Source: Owenia fusiformis
Lineage: Eukaryota > Annelida > Polychaeta > Sabellida > Oweniidae
Direction of reading: 5' to 3'
Assembly: GCA_903813345.2 (NCBI GenBank)
Contig: CAIIXF020000001.1
Span: 27,889,915 to 27,953,914 of the forward strand
Length of the DNA: 64,000 nucleotides
Part shown: in pieces, positions 1 to 64,000 of the stretch
Layout: each line of letters opens with the position of its first letter
Numbering within the stretch: the first letter of the stretch is position 1
Position numbers and translations under genes: made by a program
The notes under the pieces: generated by a model
Told to the model about the DNA's origin: nothing
The model's database searches: none
The model's input: only the letters and a program-made list of their open reading frames with translations

Positions 1-1581
1 CTTAGTATATGTACCGAACGAAACGAAATGATAATTGTATTCTGGAAGCCAATTCCCTTGAGCTAGGTCGATGTAAAAACTTGAAATTTTGGCATGTTCC
101 TAACACAGAGACAGTAAAACCTGTGCTTGCGCACATACAGAAACACTTTCTCCTAATTAACTTATATGTTAATTTACGTTTTCTGTATAGTGAAACCTAT
201 CAACCGTGAACATATATTTATATTTGCCGAAAAAATAAAATATTTTTTAATTGTCAAAAAATCCATCATTTAAGTGATAATTTTTTAAAAAGATAAGCAA
301 TTTTCCAAACAGGTACCTTGTGGTAATGATTGCTTAAAGTCTGGACAACAAAAAATAACACATTGCATGTCCATGAAATCAACATATACATGTATGTCGC
401 AGTCTCTAGTACAACAACAGATTTTTAAAATATCAATTATCGTAAACTGTCCCATATATACTGTATGTATGAAATACTGTGTTCGGATTGGCTGGTATTG
501 GACACACCTTGCCTACAGCTGCTTGCCTAGCCCTTTTTACTTATAACGCCCAAAAATAATATGATTCGTAAGCCTAATCATGATGTGGTGTTGTTTAACA
601 AGGTCGTAGTACCTGTATATCAGGTATCTAATTCGCAAATTCGTTTTCTATTATGATTATTCGTGACCATGTTTTAAAGATTTGACGGTCTCATTCAAAT
701 GGAATTAATTTCCCATTGTATTCTTTGATGATTCGATCCTTGAAGCAATCATCGAAGTTACATCATAATGAGCATTTTTAGAAAAATAAAACACGTCGTG
801 ACATGTACTTGAATTGATCACTCACCGTAAGCATCTATATATGTGATAGAGAGACACTCAAGGATGAATTGATCATATCCTCGTCGATGAAAATATAAAC
901 CCTGATCATGATACCGAGTGTTGTTAATGATAATGTTAACTTGCTTATTAATGATAATGTTAACTTGCTTATTACCCTCTGGATCTGCTATAAATAGATT
1001 CTTGACATACTTCTCAATTCACATTTTAAGAAGCGACATAAGTTCAAAAATCGAAAAAAGCGAAAAAACGTAAGTAATCATCAATATCAGTCGACCACAA
1101 TTAAGGTCAACATATTTATAGATAATACGATAATCCAAAACGAAGTTTTTTAAACGGCGCTTATATGTATAACAGCGTTTATATATCACCACATTTAAGT
1201 GGTGACATATTTTCATCGTCTCTTTTTGTGACGGCGGTTGGCGTTGGCTTACTACTCCCAATATCTTAGCAAATACTGTTTAGACTGACTTCATTTTTTT
1301 CAAAATTATCTACAAGTTCTAAGAAATTCAAATCTGTTTTAGTGGTTCAATTTTTATATCACCCTTGCGTATCTAATAGTTATGCAAATTGAAATATGTC
1401 CAATAAAAGAAATTATCGTATGATCTGTAAAATGAAGCTCTCTGGTTGGTCAGTTCTTGTGCTGTACCAATCTGTATTGCGACTGAGATTGTCCCCCTTG
1501 ATCATCTCCGTCGCAATACAGAAAATATTGGTACGGAGGGGGCAATCTCAGTAACAATACAGAGGATCACACGATACAAAC

Positions 1582-1719
1582 GTTATTGAATGATTTGAAG
1601 TGCAATACAGGATATATTCTGTCTCGATATTCTGTATTGGCACTCGACTTCATCTCATTCCAATACTGAATTTCTCGAGCAGAATATATCCTGTATTGCA
1701 CTTCAAATCATTCAATAAC
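1582..1719. repeat. Perfect 40-bp-stem hairpin (foldback repeat)
   Basis: Positions 1582-1621 and 1680-1719 are perfect reverse complements over 40 bp. The 58 nt between them contains a second, imperfect inverted repeat (around ttctgtattgg / ccaatactgaa), so the whole 138 nt can fold into one long hairpin. The neighbouring 1467-1560 segment also repeats the caatacag motif in both orientations, which suggests a foldback element family. It sits between two halves (about 1190-1330 and 1840-1960) of an interspersed repeat, as if inserted into it. Confidence 0.8.
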
Positions 1720-4207
1720 TTATAATGCTATCTGTCCAAAACAAGAAAAGATATTTCACTCATATGCTTTTGTGATTTTATAACATTGGGTCTATAGAGA
1801 ATCTCCCCGAAATCAATATTATTTCTACTCGCATCTAGTCTATTGCCCAATTTTTTCAAAATCATCTACACGTTCTCAGAAGTTCAAATCTGACTTAGAT
1901 TAAATATTGTGAGCAACTAGGTGGTGACATTTTGTCATCGTAATGCCTTGTTCCATTATATTACAACTGTTTAGCCAATAGCGGACAGTTACAATAATTG
2001 GCAATACATCTATAAAAGTGACAATCATTTTCTTTCATGAAACATTTTATTACTCATGTGCTACAACTAGAAAAACATTTACATTTAACATTTATGAGGT
2101 GAATATTTACGTCGAAGCACAACTTGGAGCGAATAATGCCTTCCCTCATTATCGATTTATCACTGAACGAAACACTTAGTACAGACCAGGTATTGTATCG
2201 ACGAATAAATACCGGGCGAAATATTGACTTTTTACAGTTTAGAAGGCGTGAATACAGTCAGGTTCGAATGATGAATAAGCACAATTTGGAAACTCATCAA
2301 ATGACCTCGTATTTAGGAATCTCAGACTTAGGATATGATCTTAGAGTCTTAGTCATAGATACTTTACTTTTGTCCACTCCTCAGAATAGCAATTAGTATT
2401 TATGGTGTCACGACATGATTTAGATTTATTGGCTCATCATAAATGGATCAGCAATCCCATTTACTACCGTCTATATATTAGACTTATAAGCTAATAGATG
2501 ATCAGTAATTATTAAGCATTAGCACTTATTTTTCATTAGTTGAATGTTGCTATTAAGAATTACTTCACAATGACGACCGTCGGCCCGATTACATTTATAG
2601 ACTCCGCAATGAAACCTAATCGAGTCAATCACTTCAAAAGAAAGCACATGATCACTGTATAACTCTAGTCTGTATTGAATTGATCCGAATTTTTGTTCTA
2701 TGAAACCTTGCTCATCTGCGACAGGATAATCTTTTATTGGATTCTATTTCATCATATTAACAGTCTGCTTTGGATCGGTAATCTCATACATGTTTCTGTT
2801 TGATCACACGTACGTCTTCTAAATAAAACGAGTACATTAGAAATAAAATAATGTAAATGGAATAACAGGTAACAATGAACTTTTAATTGATATACAGCTG
2901 TATCTGCCTTATTTTTCGATCCCTAAAGCAACACACAAACACACATTTATAAACACTTTTCAATAGTATCAACCGATAAAAACAGCAATTTGCAGATTGA
3001 CATAACTTTGTTAAAATTCTCAGTATGATGTGGCGGTGCGAAACTATGATATGGTTGATGAAATAAAAAGGTACCTGTCAACATAATTGTTTACATTACT
3101 TAGTTTATGTGGATATACATGTACCGATTCAAATGGTTTTCAGAAGAAATGTAGCGATCCAGAAAAATCCAACAACAGGGGGTCATCTCACTTCGTATCA
3201 TCAGATAACAATCATAAGTTCAAATTTCATTTTGCTGATTTTCTCAATCGGTAAATTCATCTTTACTGAACCTTTTCACGATCATTGTGAAAAAGAAACT
3301 GTCATTTACTAAATTACTAGAGAGTATGGCTACTAAATATAAATTAACTAGAAAAACAGCAACTCCGCGGAGTGGTAAATCCCCATCGAGCTGATAATGC
3401 GTGGCCATATTGAAAATCCCTTCTCGAACAGAGCTACTGCAGTGTCCCTAGGCATCAATATATAAAATCTGAACCAAATCCGTTCACTGGTATTTGAGTT
3501 ACCAAAGATTATGTTTTTACGAAAAATGGCGGCAATTTTGAAAATCAGTGGCCATCTCGAAAATCTCTTCCTGAGCAATGCTCCTTTGTCCCTAGGCCCC
3601 TAGAACTTTGTTCGGTGGGATAAAAAGTGCGCATCAGTTGCTTTTGAGAAATCTTCCACAGAAAGTATTGCTATAGTATTATTAAATTGATTTGAAAAAT
3701 TTTGAAAAATGCAAGAAGTTCATCAGAGACACCATTCGAATCGATTTGTCGCCGAAAGGGAATACTGGCAATTTCCATTTTCATCTATGAAGCGTTTCCA
3801 TTTTCCTGGATTGAATTTGCGAATTGATTTTAGTACACATCTTTGTGCCGGTGAGCAAAAGTTTCCCGACACTTCGTAGCCATTAAAGGTTCGCTTATGT
3901 AAAGTTGAACCTGTATCACAATAAAGTCAATGGACTGAAATTTTTATTATTACCACCTTGCAGGGCCTGTTCTAGGGGTTTTAGTACTAGTTGAGAAGGC
4001 ATTTAAATTGCTATATTGACGTGAGCAATATTGTGTCGGGCGTTAATGACTTTAGTCGGGCAATAATGACATTATCCGCCCGGCTATGTTTCCCGGGAAA
4101 AGTGATATCGTTCAGTGCGTAAGATTTTCTATTTCAAATTTGCTATTTCAGCCCTGGGCATTAACGGTGGTAATAATAGTAATAACGTCATTTCTGCGGC
4201 CAAAATA

Positions 4208-4380
4208 GTGAAATATTGGACCTTGGGCCCTTGGTCCAATATTGAACAAATATTTCACTCTATTGAGCTGAATACCTGTACATCTTTCACAAGTGATATT
4301 CCACGAAGCCCGAAGGGCAAGTGGAATATCACCTTGTGAAAGTGCTACAGGTATTCACCGAAAATAGAGTGAAATATTTG
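4208..4380. repeat. Foldback repeat with roughly 59-bp arms
   Basis: The segment 4246-4304 pairs with 4321-4380 around a 16-nt loop, with a few mismatches and small bulges. Immediately to its left, 4211-4243 is itself a palindrome centred on gggccc. No open frame of interest is present. Confidence 0.7.
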
Positions 4381-5320
4381 TTTTATTATATCACTGTCTA
4401 GCTAAACATCCCTAATATTATTAAGTCATAGGTTAACATTGAAATACATTAAATCTACTCGGTTCGCCATTTTGACTTACATTGATCTTAATTATTTACA
4501 CTGAACGAAAACAAATTCTTTGAAAATTCCCGGGAGCGTGGGATATCGCTAGATATCTCACGGTTGTCTTATCTGATTAGTATTGCCATTGAATATCGCC
4601 AGATATCCCACGACATGTGACCCGGTTTTGACCAATCATACCGTCGCTAGCTAGATAGTGATATAATAATTCACTATATTGCCCTTTGAAATGACGTTAT
4701 TGCACTATTGTCGTTCTGAAAAAAATTGTATATCAGGTACAGATGACATGTGATTACTGATTAGATACAAATTGACCAGGTCTTGATCTTCTGCATCAAG
4801 GGTACCCTGCGTGCAGAGTCTAGTTAAACTAGAAGACGAAGCTCTATTTTAAGAAGTGACGTCAAACGAATACAAAGGGTACATCACAGTATGCCCCGAA
4901 TATTCTAATATCTTCAAGAATGGACTTATACGTATAATGGTAATCATTTAATATTTATTTCATTTATTAGGTTCCGTTTTCTAATCATTTCATTCATCAT
5001 GATCATTTTCCGGAAAATTCTATTATCGCATACCAGTAATGAGCTTTTAACCAGATCTAAAGTCTTGTTATTCGGTTAAGATGTCTCCATTTAGCTAAAG
5101 TGGCTTTACAGTTTTATTTATAAAAAACATTTATCATTCTATTTAAATCAAGAAAGGAGTAAAACGGATTTAGTAATTTCTAAAATGTTTCACATTTTTA
5201 CAACTTCATGCTCTCATTCAGAAAAGACCAGAGAGGTTCTACCCAAGGGTTCAGTTGCACTGTTTATACTAACCAGAATATGGTGGTCTGTGAAAGAATG
5301 TTATAAGCAAATAACAGATC

Positions 5321-5468
5321 TTAATTCTCAAAGTATTATTCAAAATGATCAATTTGACTAAGTTGATTGAGAACTTTATTTCAATTTGATTTCCTTTAAT
5401 TTCACATTCGTGAACATGATTTCCAAAGTCAAGTAAGCCTTATACTAAGTAAGCCAATAAGGGTGTCA
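5321..5468 (+). repeat. 148-bp interspersed repeat, copy 1
   Basis: This segment starts ttaattctcaaagtattatt and ends gccaataagggtgtca. It recurs in the same orientation and at the same length at 7785-7932 with moderate divergence. No coding content or obvious terminal inverted repeat was found, so its class is unknown. Confidence 0.65.
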
Positions 5469-6442
5469 TATTCACGGTTAGAATTGAGAAGATGGTTATC
5501 CGAGAAAGAAGGTTATATTGTATGCAAATCATTAGTATAATATAATTGTCCTTCTCTATTCATTTCGTTCGCATTGTCAAGCAGTTTAGAGTCTCATAAC
5601 AAATTAATTAGACTTCATAATTGGGTGATACTTAAATATCTTTGTTTTGTATTTGATGCAATCATATGGATAATTTGCGTTATTTATAACAATGTGTCTA
5701 ATTATAGACACAATAGGGAGGTAATATTTACGACCTTCAGTGATTCCTGTCGAACTCACAGTTGGTATTTCGAGGAACCCAGTTACATCTACTTTTCTCA
5801 TAGCTTTATCCCCGACCCGGCAGGTGAATATAACGAGGGGAGAACTAATCTCTGGATGACCATAATTCTACACGTTTACGTACAGGTTATTTTAAAAACG
5901 TGAAGCTTAACCTCTCTACTATTACCTGGAATCTAACATTTAGGTTCATGAATTTTACGAAATGTAATAGGAAAAATCGTATTCGATGGACAGAGCAAAG
6001 TATAGTTTTGCCAGTTTAATTGGTACCTCATTGATACTCACAGCATCTTTCTGTTTCACCTGAAACATGCTCTGATATTATGAGGCATATTCTGTGATCT
6101 GAGCACATCAGATGGGAAGAGTTATAACTGTCAATAATTGTCATTGTTATCATGTAATCACTTACTTTAATGCCAATACATTATATGATAGGCATTGTAT
6201 TTAACAGCAGATATTAGCACAGGCACATGTACACACGTTTTATGAGCTGGGATGAAAGATCTCAAAAATCCTCAATTTTGGGCTCCCCTGGATCGCCAAA
6301 TCAAGCTCATCATATCATGGCATATTAGGGCTGAGACATTTTGATACTCATAGTATCTTTCTGTTTCCCCCATCTCAGGGCTGAGAAGAAATGAGATATC
6401 ATGGTTCATCATGATGTAGGTACAGTGTACCTCAACAGGCAT

Positions 6443-6544
6443 AGGCCCCGGGAACATGTATAAAATAGCGAGTCGACATCTGTATTACTACTTCTTCAAG
6501 AAGACAGATGTCGACTCGCTATTTTATACATGTTCCCGGGGCCT
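6443..6544. repeat. Perfect 41-bp-stem hairpin
   Basis: Positions 6443-6483 and 6504-6544 are perfect reverse complements over 41 bp with a 20-nt loop at 6484-6503. Both sides are followed by short related sequence (tcaacaggc in direct orientation). Related motifs at about 6033 and 6338 (ttgatactca.agtatctttctgtttc-like) suggest a larger repeated unit. The absence of any mismatch implies recent origin or conversion. Confidence 0.85.
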
Positions 6545-7257
6545 ACGTATGTCAACAGGCCTGGTACTCATACCATCCTTCCACATTGTTTGCAATGCGT
6601 TTATTCCCAGAAAGGAGTCTGATAGAAACTAGAAAATCGTGGAATGTCTCGATGCCAACAGGCATTCGCTTACTTTGTCTTTATTTCCATAATCAAAAAG
6701 ATGCTGAAAATTACAAGTTTATTAACTACCTCTTTTCACTATAGGCTAGTTAACATTAACAGATTAATCAAAGATCCAATTTATCAGATGTGCATTATTC
6801 AGGAGAGATAATAGGATGAGATTCAATAACAATTACCTATACGTTATTTCAAGTAATCTTTAGTCATATAAAAATTTGGTATTCATTGGATTGCATCTCA
6901 CCAGCATTAGTAAGTGTGGTCTAATTAATTTGGTTACTCCGAGTAAGTATGGCTGCAAGTACTCAAAGTGAGAGACAATTGATATATATGAGCCAATAAG
7001 GACTGGAATCGATGGCCTACACGAACAATTGTGGTCGACAATTTGAAATATGTTTGACGGTAAATATGTAATCTAATGGCAATAAGAAATATTTTGAGAA
7101 AAGCACATGCCTATTCTTATAGATCAGACGAAATATAAGTTGAGCTGAAAGGTTTCGATATACCTCAAATCAGGGCTAGTCAGGGGTGCTGTAGTGTAAA
7201 AAGCCAGATACTAGACATTCATTGAAGGGGAGTGTGCAAAATCCAATGCCCTGTATG

Positions 7258-7561
7258 CACTGGCGGATTAGGGGGGGGGGGGGGGGGCTGCGGGCCCGCC
7301 CCCCCCCCCCTTGGGTGGGCCCAGAAAAAAAAATTGGGCCCAAAAAAATGTTGGGCCAAAAAAGGCCTTCAGGCCCCAATAAGTGGGCCTTTATGGTCAT
7401 TACTGGGCCTTTAAGGCCTTATTTTTTAATTTCAGGCCAAATTTTGAAGAAAATGGGCCTCAAAATTTCAACAATTTTTTTTGCCGCGCAAGCGCGGACG
7501 TTTTTTCTCTGACTTGCAATTTGCCCCCCCCCCCCCTTGTTGATTCCAAGATCCGCCCCTG
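7258..7561. mobile_element. G-rich MITE-like element, family E copy 1
   Basis: The left end reads CACTGGCGGATTAGG followed by a long G run. The right end is the inverted counterpart, ATCCGCCCCTG. The flanks carry a 5-bp direct duplication, gtatg, at 7253-7257 and 7562-7566. The interior has ttgggtgggccca-type repeats and a C run before the right end. A second, diverged copy lies at 51988-52178 and a fragment at about 59482. A non-autonomous DNA transposon fits; the superfamily is not resolved. Confidence 0.65.
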
Positions 7562-7570
7562 GTATGTGTG

Positions 7571-7650
7571 GGAGTCGAACCAAGGATCCTCCGCTCTGAC
7601 GCTCTGGCTTGAGCAGCTGGGCTGGAGCATCCACCTGCTATCGAGGGTTA
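7571..7650 (-). repeat. tRNA-like SINE head fragment (B box)
   Basis: On the minus strand, 7581-7571 reads GGTTCGACTCC, an exact fit to the polymerase III B-box consensus. About 35-45 nt upstream on that strand is a weakly A-box-like stretch. The segment does not fold into a complete tRNA by eye and abuts the family E element, so a tRNA-derived SINE remnant is more likely than a working tRNA gene. Confidence 0.35.
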
Positions 7651-7784
7651 TTACACTATGAATTGCCCGGGATAAATCGTCGTTTCCAGTTATGGGTTGA
7701 ACAAGGAAATTGTCATAATGTTATATCGTGTTGTGCGTCATGTCACCTATAACCATTTAACAGGATCAATGTCAATGCCCGAAT

Positions 7785-7932
7785 TTAATTCTCAAAGTAT
7801 TATTCGCAATGATCAATTTGACTAAGTTGGTTGAGAACTTTATCCCATTTAATTTCCTTTAATTTTACATTTTTAACATGATTTCTAAAGTCTGCGTGAA
7901 GATCCACCCTGAATAAGCCAATAAGGGTGTCA
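7785..7932 (+). repeat. 148-bp interspersed repeat, copy 2
   Basis: Same unit as 5321-5468, same orientation and same total length, with scattered substitutions. Both copies end in the identical gccaataagggtgtca. Confidence 0.65.
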
Positions 7933-8904
7933 AGCGAAAATTAAAATGATGGTACTTGACCGTAGCGGTTATACGGCAGTGAATGGTGCACTTAAGATGA
8001 CAAAAAGCATGATTGCCTCGGATATGCTACGATTTGTGCACATGAGAAACGTTAAAATTGCATCAAGATTCAAATAATTTTTCTTGGAGAGCATACCCCT
8101 CACACTGGATTGGCGTTGGGTGGGTATATCACTCCAAATGTATATATAGCTCTTCGTCCTTGAGAGATAGTCTAGATATTTTATGAAATACAAATAAGTC
8201 AATTGGTCTTGAGAAATAATTTGGAGTATCTTTGTCCAATCCTTTCATTTTATTCATTTGTTCTCAATACATGCGCTCAATATAATTTGATAAGGCAAAA
8301 CCATCCTCACAAGTATGGCGGTCTTATAATGCAACCTAATTATAAATTGGGAGAACAAAATATTATTAAGTTAAAGTGGGTATAGCTTCTTTCACTTATT
8401 AGATTCAGCATTATGATATCTCATTACCCTACTGAGGAATAAAAGTGGGTTCTGTTATTTTGACTAATGATGAATAGTTTTGGGAAAAATCGTACATCAA
8501 TGGTGGAACCTCCATAGAATTAACAATAATGCGTGGGACTCTGGGAACTCGATGGGGTACGTGATATTTTGCTCCATTGAGACATCTAATGAAATTAATC
8601 CTTCCTCAATGGTGGGGGAGGAAGGGTTGTGTGACCCTGCTTCTTGATGCGTTGGGTCGGGATATTGGGGTTTCTTTCACAAATTCTTGCAATATTTCAT
8701 TTTCTCACTGAACGTTTTACTACTTTTTGGTATTTACTCGTTTGGCACACGTGCTTATATATTTAGGAACCCATTACCTGGTTACATTGATGATTCTTTC
8801 CTCCCTCAGATAACCAAATAAACTGGTTTAGCCAATGGATATTAACTAATGAGATTGATTTATCTTTTAAAATGTACTTTCAGATAGTTTACTTCATTTT
8901 CTCA

Positions 8905-11900
8905 ATGAACATCCATACCTTCTCCGTTCTGCTTGTCTATACTGGACTTGGCGTTTGCTTTCCAACTAACGATGCCTCGGAAGACAACCGACAGTTAGCT
9001 TTACTTACAGATATAGAAAATACAATAAAAACTATCAGGGTAAGTTTTAGCCAGGTTTCATCATCACTCTAGCTGCGTTGGCGAAAAGAAGAAAAGTCGA
9101 ATAATTGACGCGTGGGCTTGGGGGCTCGTAAAATACCAGCCAGCGTTTTTATTCGTTTATCTATTAATAATGTTATACTCAATTTTGCGATTGTTTAATC
9201 TCGTGGTGACTTACACCACGCATTTAACCATATTAGATTTTGTAAGATTGTAATGCCTTGCATTGCCCATCTACCCAAAAATAAGAAAACGAAGGGTATC
9301 CCAAATTCATTTTTACCATTCTATAAATCACTTATAATATTTTCATTCAGGAATTGCATTTTGTAAAATGTCGTCTAAAATGACGAGACGCAATAGTTTT
9401 AGATATAACAGTTTGTTGATTAACAAAACGGTGTGTGATACACTAAAATGAATCAGCGAAAAAGGTAATATTACAAGCGATTGTGCGAATTATTAAAGCA
9501 ATTATGATATTTTATTGCTGCTTCTAATGTAATAGCTTAATCTATCTTAATGACCAAAGAAAATCGCGTTATTATGGACCAGCGAGGTTAATGAAAGCCG
9601 TGACAAGATAAATGAAAAAAGATATAAGACGAAACTGATTTCAGAATTAATGTACATTTTCTTTGAGAGAAAGCATTTTATTCAAACTAATTAGTTAGGC
9701 CTAATTCTATGAAATCAAAAGTTTCTGAACCAGGAGCTGAACATCTTCGACTTCCAAGGTGTTGTTCAACGCAATTGAAACCTAGTGAATCAAGATGGGA
9801 GCTGCATGGATCTGAATACTAGCATTACAGGCGACACGGATATCCCAAAATTTCGAACCTTTTTCTGACATCTTGGAAGTTTGTCTAAAATTACAGTAAC
9901 TGTTATTATTTCACTTTAACCAAGTGTACTGCGTGCCATTCAAAAAAATGTGTGAGAATGTAAATTACGTTTTTTACATTATTTTGATTAAGATCTGATG
10001 CTTATGATCTGATGAAATTATTTTTGTGTTTTCCGACGTAATAAAGCCCCATGGGCCTTATCTCACAAGTTCATTAATCAATAAAGTTTCACCAATAAGC
10101 GCTTATTTGAAAACTTAAAAAGCTCAAGACCAAAATTACCATTCCCATGCGTGATTTTAATAGTTTAATTTTGCTTCTTTAAGACCGAGCTTCATCTGCT
10201 TTCACTCAGAATACAACAAAATAATTTTTACAATAAAAATGAAATGAAACTCCAGTAACCAATGAATATTTTTTTAGAAATGTATTATATCAATGCCCAG
10301 TGTGTCAAATATGACATGGCAAAATCCGGAAGCACACTCTTCTGGGAATAGAACTGTTGTCATGCTATTTTCTTCTCTATTAACCTATTGATTTAGAGAT
10401 ATCGGCTTTGTTTGACAACCAATTAACGTATGAACACATCGTTATGGAATACTCTTTGATAACAAATTTATTGAAAAAGGCGCTAAACTGTACTGAAATT
10501 AAGCTTTAATCATCTTGTAGCTATCAAAGATTCATAAATGGTACACAGGGCCTTCCATTTCAATGTTAACTAAATTGAATTACTATACCTCTAGTAATGG
10601 AAGTTCAAAAATTAAAGCTAGCGATTCCACAAATGTCAGTCAGTCACCGAAACAACTGCCAAATGGAATGTTATCTTTTATAAGAGAGGTGAAGGTCTAC
10701 CATCGGGCTTTCTCGATTCTTGCTCAAATTAAAATAGGCGATGGTCTATTTGATTCGTCGAGTGTGACAAATGCCTTTAAATGGTGTCAAGTCTTAAAAA
10801 CACATGGATGAATATTTTTCGAATTTTATCAGTCAATTATCTTTATATCAATAGTTATGACTAAAAATATTTAGCTCGCATAGAGAGCATCATTGATCGA
10901 CACCATTGTTAACAAGATGACGTTTCTCCTGTTAGAGGCCTGTCCAGTCCATTGGATGGGCTTATCGGTGTGACATGGGCCCCAAGTCGTTTTGCGATTT
11001 TGAGAGTTCATTTTTGTGGCCAAAGACGTGAATCAGGATGCATCTGAAAATTGTCAATGTTTTGTTAATGATTGTTATCTTTCGTGAATGTAATAACCAC
11101 GTGATTCTGATTTGTAACAAAAACTCGAGCCCGGAAACGTGACATACTCTCTATAGCAATCGAATACGTATTGTTACTTTATCTGATGTGATGACGTGAA
11201 AATACCCCTGCTCTCCATAGCTTCTTCTTTAGGCCAATTCATTTTTTGAATTTTAGAGTGAGCTACTCAATCAAGATGGCTCCTCCTTAGAAGAACGACA
11301 ATTCACTAATAATTTACCAGAGTACTCAGAGGACGCCACTAATTTGCTGCCAGAGCGTGAGGAACAGTTAGCAACTTTACAAAATGAGATATTCAACGGA
11401 CTAACGGATTATATAAATTACCTTGAACAAAAGCGAGTATTAGGAGGTAATATATCCTTTATAGTTATCAGGCAGCCCTTCAAGGGGCCTCTTATAGTTT
11501 TTGTAATTATTGTTTATTTATTTATTTATTATTCTTTTTAGCACTTTTTCTCCAACTTCCAGCTAGGTTTCAGTTATCTCATATATGGTCCTATTAGGGA
11601 CCTGGTCTGGACTGGTTTTTTTTTTTTTTTTATTAATCATCTTTATTGTATTCCATAAAATACAGATATACAAACTTAAACAATTGCCAAAGTCTAATGA
11701 CATTGACGGCAATTATGAGTGAAATCCAAAGGAATGTTATTAAGTTTTTACATAATAAGTTATTTTTATGTCATGTTATTGTTAAAATAGATGAAAAAAA
11801 GTCAATAAAATATCATCACACTACACTCGTATATCACAAAAATGTGTAAGTTTTTTTTTTCCCCTTGGCCAGAGGGATTTCAGTTGTAACATGTTGTAAT

Positions 11901-14900
11901 CGATTACATGTCCAAAAGATCTAGACCCTGGTGGATATAATATGCTACTATGTTCATTAGTTTCTCATTGACATCTATTGGAAATTTATTATCTCCAAAA
12001 AGTAAGAACTGGGATTGATCATGCATATTAAGTCCATCATAGTGGGTACGGATCCCTATCGTCTCCAATCCTGCAAGTAGTGTTATTCTCTGTTCTGTCA
12101 GCAGTGGGCATTTCAACAGGAAATGTAAAGTTGTCTGGTTTGTATTGTCACATAAACATTTAGGATTAGCAACTCGTTCAAAGTTGTGTGCATGGAGGTG
12201 AGCTTGCAAGAGAAGTCCGGACCTGAGTCGGTTTAACGGAATTTCTAGGTAGCGAGGCATGGCATTTTTTAGTTTTGACGTTGATAGGGTAGAAGCATGG
12301 CTTCCATCGCCTCTTACTATTCTTTTAAATCTTGAAATTGGCTGGCCAATTCTATAATCTGGTGGAAGGTTATTCCAAAGGGCCATACCTTTAAAAATTG
12401 TAGATTTCTTAGCCAAAGCGCTTGTTTGAAGGGGAATCTTATAGTCCCTGTGGCTCCTTAGTGAGCGCACCTGTATATCATTCTCATAGGACCTGACAAG
12501 ATTACAAATGAAAGGAGGAAAGTTATTATATCTTGCTTTAAAAATAAATATTTTGAGATGTTCCTCTCTTCTAGAGGATAAAGTTTTCCAGTTTATTGAT
12601 GAGAGAACTTTATTAGTGTTCGAGCCATGGATTGCTCCAGAGACTAGACATGCTGCTCTATAATGTAACCGTTCAAGAGATTGCAATTTGGTATCTGATG
12701 CACTATTGTATATGATGTCACAATAATCAAAATGAGGGAGTATGTACGCATTATATAAAGTTTCAAGGTGCTTGCTTGACAAGATCTTGCAGAGTTTCTT
12801 CATGGGCCTCATCAGGCTTATTACTTTGTTAATTAAGTGGTCAATGTGAGCGTTGAAGTTTAGGTGCTGGTCAAGAGTAAGTCCGAGGTGTTTATGAGTA
12901 TTACATCTAGGGACTATTTCCCTGTTCATTTTCAGAGGAGGAGGTTCAATATTAATGTTTCTATGTCCAGTGAATATCAAATCAGCGCTTTTCTGTGCTT
13001 TGAATAACATTTTCCAAGTTGCGGCCCATTGGTCTAAGTGGTCCAAATCACTTTGAATGGGTTCATGAATATCGAGAAATATTTCATTTACATCAAAAGG
13101 ATTATGGAGTGAGGTGTCATCCGCGAATATGAAAGTCTTTGAAACAAGACCATCCGGTAAGTCGTTGATATATATCAAAAATAGGAGGGGTCCCAACACT
13201 GAACCCTGAGGAACTCCTGCGTTAATTTTATAATTCTTGATCTGAGGGTTGTTATTATGTATTTGTATATCTGATTCTTGAGCATCTGTATGTTGAACAG
13301 AGGACCATTCTGATAAGTTATTATTGACCTTAACTCTGATACGCCTATCACATAAGTATGATTTAATGAGATTAATAAAATTGTTGTTACAACCATAGCC
13401 TTTTAATTTAGTTATCAATACGTTGTGCGGGACAACGTCAAAAGCTGAACTCAGGTCCAAAAAGATTGAGCGTATATGCTCTTTATTATCAATATGTTGA
13501 TGAAGATCATGTACAATATTTATTAGTTGATTTGTTGTTCCATGTTTAGGTAAGAACCCACTTTGGAGTTTATACAAGAGATTGTGCTCGAGAAGATGAG
13601 AAAGCAAATGTCTATGAATAATGCGTTCAAAAACTTTAGACAAAGTACTTAGGAGAGTTACAGGTCTATAATTGGAGGCAATGGTTGAGTCACCTTTTTT
13701 GTAAATTGGAATAACTATTCCCTCCTTCCAGATATCTGGAAAAATATTCTCATCAAGTATTCTATTAAATAGGTTGCTTACTGGTAATGAAAAAGAGCTG
13801 GCACACATTTTTAACATCTTGTTTGAGATTTCATCAGGACCAGGAGATTTATGTACATCTAACTCGTTAAGTAGTTCAAAGACCTCTTGTTGTGAAGTTC
13901 TGAAGTTTTGGAGTATTTGATTGGTTCTGCTTGGAAAAATAGGTGTAAGATTTGCATTATTTTCAATCAGATTTTTCTGTACAAAGTATTTCATGAGCAT
14001 ATTAGATTTGTCCAAACTGGAGCATGCAGGAACATCATTGTTAGGCAGGTATAAAACTGGAATGGAAGAAATACTGTTTTTACCTAACAAGTCTTTGATG
14101 AGTGTCCAATAATTGATTGAATTTTTATCACAATTTTCAATTTTAAAAGTAACATTAGATAAGTAGTCACTTTTAGCTGTTTCTATTAATTCTTTGACTT
14201 TGCGACTTTGGGTTACATACTTTTCTTTATATGTTGCATTGTCAGTGGATTTGAATTTGTGATGAAGCCTATTTCTTTTATAAATCTCATTTTTAATGGA
14301 ACTATTGAACCATGGTTGGTCATCAAATCTTGTTGAACGAATATTATTTTTAACATTTTATTTGATAATAGTAAGAAAATTTTTCACAAGTTTTGTAGTG
14401 CCTTCGTTAACAGAATCAGTTCCAATAAAACTCCAGTCAAAATCCCTTATCTTCGAATTTAATAAGTCGGCATTCACATCTTTGAAGTAAAAAATTGTTT
14501 TTTTAATTGAAGGTTCGCGTGGAACTTTAACACTAAATTGAGATATAATAGAACAGTGGTCAGAATTACCAATTGGAGGATCAATTTTAAAAGAAACGAG
14601 ATGCTCAGAATCAGATACCAACAAGTCAATGCATGATTTGGAGTTGCCAGTGATTCTAGTAGGCTCATTAACAAGTTGCGATAGACCAAGATCAGTGAGC
14701 AGTTTTTTCAGTTCAGTACCAGCAAGATTATTATGGTCATCAGTATACCAGGCATCATTTCTCGCATTGAAATCTCCATTGAGAAAAACACCATTATTGG
14801 GTTCAATGAGCACTTGTTCTAAATTCAATTTGAGTTTTGAAAAATAATTTCTAGTTTCGTTCGCTGTCATTGATGGTGATCTATAAAAGAATCCATACAG

Positions 14901-17900
14901 AAATTTTTTGAAATTCACCCGGATTTCTACCCAACAGTTCGCGAGTTCGTCGTTCACATGCTGATCACATATTTTAGTCTCGATAGAGTCATGACTCCAA
15001 AGTAAAAGACCTCGACCCTTGTTATTTGAGTACTTTGGCTTGCCATATTCATTGATATTAAAAATGTTCGAACTCAGATCTTCATTGGATATGTGGCCAG
15101 TCTCACAGAGTGCTATTAAATGAAAATTTTCTTGTTTTGCATAGTTTTTGAGGAAATCCAACCGTGTAAGTGAGTCAGCTTTAATGCTGTTGACATTACT
15201 AAATAAAATTTTCAAATCATTACTTGGGCCTGGATTGCTTTCCACATCACCGCATAGCGTAATCAAGTAATGACATAAATGGCTTGGATTGTGGATAAAC
15301 AATGATGATCCAGGAATACAGCACAAAGCCATCACAACAGTGGTAAGTTTCAAAATAATTAGGATGCAGTTTGAATGTAAAAGAAGGATTGATCTAGTGA
15401 CCAGAATAAGTGTAAACAGTTTCACAAGAATATACAAAACTTGACACACAAAAATGATGGCAAGTGCAGTGAATTTCAAACAACAAATGTCAAGGTTAAA
15501 ATGTAAGCCTCCACTGAACAGTAGGAGGCTTAAAAACACAGTTGCTAATCTAATGAGCAGACATTCTGGGTGCACCGTTGAATCTTTAGGATACTCGTGA
15601 AGAGGATATATTGCGAAGCTGTTGAAACACCCTACTGCCATTCTCCATTGTTGTGAGCTAACAGGGTCTGGACTGGTCTGGACATGAAATTAGTTTATAT
15701 CTAGGTCAAGGTCAAAATCAAGGTCAAATTTAACTTTTTCATAATTTCTTGCGATGAATTAAATTGTAACTAGATATAAGCATTCTCTAGCAAATTGCTC
15801 ACTATATGTTCGCGTTTTTGAGATATTTGACGTCAAAAAAAGGTAAAAATTGGTCATTTTTCAACTTGCTTCAATTTGACCCATTTTTAAAAAAAATCAT
15901 CTACAAAGTCTAGGGAGTTCAAATCTGACCCTATTAGATTTGAGATTTGACCTTTGGTTGGCAACTGATTATCTATCAACATTTTGCACCAGTTTTGAGA
16001 TATAAGACCTCAAAAACAGAAAAAGGTCAAATTTTCCAAGTCCAAATTTCACTATGCTTTAAATTGACCAAACTTTTTTAAATCATCCTTAAGTTCTCAA
16101 GAGTTTAAATCTGACCTTAGATTAGACCTTTGACCTTTAGTTGACCTTCAGTGATCTTCGAAAGATCAAAAAGTTGAATTTTCAAATTGATTTTCTGGAT
16201 TCAAAAGGTATATTTAATCACAAAAGACCTACTAAGGTCTAAAAAGTAAAAATCAGCACGGTCAAAGGTTAGTCATCAAACTAAATCACAAACTGTGTTT
16301 CTAAGCATGGGTTTTCAATTTTTGAAAGTTACTCAAAGTTGGTAACTACAAATCAATATTTTGGGATAAAACTCGGGGTATGTATATTTCTCTAAAGGTG
16401 CTACACATATCAGCCGTTGATTATCTTTTAAAATTTTGCACCATTTTTGAGATATAAGAGCTCAAAATTGAAAAAAAGTCAAATTTCTGAATTTTTCAAG
16501 GTCAAATTTCTTGCTTCAAATTGAACAAATATTTTTTTAAACATCGTCTACAAGTTGCCTAGAGTTCATATATGACCTTAGATTTGAGATTTAACATTCG
16601 GCTGACCTTCTACTTGTCGAAACTGACTACAGGGCCTTGCAATCTTGATATCTAGATCTAATAGTTTTTACTTTAACATTATCAGTTTTAGTTGTGTCAT
16701 GGTGACGTGAATTTTGTAATATTCAACTTGCAGACCAAAACTCCAATGCCAGAATGTATGTTAAAGCATGTCTATGTTATGCATGAATGTGTAACATGCA
16801 GTACATTACTACTTCAAAGATTAATTTGAAAGGTCAAAAAACATTTGGCAAGAAACTTTTTAATGAAAAACTTGGTCAATATCACCATTTCAGTGTAAAC
16901 GGCAACTCCTTATTTAATATTTCAGAATAATAGTATAATATAGCCATCTCCTAATCATTAAAATTCATTTTGTTTTAAACTTGAGTGTGATATACGTACA
17001 TGTAGTCATACTTTGAAGAGATTTCATTTTACTTTCCAACATCCCAACATCGGGTGGCCATCTTGGATTTTTAAAGCTCGAATCATAAAAATAGACATGT
17101 AAATCCCTGCTTCCTGGGAGTCGGGCTGAAGAACACGGAATATTTGTGTTATCGATATATCACTGTATCCCCCATCCCGTTGTACGGACGGACAGAGGAG
17201 ACCTGACTAACGGATGTATTGAAGAATTTTTTGTTTCTCGATTTGTATTCATTAGTAGCTATAGAAATGCGAGCAACAAATCGTGTTTCCTAAACAAAAC
17301 GCATAGCTCCCTAGGAACACTTACATTCTTTTCCTAATAGATTTAGATGACATAATAAATTTGATAATGGTAATCAAGTTACCAAAGTAGTTGTTTTGCT
17401 AGTTAATTCAATTTACAATGGCTTGTCAGCACAAGAGGATCTTGGTTTGAAACCAAAGACATAAGGCCATAAGAAGTAGGTTATTTGTTTTGCGTCATGG
17501 CAAAATCCAAATCATGCAAGGGTACAAGGAAAACAAACACAAACTCAACAAAAAACACAAACTTGTTTATGGGCATATAAAGGGATGACATGCCAATTTT
17601 CAGTGATTACAAACACATATCTATACATCCTATACAATACATTTAAGCATAGCTATTATTCAAGGGTACAAAATAAGAAAATACACAGTGTATGCTAAAG
17701 TAATCAATAACACTGTCAATTTTGACGCACATCAAATGATCTGCCATTTCGTCCGATTCTGATTGAATGAAATGCGATGGTACTTCCAAACCCTTGTAAT
17801 TGCTATTTGGATGTGTTTGTTTTTTCTGATTTACTCAAAATCGTGCAAGCAAGGGGACGCAAAACAGAGAATGTACTTCTTATGGCCTAACCTTTATTTA

Positions 17901-20900
17901 TGCGTGTTGGTTGATTAGCAATGCATAGAGATGGCTCGTTCAAATGACATGAAATTAGAAAGTGCGGTGTTCGAATCAAAATCTAGTATTAGAAGCAAGA
18001 ATCCCATTAAAAGATAATACGGATTTAATGCAATCTATCTAGAATCAATACCAGCTATTGGAACAGCCAGGCTACTTGATGAAAGTGTAAATTCAAACGG
18101 TAGCGAAATTTATCTATCCTTGATATTGTTTTTATAGATCCCTGGATGGGCATTTATGGGTTTTTACTAAGATCATAACTGATTTGCTACCTACATTATT
18201 AATATCTTTCATCAAGAAGTCTTTCAAATGTGATACAAACAAAGATATTTCATAGAGAAATAATTACTATTTCGGCGTGATTGAATATAGAGTTAAATCA
18301 AATGTGCAGCGATCAGCTATGGCCTATAAAATGGTGTCAGTTGCTTTCGACAACATTAATTCGAAATCGAGGTATGTTATTGACCATTGCGAAACACGTG
18401 TCGTGGCTATACAGGGCTCATTTGCGACTTTTGTCTTGTCCTCATTCTAATATCATTACATGATTGCAATTCAGTTTAAACCTTCTTTGAGAGCCGATGG
18501 TCTCAATTTGTTTAACATATGGATTAAACAAGTTTGATTTCTCTGATGGAATTGACATTCTGGCTTAACCAGCTAAGGAGTCTGTTGATTTGTTTAATGG
18601 AATTGTCATTTCAAACAAATGCCTTTGCCCAAAGTGCTTGACTGTATTGGTATTGAGGGAGTATTTTACTCTCATCGTGTCATTTGTTCTAGTTCAGAAA
18701 TGATTATTAGAAGGCTATATCGCTTAATTATTCCGTAGTAGATTACTCTAATTTAGATCTTTTGTCTTCCTTCATTTTATTTTCACTTAATAGCTCATTT
18801 CGTGTATCTTCTGTTTTGTGAAAATTATGAATCAGTACTGGTATGTGTTATTCATTTTCTGCATGTTGGGGTAGAAAACATAATATCTTGTTTATTCTTG
18901 CGATGCTCTTCACATTATACATTTTGCATTTCAATGAGCGTCATCTTAAGCGAAGCCGTTTTCTCTATCTCCGATTCCGGTGTCTCCTCCGTTTTCATTG
19001 TCGCAGTTTCGAATTGTCTTGCATAAGCATGTGTATGGATATAATAACAAGTGATTAAACTTACATTTAATTGAAGTATCGACTAAATCATACCCATTGT
19101 AACTCTTGCAACTCTTGTACTAATTATATGGTACAAACCAGACGTCATGTGAGAGGGTCGCAGTAAAATTGCCACTAATAAATGTTGCAACATATAATGA
19201 TAACAATTTATTCTAAACTGGGAATTCAATGTTTTCCATGTCATATCATCAAATGATGAACTGAATACATATAGCAAGTTATGTAGGCAATTGAATTTGC
19301 TAACTTTATTTAACAAAAAAGATACGTTTCTTTAGCTTCAACAAAGTTATACATGTAGGTCTTTAAAGTCAAAATTGTTTTTCAAAAAACCTCTCCCATT
19401 GAAATAACACAGGAGGCGAATAATGATTTTCAAATTTGAAGCTCTGTAACTTTAGTATTCATCAAGTAAACTAAACACTTAGTGTGCGAAAATGTTAGAC
19501 AATTAAATTTTCTATACAAAAATAGTTTTGCTGAATCTTTTACGGAATAGATATCCTGATTTCTGATTTGCCCCGAACCGGCCCCGAACCAACCATTTCC
19601 CATTGGTTTATATGGGAATGACGATTTTCAAAAATTAATCAAATTTATCATCAATTTTCGACCTATTGTGATTGAGGAAAAAATTGAGAAAACTTGGAGG
19701 TATTGGAAGTCAAATTACGTTTCCATTAATAGTATAAGTATTTTCATCGCAGGCTAAGTAAATAAAAATTCAAAGGTAATAAAAAGGCTAACAGGTAGTT
19801 CAATGGGGGAGCTAAGGTTGCCAAAATGGATTTTTGAAAACTATTTCACGTTAATGTTGACATTCATCGATATCAAACTAGACATTCACATGTACACGTC
19901 GCACGAAACTGGGGACAATTAGCGTAACATTATGGCGTCAAAAAACCAAGACAAAACAATGAGCAGCATAGGGCGCAAACAGCCTTACAACGTCAAAAAC
20001 GACAAGTGTCACATTTTTGTCAAGTTTAGTCAACCTAAAAATAAAATACTTTATCCTTATCTAATCATGACAAAATTCACAGGGTAGCAAGATCTCGAGG
20101 ACAATATTTCTAAAATGTTTTTGAATTTTGGAAAACGGTCAAGAAATCCACTTGGGGCGTTGGTAAAAATTGATATGTATGGAATTTGTGGTAGAAAATC
20201 GATGCGTCACATTTTTTCAAGTCTCGAAAACCAGCTCTTATTTTAATATTATTTGCAAAATAAACAAACTGGTTATTGTTTTGTAAATTTCGCCATGACA
20301 ATATTGTGCAGTTAATTTTTCTTTCAAATCAGACTTGAATTAGAAGGTTAAATGAAGGTAAACTTATTGCTCGTCCCATCCGCCTTCAAAACCTTACACA
20401 ATTTTGAAAATTTTAAAAGAGTTCACATATGATAATTTGAACTGTAGCCGTTAAGCAATTGTGACGTCATAAATGAACATGTTCCATTGAATAAATTGTG
20501 AAATTTTAGTGAGGTTTTGATCATTATTTCAAAAGTTATCCCAATTTCAACGAGCCCTGTGAGTGTAAAGTGTTACGTCTTACAGCGTATTTGACGATTT
20601 TGGGATATGTTTAACTTTAAAAATATGTTGGATCCCATCAAAATTTTGAATAAAAAATAATTTCACTGAAATGCGAATAAAAAGTATTTCAAAATGATAT
20701 ATAAAACACATAGCTAGCTTTTTAAATGATGCAGAGATTAACGCTCAAAGCTGAAATCAGCCCGTATTTCCCGAATTGTCCCCAGGTCCGTGCACGTCAT
20801 AATGATATTTATGCCTTCAAGTTCAAAACAAATTTTGTCCTCTATTTACTGAAAGTTCAAGGTCAGCAAATCTGGAATTCTATATCTCATCATATTCGAC

Positions 20901-22093
20901 AAGCAGCCTCACTCTCAATTTTTAAGTCGCTGTTCAAACAAAATAAAATAAATGATATACCTTTATAATTTTAAACATTTGAAAATGTCTTTACTATTGG
21001 AAATCTGTACTCCGCCACATTTTGTCTTATTTACTTATTTACCGTTCTCGTGCCCTGTGTCCCTGTCCCTGAGTATTAATATTTTTTACATTTTTGAAAT
21101 GATTTCCAACAGACTTGGGCCAGTGTCATTCTCAGGTATTTTTTCCCTCCATTTCTATTTGTCTTACCTTTTGGCTGCACTGACCCATTTCTGTCCAGTT
21201 AAAACCAACATATATGCTCTTGAGAACGTCATGTTGTATGGAATGTCATGTATGTTTTTCAAAATATAGTAATAAATATCTGAAGCTGAATCTGATATAC
21301 AGTACAACGTGTACCAAAACTGACAATTTTTGAAAGGCTTATAAAAAGATTGCTTTTTAGAAAGGTTTATGAAATTGCCATCATTGTCATTATTTTGCAA
21401 CATTGCTCTCGAGGCATCAAATGTTGTCCCCCTCCATCTAATATTAATTTATTTCGATTATTTTTTGTATAACGCATGGAAGCTAACTTTAAAAAGTGAG
21501 CAATGTCATTAGTATTGTGATAATAACGTCCCTTATACCTATTTATTACTGGTCGTGTAGACCATTGTTGCCCGATTTGTAGCAAAAACATTGACTTTTG
21601 CACTTTGGTGATGATGCGCCTTTTTAATAGATCTCATATCTTAGAAAGGTATTAGTTCCATAAAACTACATATTTTGCAATGCACTGCGATTATTCATTT
21701 GCCAATTCAGTTTTAAATTTTCTCTCGAAAAAATAAATCTTCCAAATTTGTTGAATTTTCCTACAGAAATCGCCTAATCCCCCCCCCCCCCTCTATCCAT
21801 TTTGTACGATCACCGGGCGTGTAAAAGGACGACTAGTCCATACGTGTACAACATGTACAAGAATACATGAAACAAATAGTGGTTTTCTAAGTAAAAATAT
21901 GACTTCCTATAAATATGTTGAGTTCTCGGGGCTCATGGTACGGCCAGGTCATCATAATTCAGTTTTGTTATTTTTCAATTATCTTTCAGCTAAAACCATG
22001 TATAAGAGAGCTCCACCCAAGGGGTTCACAGCAATGAGGGGGAAACGCAGTACAGAAATAAAGAGTGCAAAAAGAAAGAATAAAACGGTGTAG
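8905..22093 (+). CDS. Tachykinin-related peptide precursor (3 coding exons)
   Basis: Coding exons are 8905-9039 (the exon itself probably starts at 8884 after a tttcag acceptor), 11257-11446 and 21990-22093. The junction phases are 0 and 1 and all splice sites are GT/AG. The product is 142 aa. Residues 1 to about 18 form a signal peptide, followed by an acidic spacer (about 25-103) and dibasic K104-R105. A short linker ends at K114-R115. The candidate mature peptide at 116-125 is APPKGFTAMR, followed by G126-K127-R128, the standard amidation and cleavage signal. An F-x-A-x-R-amide C-terminus matches protostome tachykinin-related peptides, such as the bivalve anodontatachykinin type. It would act as a secreted ligand of a tachykinin-type GPCR. 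Only one mature copy is seen, whereas lophotrochozoan precursors often carry several; further phase 1-1 exons in the 10.5 kb intron could have been missed. Intron 2 contains an antisense LINE. Confidence 0.8.
9040..11256 (+). other. Intron 1 of the peptide-precursor gene
   Basis: The intron begins GTAAGT directly after the codon for R45 and ends TTTTAG before the second exon. It is AT-rich. An 82-codon open frame at 10563-10811 has no recognisable features. I saw no strong repeat structure beyond a fragment of the recurring gtggtgac motif near 9210. Confidence 0.6.
11616..15664 (-). mobile_element. CR1-like LINE with 2A motif, nearly full length
   Basis: The element is about 4.05 kb. It ends in a 16-nt poly(A) (T run 11616-11631 on +) and is flanked by a 12-bp target duplication, ggtctggactgg, at 11604-11615 and 15665-15676. 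This fits target-primed reverse transcription. The minus strand carries one long APE-RT frame (separate entry) and about 270 nt of 3' sequence. Only 23 nt precede the first in-frame ATG, and the frame stays open to the 5' end, so slight 5' truncation is possible. It sits antisense in intron 2 of the peptide gene. The clade call (CR1 group) rests on the APE-plus-RT architecture without RNase H and is inferred. Confidence 0.92.
11904..15641 (-). pseudogene. LINE APE endonuclease-reverse transcriptase ORF, one in-frame stop
   Basis: This is a single frame of 1,246 codons broken only by TAA at 14358-14360; no frameshift is needed. Residues 1-125 are strongly hydrophobic, with several membrane-length segments. 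Residues 126-139 read LITLCGDVESNPGP, a canonical 2A ribosome-skipping motif, so the leader would be released at G138/P139. An APE-type endonuclease follows, with LFSNVNS, ALCETG, GDFNARND, SCIDLLVS and NSDHCS motifs. After the stop come the RT domain (AGVPQGSVLGP; catalytic FADD at 13116-13127) and a C-terminal Cys/His cluster (CLC...H...KC, near 12.1 kb). The stop lies between endonuclease and RT, so this copy should not make a full protein, but it looks young. Confidence 0.93.
15677..20725 (+). other. Intron 2 interior, repeat-derived, no exon supported
   Basis: From 15677 to about 16640 the sequence repeats the motifs aaggtcaaatttga and gttcaaatctgacctta. It belongs to the same interspersed family as 39.5, 45.0 and 53.7 kb. 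The remainder is AT-rich with short unremarkable frames. I found no additional phase 1-1 exon with a tachykinin-like peptide, but a short one could be missed by eye. Confidence 0.5.
20726..20968 (+). pseudogene. 3' remnant of a second LINE (RT ORF C-terminus)
   Basis: The 80-codon frame ends with a pattern typical of LINE RT C-termini: a QGQQIWNSISHHIR block followed by SLSIFKSLFKQ and a stop. It lacks the catalytic RT region, so it is a 5'-truncated copy. The following 300 nt (to about 21260) resembles a LINE 3' tail but shows no clear poly(A). It is in the same direction as the host gene, within intron 2. Confidence 0.6.
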
Positions 22094-25000
22094 CCACACT
22101 ACCAATTACGAGGTACGTGACCAGTTGTGTTTGCAATCGTGTCAACAGTACTGATAAAATAACCAACTTATAGAAGTATTTTGTGGTATTGAAAAACTAG
22201 ATCGATGGAGAATTATACAAGGAACATGGAATTTAATTTCTTGGCTGCAAGATTTCACGATGGGATGGCCATGATTTCACTAATAGTTTGCTTAATAATT
22301 CTAGATACTATAAGAATGGTAACGGTTAAACCACTTAAATATTATGATCGTAGTCTTACCCAATGTTATCAACGTGAAACGAGAAAGTGAATACGCACAA
22401 CTTCACACCAACGCACATCATAGTTATTTGATGTTGAAAAATGAAGAAACTTGGTTGGAAAATTAAAGAAAACTCCGAATTTTAGTTGTCATTCAGACCA
22501 ATGGTACAAGAATATTAAAATCATAATGAAAACTTCTTTTCAATAATAAGATAGGCCAACCATATTGGTTTATTTTGAAAGAGGAAAAAATTATGCAGCC
22601 CAAGTCGACACCACAGCGTAACCGGATGACAGCACGATTTACAAGATGCTATAAATTCTAATGAATGCGCATAATAAAATAAAGGTTGAAATAATGTGAC
22701 TTTCGCTAATCTGTTCTGTAACTTTTTCAAAAGTCAATTTTTGAAAATGTGAAGTTTTTAAGTCAAGACAAATAATATTTGATTGATTAAACTTCGCATG
22801 GGGCCTTTAAGATCAGATAGGTCGAATCGAGACAAATATATGGTTTATCACGCATCGTGAAATGTAATTATCCTTTACGATATCTCCTTATAAGTTAATA
22901 AGGGGAATCGCCAATATTTCAGTTATTGGGAAACATCCCGGGAAACATGCCCATGGCCGTGAGCAGTGACGGTAATTACCGGTACCCACATGCTGGTTCT
23001 TTGGCCGTTGTGGGTGTAATGCAGTTAATAAGTGCTTGTTTAACGAGAATGTATATTTTATTACAGGTGGGATGGTGAACCGATTGAATGACGTCCATTT
23101 GAACACCTCGTTAAACCTACCAACCGATCCATATTACAATCGCTGAACAAAACAGGAATGATGCTTTAGCCGATGGGGTACTTCCGATATGAGCAGATAC
23201 AATACATTGACAATCATATGAATCATATGAATTTTTGAAAACTGATATCAAAATATTTCACTTTTCTCCTTTAGATTAAAATGTGATTTGTGAGAGAAGC
23301 ATTCTGTATTAAAAGTGCCATTGTAAAATATGTTTTTATTTTTGGAAAATAGAAACCACAAATTCATTCGAGACAATCCATCAAATACCCATTCCTCATG
23401 GATAATAAACAATACAACGGACTTAAATGGTTTTTTGAAATTCGTTTGATCTCCTGCATGTACGTGTATGTTATCCAGTAGTACTAATCGGTGGTGTTGT
23501 TCAGGGTAAACAAATATGGTTGAACTCACCAGGCAACCACCATGCTGAGGTCCATATACGTGCCATATACCTAAAACAAATGAAAATGGTAGCAAAGACT
23601 GAAGAGAGTAAAATGCTATTAGCAATCTTGTCATTATTGTCCTTACAAGCCAAACTGACAAAGATTGAGATGCAGAGAAGTCCAAATACATGAGAACTGA
23701 AAAAGGGTTCCACTTTTTCAATTTTCTCTGCTAGATAGGCTTAAAGCTTGGATTTTCCTGGGCAAAAAATATGGTAAACTTTTGACAATTTTTCTCAATT
23801 CGTCTAGTCTTATCGTCACTTTAAATGATGTGATAGAAAATTGCCGATTGTACGCTGCATGATATCATACTCTGGAGCTTCATTTCTCTTCAGTTTACCT
23901 TAAAAAAAACAATGTAAAATAAAAATGAATGTAAAAACCTATGAGCGAGTTTATTCCAATAAAATCCATTAAAAATACAATTCGTAAACATTAATATCAT
24001 TGTTATTTTAGTGGATGTGAATACACAAAGGGATATATTTGATACTAGAAAATAAATCCAATCAAAATTACATTTATATATGCTAATAAAACTGCGTATA
24101 TTAATACCCAATAGCCATTATTTTACTTTGAAATAAAGATCTATAAATACGTCGCATCATGGCCGATCATACATTTTCACACGTAATTTCTCTGTTCAAT
24201 TCCTTATTTTATCTCTCGAGGCATTTCTGGAAAAAGAATAATCCTCTTGATAAAGTTCATAAATTTTCCAGGCCTCTACTTTTCCAGAAATTGGATTTTC
24301 CTAGTTTTTAAGAGAATTCCTTGGCAATGGCAACTGTCCTTGCTCTCATTCAAACTGATAAAAAATCAAAAGCCCAACCTTGTAATGTTTGTAATTATTC
24401 TACAGACTGGTGAGTTTAACAGTATAACAATGTCACCTCTTGTGGTGGTGACATAAAAACAACAGTAGTGACATCTATTACACCAAAATGTTAAAAGTGA
24501 AGTAATGTTGCGTTCCCAAATAGCCGCGTGACGCAATAAAAATGACACCCACCCAAACAATGTTTCATCACTTTTTTGTCTGAAGAAATTCTAACTTGTT
24601 TTTTCGCACATTAAAACTACACTCCATTTTGCAACTCCACAAGAAGTTTCAGATGACTAGTTCACCTACATTGTACGGGTAGATGCACATTAATGAGCGT
24701 TCCAAAAATGTGTCATCTATTCCTTTGCTGGCACAATTGGAGCTAACACAAAAACGACACCCACCTTTTGGAACATAATTTTGGAAATAAGTTATAATGA
24801 TTTAATCAACGACAACTACATTATTTTGTGTTTAATTGAATGGCATGTCTACTTTAAATGTGCCAGAGGACAAGAACTTAGTCTATATGCTAATAGGCAA
24901 ACAAGTTATGCAATGTAAGGTGGGTGACATTTTTTGCGTATATACCCTGTATATTGATCCAAATCAAAACTTAGTATCAATAAGTACAATTTGAATTACA

Positions 25001-25486
25001 TACATGTAAATGGCCAAAACATTCATGTTAGTCTCAGTCTATACAAATAAAGTCTTGTATACTTTTATAATAATTTACAGGTACTTTAACCAAGTTCATC
25101 TGTCATTTATTGCAAATGTTGTATCGGAATAGGTACTTGAATCTCACTGCAGAAAGTACATTATTCCACTCACATATGAGACAAAATCACTGAATATATT
25201 ACTCCACTTCATGCTTACTTACATTCTTAATTCTAATTTGGGGAATTCTTCATTCTTCCATGAGTTAAATGTTTCTTAATCCAGGTATCTGTCCATTTTG
25301 CTTCCATATTCACAAAGTGTCACATACCCTGTACACGTAGCCAACAATATATATCGAAATCATGATGTGATATTGTATTTTAAGTAGACAATACAATTAA
25401 ATGAAATGTACTTCATGTAGTTATCATTGCTCATAAAACTCTGTTCATTCTGCATATTTGTAATCTTAATAAGGTTTCTGACTTGT
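22094..25486. other. Intergenic, peptide gene 3' side to RCC1L 3' end
   Basis: Overlapping AATAAA signals at 22673-22683 could end the peptide transcript, giving a 3' UTR of about 0.6 kb. The region also carries scattered copies of the recurring gtcacc/ggtgac interspersed repeat near 24430. A 157-codon minus frame at 23248-23721 has no recognisable domain. No other gene can be supported. Confidence 0.45.
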
Positions 25487-28400
25487 CTATGCAAAGGCTT
25501 TCCCCACTGCTATTGTATGGTCTACACCACAGTGAACTGATGAGACTTCACATGGCACAGCTACCTAAAATAGAACAATAGCAGGTCTTATCATATAATA
25601 TATTAAAACAAGATATACAATTATTATACTAGGCATTAACATGCAAAATATCAGCACTTGCCATTTGTTACAGACACCGAGCGCCAGACACTGGACTCCA
25701 ACCGCCGTCACAAAAAATGAGACAATAACAATATGTCACCACTTTTGGAGGTGACGCCTACTAAAATCATATGACTTTCATTTCTTACACCTTACTATTT
25801 AAAGCCCAGATAAACCTTACACTCGAGAAGGAAATGTAGCTAATTGGACCTTAATCTGAAGAGCCCAACTTTAGTAAAACTCAATTAATAAAAGAGTATA
25901 AACTTCGCACAGATCCATTTGTTGTAGAACAATACAAGGCATTAACATGCAAAATGTCACCACCATTTGTTACAGACACAAACCGCCAATTGCCGATCAC
26001 CAACCGCAGTCACAAAAACCAGAGACCATAACAATATGTCACCACTTTTTGGTGGTGCCATAAACATGGAAAAATGTATGTATTTTTCTGTAATTCTCAA
26101 AGTCAATATAAAAAAAATATTCGATTTAAATAAAAAATAAATCACCTTCATTGGGAAGAACTGATCTTGTTTGTGGCCAAAGCCAAGTGCTCCAGCAATG
26201 TTCCTACCCCACATATACAGGTCACCTTTGTCTGGAACAAATATACAAAAATATTTTCGTAATCATCATATCCTAATGAAAAATTTGCACAAGTGGTTAA
26301 AATAAGTATTTTTTTAACTCTATCTTTCGTGGCTGTTTTGTCCTGAATAACTTAGTGGTCATGGTTTAAAAGGGTGTAAATATAGATGTCATCTTACTTG
26401 TTATTGCTGCAAAGTGATTGAGACTACATTGAAGATCCTTCACATGTACATCCTCATTAAACTCATTATTTCCAAATAAGGTCATTGGAATTTCTGTAGG
26501 AGTGCCTGTCTGTTGTAACTTTGGTCCTTTACCCAGAATTCCAAATCCCCACACAAAAACTTTGCCAGATTCTGAAATACAGTAGAAATATAAAGCTTTT
26601 GGAGACATCAATATGTTCCTGTGAGATGTACACTATATTCATATCAACCAATAAAAAAATATCAACCAATGAATAATGGATTTATCCCATGACAAGTATT
26701 TACTAAAATATAAGGGATGATGTCCAACTGATCAATATAACATAACACATCTTTGAATATTATATCAAACAAAATTTACATGTACATCACAGTACATGAT
26801 CTTATAGTAGCCTATTGTGGAGATATTTACCATTAATTAATCCGCACATTGAACCAGTGGCACACACACGCTGTACACGGCCAACATGTTTGAAGGGTAG
26901 ATGGCGTGGAATGTTCACTTGGGTCTTATCAGTTACTGACGATAACTGGTTGTACTCCGAGTTACCCCAGCCAAATATGTCACCCTTAGCTGGAAGAATT
27001 GTGAAGTATATTTTTATTATTTTTATTTTATTTATTCTCTTCTATGCTACAAAATAATCTAATCATGTGATGTACATTTTGGGGGAATTTTGAACATTTT
27101 CTTTCAACAGATGTTGTCAAGAAATTTTGTTTGAAGTTCTTAGAGGTTTTCAAAAGTACTTTATTTTCTTTATACTTATTGAACATTCCAAACTTGTAAA
27201 AATACTAAACATATTCAGACAATCTGTATATGTTGCTACCACCATACAGGAGCCTTTAAACATTTAAAATAACTGAAACTTTACTGTCACTATTCACAGG
27301 CTGGTATATAAAAAATTGTCCGCTGTGACGGAGCGTGCTATTTTGCATAGAAACACTAGGAAATCCACACAATTAATTTTTTTACTCATATGTTTTGCTA
27401 TATCAAAGAAAATTACTGACTCCATGCAATGAATATATCATTTGCGGGTAACTTTAACTTCTGTTTGAAGTCCAACAACGCTAAGAGTAAAAGCTATTGA
27501 AAACGGCGTCGGAGTATCATACTCCAAAATGTACCATTTCTTTTATTTCTTTTTAATGGTACAATATAGCGACACGATAATATTTACATATGTTTTCAGC
27601 ATTACTCTGAAGGTATTAATGAGATCTTTATGTATTGGGTATTTTTAATTTTTTCAATAAAAAATAATGTTTAAATTTTTTGTCCGCTGTGACGGAGCAG
27701 TTTCAAATCTGAAATACGTTAAGAATTTAGATTTATAATATATCTCTTTATAACTACACGTTAGAGGAGGGAGCGTATCAAATCTCTTTCGTAAAGTATT
27801 CTGAAAAATAAAACGAAATAAAAGTACACAATTCAAATTCTGAGATGCATATACGACCACTCTTTAAGCTTCTTTTCTCAGTTTGTACTGTAATCCAAGT
27901 TATGCATGGTAACTCATGAAAATGATAGTCAACTCTATTTCAGTATAGGGTATTTGCCTTTCGTTGTGCCTACTGTGGATCCATCACCTGACATGGTCAT
28001 TTTTATGGTAACTTATATACAGTAATATTATGTGGTAAAAGGTTATACATCTGTCGGAATGCAGGATGTCTGTGCGCTATTTCGAATAAATTCATATTAT
28101 CCCTATTTATGTTACGCGGTAAACACGATACAAAAATATGCCATATTCCGCAACGAATATGCCATACTAGTATTCACTTGCGGTGTATAACAGATTCACC
28201 TGTGGTATATGGCATACACACTAACCAATGAGAACGTGATACGGAAGTATGCAATTGTCAATTGCATCGATTGAACGAACAAGTAAAACTTTATAAATTA
28301 TTATAATGATTACTGAATCAACAGTACAGTTTATCGAATACATCAACGTATGCAGAAGTATCACTCACCAATCTCACGTAATAAACTTACCCAATCAATC

Positions 28401-31400
28401 CAGGATTCATATATTAGTACTCGACGCACTGACATTATTGGTAATCCAGCGTAGTTTTACATTCAGAGTCGATTCTCGCAACCAATCAAACCAAGTCTTT
28501 CTGTATCACGTTTTTCACCTGCAGAATATGTCATCTTCAACTGCTGTGTATGGTATATTCCGCAAGTGAGTATGACATATTCTGAAGGTGAGTATCGGGT
28601 ATTCACTGAATTCAATGCATCACATATTCACTGCGGAATATCGCATACTCACCTGCGGAATATGCCATATACCGCAGGTGAGTATGGCATATTCACCCGT
28701 ATCCCAAATACCGCGCAACCATGAATGTATGCCATATTCCGCGTAACAATTTACACTACACGTGACATTCTAAGACATCTTGGCAAAAACGTATTCTAAA
28801 TATTATGTTGAGTTTACACCATGTTGATTCATGTTGATTTCAGTACAAACCTCCGAAAAATGCTAAGAGTTTTTATATCTCAGATTTACATTACCCCAGA
28901 TCTCCCAGAGGCTACTTGTCATAATTTAGGAAAGTGATTTGTGACGTTCTCTCTTCTTTTAAAAGGTATAATTTGAATCTTAAATTCTTAACGTAGTTCA
29001 CAGTTAAAACTGCTCCGTCACAGCGGACAAAAAATGTAAACATTATTTTTTATAAAAAATATTAAAAATACCCAACACATCAAGATATCATTAATACCTT
29101 CAGAGTTATGCTGAAAACATATATAAATATTATCGTGTCGCTATATTGTACCATTAGAAAGAAATAAAAGAAATGGTACATTTTGGAGCATGATACCCCA
29201 GCGCCGTTTTCAATAGCTTTTACTCTTAGCGTTGTTGGACTTCAAACAAAAGTTAAAGTTACCCGCAAATGATATACCCATTGCATGGAGGAAGAAACTT
29301 TCTTTGGTATAGCGAAACATATGAGTAAAAAAATAAATTGTGTGGGTTTCTTAGTGTTTCTATGCAAAATAGCACGCTCCGTCACAGCGGACAAATTTTT
29401 CGATACCAGCCTGTGTAATGGGGCAGTTCCTCACCTGATACTGCTAGTATACAGTCAGCCTTACAGGCAATGTGAACAATCTTTTCTCCTTCTATATCTC
29501 CCTTAACCATGGTAGGGGTGAATTCAGATTGGTATGTCCCAGACCCTAGCTGACCATCTGCATTCAATCCAAAACTATAAACCTGCCCACCCTCAGTCAG
29601 CAACATGGTATGATCCAGACCACAAACAACCTAGAAAGATGTTGATTGATATTTTTCCATGGTTTAAACAATCTATGTGTATTTAATTAAATCGAACGAT
29701 ACAGGTATCGGCCAAAAGTGTTCAGAATAATAGTTGAACACATTTGAAACTTGACAAACTAACTGAGGTAACGTCTTAACATTTAACCCTAAATATTTCT
29801 GCTACATGTATATATTATTTTCATTAATAACTTTGAACATTTCATAGTATTATTTCACATGGTTACCTGCTTTATATTAGAATCTGGAGTGACAAGTTTA
29901 TGGACAATTTGATTTCCTCTGTAGACCTCCCCCTCAACTGTAGGTCTCCCACATTGACCATAGGAATTGTTGCCAAGTGTATAGACTAAAAATATAAAAA
30001 TGTCTGTCTTTTTATCATATTAATGTAGACATGTCCTTCAACCATGGGATTTGTTACGTTTGAAACTAACAGAAAGTAAAAACAGCAATTAAAATATGAT
30101 AACAATATATTTATACTTTGAAAAACTAAATAATATAACAATAATATAAAGGAGGTTTAATACTTAAGTGATGTCCAATCAATGATATGGCTTATTCTTG
30201 TTGTCGATAAATGCTGTTGACGATCCTAGAGAATGTTCCAGATCACGAAATGTTTCAATAATCGTTGATAGTTCTCCAATGTTTGTAATAATCCAATAAT
30301 GTTTGTTGTAATCCTATAATGTTCGTATCCAATAATGTTTGATGATAATCCACAAATGTTTATGATAATCCACGAATGTATATGATAATCCGTATATTGT
30401 GTGTGTTGTAATATATGTCCATATAAAGTCCTCAGGTTGTGTGTTTGTAGAGTTATAAATGTTCCCACAGTAGGTGTCTGTAATATTCCGCTTAGAAGAT
30501 GTCCTTTGATCAACTTTGAAATTCTGCTTTATTTAGTTCCTTTGAGATGTCCAGTTATGATTACTTAATTATCTGCTAATGAGAGCCACTGTGCTGTTCT
30601 TTTTATAATGTGAAAGAATGATCCAGAAACGAATCTTCTGGAACTACATCTTGATTGGACATCTTTAGTGACATGATTAAATTTTAATGAATGGTTATAA
30701 TTTCTAGAACTATCTGGATGGTCAAGGGTTAATGAGTCATTCAGTTCAGTTTTGTTTACAAGATACAGTGTATAATGTCATTGTGACCTTGACCAAAGAT
30801 CTCTAATGAAGAATAGCTCAACACATACAGCAAGCATAGATTACAAATTAAACTATAGGTGAATATAGTAGAATATAATATACATGTGGCTCACTACTGT
30901 AACAGATTCAACCACTGACCATAGGAATTGTTTCCAAGTGTACAAACTGAAATGGTGTGCCTTTTTATCACATTAAAAATCAGACATACAAGGGGGGAAA
31001 ATCCAGTTTGTCTACAACTACCAGATGGTATGTATTCTTATTACTATTCCAAATATTTTGTGAATGATTGATCAAAGATCCATATGTTACACAACAGAAC
31101 AGAAAATGAGACAATTTCTGTCTTGTGTAGTCAGTTCATCTTATGCCCAGCTATCTCACCCTAAACCTTAAGTTTACACATATGCAAACATGATATTGAG
31201 GCAATGTGCTTCAAAGTCAAAGATTGTCTTACAATTCAAAGGTTACATTTCAATAACAATGGAAACTGTTTAATATCATGGTCATTAGAGGTCAATGTCA
31301 TTCAAAAGGTCAAGAATAATACATTTTGTGAATTAAAATCAAAAGCTCAAGTATGGTACATTTTGTGAATTTTTAATTGGAACATTGATACTTTCATTGC

Positions 31401-33664
31401 CTTATTAGGTCATGCAAGGAAAACAGGAGATTTAATTACACTTCAATGGTTCCCCGCCAGTTGATCTTCAATGTGATATTCTTACCTCCTTCTTTATCTG
31501 TTAGTACAATTGTATGTAGTCTCCCACATGCTACCTGTGTCATTCTAGTGGTAGATGGTTCTATAAGAGGCAACTCAATGGGCACCGGCTCTATGATTAC
31601 ATCTAAAAGCCTTCCTGTTAAATAATAAATTAAAAACCATGGCTACAATGTATTAATAATGACAAAAACTGTATCAGTACAAAAATATCTAACAATTCAT
31701 AATATTATGTATCAATTATCACGATCTAATGTCATTATAATTTTAATGGTTATCTCTGGCATGTTTATGCGGACTTCATTATTTGTCCTTTCAGTATGGT
31801 AAATTATTGGTTTATCAAACTTTATTTTGTAATTCTGTCCCCATATGTGAATTTTTCACACCTAATGTCAATTATTATAGAGAAAGTAAATTATACATCT
31901 ACATGTAGGTAATTTTGTATACAATGACAACCACATTTGATGAAGGTATGGATCTGTGAGACACCATGACAACTGCCATGTCAGATTGCAATGTCCAAAA
32001 TGGCGGACAAAGATTTGTATATGATTTGATTATCTTCCACTGCATGTTTCATTGCACACAGATTAAATTCCTTTGGTTATGGAACATACTGGTCAGTATC
32101 AAGATGTGGTAACTGCCGTTATATTTATCCTCTTATATTTATTAAATTCAGAATCCATCATCTTTGATGATATGAAAAAATGGTATATTGTGGCAATTCA
32201 TAACCACATTTGATCTAAATTAGTATCTATATGATGCAGCATCAAGAGAACTTAATACATACAGAATTAATGCAGATAAGGTCGCATAAAATGAGATCCA
32301 AGTGATGAAAGATTTAATGCAGCAAAGGAAACAAAGGAATCTGACATTGCTGTTGTCAGGGTTTTCTGGTGTGATTATATGAAGTGCCAACTGCCAAACA
32401 AACAACAAACAAACCTGTATTCTTGGGGTATTCCTGGTATCCAAGCTGTGAGTCGAGATTAACACCACATCCCATCAACAGAGGACCATTTGGGCTTTTA
32501 CCACACAACACTGTATACCCATAGCCAGTACCAACATCTGACAACTAAAACACAACACAATTTTAAACTAAAATAATGCATACTTTTGTAATTCATGGTT
32601 ACTGTAGGTAATGGAGCTGTATTTAGTCAATTCTGTAGTGTCGCAAGATACAGTTCATGTACATTAATTACTGTACCTTTATGTCATATTTATCAAGGAA
32701 AGAGAGTCGTCTAGGCCTGCTGACAGTGTTTACAGTGCTCCTGTTTTTCTCTGGACGATGCAGCTGACGTATACCTAGAGCACCTGTTGTTGCATTGCCC
32801 CAGACATACACACGATCTGTCCTCTGATAGTTCTTTCCCAAATGCTGAAATACCGAATCTTCCTTTTCCTTCTTTCTCTTTTCCCTCCTTGAATTAAATA
32901 AAATTTAAATGAATCATTTTAAGTGCAAACATCTAACTTAACTTTGTCATTGTAAAATATAAGGAACAATGTAACTTATCATTGTATTTTGAATTAATGG
33001 TTTATAAATTCCTAATGGATGTGTAGTTATGCATGAGGCATGAAGAATTTAGTTTCAAATGTGACAGAATATCACTAATAGGTCACGCCAAAAATAATGT
33101 ACATGTATGTAGTATGTCCAATGTACATATGAGTACATATTGCATTGGCGTGGCCCCCCATGACCAATGAAAATATAACCATAAGATAGAGGAAGAAAAG
33201 AGATTTAAAATGCTTTTTATTTGAAGCTTCTTCATGTAGCTCAATTTTGAAGGAAGTTACATCAATTTTTGTAAAATTCAAAATAAATCTTGATCTTTTT
33301 TTGGGTTGCTTATGCCACGATCACACCCCCATGACTGAAAACTGGCTACGCCCCTGTATTGTGAGTGTTAAATTCAGTGTCTCTGTGATAGCACAGATCA
33401 ACAGAGTAATTCACAAGTAGAGTATGTTAAGGGTTTACTACACTTTAATAGCAGAGTTCAACAAATGTGGACTAGATTTATAAGAGAGACTGTTCTGAGA
33501 GGGTACACCAAATGCATTCCCATTTGAGATGAGTCATTAAAAATAAAATATAATCTGTACCTGTAGAGGTTTGAAGCATGACGTTGTCCACATTTGTTAC
33601 ATGAGTTCCCTGTCGTACGAAGTACAGATTGTACTAATGTTGACATCTGCTTTAAGCCAGCCAT
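25487..33664 (-). CDS. RCC1L: RCC1-like mitochondrial protein RCC1L (10 exons)
   Basis: Exons on minus, in order: 33664-33561, 32887-32677, 32544-32415, 31614-31486, 29985-29867, 29630-29435, 26989-26831, 26571-26398, 26231-26146, 25564-25487. All junction phases agree and the product is 461 aa, close to the roughly 464 aa of vertebrate RCC1L (WBSCR16). The N-terminus is short and basic, consistent with mitochondrial targeting. RCC1 blades are visible as VYVWGNATTGALG, VYSFGLNADGQLG, DIFGWGNSEYNQL, KVFVWGFG and LYMWGRNIAGALG, with CGLDHTMLL and CGVDHTIAV at blade ends. The family forms a seven-bladed propeller and is known for mitochondrial ribosome assembly and OPA1 guanine-nucleotide exchange. 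Intron 6 contains a 2.1 kb palindromic element, and intron 4 has a partial exon 5 duplicate. Confidence 0.95.
27295..29415. mobile_element. 2.1 kb palindromic element in RCC1L intron 6
   Basis: The ends are perfect inverted repeats over 13 bp, cacaggctggtat at 27295-27307 and ataccagcctgtg at 29403-29415. The inverted arms extend about 450 bp (to about 27750 and from about 28960). Each arm carries ttgtccgctgtgacggagc twice. The centre (about 28100-28760) is made of short inverted units around gcggaatatgccatac. No open frame for a transposase is present. A clear target duplication was not found. The right end lies 19 bp inside the exon 6 splice donor. A partial third arm occurs at 47345-47592. 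Confidence 0.8.
30270..30395. repeat. Imperfect tandem repeat in RCC1L intron 4
   Basis: About six degenerate units of roughly 18-20 bp, around gataatccacaaatgtttat, occur in tandem. A simple minisatellite; no function can be assigned. Confidence 0.6.
30894..30946 (-). pseudogene. Partial duplicate of RCC1L exon 5 (possible poison exon)
   Basis: The minus strand repeats the start of exon 5 (GTACACTTGGAAACAATTCC compared with the true exon) together with flanking intron sequence, and keeps an AG acceptor (tttcag). Read in the gene's frame after exon 4 it gives VCTLGNNSYGQW... and reaches a stop codon (TAG at 30894-30896) after 17 codons. I saw no compelling donor before the stop. It is most likely a decayed exon duplication, but inclusion would truncate RCC1L. 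Confidence 0.6.
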
Positions 33665-36139
33665 ATTTGATTAGCTGTCAATACACCAGCCAATCGCTTA
33701 ACAATATCTAAAAATAAGTGAATACTGTCAGCCCTCAATGAGTCATGTACAGTCTGAGCAATAAACAAATGAGTAGTGGATTTGCTGAAGTGAGGATTTC
33801 TAATGTTAAAAATTAGAGAATTTTCAAGATGCCATACATCAGAGAATGATAGTAAACATAATGTTAAATAAACAAATTTTAGGGGACATGTATCATCTAA
33901 ACAATATTGGAAACCATGGGCTTCCAAACCACCATTGTTTTGAAGTGGGATGGAAAATCCACCCTCATGTATTCAAAATGCACAGTACTGTAAATGCTAG
34001 CATATCACGCCACTTAAATGTCAGCCTTAAAAACACATTAATCACTCCAGCTATAGCGCTGTGTGAAGAAGGCAGCTGGAAGATATGATGAAACTTGGCC
34101 ATAGTCTAAACCTAAACTCCTGAACTTAAATCCGTATTTTCTCCATGTATGGTCTCTATCTGTCATCAGATTAATTAAGACAATATTGAGAAGTTAGTTT
34201 CTAGAACAGTGTGATCAATTTTGGTTCATTTCACTGAAGTGGTTATTCTTTAAGCTGCTTCTCAACTGAGCAGGTCATTTAGGATTGAATTATTTACACA
34301 AAGATGGTCACACTTTAGAACAAAAATACTAAAAAGTTTGACAGTGAAATAAAATTTTGTCAATTAGTAAATTTAAGAAAAATTAATTTGTCATATGTTC
34401 ATTCGAAAATAAAGTTCGGCTAAGTTGAATTGACGGAGATACAGATGTTTGAAAACATATGGTATTTATATTTTAAAACTTTGTAAAGATATAATGTGAT
34501 CAATATATGTAGGTAAGTTCAATTTCATCACTTTTTAAAAATGTCGGAAGTTTTAGGAAGGTATAGCAACCTTCACATACCTTAGCAAAAAGTTTTCTCT
34601 GCTGATTTCATAAGATGAGAGTGTTATGAACAATTTCTGCAATTTTCATTATTTTTCATAGTCTAATTCTTTAAAAAACAAACAATAAAAACATGACTTA
34701 CAATAAGAAATGAAAGAAATCTATCAGATAGTTTGCCTTGGAGAGCATTTACCCATCATCACATTTTGTCATCTAAATGAGCTTATAAAATGTAATTGTA
34801 CTAAATATTAATACTGAGATGTAGGGAATTAAATTGTCTTTTTATCTATGTAACTTTTAATGTCATTATACTCATAACTGAGAATATATTAAGAAAAAAC
34901 TACTTGATGGTTTAATGTTAAAGCTGAGTTTCAGCAGTTAAGATTTTACTGCTATGAGAGCCAAGTAAACATTAATGTTAAGCCGCGCTATGTTAAATGC
35001 AGGCAATTAATCACCTTTGGTCTGGCATAGCCTGACATTAATGTGGAATAGGAAAACAGGATTGTGAATGCCTTTTCAAATATATCCGGGTTAAAATTAA
35101 ATAAACAGAAATCAAAAGCTTTATGGTTAGGCAATGAAAAAATTGTGTTGAAAAACCAGTAAACATCAAATGGAACATCTTCAATTTTGCAAAGCGGGAC
35201 AGTGTCGTTTATGACATGTCTTACTCGATTCACTAGCTCAGCTAGATGTAACTTCATTGATTTTGTATATAATCTAAAAAAAGTGTCACACGCACCTAGA
35301 ACTCCTATTTAATAATTCTTATAAATATTCATACATAAGAATATTGATTATATTTAAGTTGAAACGTTGCTTATCTGGATAAGATATTTCAAAATTTCTT
35401 TTCGGAAAGAACCTCAAAGTCCGCAATTTATACAGCTCACTCAGCAGAAAAATGGAGGCCATTTTGAAATGGAATTCCACCTAGTTAAATTAAAATATAT
35501 ATCACAATCGATTAGGATATGAGCTGATATTCTGCAAATGTATGTGTAAAGGTATGTTTCATATATAATTATGCCATAATAACTGTGTGTGTGTCACCAT
35601 GATTTACAAATCATGAATATCAGGGCGGTTGTAAACAATCACTCAAAGCCGGAATATAGAGAAGGCTTTGGACCTAAGTAAGACATGTTGATCCCTCAGT
35701 ATTTTGTTCAAAAAAGTGGGCGATAATATAAAGAAAATTGATTAAACTCAATTTTTCCAAAGTATTATCTTGATAAGCAATAATAGAAATAATTTAATGA
35801 TAACAAGGAATTCAGTGTACTTATTTCGATCAATAATACCTTATAAATGCGCCATAATTAGTGTAAACGTGTTGAATTTAGATTTTCTAATTTCAGAATT
35901 TTACCTCCACTTTGAAGATCATAAAGTACCCCTTGAATTTATCCAAATATATGGTTCATTCAATGGCATATATTGGCCTACCTATGAGTTATATCATAAA
36001 ATTATTGAACCTTTTCAACAGAAGTCTATACCTCCATGACATATGAATGCAATTTTGAATAGTTCTATGACACAAAAAATTGAAACGGACTTAATAATCT
36101 CAAGGTCAAATAATTTCCATTCAAGAGGTCTTCAGGAAA
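33665..36139. other. Divergent intergenic region between RCC1L and CoA-transferase
   Basis: About 2.5 kb separates the two start codons. The regulatory regions of both genes must lie here, but no TATA box or other motif could be recognised with confidence. The only clear structure is the small transposon at 35221-35681. An 89-codon minus frame at 34988-35257 overlaps that insertion and has no recognisable domain. Confidence 0.5.
35221..35681 (+). mobile_element. hAT-like MITE, family B copy 1
   Basis: The element is 461 bp, begins TTACTCGATTC and ends GGACCTAAGTAA. Near-identical 8-mers flank it: gacatgtc at 35213-35220 and gacatgtt at 35682-35689. The second copy at 60646-61111 shares blocks such as cacgcacctagaactc, gttgctt.tctgga and ccggaatatagagaaggctttggacc. 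An 8-bp duplication with short imperfect terminal inverted repeats fits the hAT superfamily; the assignment is inferred because no transposase is present. Confidence 0.8.
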
Positions 36140-39100
36140 ATGGCAACAACAAATACTGTGAAATTTCTCCGCCGCTTTTCCGGTATATTGCAGAAGCAGC
36201 AGGCGTTACCCTTGCACAAACACAACTCAAATCTACAGAAGAGGACATTCTACTTGTATTCACAGGAACCATTTCACCCTATCCCCGGGAAGGAGCCAGA
36301 GCACTGCAAAGCAGCAGAAGCAGTCAAAGTTGTCCAATCAGGTTTGTTCACCTTCAAATGACATACTGACCTGACTTGTTTGTTTACAATACACCACCCA
36401 GAAAAATATTGTTACATCTTCCCCTTGTAATTTGTACACTCAAGATCATACAAAGTAGATTACAGTAGGCCTATAAAGGATGCAGATTTTTTCAATAAGA
36501 ATTTGATTTCAAATCTCAAATCTAATAATGACAAATTCAGCCTTCTCAGGGCTAAAAGTACATGGACAGATGTATTGTACACTAGACTTACTTCCTGCGA
36601 AAGCTATTTGGATTTTGATATAATAGCTTTCCCACGGAGCATTCGGACAGCTGAATGATTGTGACCTTTGAAATCGAATTAAGTCGATCCGCAGCTTACT
36701 TTTGGTCTCTAACTGTGTCTTACATCAGTATCATCAATCCGTGTAAGTATTAGAGCGCTGAAATACTTCTTTTTCGATCAAGACTTGTAATTTGTTCATC
36801 GAGTGAATGTTTTTTAGACCTATTTCCAATATGGCGGTTTGCTAGGAGCGAGATACGCAACAAACGAAATGAATTTTGAGAATTAGTTAGGTTCGGACAA
36901 CCTCCGGAGGTTTACGGAAATGTCCGAGCAGAAAACGCCATATTGGAATTTGGCAGTAAAAACATTCACTCGACTAACAATTACAAGTCTTGATCGAAAA
37001 GGAAGTACTTCAGCGCTCCAATACTTACACGGATTGATGATACTGATGTAAGACATAGTAAGAGACCAAAAGTAAGCCGCGGATCGACTTAATTCGATTT
37101 CAAAGGTCACTATTAATCAGCTGTTCACTTCCCCATTTGAGAGCCATAAGTTTCAAAATCTAACATGGCTCTCGAAGTGAGTAACACTAGACTAGTCCAT
37201 GCACATGTCATCATCTCATATCAATTTTATTCCATAGGACATCGAGTATACATCCATGGAGTTGCAGCTACACCCATTCCATTGGTGGAAGCACTGGCCA
37301 ATCATGGCATAGAATCAAATCTCCGGGATGTTGAGCTGTTACATATTCACACTGCAGGCCCAGGAACATTTGCGCAGAAAGAATATGAAGGTTTGCCTAT
37401 ATTTTGTAGCATTTACATGTACTGTAGTTTTGCTCTATCATTCTGGCGGACAATAAAGTACACTCACTAGGGGAAAGCAAATTTATGAAAAAATTTAAGT
37501 ATGTTTGTTTACTGAAAAATGAACTGATTTTTTCAGTTTAAAATTCAGTAGAAATATACAATGAAAAAATGCTGACTTTTAATTAACAAAAAATGTACTG
37601 ACTGTACAGGTAGCCAGAGAGCCTCCAAATTTTTTTGCATGCATACATTCTTTCTGGTTTTGTATGTTCTTGTATATTTACATGTTTTTCGATTGATCCA
37701 AAAAGTGCCTTACTCCCTTTTCTGATCCTTAAGATTGACATTTGCATTATCTTGTCTTACAAATCAGTTTAAAAATTATTTTGTTGATAGTCAGCATTGA
37801 AGTTTTATTATTACTAAGGAACCCCGACCTTTCCAACTTCTGAAGTGATCAAACTGTTATTATAAATGTAGATGACATGTGAGATCTAAAACTATTTCAT
37901 CGAAAGTACAAACTTTTTATTGAAGCTACGGGTACTTTACATTACAGGAATATTTAGAAGCAACTCTCTGTTTATGGGGCCTAATGTTCGTGAAGCCGTG
38001 AATGCTGGGAGAGCTGATGTCATGCCTATATTTCTCAGTGATATTCCACATTTGTTTCGCAGGAGAATACTCAATCTTGATGTTGCTATGGTTTCTGTAA
38101 GTATAGAATACAAAGAGAACATGATGCATACTACGTTACAACTAAACTATGTGATATATGTATCCATTATTACCAATAGAATAAGGGATTTGCGTATTAG
38201 GACCTGTCGCAAAAATTTAATCAAATTCAGTTGTATGCACAATAAAAATATTAACCAAAAGGCAATAATTTGAATAATACATGTATGATTAAATAAGTGC
38301 ATCATAATGGCTTTTTGTAGCCAGGCATTAGACAGGCAAGGCAGCTTCCTCGACAAAATTTTACAGAGTGATATGAATCTAGACATTGCTTACCTTTTCA
38401 AATTTGCCTTGTCTATAAAACCCTTGCAATGAATAGGTTATTGTGCTAATAAATCCATTAACAAAAAGCAAAACAGAGTATTACATCAACTGGAAAGCAG
38501 TAAGGGTAAAGTGCTGGCCCTGATACTAACCCTTGAAAAAATAGAAATAAATCTCATAAAATACTCAAATGTGAGGAATGGGATGAGTAAGAGATGAAAA
38601 TTCTGTGGAAGGTATTTATATATGTTAGTGAGGGTCCAAAAGACCACAAGGGCTTAGTTCAAAACGACTGTTGTCACTTAACTGATCAACAATTTTGCTT
38701 CTCTCTATGACTGTATAGGTAAGCCCCCCAGATGAACATGGGTATTGTACGCTAGGACCCAGTGTGGATTGTACAAGAGCTGCAGTGCAAAATGCTAAAA
38801 CCATTGTGGGTATGTTGATAAGTATTATTTCATCATTCCTTTTTTTATTTTACAACACAGCAAACACAGAAATACAGTACTTGTAGTACATTCATACTTT
38901 ATAAACCTCAGGGCTCTGATTTTCAAACTGGTTGAATAAATGGTACAATTGTAGGCCTGCTTGAATTCACTTGTTCCATCACTGAGTTGTGTTTGAGAAA
39001 ATTATTAGGATTGGGTGAATTTTCCTGCTTAATAAAATGACAACAAGCAGTTGCAGGCATTTTTATTTAGCATTCTTTTTAGATAACATTCTTTCCAGAA

Positions 39101-42100
39101 TGTACTGTACGTATGTGACGTATTATTTGTCCTGCCATAATATTTGTGACATTTTATTGTTTTAAAGGTATGGTCAACAAGAATATGCCAAGGACATTTG
39201 GGGATGGAATAATTCACAAATCACACTTTGACTACATGGTAGAAGGGCACATGCCCCTTCCTGAGCTGTCCAAACATGAACTAGATCTGCTCATGGTTGA
39301 TCTCCCCCTGAGTGATGATTATGTAAACCCTTCAGAAAGAGAGCAGAAAATTGGCAAAAGTATCGCAGAAAATCTCGTAACTGATGGAGCAACTTTACAA
39401 ATGGGTATGTTCTTTTTATGACACTGAAAAAAAGCTACATTGTAACCTTGTGCTGAGGAGCACCTGGAACATGCAGGTGAGCAGGAGCATCAACCTTGTC
39501 ATCGAAATTCCTGCGCATCCTTTCAACTTGAAAATAGATGGAATTTCAAATCTGACTTAAGATTTGAGATTTGACTTTCAATGACCTTCTCAAGGTCGAA
39601 AAAGGTCAAAAAGGTAGCTTTCAACTCGCTTCAAATTGACTATTTTTTCTTTTAAATCATCTACAAGTTCTCAAAAGTTCAAATGTAGATTTGACCTTCA
39701 ATGACATTCTCAAGGTCAAAAGGGTCTTTTTTCATCTTGCTTCAAATTGACCAATTTTTTTTCAAAATCATCTACAAGTTCTCAGAAGTTCAAATCTGAC
39801 TTTAGTTTTGAGATTTCATCTTCAATGACCTTCTCAGGGTCAAAAAAGGTGGTGACATTTTGTCATGTTAATGCCTTGTTGCTGATTGCATTACAAATGC
39901 TCATTTATGAGAACAATTAACATGAATTTCCAAGATACAAGTTTTCTTGTGTGATTTTACCTCAAATCCTTTAAGAAATTTTTTCCAGACTAAGTGCCTG
40001 TGTAGCTATTTGAATAATTTTAATAATTGTTTCATCATTGAGAATTCCATTAATTTCAATCTTCTTGTCTATCCAGGTATTGGCAATATCCCAAACATAG
40101 TTTTAAAGCATCTCCACAACCATAAAGACCTAGGTGTCCACACTGAGATGTTCAGTGATGGAGTGATTGACCTTGTGGAGAATGGAAACATCACAAATGC
40201 AAAGAAAGTTATACAACCTGGCAAGATCGTAGGAGCATTCTGTGTTGGCACTAGACGCTTGTATGACTTCTTGGATGACAACCCTTTTGTAGGTAAGGAA
40301 TTGTGCTGATTCAAAATAAATGTTATCAAAACCTTTTGGTTGAACAAAACATGTACTTCCATTTAGCATACATTGAATTTGATGTGTATATCATATTGAA
40401 GCCTAAATGTGTGTAGGTTCATTGAAAAATTGATTGATGTTTGTTGATTCGATAGAAATAACGGAGACAATAATATCAGTTTGGCAAAACTATAATTATG
40501 GCTTTACAATATACATCAGAGAGTCTTAATTATTAGTCTTTTATAATAAAGTTGATATTTTGTGTCGACTTCAGGTTCAGATCAAAAACTAACTCTCTCC
40601 ACAGCCTGCGCTGTGCTTATATACCTCGAAACAAATGAGCCATCTACTATATTTAACTTTGAGAAACAAAACTTATATACAATAGTGACATCTTAAAGTA
40701 GAATTGCTTCAATCAAGGGCTTTCAAGAGATATATTTCTACATTGCAGTAATGGGAGATGTGGCTCATGTGTGTAACACAGCAGTAATAGCACAGAATCC
40801 ACGAGTGACAGCCATCAACTCTTGTATTGAAGTGGACATAACAGGCCAGGTCGTCTCTGACAGCATTGGAAACAAAATGCATTCTGGTATTTATATTACT
40901 GTATATCAAATTATACATGTATATATATTGATGTAGCTAGCTTAGATTAATTAAAGATCATTCACCCAAACTAGTTCATGTATTAAGTGAATCTTGTAAA
41001 AAGTTCAAATGTTAATTGTGTAACAAAACCAAAATCAGAGTACCAGAGTAATTTTAATACTCAAAATTATGCTTATTATAGAAGCAAGGCATTTCATGAG
41101 GCCTATTGACTCTTACCTAAATAGCAAAATATATACACATATATAATCTAATATTTTAGCATATTGTCTTTATTATTGTCTTCATTATTAAGAGGTCTGG
41201 ACTAAAAAGTGCATCTCTAGTGAGCATTATGATTTCTATGGTTACCATTTACGCAACAAATACCAGAATCAGAAAAGATCTTCTTCTAAACATATTTATT
41301 TTTTTCTAGTAGTAAAGGAATGTGACAGTTGCAACCATAAATCATATTTGATGAATGTCGATGTGAAAACACATCCAAAAATCTGGATTTTGATGTCTTT
41401 GAAAACCTCATGAGAATGTTTTCTTTCAAGGTGTTGGAGGTCAGATTGACTTCATTAGAGGAGCATCACAAGGTTTAGATGGCTTGGGGAAACCTATATT
41501 GGCTATGACTTCTACAACACGTCATGGTCAGACAAAAATAGTACCCGACATTCACAAGGGTGAGGCTTTAAAAATGTTATATTAAAAAAATACAAACCGT
41601 GGATCCCATGCAGGCCTGTAGCCAGGGGGGGTTCGCCCCCCCCCCTGGCCAAAAATTCTTTCAAAAGCATGCAGTTTTCACCATTTTGAGCACTTCTCAA
41701 GTAATTTTAGCCATATTTGGGCCAAAATTGTCAAATAAGAACTCCCCCTGGAAATTTTTGAAAACTGAACCCCCCTTGGCAAATCCTGACTACGGGCCTG
41801 CCATGACTGAATCCAATTCCTAGTATTCAGAATATGTAACAAAATTTTGGATAAGTCTAGCTATTCATTGATTTACTAGAGTATTCCAGTAATTGTTTGT
41901 GTACATGTAAGTGCAAAATAAGCATATTGGCAATAAGCTACCTTAATATGAATACACTTCATTGTTTAAATTCTTGTTTCAAAGAAATCACACGCTTTTT
42001 ACAGGAAATAAAAAATTCGTATTACAAAAATATTTCCTAGAAGGGAGACCAATTTGATGTTAAAAAGACTTGAGAGCATAACGAAAAAGTCATTGTTATT

Positions 42101-42317
42101 TAAACTTATTTAAATCTATGTGATTCTTTCAGGTGCGGGAGTGGTGACCACGAGGGCACACGTTCACTATATTGTCACTGAATACGGAATCGCAAATCTC
42201 TTTGGAAAAAATATCAGACAGAGGGCATATGAACTGATACGTATTGCTCACCCTGATCATCAAGAAGAGTTAGAAAAAGCAGCATTTGAGAAACTTAATA
42301 TCATGCCAACTCCCTAA
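36140..42317 (+). CDS. 4-hydroxybutyrate CoA-transferase-like, mitochondrial (9 exons)
   Basis: Exons: 36140-36341, 37238-37390, 37948-38096, 38719-38809, 39168-39404, 40077-40292, 40749-40886, 41431-41559, 42133-42317. All splice phases agree and the product is 499 aa. The first 45 or so residues are rich in Arg, Lys, Gln and Ser with almost no acidic residues, a likely mitochondrial presequence. CoA-transferase family I (acetyl-CoA hydrolase/transferase) hallmarks are FRSNSLFMGPNVREAVNAGR, GIGNIP, LGVHTE with catalytic-type Glu301, MFSDG, and a C-terminal GAGVVTTRAHVHYIVTEYG block. The family moves CoA between acetyl-CoA and short carboxylates via a glutamyl-CoA thioester; the acceptor acid cannot be told from sequence. 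An AATAAA signal lies at 42425-42430. Intron 1 holds a foldback transposon ending 53 bp before exon 2. Confidence 0.95.
36588..37184 (+). mobile_element. hAT-like foldback element, family A copy 1
   Basis: The element is 597 bp, begins TTACTTCCTGCGA and ends CGAAGTGAGTAA. It is flanked by a perfect 8-bp duplication, cactagac, at 36580-36587 and 37185-37192. Internally two roughly 182-bp arms (about 36661-36842 and 36929-37110) are inverted repeats. No transposase is encoded. An identically sized copy lies at 56381-56977. It occupies CoA-transferase intron 1. Confidence 0.9.
39470..39895 (+). repeat. Interspersed repeat, gttcaaatctgac family, in CoA-transferase intron 5
   Basis: This segment contains repeated units of the form tcatctacaagttctcagaagttcaaatctgac followed by gagatttgaccttcaatgaccttctcaaggtc. 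It ends with ggtggtgacattttgtcatgttaatgccttgtt. Related copies occur around 1190-1960, 15.7-16.6 kb, 25.7-26.1 kb, 44.8-45.2 kb and 53.7-54.0 kb. The class is unknown. Confidence 0.6.
41611..41800 (+). mobile_element. MITE-like element with GTAGCC ends, family D copy 1
   Basis: The element is 190 bp with inverted ends CAGGCCTGTAGCC and its counterpart CTGACTACGGGCCTG. It is flanked by the 5-bp duplication ccatg at 41606-41610 and 41801-41805. G and C runs lie just inside the ends. It shares the interior block attctttcaaaa.catgcag with the copy at 51184-51368. It lies in CoA-transferase intron 8. Confidence 0.85.
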
Positions 42318-42424
42318 ATGCTAAATTTAATTGAATGACAATTTGGATAAATTAGGGTAAAACCTTCTGCCATTGGCTGCCATTATATTTTGATATTTTT
42401 ACTTATAGCTGCACAGTATATACT

Positions 42425-42430
42425 AATAAA
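42425..42430 (+). terminator. Poly(A) signal AATAAA of the CoA-transferase gene
   Basis: A canonical AATAAA hexamer lies 108 bp downstream of the stop codon, a usual distance for a short 3' UTR. Assignment is by position only. Confidence 0.5.
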
Positions 42431-42571
42431 AGCAGTTAGGGGGCTTGTAGATCCATAATTAGATGGCGCTGGGTGATGTGCTTACCAGCAACACTGGATA
42501 ATTTAGCCTGTCTACACTGATTTTATGATTTGCTGTATAAAGCGCTGTTTCAAATCACATACACATGTACA

Positions 42572-42680
42572 TAGCCTTGTCCAAGTCTGTCTCTTTTACT
42601 TATCTTGATTTCTATTATGACCGGCTGTAATAATTCAAGATCAGATAAGTAAAAAAAAATACTGACTTTGGCAAGGCTAA
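42572..42680 (+). mobile_element. Short palindromic MITE, family C copy 1
   Basis: The element is 109 bp and almost entirely an inverted repeat, with ends TAGCCTTGTCCAAGTC and GGCAAGGCTAA. It is flanked by 8-bp duplications, catgtaca, at 42564-42571 and 42681-42688. The second copy at 50975-51084 is in the opposite orientation. Confidence 0.85.
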
Positions 42681-42878
42681 CATGTACAATAAAACGAGTG
42701 TATGGAATTATAACACTTCTCAAATGAAGACCTTCTACACTTTCTGCTATAATAGCTTGATGGTAGATGTTTGCATGACATGACTAACTGTATTCTGAAT
42801 AAGCCAGTTTCTAAAGTCGTTTACTATAGGCTTTTTAGCCAAGCCTTATGTTTTACATAATAGAAAGAATATCTGTTT

Positions 42879-42985
42879 AGATAGAAAGCCTGTGTATTAA
42901 GATAGAAAGCCTGTGTATTAAGATAGAAAGCCTGTGTATTTAGATAGAAAGCACATGTATTTACACAGAATGCCCATATATTTAT
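42879..42985. repeat. 21-bp minisatellite, about 5 units
   Basis: The unit is agatagaaagcctgtgtatta. The first three copies are nearly identical and the last two degrade (acagaatgcccatatattt-like). The minus-strand frame through it only gives a repetitive QAFYLNT peptide and is not evidence of a gene. Confidence 0.85.
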
Positions 42986-44400
42986 TAGTACATAGAAAGC
43001 CCATATATATACATTATTAAATATGGGCATATTCTATTTCCTGAACCAGCTTATATGTTCTCTGTATTAAGCCACATTTTTGAGAGATACCATAGTAATA
43101 TTAAAATGGTTTTTACTATTATACACTTTAAATATGATTATACATGTATCTTATATTTGTTAATTAGAATATTGGAAAACTTTTTCTGTTTGATATTAAT
43201 TGTGCCATATTTTTGAAAATGCAATTGCAATGTCAGATTTAAATTCATTGACTGATTGTGCCATACTTTAAAAAAAATGCATTCATTGTATTTAAAATGA
43301 ATAAGTTCTTTCAATATGTTGTCTTCTATCTCATTTATTTTCATAGTTAGATAAATAACTAAGCACAAGAAAGACAACAAACTTCTAAGTAAACAAGTAA
43401 TGTCAGACTCATAAACAGGCATGGTGCAATTTGGTATATGAAAAAAAGATTTTAGAATACTTTGGTGCTGCAAAATTGGCCAAAATTTCATTTTGTACTG
43501 TGAAGACAAGTAAATCATGACTTTTACGTACATAATATTCAGATATTATAAAAGCTGTTTAAAAAGCTTTGTCTTTAACTTTTTATGATGGCATGATTTC
43601 AGTATCACGTAACCTTATAATTTAAAGTGAAGCTATTTGATGCAAAAACCAAGTATATTTATAATTCTCATGTTGATTTATAAAGGTTTCATATGGTTGT
43701 TATGATTCTAGAAGTTTGCAGGCTTTCTGATATTGCTGTTTTATGCTTTGTTAATTGTAATTTGACCAAGTTGATTACTTTTGGACAGCAAAATATATTC
43801 TTAATATAACTATGAAAATTAAATTAAAGCTCCATAAAATGGAACTTGCAATGAATCTCCATAAAATGGAACTTTGAGTTGTATGATGTACATGTACAGT
43901 GCATGTCTATATGTATAGTATGTGACGTGTACTTTAATTAATATGTTTCAAATTGTGTAATACTAAAATATATAATTATTTTGCAAAAAATCAACAAATT
44001 TTGTTTTTATGGCTTTCTGTATTCTTCTTTCTCTTGAAGTCATGGATAAAGAACGGGGCGTCTCAAATATCAATACATTTCTTTTTCATTTAAATGAAAA
44101 TCCTTGTAAAATGTTGGAATAGATGGTGTTGTCATAAGTTTGCAAGATAGGATAAAGTTGCAGCAGTAATGGACAGAGTGAAGAAGAGGGATGTAAATGT
44201 TTCAAGAATCATGTCAATTTGTCCCTTACCATCCAATATTTAATATCTGAAAATAATGTACTTGGAGGGCACTTGATTCCAAATTCACCAGGATCGAATA
44301 TAGAAATATCCCTCCTTTCAGGTATTACTTTATAATCTAGGTACATTTATGTATTTTTATGCAAAACTGAAAAATGTGGAATGTATGTATTGAATGTTTT

Positions 44401-44778
44401 TATCGCACCTTAAGGTGCTATATTGTAATCAGTTCGCCGGGCGGTTGGGCGGGCGGGCGTCCCGAATAATCTTGTCTACAGGTTTCCAGCCAAACCGTTT
44501 GAGGGATTCTTTTGAAATTTTCAGGGATGTTTCTACCTATGAAAGTTTAGAACTGATTAGTTTTTCGGCATTCTGGGTAAATGTTAAGGCGGCCATTTTG
44601 GATTTTCCGTCCTAAAATCTTGTCTGTCAAGGCTTGTCTACAGGTTTCCAGCCAAATCATTTGAGGGATTCATTTGAAATTCTCAGGGATGTTTCTACCT
44701 ATTAAAGTTTAGAACTGATTAGTTTTTCGACATTCTGGATAAATGTTAAGACGGCCATTTCTGTACAAGGGTGCGATA
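44401..44778 (+). repeat. TATCGCAC-ended repeat, copy 1
   Basis: The element is 378 bp, opens TATCGCACCTT and closes with the inverted GGGTGCGATA. Inside are a GC-rich gggcgggcgggcg patch and two tandem copies (period about 161 bp) of a unit running from gtctacaggtttccagcc to aaggcggccatttt. A related, longer element in the opposite orientation lies at 53482-54430. A non-autonomous DNA transposon is likely; no target duplication was established. Confidence 0.65.
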
Positions 44779-45319
44779 TTGTTCACCGTGTGTATTTTTC
44801 TTATTCTTAATAAAATATCACGCAACGACTTTTATGTCACCACCAAAAAGTGGTAACATATTGTTATGGCTTCTGTTTTTTTTTTGGCTGTTGGTGGTTG
44901 GCGGTTGGCGTCTGCAACAAAATCTTATAACTTCCAATAACTTAACAAATTCTGTTTAGACTGACTTCAATTTTTTCAAAAGTTTTAAGAAGTTCAAATC
45001 TGACTTTATATTTAAGATTTGACCTTCAATGACCTTTTCAAGGTAAAAAAGGATTCTTCAACTTGCATCAAATTGACCAATCTTTTTTTCAAAATCATCT
45101 ACAAGTTCTCAAAAGTTCAAATCTGACTATAGTTTTGACATTCATTTTTTCTTTATCATCTACAAGTTCTCAGAAATTCAAATCTGACTTAAGATTGAAA
45201 ATGCCTTGTTCAACAATACAGTGTACAATTGTTGACCTCTCCAGAGGTCAACCGGCAAAATTGTATACAGAGACTGTAAACCGAGAAACTACTGTTTTCA
45301 CACGTTTCAATCTGATACA

Positions 45320-46330
45320 ACTATAGTTGGGGATGTGCAGAATATTCATTTTCTGTAAAAACTGAAGAATCTGTTGAATCTGAGGAATCTGATTTTGGGA
45401 TGCGCAGAATATTCATTTTCTGTAAAAACTGTCGAATCTGAGGAATCTGATTTGGGGATGTGCAGAATATTCATTTTCTGTAAAAACTGAAGAATCTGTT
45501 GAATCTGAGGAATCTGATTCTTAGATATTCAGAATTTACATTTTCTGTAAAAACTGTAGAATCTGAGAAATCTGATTTTGGGATGTGCAGAATATTCATT
45601 TTCTGTAAAAACTGTAGAATCTGTTGAATCTGATTTTGGGATGCGCAGAATATTCATTTTTTGTAAAAACTGTCGAATCTGAGGAATCTGATTTTGGGAT
45701 GTACAGAATATTCATTTTCTGCAAAAACTGTAGAATCTGTTGAATCTGAGGAATCTGATTTTTGGATGTACAGAATATTCATTTTCTGTAAAAACTGAAA
45801 AATCTGTTGAATCTGATAAATCAGATTCTTGGATGTGCAGAATATTCATTTTCTGTAAAAACTGTAGAATCTGTTGAATCTGATTTTGGGATGCGCAGAA
45901 TATTCATTTTTTGTAAAAACTGTCGAATCTGAGGAATCTGATTTTGGGATGTACAGAATATTCATTTTCTGCAAAAACTGTAGAATCTGTTGAATCTGAG
46001 GAATCTGATTTTTGGATGTACAGAATATTCATTTTCTGTAAAAACTGAAAAATCTGTTGAATCTGATAAATCAGATTCCTGGATGTGCAGAACATTCAGA
46101 TTCTGTAAAAACTGAAGAATCTGAGGAATCTGATTCTCGAATGTACAGAATATTCAGATTCCATAAAAATTGTAGAATCTCTGAATCTGAGAAAACTGAT
46201 TATGGGATGTGAGACTTTTCATTACCTTTAAAAATATAGATCTGAGAATTCTGATCCTGGGATAATCAGTATTTTCAGATTCTGTAAAAAACTGAAGAAT
46301 CTGTATGGCAGAATTTTCAGATTTTCAAAA
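45320..46330. repeat. Minisatellite with a 250-bp higher-order repeat
   Basis: About 16 tandem units of 57-67 bp have the core gcagaatattcattttctg then taaaaactgtagaatctg and variable gaatctgaggaatctg blocks. Within this array, 45581-45830 and 45831-46080 are two almost identical 250-bp blocks of four units each, a higher-order structure. Units beyond 46080 decay progressively. No coding role is seen. Confidence 0.92.
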
Positions 46331-47344
46331 ACTGAAAACAGTGCCATTTCTGGACAATGTTGCCCGAAGGATAGAGATGGAGATGGCGTGGGCGTGGCTT
46401 ACCACGATGGTTGATGTCGAGTCTCGCATCATACGAATGTAATTTTAGGCGATCTTTTTGCATGGGGTGTATGACGGCACTCGGTTCTGTGTAGCATGTT
46501 TTACTCTGTATGACTCGATTGCTCCCGAGTTGTCCTTTTAGACAATTTACAACCTACTAGTATTTGAGCAGTAGAGGGGTTGTTGCTAAGGTACCGTTCG
46601 CCTAGACACATAAATTAAAGCTGAACATACAAACAAAACACTCGATGTCAAAGTCATTTAAAGCCCTCGAAAAGGCCTACATGACCACGGCCATGTAGGC
46701 CAATATATCTGACATTTTTAAATTCGAGTTCATTATGATTTATATTATGATGCTATACTCACTGGTCAGTATCAAGCGAAGGTTACGACCGTCACATTCG
46801 CATTTAAGATGGCGGACGGAAAGTGTCGATTTCGATATTTTTAGTTTTCATCGTCGGAATTCAACTACCATATTTTACGTAATCCTTTGACCATTTGAAG
46901 TTTGAACTAAATCCGACTTATTCGCTGGGGTATGATCATTTGTTCATATTATCGTGTGTGGGCGCCATAGTTCTACGTGACCGTAGAAATGAAAAAAGTT
47001 ATCCATGTTTTAAATTCTACGGCGAGCCTACGGTCAGTAAAAACTGGATATGCCAAACGGAGACCGCAGATTTCCTACGCTCGTCGTAGAAAACTGATAT
47101 CAAGGAATTGCGGTCGACGTACGGTCGCCAAAGAGCAATGTGACAGCGTTCTCCATGTCCGTATGGCGTGATCTATCATTTTGGCGTAACTCCTGTAACT
47201 CCTATATACGAGGATATAGGATATATATATATTATATATGTAACTCCTATATTATCCTAGATAAGATGCGAGTAGAAATAATCTTGATTTACGTCATTAA
47301 AAATTCAAAATTCAGTCAATCTGATGTCATCACAATTAAAAAGA

Positions 47345-47592
47345 AATAAAAGAGAATTGTACATTTCGGAGTATGATACTCCGACGCCGTTTTCAATAGC
47401 TTTTACTCTTAGCGTTGTTGGACTTCAAACAGAAGTTAAAGTTACCCGCAAATGATATATTCATTGCATGGAGTCAGTAATTTTCTTTGATATAGCAAAA
47501 CATATGAGTAAAAAATAAATTGTGTGGATTTCCTAGTGTTTCTATGCAAATAGCACGCTCCGTCACAGCGGACAACTTTTTCGATACCAGCC
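47345..47592 (+). repeat. Solo arm of the RCC1L intron palindromic element
   Basis: This segment matches the right arm of the 27295-29415 element (about 29155-29415), including gcacgctccgtcacagcgg and the terminal gataccagcctgtg. No partner arm is nearby, so it is a truncated or solo copy. It lies about 200 bp upstream of the TATA box of the beta-lactamase-like gene. Confidence 0.8.
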
Positions 47593-47793
47593 TGTGATAT
47601 TGACATGCGTGAATCGACGCACAATGCTATCTTTAGCAGTTTATCATAAATCATTAAAACAATGTATTTCACTTCAAACCATCATTGAGTAAGTTTATTG
47701 GCGCTGAATATGTTATGTACTGTCATCGACCATAAATATGGACAAATTGTGTCAGTTTGACACAGTGACCTGATTCGTGAGGGTGCGATGGGG

Positions 47794-47800
47794 TATAAAA
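47794..47800 (+). promoter_or_regulatory. TATA box of the beta-lactamase-like gene
   Basis: A canonical TATAAAA lies 58 bp upstream of the start codon at 47858. The usual 25-30 bp spacing would put transcription start near 47825-47830, leaving a 5' leader of about 30 nt without an upstream ATG. It is the clearest core promoter in the window. Confidence 0.65.
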
Positions 47801-47857
47801 GAAAAGATTTACGCCCATTCCCGCATTCTCTGTTTGACAGCTCACTTGTGATCGACA

Positions 47858-50800
47858 ATGCTGAGTTTAGTGAGCATCGTTTTGTTGCTGGGGATCTCCC
47901 AAGCGCAGACTGACTGGCCACAGATGAAAGAAAGAATAGACACATTTGTAAATGAGATCATTGATTGCAAAGGGAGGGTCGGAATGAATCTGGCGATTGT
48001 AAAAGACCGCGAAACTCTATATACGACGGGGTACGGCTATGCTGACTTGGAGAATCAGGTTTCTAATGATGGAGAGACGATACATTTGTTATTTTCCATT
48101 AGCAAGTCAATCACTGTCACTTTGTTTGCCACGTTGATAGAGCAGACAGGGTAAGAACAACTCTGCAAATATAACATAATCGTACATAGTTTTTCTGTCT
48201 CTACAAAATCAAAACACACCGTACGGCTTCCGTAGTAAATGTGACTGCTGCTGGCCGTAGACGGTTTCAACGGTAGCAGCAGAAGTTATTAGCCGTACAA
48301 ATAATATACCTTTATGGTAGCCGTAGCAAATACTACTGAGATTTAACCAACTTACTAACTAAGGTTTTTAGTAACTTACTAAGTAGCTAGGCCTAATACT
48401 ATTAATTCACTTTCTTGATTGGTTACTCACAACAGAATGAAAAAATAATTTTGTGTAACAGTTCTGTGATATTCCGCAACAAAATACTTAAGTCGTTCAG
48501 TGGGAAATGAAATCATGTCACACTTTATGATGATCTCCGTCCACTCCATTCGCATACAGTTTAAGCGTGTTTTATAGCGAACTACCTGTAGTTTGGTGTG
48601 ACCTAGTGGTTAAATTAATATATGGATCTGAAATCAAAGATGTTTGATTCGCTGGAATCAACAAAAAACCATAATGTTATGTAACGAGCCTCTATTTATT
48701 GTGAGATATTAAAGTTGTGCTGTTCTATTTCATAGAATATCGTGGGACTCGTTGATCACAGATCTGTTGCCGAATTTCCGCTTTCGAGATGAGGAGAGAA
48801 ACAAGGGGCTAAAGTTGCGAGACTTGATCGGCCACGTGACAGGAATTCCCGAGGGCCTTCCCACAACTTTTGATACAAAGGAAGAGTTTGTCGAGTAGGT
48901 TTGACGGAAATAGTAAACCCACACAATGCAGAATATCAAAGTAAAAACTCATAGTAAAAACTTATAGACATAAGCCTACTAGCTTATTAATCTTATTGAG
49001 TGAAAACATATTACTACCCGTAGATTCAAATGTAAATGATCAATGCCATGGGACCCAAATGGACGAATATGCAGTCAAGGCAACTTGAACTGGGCCTCAT
49101 CCGAATTTTACATATTCAGGATTATGTGAATACCGTGTTCTGATTGTGTGGAAATTGATACACTATACCGTCCTAGCTAGCTGTGTGTGAAAATTAGATA
49201 GCATAGCATATTTTGAACAATTATCGTTTCCTTTTGTCTCTAAACGTTATATTTTCAGGGTTATCCAATGCACCGAACCATTGATGTCGTTACGTGAAAG
49301 TTTCTGCTATGTTGACAAAAATTATTTCCTTGCTGGTGTTATACTTGAACATCTGACTGGTAAATCCTATACACAATTGGTGAATGAACGAATATTTGCC
49401 CCATTGAAGATGAACTCGTCATTTCCATCAAATGCAAAAAGGTTCGATGACTCGGTTGGCAAGTGGGCTTATGGTTATTTTAATTTCAACGGCCTCTTCA
49501 TCCCTTTCAAAAGTCCAGGAAGTGATGACGAAGTCACGTAAGCATTTCATATGTTTGCTATTTCAAGTAAAATATATGGACGTTAAAAAGATAAGAATGC
49601 AATTCACAGTTACAGTAAGTTTTGCGTAAAAATAAAATTTTACAAAAATTGAATCGTATGATGAGATTTTAGGTATATTTAGACTTTTCTATTTACATAA
49701 AACATGATCCAAAAATATCATGCATGACTAGCCTGCTTATGTAGTACGTAAAGCCCAACATACACCAATGGGGCACTGTGGTACCTCAATAGACTTAACA
49801 TTGCTTAATTGGGACCTCGTGGGACTTCATGGGATTTTGTCCCATGGACTCCGTGAGACTCCATGGAACTTTGCTTCAGCTTGCCCTATCGTTTCCCATG
49901 AGGTTCCACGTGGGACTCGATATTTGAGGTAGTATGGGGCAAAATCCCACGAAGCCCCATCGAGAATGAACATACGTTCATTCTTTTCATTGGGCATCGT
50001 GGGTCATCATGTGACATGTTTGTCAAGTGACTTGGGATCAAAATGGACGCGGCAAAACCTTCTAAACTTAACTACATCATTTCCGTGGGACTCGAGGGTG
50101 CATGGTGAAATTCGATGGAAATTGATTGGGTAAAGTCAACGAGGTCTCCGTGGTATTCTGTCTATCAATACATTTTCTTCTTTGCCCCTAATGTCAACTT
50201 CTAATCCATAGGGATGACCTGATAAGTTATGACAAAACTTCTAGAATATTCGCGGGCCTCAAACAGCCTTTGATCGTATTTGCAGTGAATTAGGAGCGCC
50301 AGCCTATGGAGCAATGTCAACGGCAGAAGATATGGCGGAGTATATGAAGTTCCATCTTGGAGCGTATAGAAATGACGGATCCAACAATCCAGTTGTAGAC
50401 GCTGAGATATTGAGGGAAATGTACAAACCAAACCAAGCGATCAATCTTTTCACAGCATTTCTTGAGATTGACGGTCTGGATGATTTGCAAGAAACGTGGA
50501 GAATATATGACTATGGCATGGGATTTTGGATTGGTAATTATAGAGGTGAGTAGAGCACTGAGTGATGGAGCAAAGTTCTTTTTTCCTCATGCGTGGAAGT
50601 TTCATGCCTTCCAACCTATTTCATACCATTTGAAAGGTCGTGATGAGCTTGATGCAATTCAAAAGTCAAATTATATACTGGTTCTGTTCAAATACTCATC
50701 AACATGTCATCAGCAATATGTAGCCTCACGCGCACTAAGGTAAAGTGTTAGATTGAGGGAAATAATTATAATTGGGTCAATGGAAACACCATATGAGAGG

Positions 50801-53800
50801 GTGATAGTCTTGATAGAGCTACCTGGGGGTCATAATTTACACGCTATTTACACTATACAGATCATTCCAAGACAACTCCGCCGGGAGCACAAAAGCACTT
50901 TTCGTTCGTGTATTTCGTTTAGCGCAATACTGGTCCTAGCCAAAACCGATGGATTTACACTTGCTACATGTATTTAGCCTTGCCCAAGTCGGTATTTTTA
51001 CTTATCTGATCTTGAATTATTACCGCCTTGTACAATCATAATAGAAATCAAGACAAGTAAAAGAGACCGACTTGGGCAAGGCTACATGTATTAAATGTAC
51101 TTGTATTTAAGATGTCTTAGACGTTACAAAGCGTTTTGCTAAGACTACATGATGTAGGGTCCAAAATGTTTTGACTGAGAGCGCAGGCCCGTAGCCAGAG
51201 GGGGAGCTGGGGGAGCGGAAGCTCCCCCCCACTGGCCAGAAATTCTTTCAAAATCATGCAGTATTTCACCATTCTGAGAATTTTTCGCATGATTTTTAGC
51301 CAAAATTGTAAAAATATCCCCCCCTGGAGAGAAGCTCCCCCCCCTGGTAAAAGCTGGCTACGGGCAAGGAGCGGTCAGCCCCCTCTTATCTATCCGGTTT
51401 GCGAACCTTGGATTTAAGAAAATGTCGGATTTACGCTACAATCTAAAATGTTTTTTAGAGTGGTAGTGTAAATCGCCGGGAGTTCACTTAACTGTATATA
51501 AACCTTGACGGGGATCCTCGGCGCACATGGGGTACCCTTTTTGGTGTAAATCCAACTAAATCACTGGTGATCCACTCAATTAGCCTACGCTGGTTACCAA
51601 AACGGTTCGAATTTTTCTTTTTTCCTTATTTCACGCGTTTTAGGCAGAATCCTCACGACCCCCCCCCCCCCCGTTTTTTCTCACAACGTATATCAGTATC
51701 ATATATTTTAGAAAATGTTCATGTTTGCGAAAAAGTACAGAAGCACTCGTTGCCATAAGTCGCGCCCTCAAAACCCGGGTTTGCCGTCATCCAAACCCGC
51801 CTTTGCAAAAAAACGAACGGTGCATTATTTGACTCGTTCGTGTTATTTTCGAGAGTTTTCAAACCAGAATTTTCATTGCTTTTATTAGAAGGGTTCCTCG
51901 TAATTAACTCTTAACTATGGATATGTTGACTTAAATGCAACTGACTTTTAAAGAGATGTTTTGCGCAACTAGTATGATGAACAAGCTCACTGGCGGATCT
52001 GGGGGGGGGGGCAGCCCCCCCCCCCCCCCTCCTTGGGTGGGCCCAGAAAAAATTAAGCCCCAAAAAGCCCAAAACGAGTGGGCCTTTTTGGGCATTACTG
52101 GGCCTTTTTTACTGTTTTGTCAGCCTTGAAATTTGCACCCCCCCCCTCCCCCTTTGTTGGTTTCTGGATTTGCCCCTGAAGGCAGTGGCCCTGAAGGCAA
52201 GGGGGGATTTTAGTCTGTTAAAAAATTTCTTAGCTTGCACCCTTAAAACCAAAAATTGGGTCCAATTTTTAAAACAAAGTTAAGGCCCATTTTTGATAAA
52301 TTGGCCAAAAATGCCCTATAAAGGCCAAATTATGCCCAAAATACCCATTTCTTAAGGCCTTCCCAAAAAATTTGGGTCCAAGAAGTTAAAAAAATCTGGG
52401 GGGGCAGGTTCTAGTGTTTTTTTAGTGCAATTTGTAAATACATTGCCAGGTTTGTGAAATTGATTAATTTTAGCAAAATGAAGTATATCTGTTGGCACAA
52501 TCAAGCACAATTGTCGCAATCAATCTCTATCTAAAATCACTATATCATGTCATGCCATATCATGATCAAATATCTTCAAGAGATCTTTTTATTGGATCTA
52601 GTAATGCAAATGAGGAGTTGTACATTTAAAATTGAGTCATGTTTAATCATGTTAATGGGAATGAATTGAAGAGATGAAGAGAACATTAACAAGTAAATAC
52701 AATATCAAGTCATTTGGGAGTTGAACCCAAACCAAAGAATATTACTTCCTTGGTGAAGCCCACACAACTTTGAACAATATTGTAAAAACACATTTATGTT
52801 CATTTTTGACAAACTTGCCCTCTGCTTTTACAAGGACTTGGGACCTTCTAGCTAGGCTAGGTAGCATTACAAGTTTGTCGGTCTTCACTCTTCACTAAAC
52901 TTGGACACTCTATTGCTTAGTGGCTTTGCCGTCCATCTTGTTCTTCTCCACTCTTTTCCTATAGGATTTTGTACTCCTGGGTATCGCGACTTTAGGAACA
53001 AAGGCCAGATTAACCAGGACACAGCTAGTCCCTGGAGTAGGAGCAATCATAACATACCTTGGAGCAGGAGCTGGAGGAGTACTTGCACTGGAGGTGAATG
53101 AAATCAAGTTGGAAGTTGGTTGAGGTTGAAAGGCAAGAGTATCAGGAAGAATCCTCCTGTTCACTCGTGACATTCCTTCACCAGCTGTGTTCTTGGGAAG
53201 ATCGAACATGTGGGGATCATCCACGTTGGCTGAGGGCAATGCTGCCACCTTCTTGTCCTACGGGAAGGGATCTGCTGATGAAGCACTTGCACTTGACAGG
53301 GGTATCCTATCCTAGAGTGTTTCACCAGTTTCAACTAATTTTTCAAATCAAGATGGAGTTTTGCCTAGTTGGTCTCCTGGTAAGGAGACAATTTTTGTGC
53401 TTGCTTTCCTCCACAAGGAGATCAACTGGGCAAAACTCCATCTTGATCTGAAAAAACGTTAACAAGACACACAGTGATAAATATCGCACTTTGAAGAGCA
53501 AACTGGCCACCATGCAATTTACCCAGCATGGCCAAAACCTAATCAGACCTTGGCACTAGTCTGCTCTTGCATCTGTAAACATTTCAAGTTGACAAGGTTA
53601 GCGGTTTTCCTGCAATTTTGATGACAAGAATTTATTTGTAGTCTTGAACTTTGGGAAAATTTAGATAACATTGTTTGTGACCTAATTTGATGACCTTCGA
53701 CCTTGAAAATTTCCTAAATTTAAATCCAAAATATCAATTTAGAAAATCAACTTTTTTGACCTTTTCAAGGTCACTGAAGGTGAATGAAAGGTCAAATCTG

Positions 53801-56800
53801 TTACCTAGTTTAATGACCTTCACCTTCGACCTTAAAAATTTCACTTTTTCAGACCTCAGTAGGTGTTTTTTGTAATTAAACTGACCTAAATTTAAATCCA
53901 AAATATCAATTTAGAAAATCTACTTTTTTGACCTTTTCAAGGTCACTGAAGGTGAATGAAAGGTCAAATCTGAAATCTAAGGTCAGATTTGAACTTCTGA
54001 GAACTTGTAGATGTTTTTTTTTTTAAAAATTGGTCAATTTGGAGCAAGTTGAAAAATTAAAAATGGCCGCCAAATTGAAAAATTCAAAATGGCCACCATG
54101 TAATTTAGCCAGCATACCCAAAACCTAATCAGATCTTGGCAATAGCCTGCTCTTGCATCTGTAAAAAATTTCAAGTTGAACGGATAAGTGGTTTTCCTGG
54201 AATTTTGATGACAAGATTTGTTGAAAAATTCAAAATGGCCGCCACGTAGTTTACCCAGCATGCCCTTAACCTAATCAGATCTTGGTACTAGTCTGGTCTT
54301 GCATCTGTAAAAATTTCAAGTTGAACAGGTAAGCAGTTATCCTGGAAATTTGATGACAAGATTTGGTTTATGTGCCGCCCGCCCGCCCGCCCAACAGCAC
54401 AAGACGACGACACTTTTTCAAAGTGCGATAAAAAGGGAAACACTCTAGGGTATCCCCTGTTCTGTCCTATGTCATTCCTTTCATGTCTATTTTCTAAAAA
54501 TCCACAAAGTGTACACTTTATTTCAGGAAAACTAAAGATATTTAAAATAATCTATTATTTGGGAGAATTTAAACATTTTTCACTCGTTTTTGCATTTTGA
54601 ATCTGTCCTATGTCATTCCTTTTATGTCTATTTTCTAAAAATCCACAAAGTGTACACTTTATTTCAGGAAAACTAAAGATATTTAAAATAATCTATTATT
54701 TGGGAGAATTTAAACATTTTTCACTCATTTTTGCATTTTGAATCCATTTTAACTTCACCAATTTATAACATATCGTGAATCTTCTGGGAATATCGTATTT
54801 GGAATTGTAAGGAATAGATTGGTAGGTCAACTGTACATGTTGCTAGTAATTTTTTCATCCCTATAGATCTGATTCTGCCTTTAAGTACAGCAACACTCTC
54901 CTTCCTTTTCTTATCATCAATCCTGAAAAATAGTGTAATGTAACATTAGACTGAATGAATATTTTAATATATCGGTTGATAAAAAAAAAACTAATTTGCT
55001 ACAATATCACAATTTACTCTAGATTGTGGCTACAGAGTTGCGGTATCATTTTTCAACATGTTCAATGAACAATAATTCATTATTTTTTCTTTAAAATTAA
55101 TGTTTTTCAATGCGAAAGACTGTAATTGGTTTAAATGAATGATGTACTTCCATAAAGTCAATGTGGCATTGTTGATGTGAAACATCTGAATCTGTGTTCT
55201 GCTCATAACATCTGCATCTTTCACTACCTTTCTTCTAATCTCATTGTAGGATTTTACAATGAGGTTCAACCTCATCTCCTTCACACCAGCCACCTGGGTG
55301 GATCCAGGGTGAATTTCCAAGAGGAGTCTCATCACAGCCTCCATATATCTGTTGTGGTCTGGTGATCTGGCTACAACACCTTGGGTCAATAATGCCCTGA
55401 AAAAGAACAAGTGATGAGTTTAAGGATGGCATTTAACTTTAACTAAGAATGCAAAAATCTACGATGTATAAAACACACCCTTGGTATACGCAGCTAACGA
55501 AAATTGACCGGTACGGTCAAAAGCTGGACTGGTACGGGTTAACGTTTTTATTTGAATTTAAAACAGCCATAACTTGCTCAATATTGACTTCCTCGTGTCT
55601 AATTTGAAATATATGATGCCTCCCGATGCTTTTAAGTACCCCAATTTTTTACAGATTTTTAAACGGACCAAAACTCTCTAAATGCGCATTTATGCTCTTT
55701 TCTCTCGAGAACGACTGTCTCATTTTCACGATAACTTTTATTTAGTACTTCTGACATATAAGATCTATTTTTCCCCATCAAGGTATGATGTAAATGACAT
55801 GCTATTTACATCTTGTGAGTTTCAATGACACGCGTTTAATTTTATAAAAAATGCCAAACTTTGTGACAAAGAATTTCATCACCTATTGCCCAGAACTGGT
55901 CCGTCTTCTCGCTGCAAGCAGATTGCCCCGAACCGGTCCGTCTTCTCGCTGCAAGCAGGATGAAATTCTTTGTCACAAAGTTAGGAAACATACTTATTTT
56001 CATACTAGGAAACATACTGTAACAATTATTTTTATACCTCAATCAAACATTTAAACACTAATATATTCACTGTAACAGTGAATATCTTTCAGTGTTTGAA
56101 TGTTTGATTTCTAAATTTTGTTATACGTACGTACATGCTAGAAATAAAGTTAGAGATCCTACATATTGTGGATGAAAAAAAATTTTGCATGTGTAAAAAC
56201 TTGAAATAATACTGGGGCCATTCAGAATAATGCTAGAAATAAGACTAGAGCTCTTAACAGCTCCAAAATATTTTTAGCATGTACGCACATATAAGAATAT
56301 TGCTCGGGCTATTAAGAAAATTCTTACTGCGATTTCCCTGAAATGTTTTACATGTACGTACATAAGAAAATGGATCTATATTACTTCCTGCGAAAGCTAT
56401 TTGGATTTTGATATAATAGCTTTCCCACGGAGCATTTGGACAGCTCAATGATCGTGACCTTTGAAATCGAATTAAGACGATCCGCGGCTTACTTTTGGTC
56501 TCTAACTGTGTCTTACATCAGTATCATCAATCCGTGTAAGTATTGGAGCGCTGGAGTACTTCTTTTTCGATCAAGACTTGTAATTGTTAGTCGAGTGAAT
56601 CGTTTTACTGCCAAATTCCAATATGGCGGTTTCTGCTCGGACATTCTCGTAAATCTCCGGAGGTTGTCCGAACCTAACTAATTCTCAAAATTCATTTCGT
56701 TCGTTGCGTATCTCGCACCTAGCAAACCGCCATATTGGAAATAGGTCTGTAAAACTTTCACTCGATGAACAATTTACAAGTCTTGATCGAAAAAGAAGTA

Positions 56801-59147
56801 CTCCAGCGCTCCAATACTTACACGGATTGATGATACTGATGTAAGACACAGTTAGAGACCAAAAGTAAGCCGCGGATCGACTTAATTCAATTTCAAAGGT
56901 CACTATTGATCAGCTGTTCACTTCTCCGTTTGAGAGCCATAAGTTTCAAAATCTAACATGGCTCTCGAAGTGAGTAAGATCTATATACTTAATCAACATC
57001 CGGGGTCTTTTCTTGGAACCCTTTAACTTCTTCATCTCTATGGCCTCATTGCCCTCCAGAAATGCCATAAGGTACTTGACCAGGGTTGCCTTGTTCTGAC
57101 TCAGGGATGCAGGAGTTGCACACTCTCTGTCGACAGATTCTACAATGTATGCAGCATACCCAAAGAATTCTTTACAAGCCACTTGAAGGTCTGGCCTCTG
57201 AAGGCAGCAAACTGTAACATGAAGTGAGTGAGCCAATCCCACTCTTCCTTCGCACCAGGTCCAATTTTCTTTGCTTGTGCCAGCACCTCAGCTAGGGCCA
57301 TGGGCCTCCCAACAGGCTTCCTCGCCTTATTGACTTGGGCAGCTTTTGCAGCTTTCTTGCTCAGACACAGCTTTCCACTTGATAGTCTCAAGAAGAGGCT
57401 AGACATATTCTGAAACATACCCCCAGGTTATTCTTATTATTTGAGGGCTCTTAGTTCTACATTTCAAAAGTCTGAGAAAAATAAACATCAAAACTACGAC
57501 TCGAAACCCGCATATATATTTTTTGAAAAAATGAAAGAATGTTTCCTGCTACAATGAAGCTGTCTATACCCTCTCAGTTCGTCAGAAATCGCCGATGAGT
57601 TTTCAAAGTACCAGTAGATCAAAAAAAATCCGTTTTTTGAAATATTTCAAAATTCGATCGATCATTTCGTAGAGAAATACTCCGATTTTAGAGTGGAAAC
57701 TTACCAATTCTCGTCTCTGGGTAGATATTCTTCAAAATATATCATGGTTTTGCTATGAAAAGCAGTTATCACGGAGTAAATCCATCTCAAAGTACGCATT
57801 TTCTTCATTTCAAACTAGTTGAAAACAAAGATGGCTGAACTATGAAGTGACAAGTTAGAGTAGAAGGGGTCTTTTGACTTTTGGTATTTAGGCCACTGAT
57901 AAAAATAACTGATTTTCATGTGTTTAACATTTACTAAGTACAAAATACCAGGTATATCATTCTAATTAAGCACATTTTTCTATTTCTTAGCCTCATTAAA
58001 CGCTTATTTCGTTTGGAATGCCCTTAAACCCTGCTGAACCCTGGTCTGAGAAACAAAGATCTAAATAAGGCAAAAGAGCACCCGGGTTCACTGTTAAACC
58101 TCCTGCTCACTGTAGTATGAATCATGAATGTACTTTCACACAGGGTTTAACAGAAAGAAACAGTGAACCCTGGTCTAACGAATCCGTGTTTCCAGGGTTC
58201 GCCTAGCATGCCTTCGACTCTTTCTCAAAAAGTAGCTCAGAAGACAACAGAATCGTCGATTTAATTGTGAAGAATTAAATCGACGATTCTATGTATTTGT
58301 TCGCACATATGTACATTTTCTTAAACATACGATACTGATACACGTTTGTTAAAAATATCGTGGGAATTCTGCCTACAACGTGTGAAATAAGGAAAAGAGA
58401 AAATCGTGCCTTCGATGTTCCGACATCTTGTTACCAAAACGAACCGTTTTGGCAACCAGCGTAATCGAGTGGATCACCAGTGTAAATATAACACGTTCAC
58501 GTACGTTCTCCTAAAATGTGTCCCTTTCGTGTTGTGTCATTTCAGAAACCGACCTCGTACAACACGGTGGTTATGGGCCCCATAATACCCTGCTGACATT
58601 GTTCGAATACTGGAACATTAGCATCTATACAACGATAAATGGACCACTTGATCTCGAATCACATGCTACGATGTCATTCATTCATTTCTATATCGCAGAC
58701 ATCTTGCGTGGCAACTCTCCTATATTTGGTATCGGATACGCCTGTGAATACAATCTCCCCTCGAAAGCCGGTTCATTCTGTGGGCCTTTCAACGTATATC
58801 CAGATTATAGCATCGATAAAACTAAAAATTCAACCTCTCCCATTGAAACATACATTGGAACTTATATTAAAGGAGATGATGAGGTCGAAATTAAAATTGA
58901 CGCCGTTACCCCTAACTTAGTGATGGTGAAAGGATGTGAAGAGTACATTCTTTACCCGGATGGTGAGGCCCACTCCTTTGTTGTTGAGTCCACAGGAGAA
59001 TGTTTGGGATGTGCTAAAGGTGTTGTCTTCACAGGCTTACCAGAATCTGCATCGTTTGAGGGTTTCTCAAGTCTGAGTATAGATGGCGTTCGGTTTCGAA
59101 ATTTGAAAATAAGCTCCGCGAGCGAAAGCGAATGCGATCAATTATAG
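47858..59147 (+). CDS. Secreted beta-lactamase-like serine hydrolase (5 exons)
   Basis: Exons: 47858-48150, 48736-48894, 49259-49537, 50286-50545, 58546-59147. Phases agree and the product is 530 aa. Residues 1-17 form a signal peptide. Class C beta-lactamase / penicillin-binding-protein fold motifs are the SxxK nucleophile motif S80-I-S-K83, a LRDLIGHVTGIP block, the second motif as Y168-V-D170 (usually Y-x-N), and the third as H337-G-G339. About 190 residues follow, as a separate C-terminal domain rich in Gly and Cys. Animal relatives (LACTB-like and amidase/esterase-like proteins) are hydrolases, but the substrate is unknown. The first four exons span 2.7 kb; intron 4 is 8 kb and full of transposons. 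The last exon lies between the arms of a giant inverted repeat. An AATAAA follows at 59418-59423. Confidence 0.9.
50975..51084 (-). mobile_element. Short palindromic MITE, family C copy 2
   Basis: The element is 110 bp with ends TAGCCTTGCCCAAGTC and GACTTGGGCAAGGCTA, flanked by 8-bp duplications, catgtatt, at 50967-50974 and 51085-51092. It is inverted relative to the copy at 42572. It lies 99 bp from the family D insertion in the same intron. Confidence 0.88.
51184..51368 (+). mobile_element. MITE-like element with GTAGCC ends, family D copy 2
   Basis: The element is 185 bp, starts CAGGCCCGTAGCC and ends GGCTACGGGCAAG. It is flanked by a perfect 5-bp duplication, gagcg, at 51179-51183 and 51369-51373. 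The interior matches the 41611 copy. Confidence 0.87.
51988..52178 (+). mobile_element. G-rich MITE-like element, family E copy 2
   Basis: It opens CACTGGCGGATCTGGGGG, runs through G and C homopolymers and cttgggtgggcccag, and closes GGATTTGCCCCTG. The sequence matches the 7258-7561 copy, but the 5-bp flanks (aagct and aaggc) are not identical, so the target duplication is decayed or the ends are misplaced. Confidence 0.6.
52910..53248 (-). CDS. Unrecognised coding fragment, Pro/Ser-rich then basic C-terminus
   Basis: A 112-codon open frame on minus encodes a Pro-, Ser- and Ala-rich stretch followed by a basic tail with PRSTKSYRKRVEKNK. Its composition looks more protein-like than other frames nearby. 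It may be the last part of the same unrecognised minus-strand element as 55170-55410 and 56986-57418. No domain is recognised and no donor/acceptor link could be proved. Confidence 0.35.
   Translation of the reverse strand: MAALPSANVDDPHMFDLPKNTAGEGMSRVNRRILPDTLAFQPQPTSNLISFTSSASTPPAPAPRYVMIAPTPGTSCVLVNLAFVPKVAIPRSTKSYRKRVEKNKMDGKATKQ
53338..53456. repeat. Inverted repeat with roughly 40-bp arms
   Basis: The sequence tcaagatggagttttgccta (around 53350) recurs inverted near 53436-53448, with further pairing through ggtctcctgg and aaggagatcaac. It is a foldback of about 120 bp next to the unrecognised minus-strand coding fragment. Confidence 0.6.
53482..54430 (-). repeat. TATCGCAC-ended repeat, copy 2 (longer)
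   Basis: The element is 949 bp, bounded by TATCGCACTTTGAA and the inverted TTCAAAGTGCGATA. Near the right end is a gcccgcccgcccgccc patch. The interior has repeated aaaatggccgcca blocks and gttcaaatctgac-family sequence, similar in layout to 44401-44778 but inverted. No transposase is seen. Confidence 0.65.
54462..54742. repeat. 141-bp tandem duplication
   Basis: Two nearly identical consecutive units begin ctgtcctatgtcattcctt at 54462 and 54603. Only a few substitutions separate them, so the duplication is recent. Confidence 0.85.
55170..55395 (-). CDS. Unrecognised exon-like coding segment
   Basis: On minus, a good acceptor (ttctttttcag) at about 55396 opens a frame encoding ALLTQGVVARSPDHNRYMEA and a following helical, Arg- and Lys-rich stretch. 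It looks coding but matches no family I know. A plausible donor lies at AGAAAG/GTAGTG inside the frame. It is probably part of the same minus-strand element as the 57 kb fragment, within intron 4 of the beta-lactamase-like gene. Confidence 0.35.
55855..55981. repeat. Inverted repeat with an internal tandem duplication
   Basis: The sequence aactttgtgacaaagaattt at the left pairs with aaattctttgtcacaaagtt at the right. Between them, ggtccgtcttctcgctgcaa occurs twice in direct tandem. Confidence 0.75.
56381..56977 (+). mobile_element. hAT-like foldback element, family A copy 2
   Basis: The element is 597 bp, identical in length and ends to 36588-37184. It is flanked by a perfect 8-bp duplication, gatctata, at 56373-56380 and 56978-56985. 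The other arm of the inverted duplication has a single copy of this octamer (tatagatc at 61289-61296) and no insertion. Confidence 0.95.
56986..57418 (-). pseudogene. Fragment of an unrecognised element protein, left copy
   Basis: On minus the frame opens after ggggtatgtttcag and encodes MSSLFLRLSSGKLCLSKKAA, then a basic linker (KPVGRP) and EEWDWLTHFMLQFAAFRG. The sense then passes by a -1 frame change at TTTGGGT (near 57165-57159) into GYAAYIVESVDRECATPASL and a Lys-rich segment. The right arm carries the same protein with a few substitutions. The family is unknown to me. The duplicated, inverted context argues for a mobile element rather than a host gene. Confidence 0.45.
58249..58290. repeat. 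Perfect 18-bp-stem hairpin at the inverted-duplication junction
   Basis: Positions 58249-58266 and 58273-58290 are exact reverse complements around a 6-nt loop. It lies 17 bp inside the inner end of the left arm of the giant inverted duplication, in the spacer before the last exon of the beta-lactamase-like gene. Confidence 0.85.
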
Positions 59148-59417
59148 GCCCTTGGTCTGCAAAAGGGTCTGGCAAAAGGGGTGGCGACCTTGCAATATGG
59201 AGTTGCAAATGATCAATAGTACAGTGAATGATAAATGTTGGGTTGATTTTTCAAATCACCCCAACTGCTTGTGTATTGAAATCTTGGGGTTGAAAGCTAG
59301 TGCATGGTTATTCAGATAAAATTCAGCTTTGTGTCAACTACTGACAATGTTTTACAAACCCAAGTTTTCAGTACACACAATAAGAAATGCTACATTTTAT
59401 ACATAAACTTTCACCTG

Positions 59418-59423
59418 AATAAA
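59418..59423 (+). terminator. Poly(A) signal AATAAA, beta-lactamase-like gene
   Basis: A canonical AATAAA lies 271 bp after the stop codon and 84 bp before the right arm of the inverted duplication, so a transcript ending here would exclude the second arm. Confidence 0.45.
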
Positions 59424-59481
59424 AATTCATCTTTGAGTCACTCTAAGCGTTGATGTTAGTTTTGATCTGCAGATGACAGCA

Positions 59482-59506
59482 TTGGCGGATCCAGGGGGCG
59501 GGGGGA
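59482..59506 (+). repeat. Fragment of the G-rich family E repeat
   Basis: The sequence attggcggatccaggggg matches the left end of the family E elements at 7258 and 51988. It stops at the inner edge of the right arm of the inverted duplication, so it marks that junction. Confidence 0.55.
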
Positions 59507-60390
59507 TTTTTGAGAAAGAGTCGAAGGCATGCTAGGCGAACCCTGGAAACACGGATTCGTTAGACCAGGGTTCACTGTTTCTTTCTGTTAAACCCTGTGT
59601 GAAAGTACATTCATGATTCATACTACAGTGAGCAGGAGGTTTAACAGTGAACCCGGGTGCTCTTTGGCCTTATTTAGATCTTTGTTTCTTAGACCAGGGT
59701 TCAGCAGGGTTTAAGGGCATTCCAAACGAAATAAGTGTTTAATGAGGCTAAGAAATAGAAAAATGTGCTTAATTAGAATCATATACCTTGTATTTTGTAC
59801 TTAGTAAATGTTAAACACATGAAAATCAGTTATTTTTATCAGTGGCCTAAAGTACCAAAAGTCAAAAGACCCCTTCTACTCTAACTTGTCACTTCATAGT
59901 TCAGCCATCTTTGTTTTCAACTTGTTTGAAATGAAGAAAATGCGTACTTTGAGTTGGATTTACTCCGTGATAACTGTTTTTCATAGCAAAACCATGGTAT
60001 GTTTTGAAGAATATCTACCCAGAGACGAGAATTGGTAAGTTTCCACTCTAAAATCGAAGTATTTCTCTACGAAATGATCGATCGAATTTTGAAATATTCC
60101 AAAAAACGGATTTTTTTAGATCTACTGGTACTTTGAAAACTCATCGGCGATTTCTGACGAACTGAGAGGGTATAGACAGCTTCATTGTAGCAGGAAACAT
60201 TCTTTCATTTTTTCAAAAAATATATATGCGGGTTTCGAGTCGTAGTTTTGATGTTTACTTTTCTCAGACTTTTGAAATGAAGAACTAAGAGCCTTATTCT
60301 TGACATTTAGCAGTTTAGTGTTAGAGTCTAGCAAAGAATTGGCCCTCAAATGATAACAAATAAGAAAAATAACCTGGGGGTATGTTTCAG

Positions 60391-61290
60391 AATATGTCAA
60401 GCCTCTTCGTGAGACTATCGAGTGGAAAGCTGTGTCTGAGCAAGAAAGCTGCAAAAGCTGCCCAAGTCAATAAGGCGAGGAAGCCTGTTGGGAGGGCCAT
60501 GGTCCTAGCTGAGGTGCTGGCACAAGCAAAGAAAACTGGACCTGGTGCGAAGGAAGAGTGGGATTGGCTCCCTCACTTCATGTTACAGTTTGCTGCCTTC
60601 AGAGGCCAGACCTTCAAGTGGCTTGTAAAGAATTCTTTGGGTATGTTACTCGAGTCTTAAGCTAGACGAAACTTCATTGATTTCGTATGTACTGTGCTAC
60701 ACGCACCTACACGCACCTAGAACTCATTTTTAATAAATTTTATAAATATTTTTAAGAATATTAATCATATTTAGGATGAAGCGTTGCTTGTCTGGATTTA
60801 GATATTTCAAAATTTCATTTCGGAGTTTGACACATGGTGAAATTTTCTCGCTGTAGCTAAAAATGGCTTCCGGTTCTGGACGTGAATAACATTTGAAATA
60901 TTATTCTCGCTTAAAGAAATCAAATATAACAATAGATTCAGACGGGGATGTGAGCTGATGTTCTTCAAATCTATACATAAAGGTATATTTCATATTATTA
61001 TGCCATATTTACTGTGCGTGTGACACAATGATTTACAATATTTATAATACTAAGGCAGCTCAATCTTCCTCCTCAAAGCCGGAATATAGAGAAGGCTTTG
61101 GACCGAAGTAATGGGTATGCTGCATACATTGTAGAATCTGTCGACAAAGAGTGTGCAACTCCTGCATCCCTGAGCCAGAACAAGGCAGCTCTGGTCAAGT
61201 ACCTTATGGCATTTCTGGAGGGCAAAGAGGCCTTAGAGATGAAGAAGTTAAAGGGTTCCAAGAAAAGACCCCAGAAGCTGATTAAGTATA
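60391..61290 (+). pseudogene. Fragment of the unrecognised element protein, right copy, MITE-interrupted
   Basis: The same protein as the 57 kb fragment: MSSLFVRLSSGKLCLSKKAA at the start and GYAAYIVESVDKECATPASL after the break. A 466-bp MITE has inserted exactly at the TTTGGGTATG junction, so the two parts are separated and the reading frame ends in the insertion. Differences from the left copy are conservative amino-acid changes. Confidence 0.45.
60646..61111 (+). mobile_element. hAT-like MITE, family B copy 2
   Basis: The element is 466 bp, begins TTACTCGAGTC and ends GGACCGAAGTAA. It is flanked by a perfect 8-bp duplication, tgggtatg, at 60638-60645 and 61112-61119. The left arm of the inverted duplication preserves the empty site with one copy of the octamer (cataccca at 57155-57162). 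Confidence 0.95.
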
Positions 61291-62132
61291 TAGATCCATT
61301 TTCTCATGTACATACATGTAAAACATTTCAGGGAAATCGCAGTAAGAATTTTCTTAATAGCCCGAGCAATATTCTTATATGTGCGTACATGCTAAAAAAT
61401 ATTTTGGAGCTGTTAAGAGCTCTAGTCTTATTTCTAGCATTATTCTGAATGGCCCCAGTATTATTTCAAGTTTTTACACATGCAAAATTTTTTTTGATCC
61501 ACAATATGTAGAAATTTAGAAATCAAACATTCAAACACTGAAAGATATACACTGTTATAGTGAATATATTAGTGTTTAAATGTTTGATTGAGGTATAAAA
61601 AAAATTGTTACAGTACAGTGTATGTAACAATTTTTTGTTACACCTCAAATAATATTCCTAGTATGTACAAACATGTTATAAAATTATTTCGAAACCTGAC
61701 GAAGCTAATGTGAACTCTATAGTATTACATAAACACAGGGGTTTCACTAGAATTTCTCACAACAGGCTAAATAAAAGAAAACAACAGGAAAAATTTATGG
61801 AAATCATAAATTTAACATGGAAAAGTTGAAAAATCCCTGAAAACAACAGGCGATTTTGTGAAAACAACAGGTGAAAATTGCCTCTTGCTTGCTGCTAATG
61901 AAAACCCAGTCAACATATCTTAAAAATCAAATAATATCTTGAGTCCGATATATAATGATTTTATTAATGAATCCGCTTAATGATCCTAGGGGCTTCCCCA
62001 GAGTTTTCCACTCAGGTCAGCCTAACCCTTTGTTGCACACAAGTGATCAAACTGGCAAATGCATTGTATGTTATACTCCTCATAATACATATTTTTCACA
62101 TTAATCTTTTGAAATGGACCTATTTTATTTAC

Positions 62133-62378
62133 AGTGGAGTGAAGAAAGGGCAGCAAGAGGATCTTTTCACAGATGATGTGACAGATACAGAGCTGCTGCA
62201 AGCAACAGGAGATGTGGTCCTTCAATCGTTTCCCAAATCCCAAAGTCCCCCAAGGTCGGATAATTATTTTAAGCATTCAATACCTTTAAAGGTAGAGATG
62301 GACGCAATACTATCGAGCACAACTTCTGGACCTAGATCTGAGAACCTGTTCCTCTGTACATGGAGGTTGGGACATTAG
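62133..62378 (+). CDS. Unrecognised exon-like coding segment
   Basis: After a good acceptor (ttttatttacag), a frame of about 80 codons encodes GVKKGQQEDLFTDDVTDTEL and a Ser/Pro-rich stretch, ending at a TAG after RLGH; a possible donor (TTTAAAG/GTAGAG) lies inside. It follows the right copy of the element protein in the same direction and may be a later exon of that element. No known domain is recognised. Confidence 0.3.
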   Translation, partial: SGVKKGQQEDLFTDDVTDTELLQATGDVVLQSFPKSQSPPRSDNYFKHSIPLKVEMDAILSSTTSGPRSENLFLCTWRLGH

Positions 62379-62739
62379 TGAAAGGTAGGGTAACACTTCC
62401 CATCTACAGATGTCCCCGGGGCTCAACATCGCTTGCGTCTTTTCACAATCATACCAGGTGAGTTTCTTATTTGGAATATTCTGAAGAAATTAAAGGCCCC
62501 ATTTAAAATTCAAATATTTGAAGATTACAAAGTGGGCAACCTATCTAAATAGTTTTTTAAGTCATAAAAAGTAATATTTAAATGATTAAAACTATATATC
62601 CAAACTTGACGGGGCCTTTATCTATTTGATAAATAATTTTGTAGTGTCTGACAATGCAGACTGTCCCAGAGAATTTTTTAAATATTAGCATATGTGAATA
62701 CTGCTTTGATGGGGTCTTAAAATATATATAATATAATAT

Positions 62740-63420
62740 TATTATCCCATCGAACGAAGTTCGGAGGGATATAGGGAATGCCTCCGTCCGTACGTACATC
62801 CATCCGTCTGTCCGTCCATCCGGGCAATAACTCAAATACCGTTGGCCCGATTTTGTTCATATTTGGTATGTGAATACTATAAGCATTGCACACTGTCCTA
62901 TGACACTTTTGGTAGAAGGTGGCCATTTTGAAAAATGGCCGCCATTTTAATGTATTTTACCATAACTCGAAAAGTAGTGGAGCGATTTTGTTCATATTTG
63001 GTATGTGAATACTATCAGCATGGCACACTGTCTTATTACACTTTTGGTAGAAGGCGGCCATTTTGAAAAACATTTTGAAAAATGGCCGCCATTTTAACGT
63101 ATTTTACTATAACTCGGAAAGTAGTGGAGCAATTTTGTTCATATTTGGTATGTGAATACTATAAGCATGGCACACTGTCCTATGACACTTTTGGTAGAAG
63201 GCGGCCATTTTGAAAAACATTTTGAAAAATGGCCGCCATTTTAACGTATTTTACTATAACTCGAAAAGTAGTGGAGCGATTTTGTTCATATTTGATATGT
63301 AAATACTTTAAGCATGGCACATTGTCTAATAAAACTTTGGGGAGTAGTCGGCCATTTTGAAAAATGGCCACCATTTTTATGTGTGTTATTTTACAAGTAC
63401 GTGTGCGATTTTTCAAAAAT
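62740..63420. repeat. Tandem repeat, about four 135-147 bp units
   Basis: The unit contains ttttgttcatatttggtatg, gcacactgtcctatgacact and aaaatggccgccattttaa. Starts near 62851, 62986, 63133 and 63280 give periods of 135, 147 and 147 bp. A ccgtccgtccatccg-type patch precedes it at about 62780-62822. Minus-strand frames through it are repeat artefacts. Confidence 0.85.
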
Positions 63421-63627
63421 TTTAGAGGTGGCTACTTAAAAGCATATTATTTCTTCTGATGACAACTTGGCTTGTGAGCAACCATTTTGAAAATGATGGC
63501 CTTTCTGGTGTGTTGTTTTATGATATTTGCGCTTCGTTTGTAAAAATGCCAGCCATTTCTGTTCGATGGGATTCGCTACGCTTTGGCTTTGCCGTTGTTC
63601 TGGTTATGTATATTATTATTAAAATGT

Positions 63628-63978
63628 TTAAAAATGATTGAACTTTACTTTAAGGAACCAGGGCCAGTGCCTTGCATTTCCGGAAGGTTTAGCAAGGTGG
63701 AATGAGCACAGGGTCCATGCAGCAATCTCATCTAGCCATCCTTCCACTAAGACACTCTGCTGCAAAGTGCAGTTGGCTAGTTTAGGCTTAATGTGTTTGA
63801 TGTAGAAATAGCTCCAGAAATAGTTCACCCCTCTCAGGAAGGACACAGGTATGTAAACAAGGTTGAAATTACTGTTGACCTCCCACCACCTGCCATAGCT
63901 TGAAATACAGTGTGGGTCATATCTACTCAACAGTAGTTTAAAATTTAGAACCTGATATACTCTGTTCAAGATGGCCAC
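63628..63978 (-). CDS. Unrecognised 116-codon frame, possibly coding
   Basis: The frame is less AT-rich than its surroundings and encodes a Trp-, Tyr- and Leu-rich sequence with VEGWLDEIAAWTLCSFHL. No family is recognised and no splice partners can be identified inside the window. It may belong to a mobile element or to a gene continuing past the right edge. Confidence 0.25.
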   Translation of the reverse strand: MAILNRVYQVLNFKLLLSRYDPHCISSYGRWWEVNSNFNLVYIPVSFLRGVNYFWSYFYIKHIKPKLANCTLQQSVLVEGWLDEIAAWTLCSFHLAKPSGNARHWPWFLKVKFNHF

Positions 63979-64000
63979 TAATTATCAAAATGTGTTTTGT

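Follow-up and report, generated by a model that had tools for sequence, protein, structure and literature searches.

A probable tachykinin-related neuropeptide gene encoding a single copy of an FTAMR-amide peptide

Tachykinin-related peptides of molluscs and other animals

A phenylalanine and the terminal arginine are reported to be critical for the activity of mollusc tachykinins, and the C-terminal amide is reported to be required (PMC11365428). For the oyster, only the phenylalanine and the arginine are described as critical, as retold in PMC9521575. In Aplysia, exchange of the middle glycine for alanine was reported to cause no significant change in activity, and three other residues at the same position raised the EC50 strongly; the same paper gives peptides with a middle alanine or proline from Lottia, Crassostrea, Octopus, Anodonta and Drosophila (PMC11365428). 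In abalone, a calcium assay showed activation of receptors by FX1GX2Ramide peptides (0.7 to 5.2 nM), and a rise in cAMP is reported as well (PMC9521575). Two oyster tachykinins, FRFTALRamide and FGFAPMRamide, are given in a survey of Pinctada fucata and Crassostrea gigas in a part that leaves the species of each peptide unstated (PMC4200219).

The number of peptides per precursor varies. Five copies are reported for the scallop (PMC5996578), two peptide sequences for Aplysia (PMC11365428) and two or three peptides for each of the abalone precursors (PMC9521575). Tardigrade precursors are described with one peptide each (PMC6880623), and exocrine tachykinin precursors are likewise described as single-copy (PMC9521575). 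Second tachykinin genes have been reported in Lottia and Platynereis (PMC6880623) as well as in the abalone (PMC9521575).

With respect to the distribution of the family, PMC8557429 mentions detection of a tachykinin only in nemerteans out of nemerteans, brachiopods and phoronids, and its wording on receptors leaves open which of these three groups carries them. As of 2019, no tachykinin peptide had been identified in hemichordates and cephalochordates according to PMC6880623, in which tachykinin receptors of hemichordates are referred to as known or suspected. Putative tachykinins have been published for starfish and brittle stars. Those of starfish, which are doubted in the same review, end in F-amide (PMC6880623) and are therefore unlike the peptide discussed below. 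For natalisin, a further family with an F-xxx-R-amide ending, an origin in the arthropod lineage has been suggested in PMC6880623, where tardigrades and a mite are noted as a caveat.

Structure of the predicted gene

The locus lies in a stretch of 64,000 nucleotides, referred to here as the window. An earlier note on this DNA had proposed that three short, widely spaced exons are spliced into one precursor, and all three were recovered at the coordinates given there, with compatible phases. The segments 8905-9039 (135 nt), 11257-11446 (190 nt) and 21990-22093 (104 nt), all on the forward strand, translate when joined into a frame of 142 amino acids up to the stop codon, free of frameshifts and internal stops. 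The junction between exons 1 and 2 is in phase 0, that between exons 2 and 3 in phase 1. The 142 residues are arranged in the order MNIHTFSVLLVYTGLGVCFPTNDASEDNRQ...YLEQKRVLGAKTMYKR-APPKGFTAMR-GKR-STEIKSAKRKNKTV-stop.

In its 45 codons, the coding part of exon 1, which ends in phase 0, encodes a signal-peptide-like segment as well as the beginning of an acidic spacer. Judged by hydropathy, a hydrophobic run, IHTFSVLLVYTGLGVC, lies behind the start and reaches its maximum at IHTFSVLLV. The predicted intron 1 (9040-11256, 2217 nt, phase 0) begins with the donor GTAAGT and ends with the acceptor TTTTAG. Exon 2 continues the acidic spacer (SELLNQDGSS...YLEQKRVLG) and ends in phase 1. It is followed by the predicted intron 2 (11447-21989, 10,543 nt, phase 1). 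The coding part of exon 3 reads AKTMYKR-APPKGFTAMR-GKR-STEIKSAKRKNKTV-stop. The spacer parts of exons 1 and 2 can be aligned with each other with a score of 27; an internal repeat is not claimed on this basis.

Several features at the borders of the gene allow for variants of this model. An in-frame ATG at 8872 lies upstream of the ATG at 8905 within an open frame that extends from 8794 to 9069; a start at this position could add 11 residues, by arithmetic 153 in total, and hydropathy is compatible with either start codon. A strong acceptor-like site at 8810 (score 6.6) suggests that a separate 5'-untranslated exon may precede the first coding exon. Within exon 2, an alternative donor at 11357 (score 1.5) is weaker than the donor at the exon end and is likewise in phase 1, and its use would possibly yield a precursor form that is shorter by 30 residues. 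The first AATAAA downstream of the stop codon is found at 22673, 580 bases on.

Splice sites were scored with generic position weights and ranked among the 3463 GT and 3315 AG sites of the window. The donor of exon 1 (AGG|GTAAGT) ranks 11th and that of exon 2 (GAG|GTAATA) 141st among the GT sites, and the acceptor of exon 3 ranks 54th among the AG sites. The weakest of the four sites is the acceptor of exon 2, with rank 271 and a score of 0.9. Two AG sites just upstream score higher than this acceptor, with exon starts at 11221 (score 5.0) and 11233 (4.8). These starts, 36 and 24 bases earlier and in the same frame, were rejected, as the TAG at 11254-11256, which belongs to the proposed acceptor, would become an in-frame stop codon.

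Codon usage was evaluated with three models, trained on the retrotransposon frames of the window, on seven host-like open frames (themselves unconfirmed exons) or on both sets together. For exon 1, the proposed frame is the best forward frame in all three models, and one reverse frame outscores it in the host model. The proposed frame of exon 2 was compared with 2000 random stretches free of stops, of which just 4.3%, 1.8% and 0.35% surpass it in the three models. It is slightly outscored by another forward frame in the retrotransposon model (0.167 versus 0.129) and by a reverse frame in the host model (0.198 versus 0.189). For exon 3, another forward frame outscores the proposed one in every model. 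The codon scores thus favour exons 1 and 2, and the result for exon 3 counts against its frame.

With regard to the surrounding DNA, the G+C content of the window varies between 0.30 and 0.42 in steps of 2 kb, and searches for Rfam families at the gathering threshold and for tRNAs returned none in the window. Intron 2 houses a non-LTR retrotransposon at 11907-15689, in the orientation opposite to the gene. Its protein had no match in viral contigs and none by tblastn against plasmids, and the two pattern matches in prokaryote genome contigs included no confirmed relative. For the protein of a repeated element, the pattern matched 20 times in viral contigs and 156 times in genome contigs, again with no confirmed relative. 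Viral contigs also lacked a match to a degenerate DNA pattern for the peptide, and 501 bases around exon 1 gave no blastn match to phages.

The peptide cassette and its closest relatives

The cassette KR-APPKGFTAMR-GKR occupies positions 22004-22048. The two dibasic KR sites lie at 22004-22009 and 22043-22048, the predicted mature peptide, assigned from the translation, the cassette layout and the similarity to oyster tachykinins, at 22010-22039, and the putative amide-donor glycine at 22040-22042. The sequence thus contains dibasic cleavage sites together with an amidation glycine, and FTAMR followed by GKR has the form F-x-(G/A/P)-x-R-amide. FTAMR departs from the strict FxGxR form, and the ending differs from the vertebrate-type FXGLM-amide. 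At the level of the motif, the FxxxR-amide ending of natalisins, which have an arthropod-type precursor, would fit the peptide as well.

A strict version of the cassette, [KR][KR]-x(3-16)-F-x-[GAP]-x-R-G-[KR][KR], searched in six frames, occurs once in the window and was found in 1 of 2000 random windows generated with an order-1 Markov model (none of 40 in a smaller set), a figure that overstates the case because the pattern was written after the match was known. The broad core [FYW]xxxRG[KR] was seen once, compared with a mean of 2.18 in random windows, and is not significant. The occurrence of a single cassette, as described in the earlier note, is borne out: in six frames across the whole window no second [FYW]xxxRG[KR] core was found, in a scan which intron-split cassettes would escape. 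The interval between 11.45 and 21.99 kb had been pointed out as a place for further phase 1-1 exons. None was found in intron 2 among candidates of up to about 300 bases with a G[KR][KR] site and both splice scores of at least 2; an exon would be missed if its splice sites were weak and its ending a different one. A second tachykinin gene may nevertheless be present elsewhere in the same genome.

The general dibasic-G-dibasic pattern has 12 overlapping matches in the window, and a slightly wider pattern has 13, compared with a mean of 5.1 and a maximum of 11 in 40 random windows. Near 47.1 and 7.5 kb, two stretches rich in arginine or lysine account for seven of the 12 matches, which overlap one another there. 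Judged by eye, only the match at 22004 looks like a neuropeptide, and the remaining ones were rejected.

Published peptides were then aligned to the precursor, and the chance level was taken from 2000 shuffled precursors. The two oyster peptides gave the pairs GFTAMRG/GFAPMRG and FTAMRG/FTALRG, and none of the 2000 shuffles was as good. For two Aplysia peptides, 4 and 19 of 2000 shuffles were as good, and for two of the five published abalone peptides (PMC9521575) the numbers were 6 and 263, the latter alignment being no better than chance. Seven published bivalve peptides of families other than tachykinin (myomodulin, PDF, luqin, sCAP, FFamide, FxRIamide and LASGLVamide) all remained at the random level, with 921 to 1931 of 2000 shuffles as good. 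For three spacer peptides known from molluscs, the counts were 70, 375 and 774 of 2000, and the similarity of the spacers is therefore weak at best.

The closest described relatives of the predicted peptide are thus the oyster tachykinins, with which it shares the core F-T-A-aliphatic-R-amide; FTAMR-amide and oyster FTALR-amide are one conservative residue apart. With FGFAPMR-amide it has GF and MR in common, and in the oyster peptides, as in APPKGFTAMR, the middle residue is small and other than glycine. In contrast to them, APPKGFTAMR carries a longer N-terminus (APPK). Its precursor has one peptide. The earlier note had likened the ending to the F-x-A-x-R form of bivalves, and the likeness holds, given oyster FTALR-amide and the middle alanine or proline of several molluscs.

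At the level of the precursor, the reported Aplysia protein of 165 amino acids (PMC11365428) is similar in its length, spacers, dibasic sites and the ending P-x-GF-x-x-x-R-amide, and its signal peptide has a putative counterpart in the hydrophobic run of exon 1. It differs in having two FXGXR cassettes, compared with one FTAMR here, and in its spacers, which are weakly similar at best (70 and 375 of 2000). Precursors with two or three paracopies carrying a middle glycine share the length range, the processing signals and the aromatic-xxx-R-amide C-terminus. Several paracopies per precursor, a trait common among protostome tachykinins, are absent here. The tardigrade precursors likewise contain a single tachykinin, as described in PMC6880623, and belong to a different phylum. 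Since one-copy precursors exist elsewhere, the number of paracopies is a usual rather than a defining trait. The statement that a single-copy precursor is unusual for protostomes therefore stands as to the one cassette in the window, and is qualified as to its rarity by the tardigrade and exocrine precedents.

A search of Pfam returned no family for the precursor up to an E value of 1. A match to an unrelated enzyme in NCBIfam (E 0.0079, 16 bits versus a cut-off of 303) and a single match in the PDB (E 0.99) were both taken as chance. The string GFTAMR was not found in the literature searched, which did not extend to supplementary files and most subscription papers, and the substring FTAMR was present in 6 of the 16 papers listed for it, with no title on neuropeptides among them.

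Interpretation and significance

On the basis of its sequence, the locus is in all likelihood a protein-coding gene for a tachykinin-related neuropeptide of a lophotrochozoan, most likely a bivalve. The FTAMR-amide ending and the low G+C content would suit a bivalve, and the split open frames, the retrotransposon and the peptide itself speak for an animal origin of the window. The three stretches of DNA very probably belong to one invertebrate neuropeptide gene, ordinary in all but one trait: it encodes one copy of the peptide instead of several. The oyster-like core and the mollusc precedents for alanine or proline support the reading as a tachykinin-related precursor, and in this the earlier note was right in substance.

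Other explanations have to be weighed against this one. The mediocre acceptor of exon 2 and the codon usage of exon 3, which disfavours the proposed frame, would agree with exons that are wrongly joined, or with a locus that is a pseudogene or owes its open frame to chance, so that no peptide is made. Yet the three segments agree in frame and phase, the joined frame has neither frameshift nor stop, and the strict cassette is as rare in random windows as given above, so that we consider this very unlikely. Convergence of an unrelated F-xxx-R-amide family on the same ending would be easy, since mature peptides are short, and the weak spacer similarity (70, 375 and 774 of 2000) would agree with it. 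However, the best matches are tachykinins and all seven other bivalve peptides aligned at random, and for natalisin, which was considered as the other family with such an ending, an arthropod-lineage origin has been suggested, with the caveat given above (PMC6880623). The probability of convergence is accordingly put slightly lower again.

The single copy would also suit an exported, gland-specific peptide that acts on the receptors of another animal. Some exocrine tachykinins end in FXGMR-amide according to PMC9521575, with a methionine preceding the arginine as in FTAMR, and their precursors are single-copy, as mentioned. The core of the peptide, however, matches oyster tachykinins best and the FXGLM ending is absent, and of the three alternatives we regard an exocrine peptide as the least probable.

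If the locus is a tachykinin-related neuropeptide gene, the precursor would enter the secretory pathway and would be cleaved by a prohormone convertase at the KR pairs, followed by trimming of the basic residues and conversion of the glycine to the amide. The expected target of the resulting APPKGFTAMR-amide would be a G-protein-coupled receptor of the tachykinin type, in neurons, gut or muscle. The main contacts would presumably be made by the phenylalanine at the fifth position from the C-terminus and by the terminal arginine-amide. An action like that of mollusc tachykinins is inferred here from the reports on Aplysia, abalone and oyster. A more far-reaching proposal is that the DNA belongs to a lineage with known or suspected tachykinin receptors and no reported tachykinin peptide, such as the hemichordates, brachiopods or phoronids, and that this one-copy gene with long introns represents the missing ligand, which searches relying on repeated cassettes would have overlooked. 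We consider this unlikely.

Overall, the predicted gene adds another mollusc-like tachykinin in which alanine takes the place of glycine, and an example of a precursor with a single copy where several are usual. If the animal's phylum had no known tachykinin peptide, the gene would close a gap in our view of how this signalling system evolved; otherwise, its description would be useful as the annotation of a gene that may escape automatic prediction.

A non-LTR retrotransposon within intron 2

The second intron of the putative tachykinin-related gene harbors a non-LTR retrotransposon on the minus strand (11907-15689), which consists of two adjacent open frames. The endonuclease frame (14361-15689, minus strand) was assigned by Pfam Exo_endo_phos and the reverse transcriptase frame (11907-14357, minus strand) by RVT_1. 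The translated endonuclease frame contains the motif CGDVESNPGP, which we take to be 2A peptide-like.

Further open frames and a tandem array

RCC1-repeat open frames are located at 25960-26632 on the minus strand. On the plus strand, the open frames at 37890-39418 resemble 4-hydroxybutyrate / acetyl-CoA transferases, as judged from Pfam and PDB searches: the AcetylCoA_hydro score of 23.3 bits is slightly below the cut-off of 24, and 9vag as well as two other PDB entries were matched. The periods of 58, 67 and 125 nt at 45330-46234 all belong to one tandem array with a higher-order unit of 250 nt.

A large palindrome and a probable beta-lactamase-like gene

A large imperfect palindrome (56015-61615) is built from inverted repeats that nest within one another as seven pairs; these measure 104 to 444 nt, are 95-99% complementary and are centered at about 58.8-58.9 kb. 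Both arms carry the same coding stretch, PGGMFQNMSSLF... (57143-57427, minus strand; 60373-60657, plus strand), for which the Pfam search gave no match.

The region 47852-50550 (plus strand) likely contains exons that encode a secreted protein of the serine beta-lactamase-like type. In two of the three pieces, the score for Pfam Beta-lactamase exceeds the cut-off, and the PDB matches include LACTB. The open frame at 58515-59144 in the palindrome loop, without a match in Pfam, may by our reading be part of this putative beta-lactamase-like gene.
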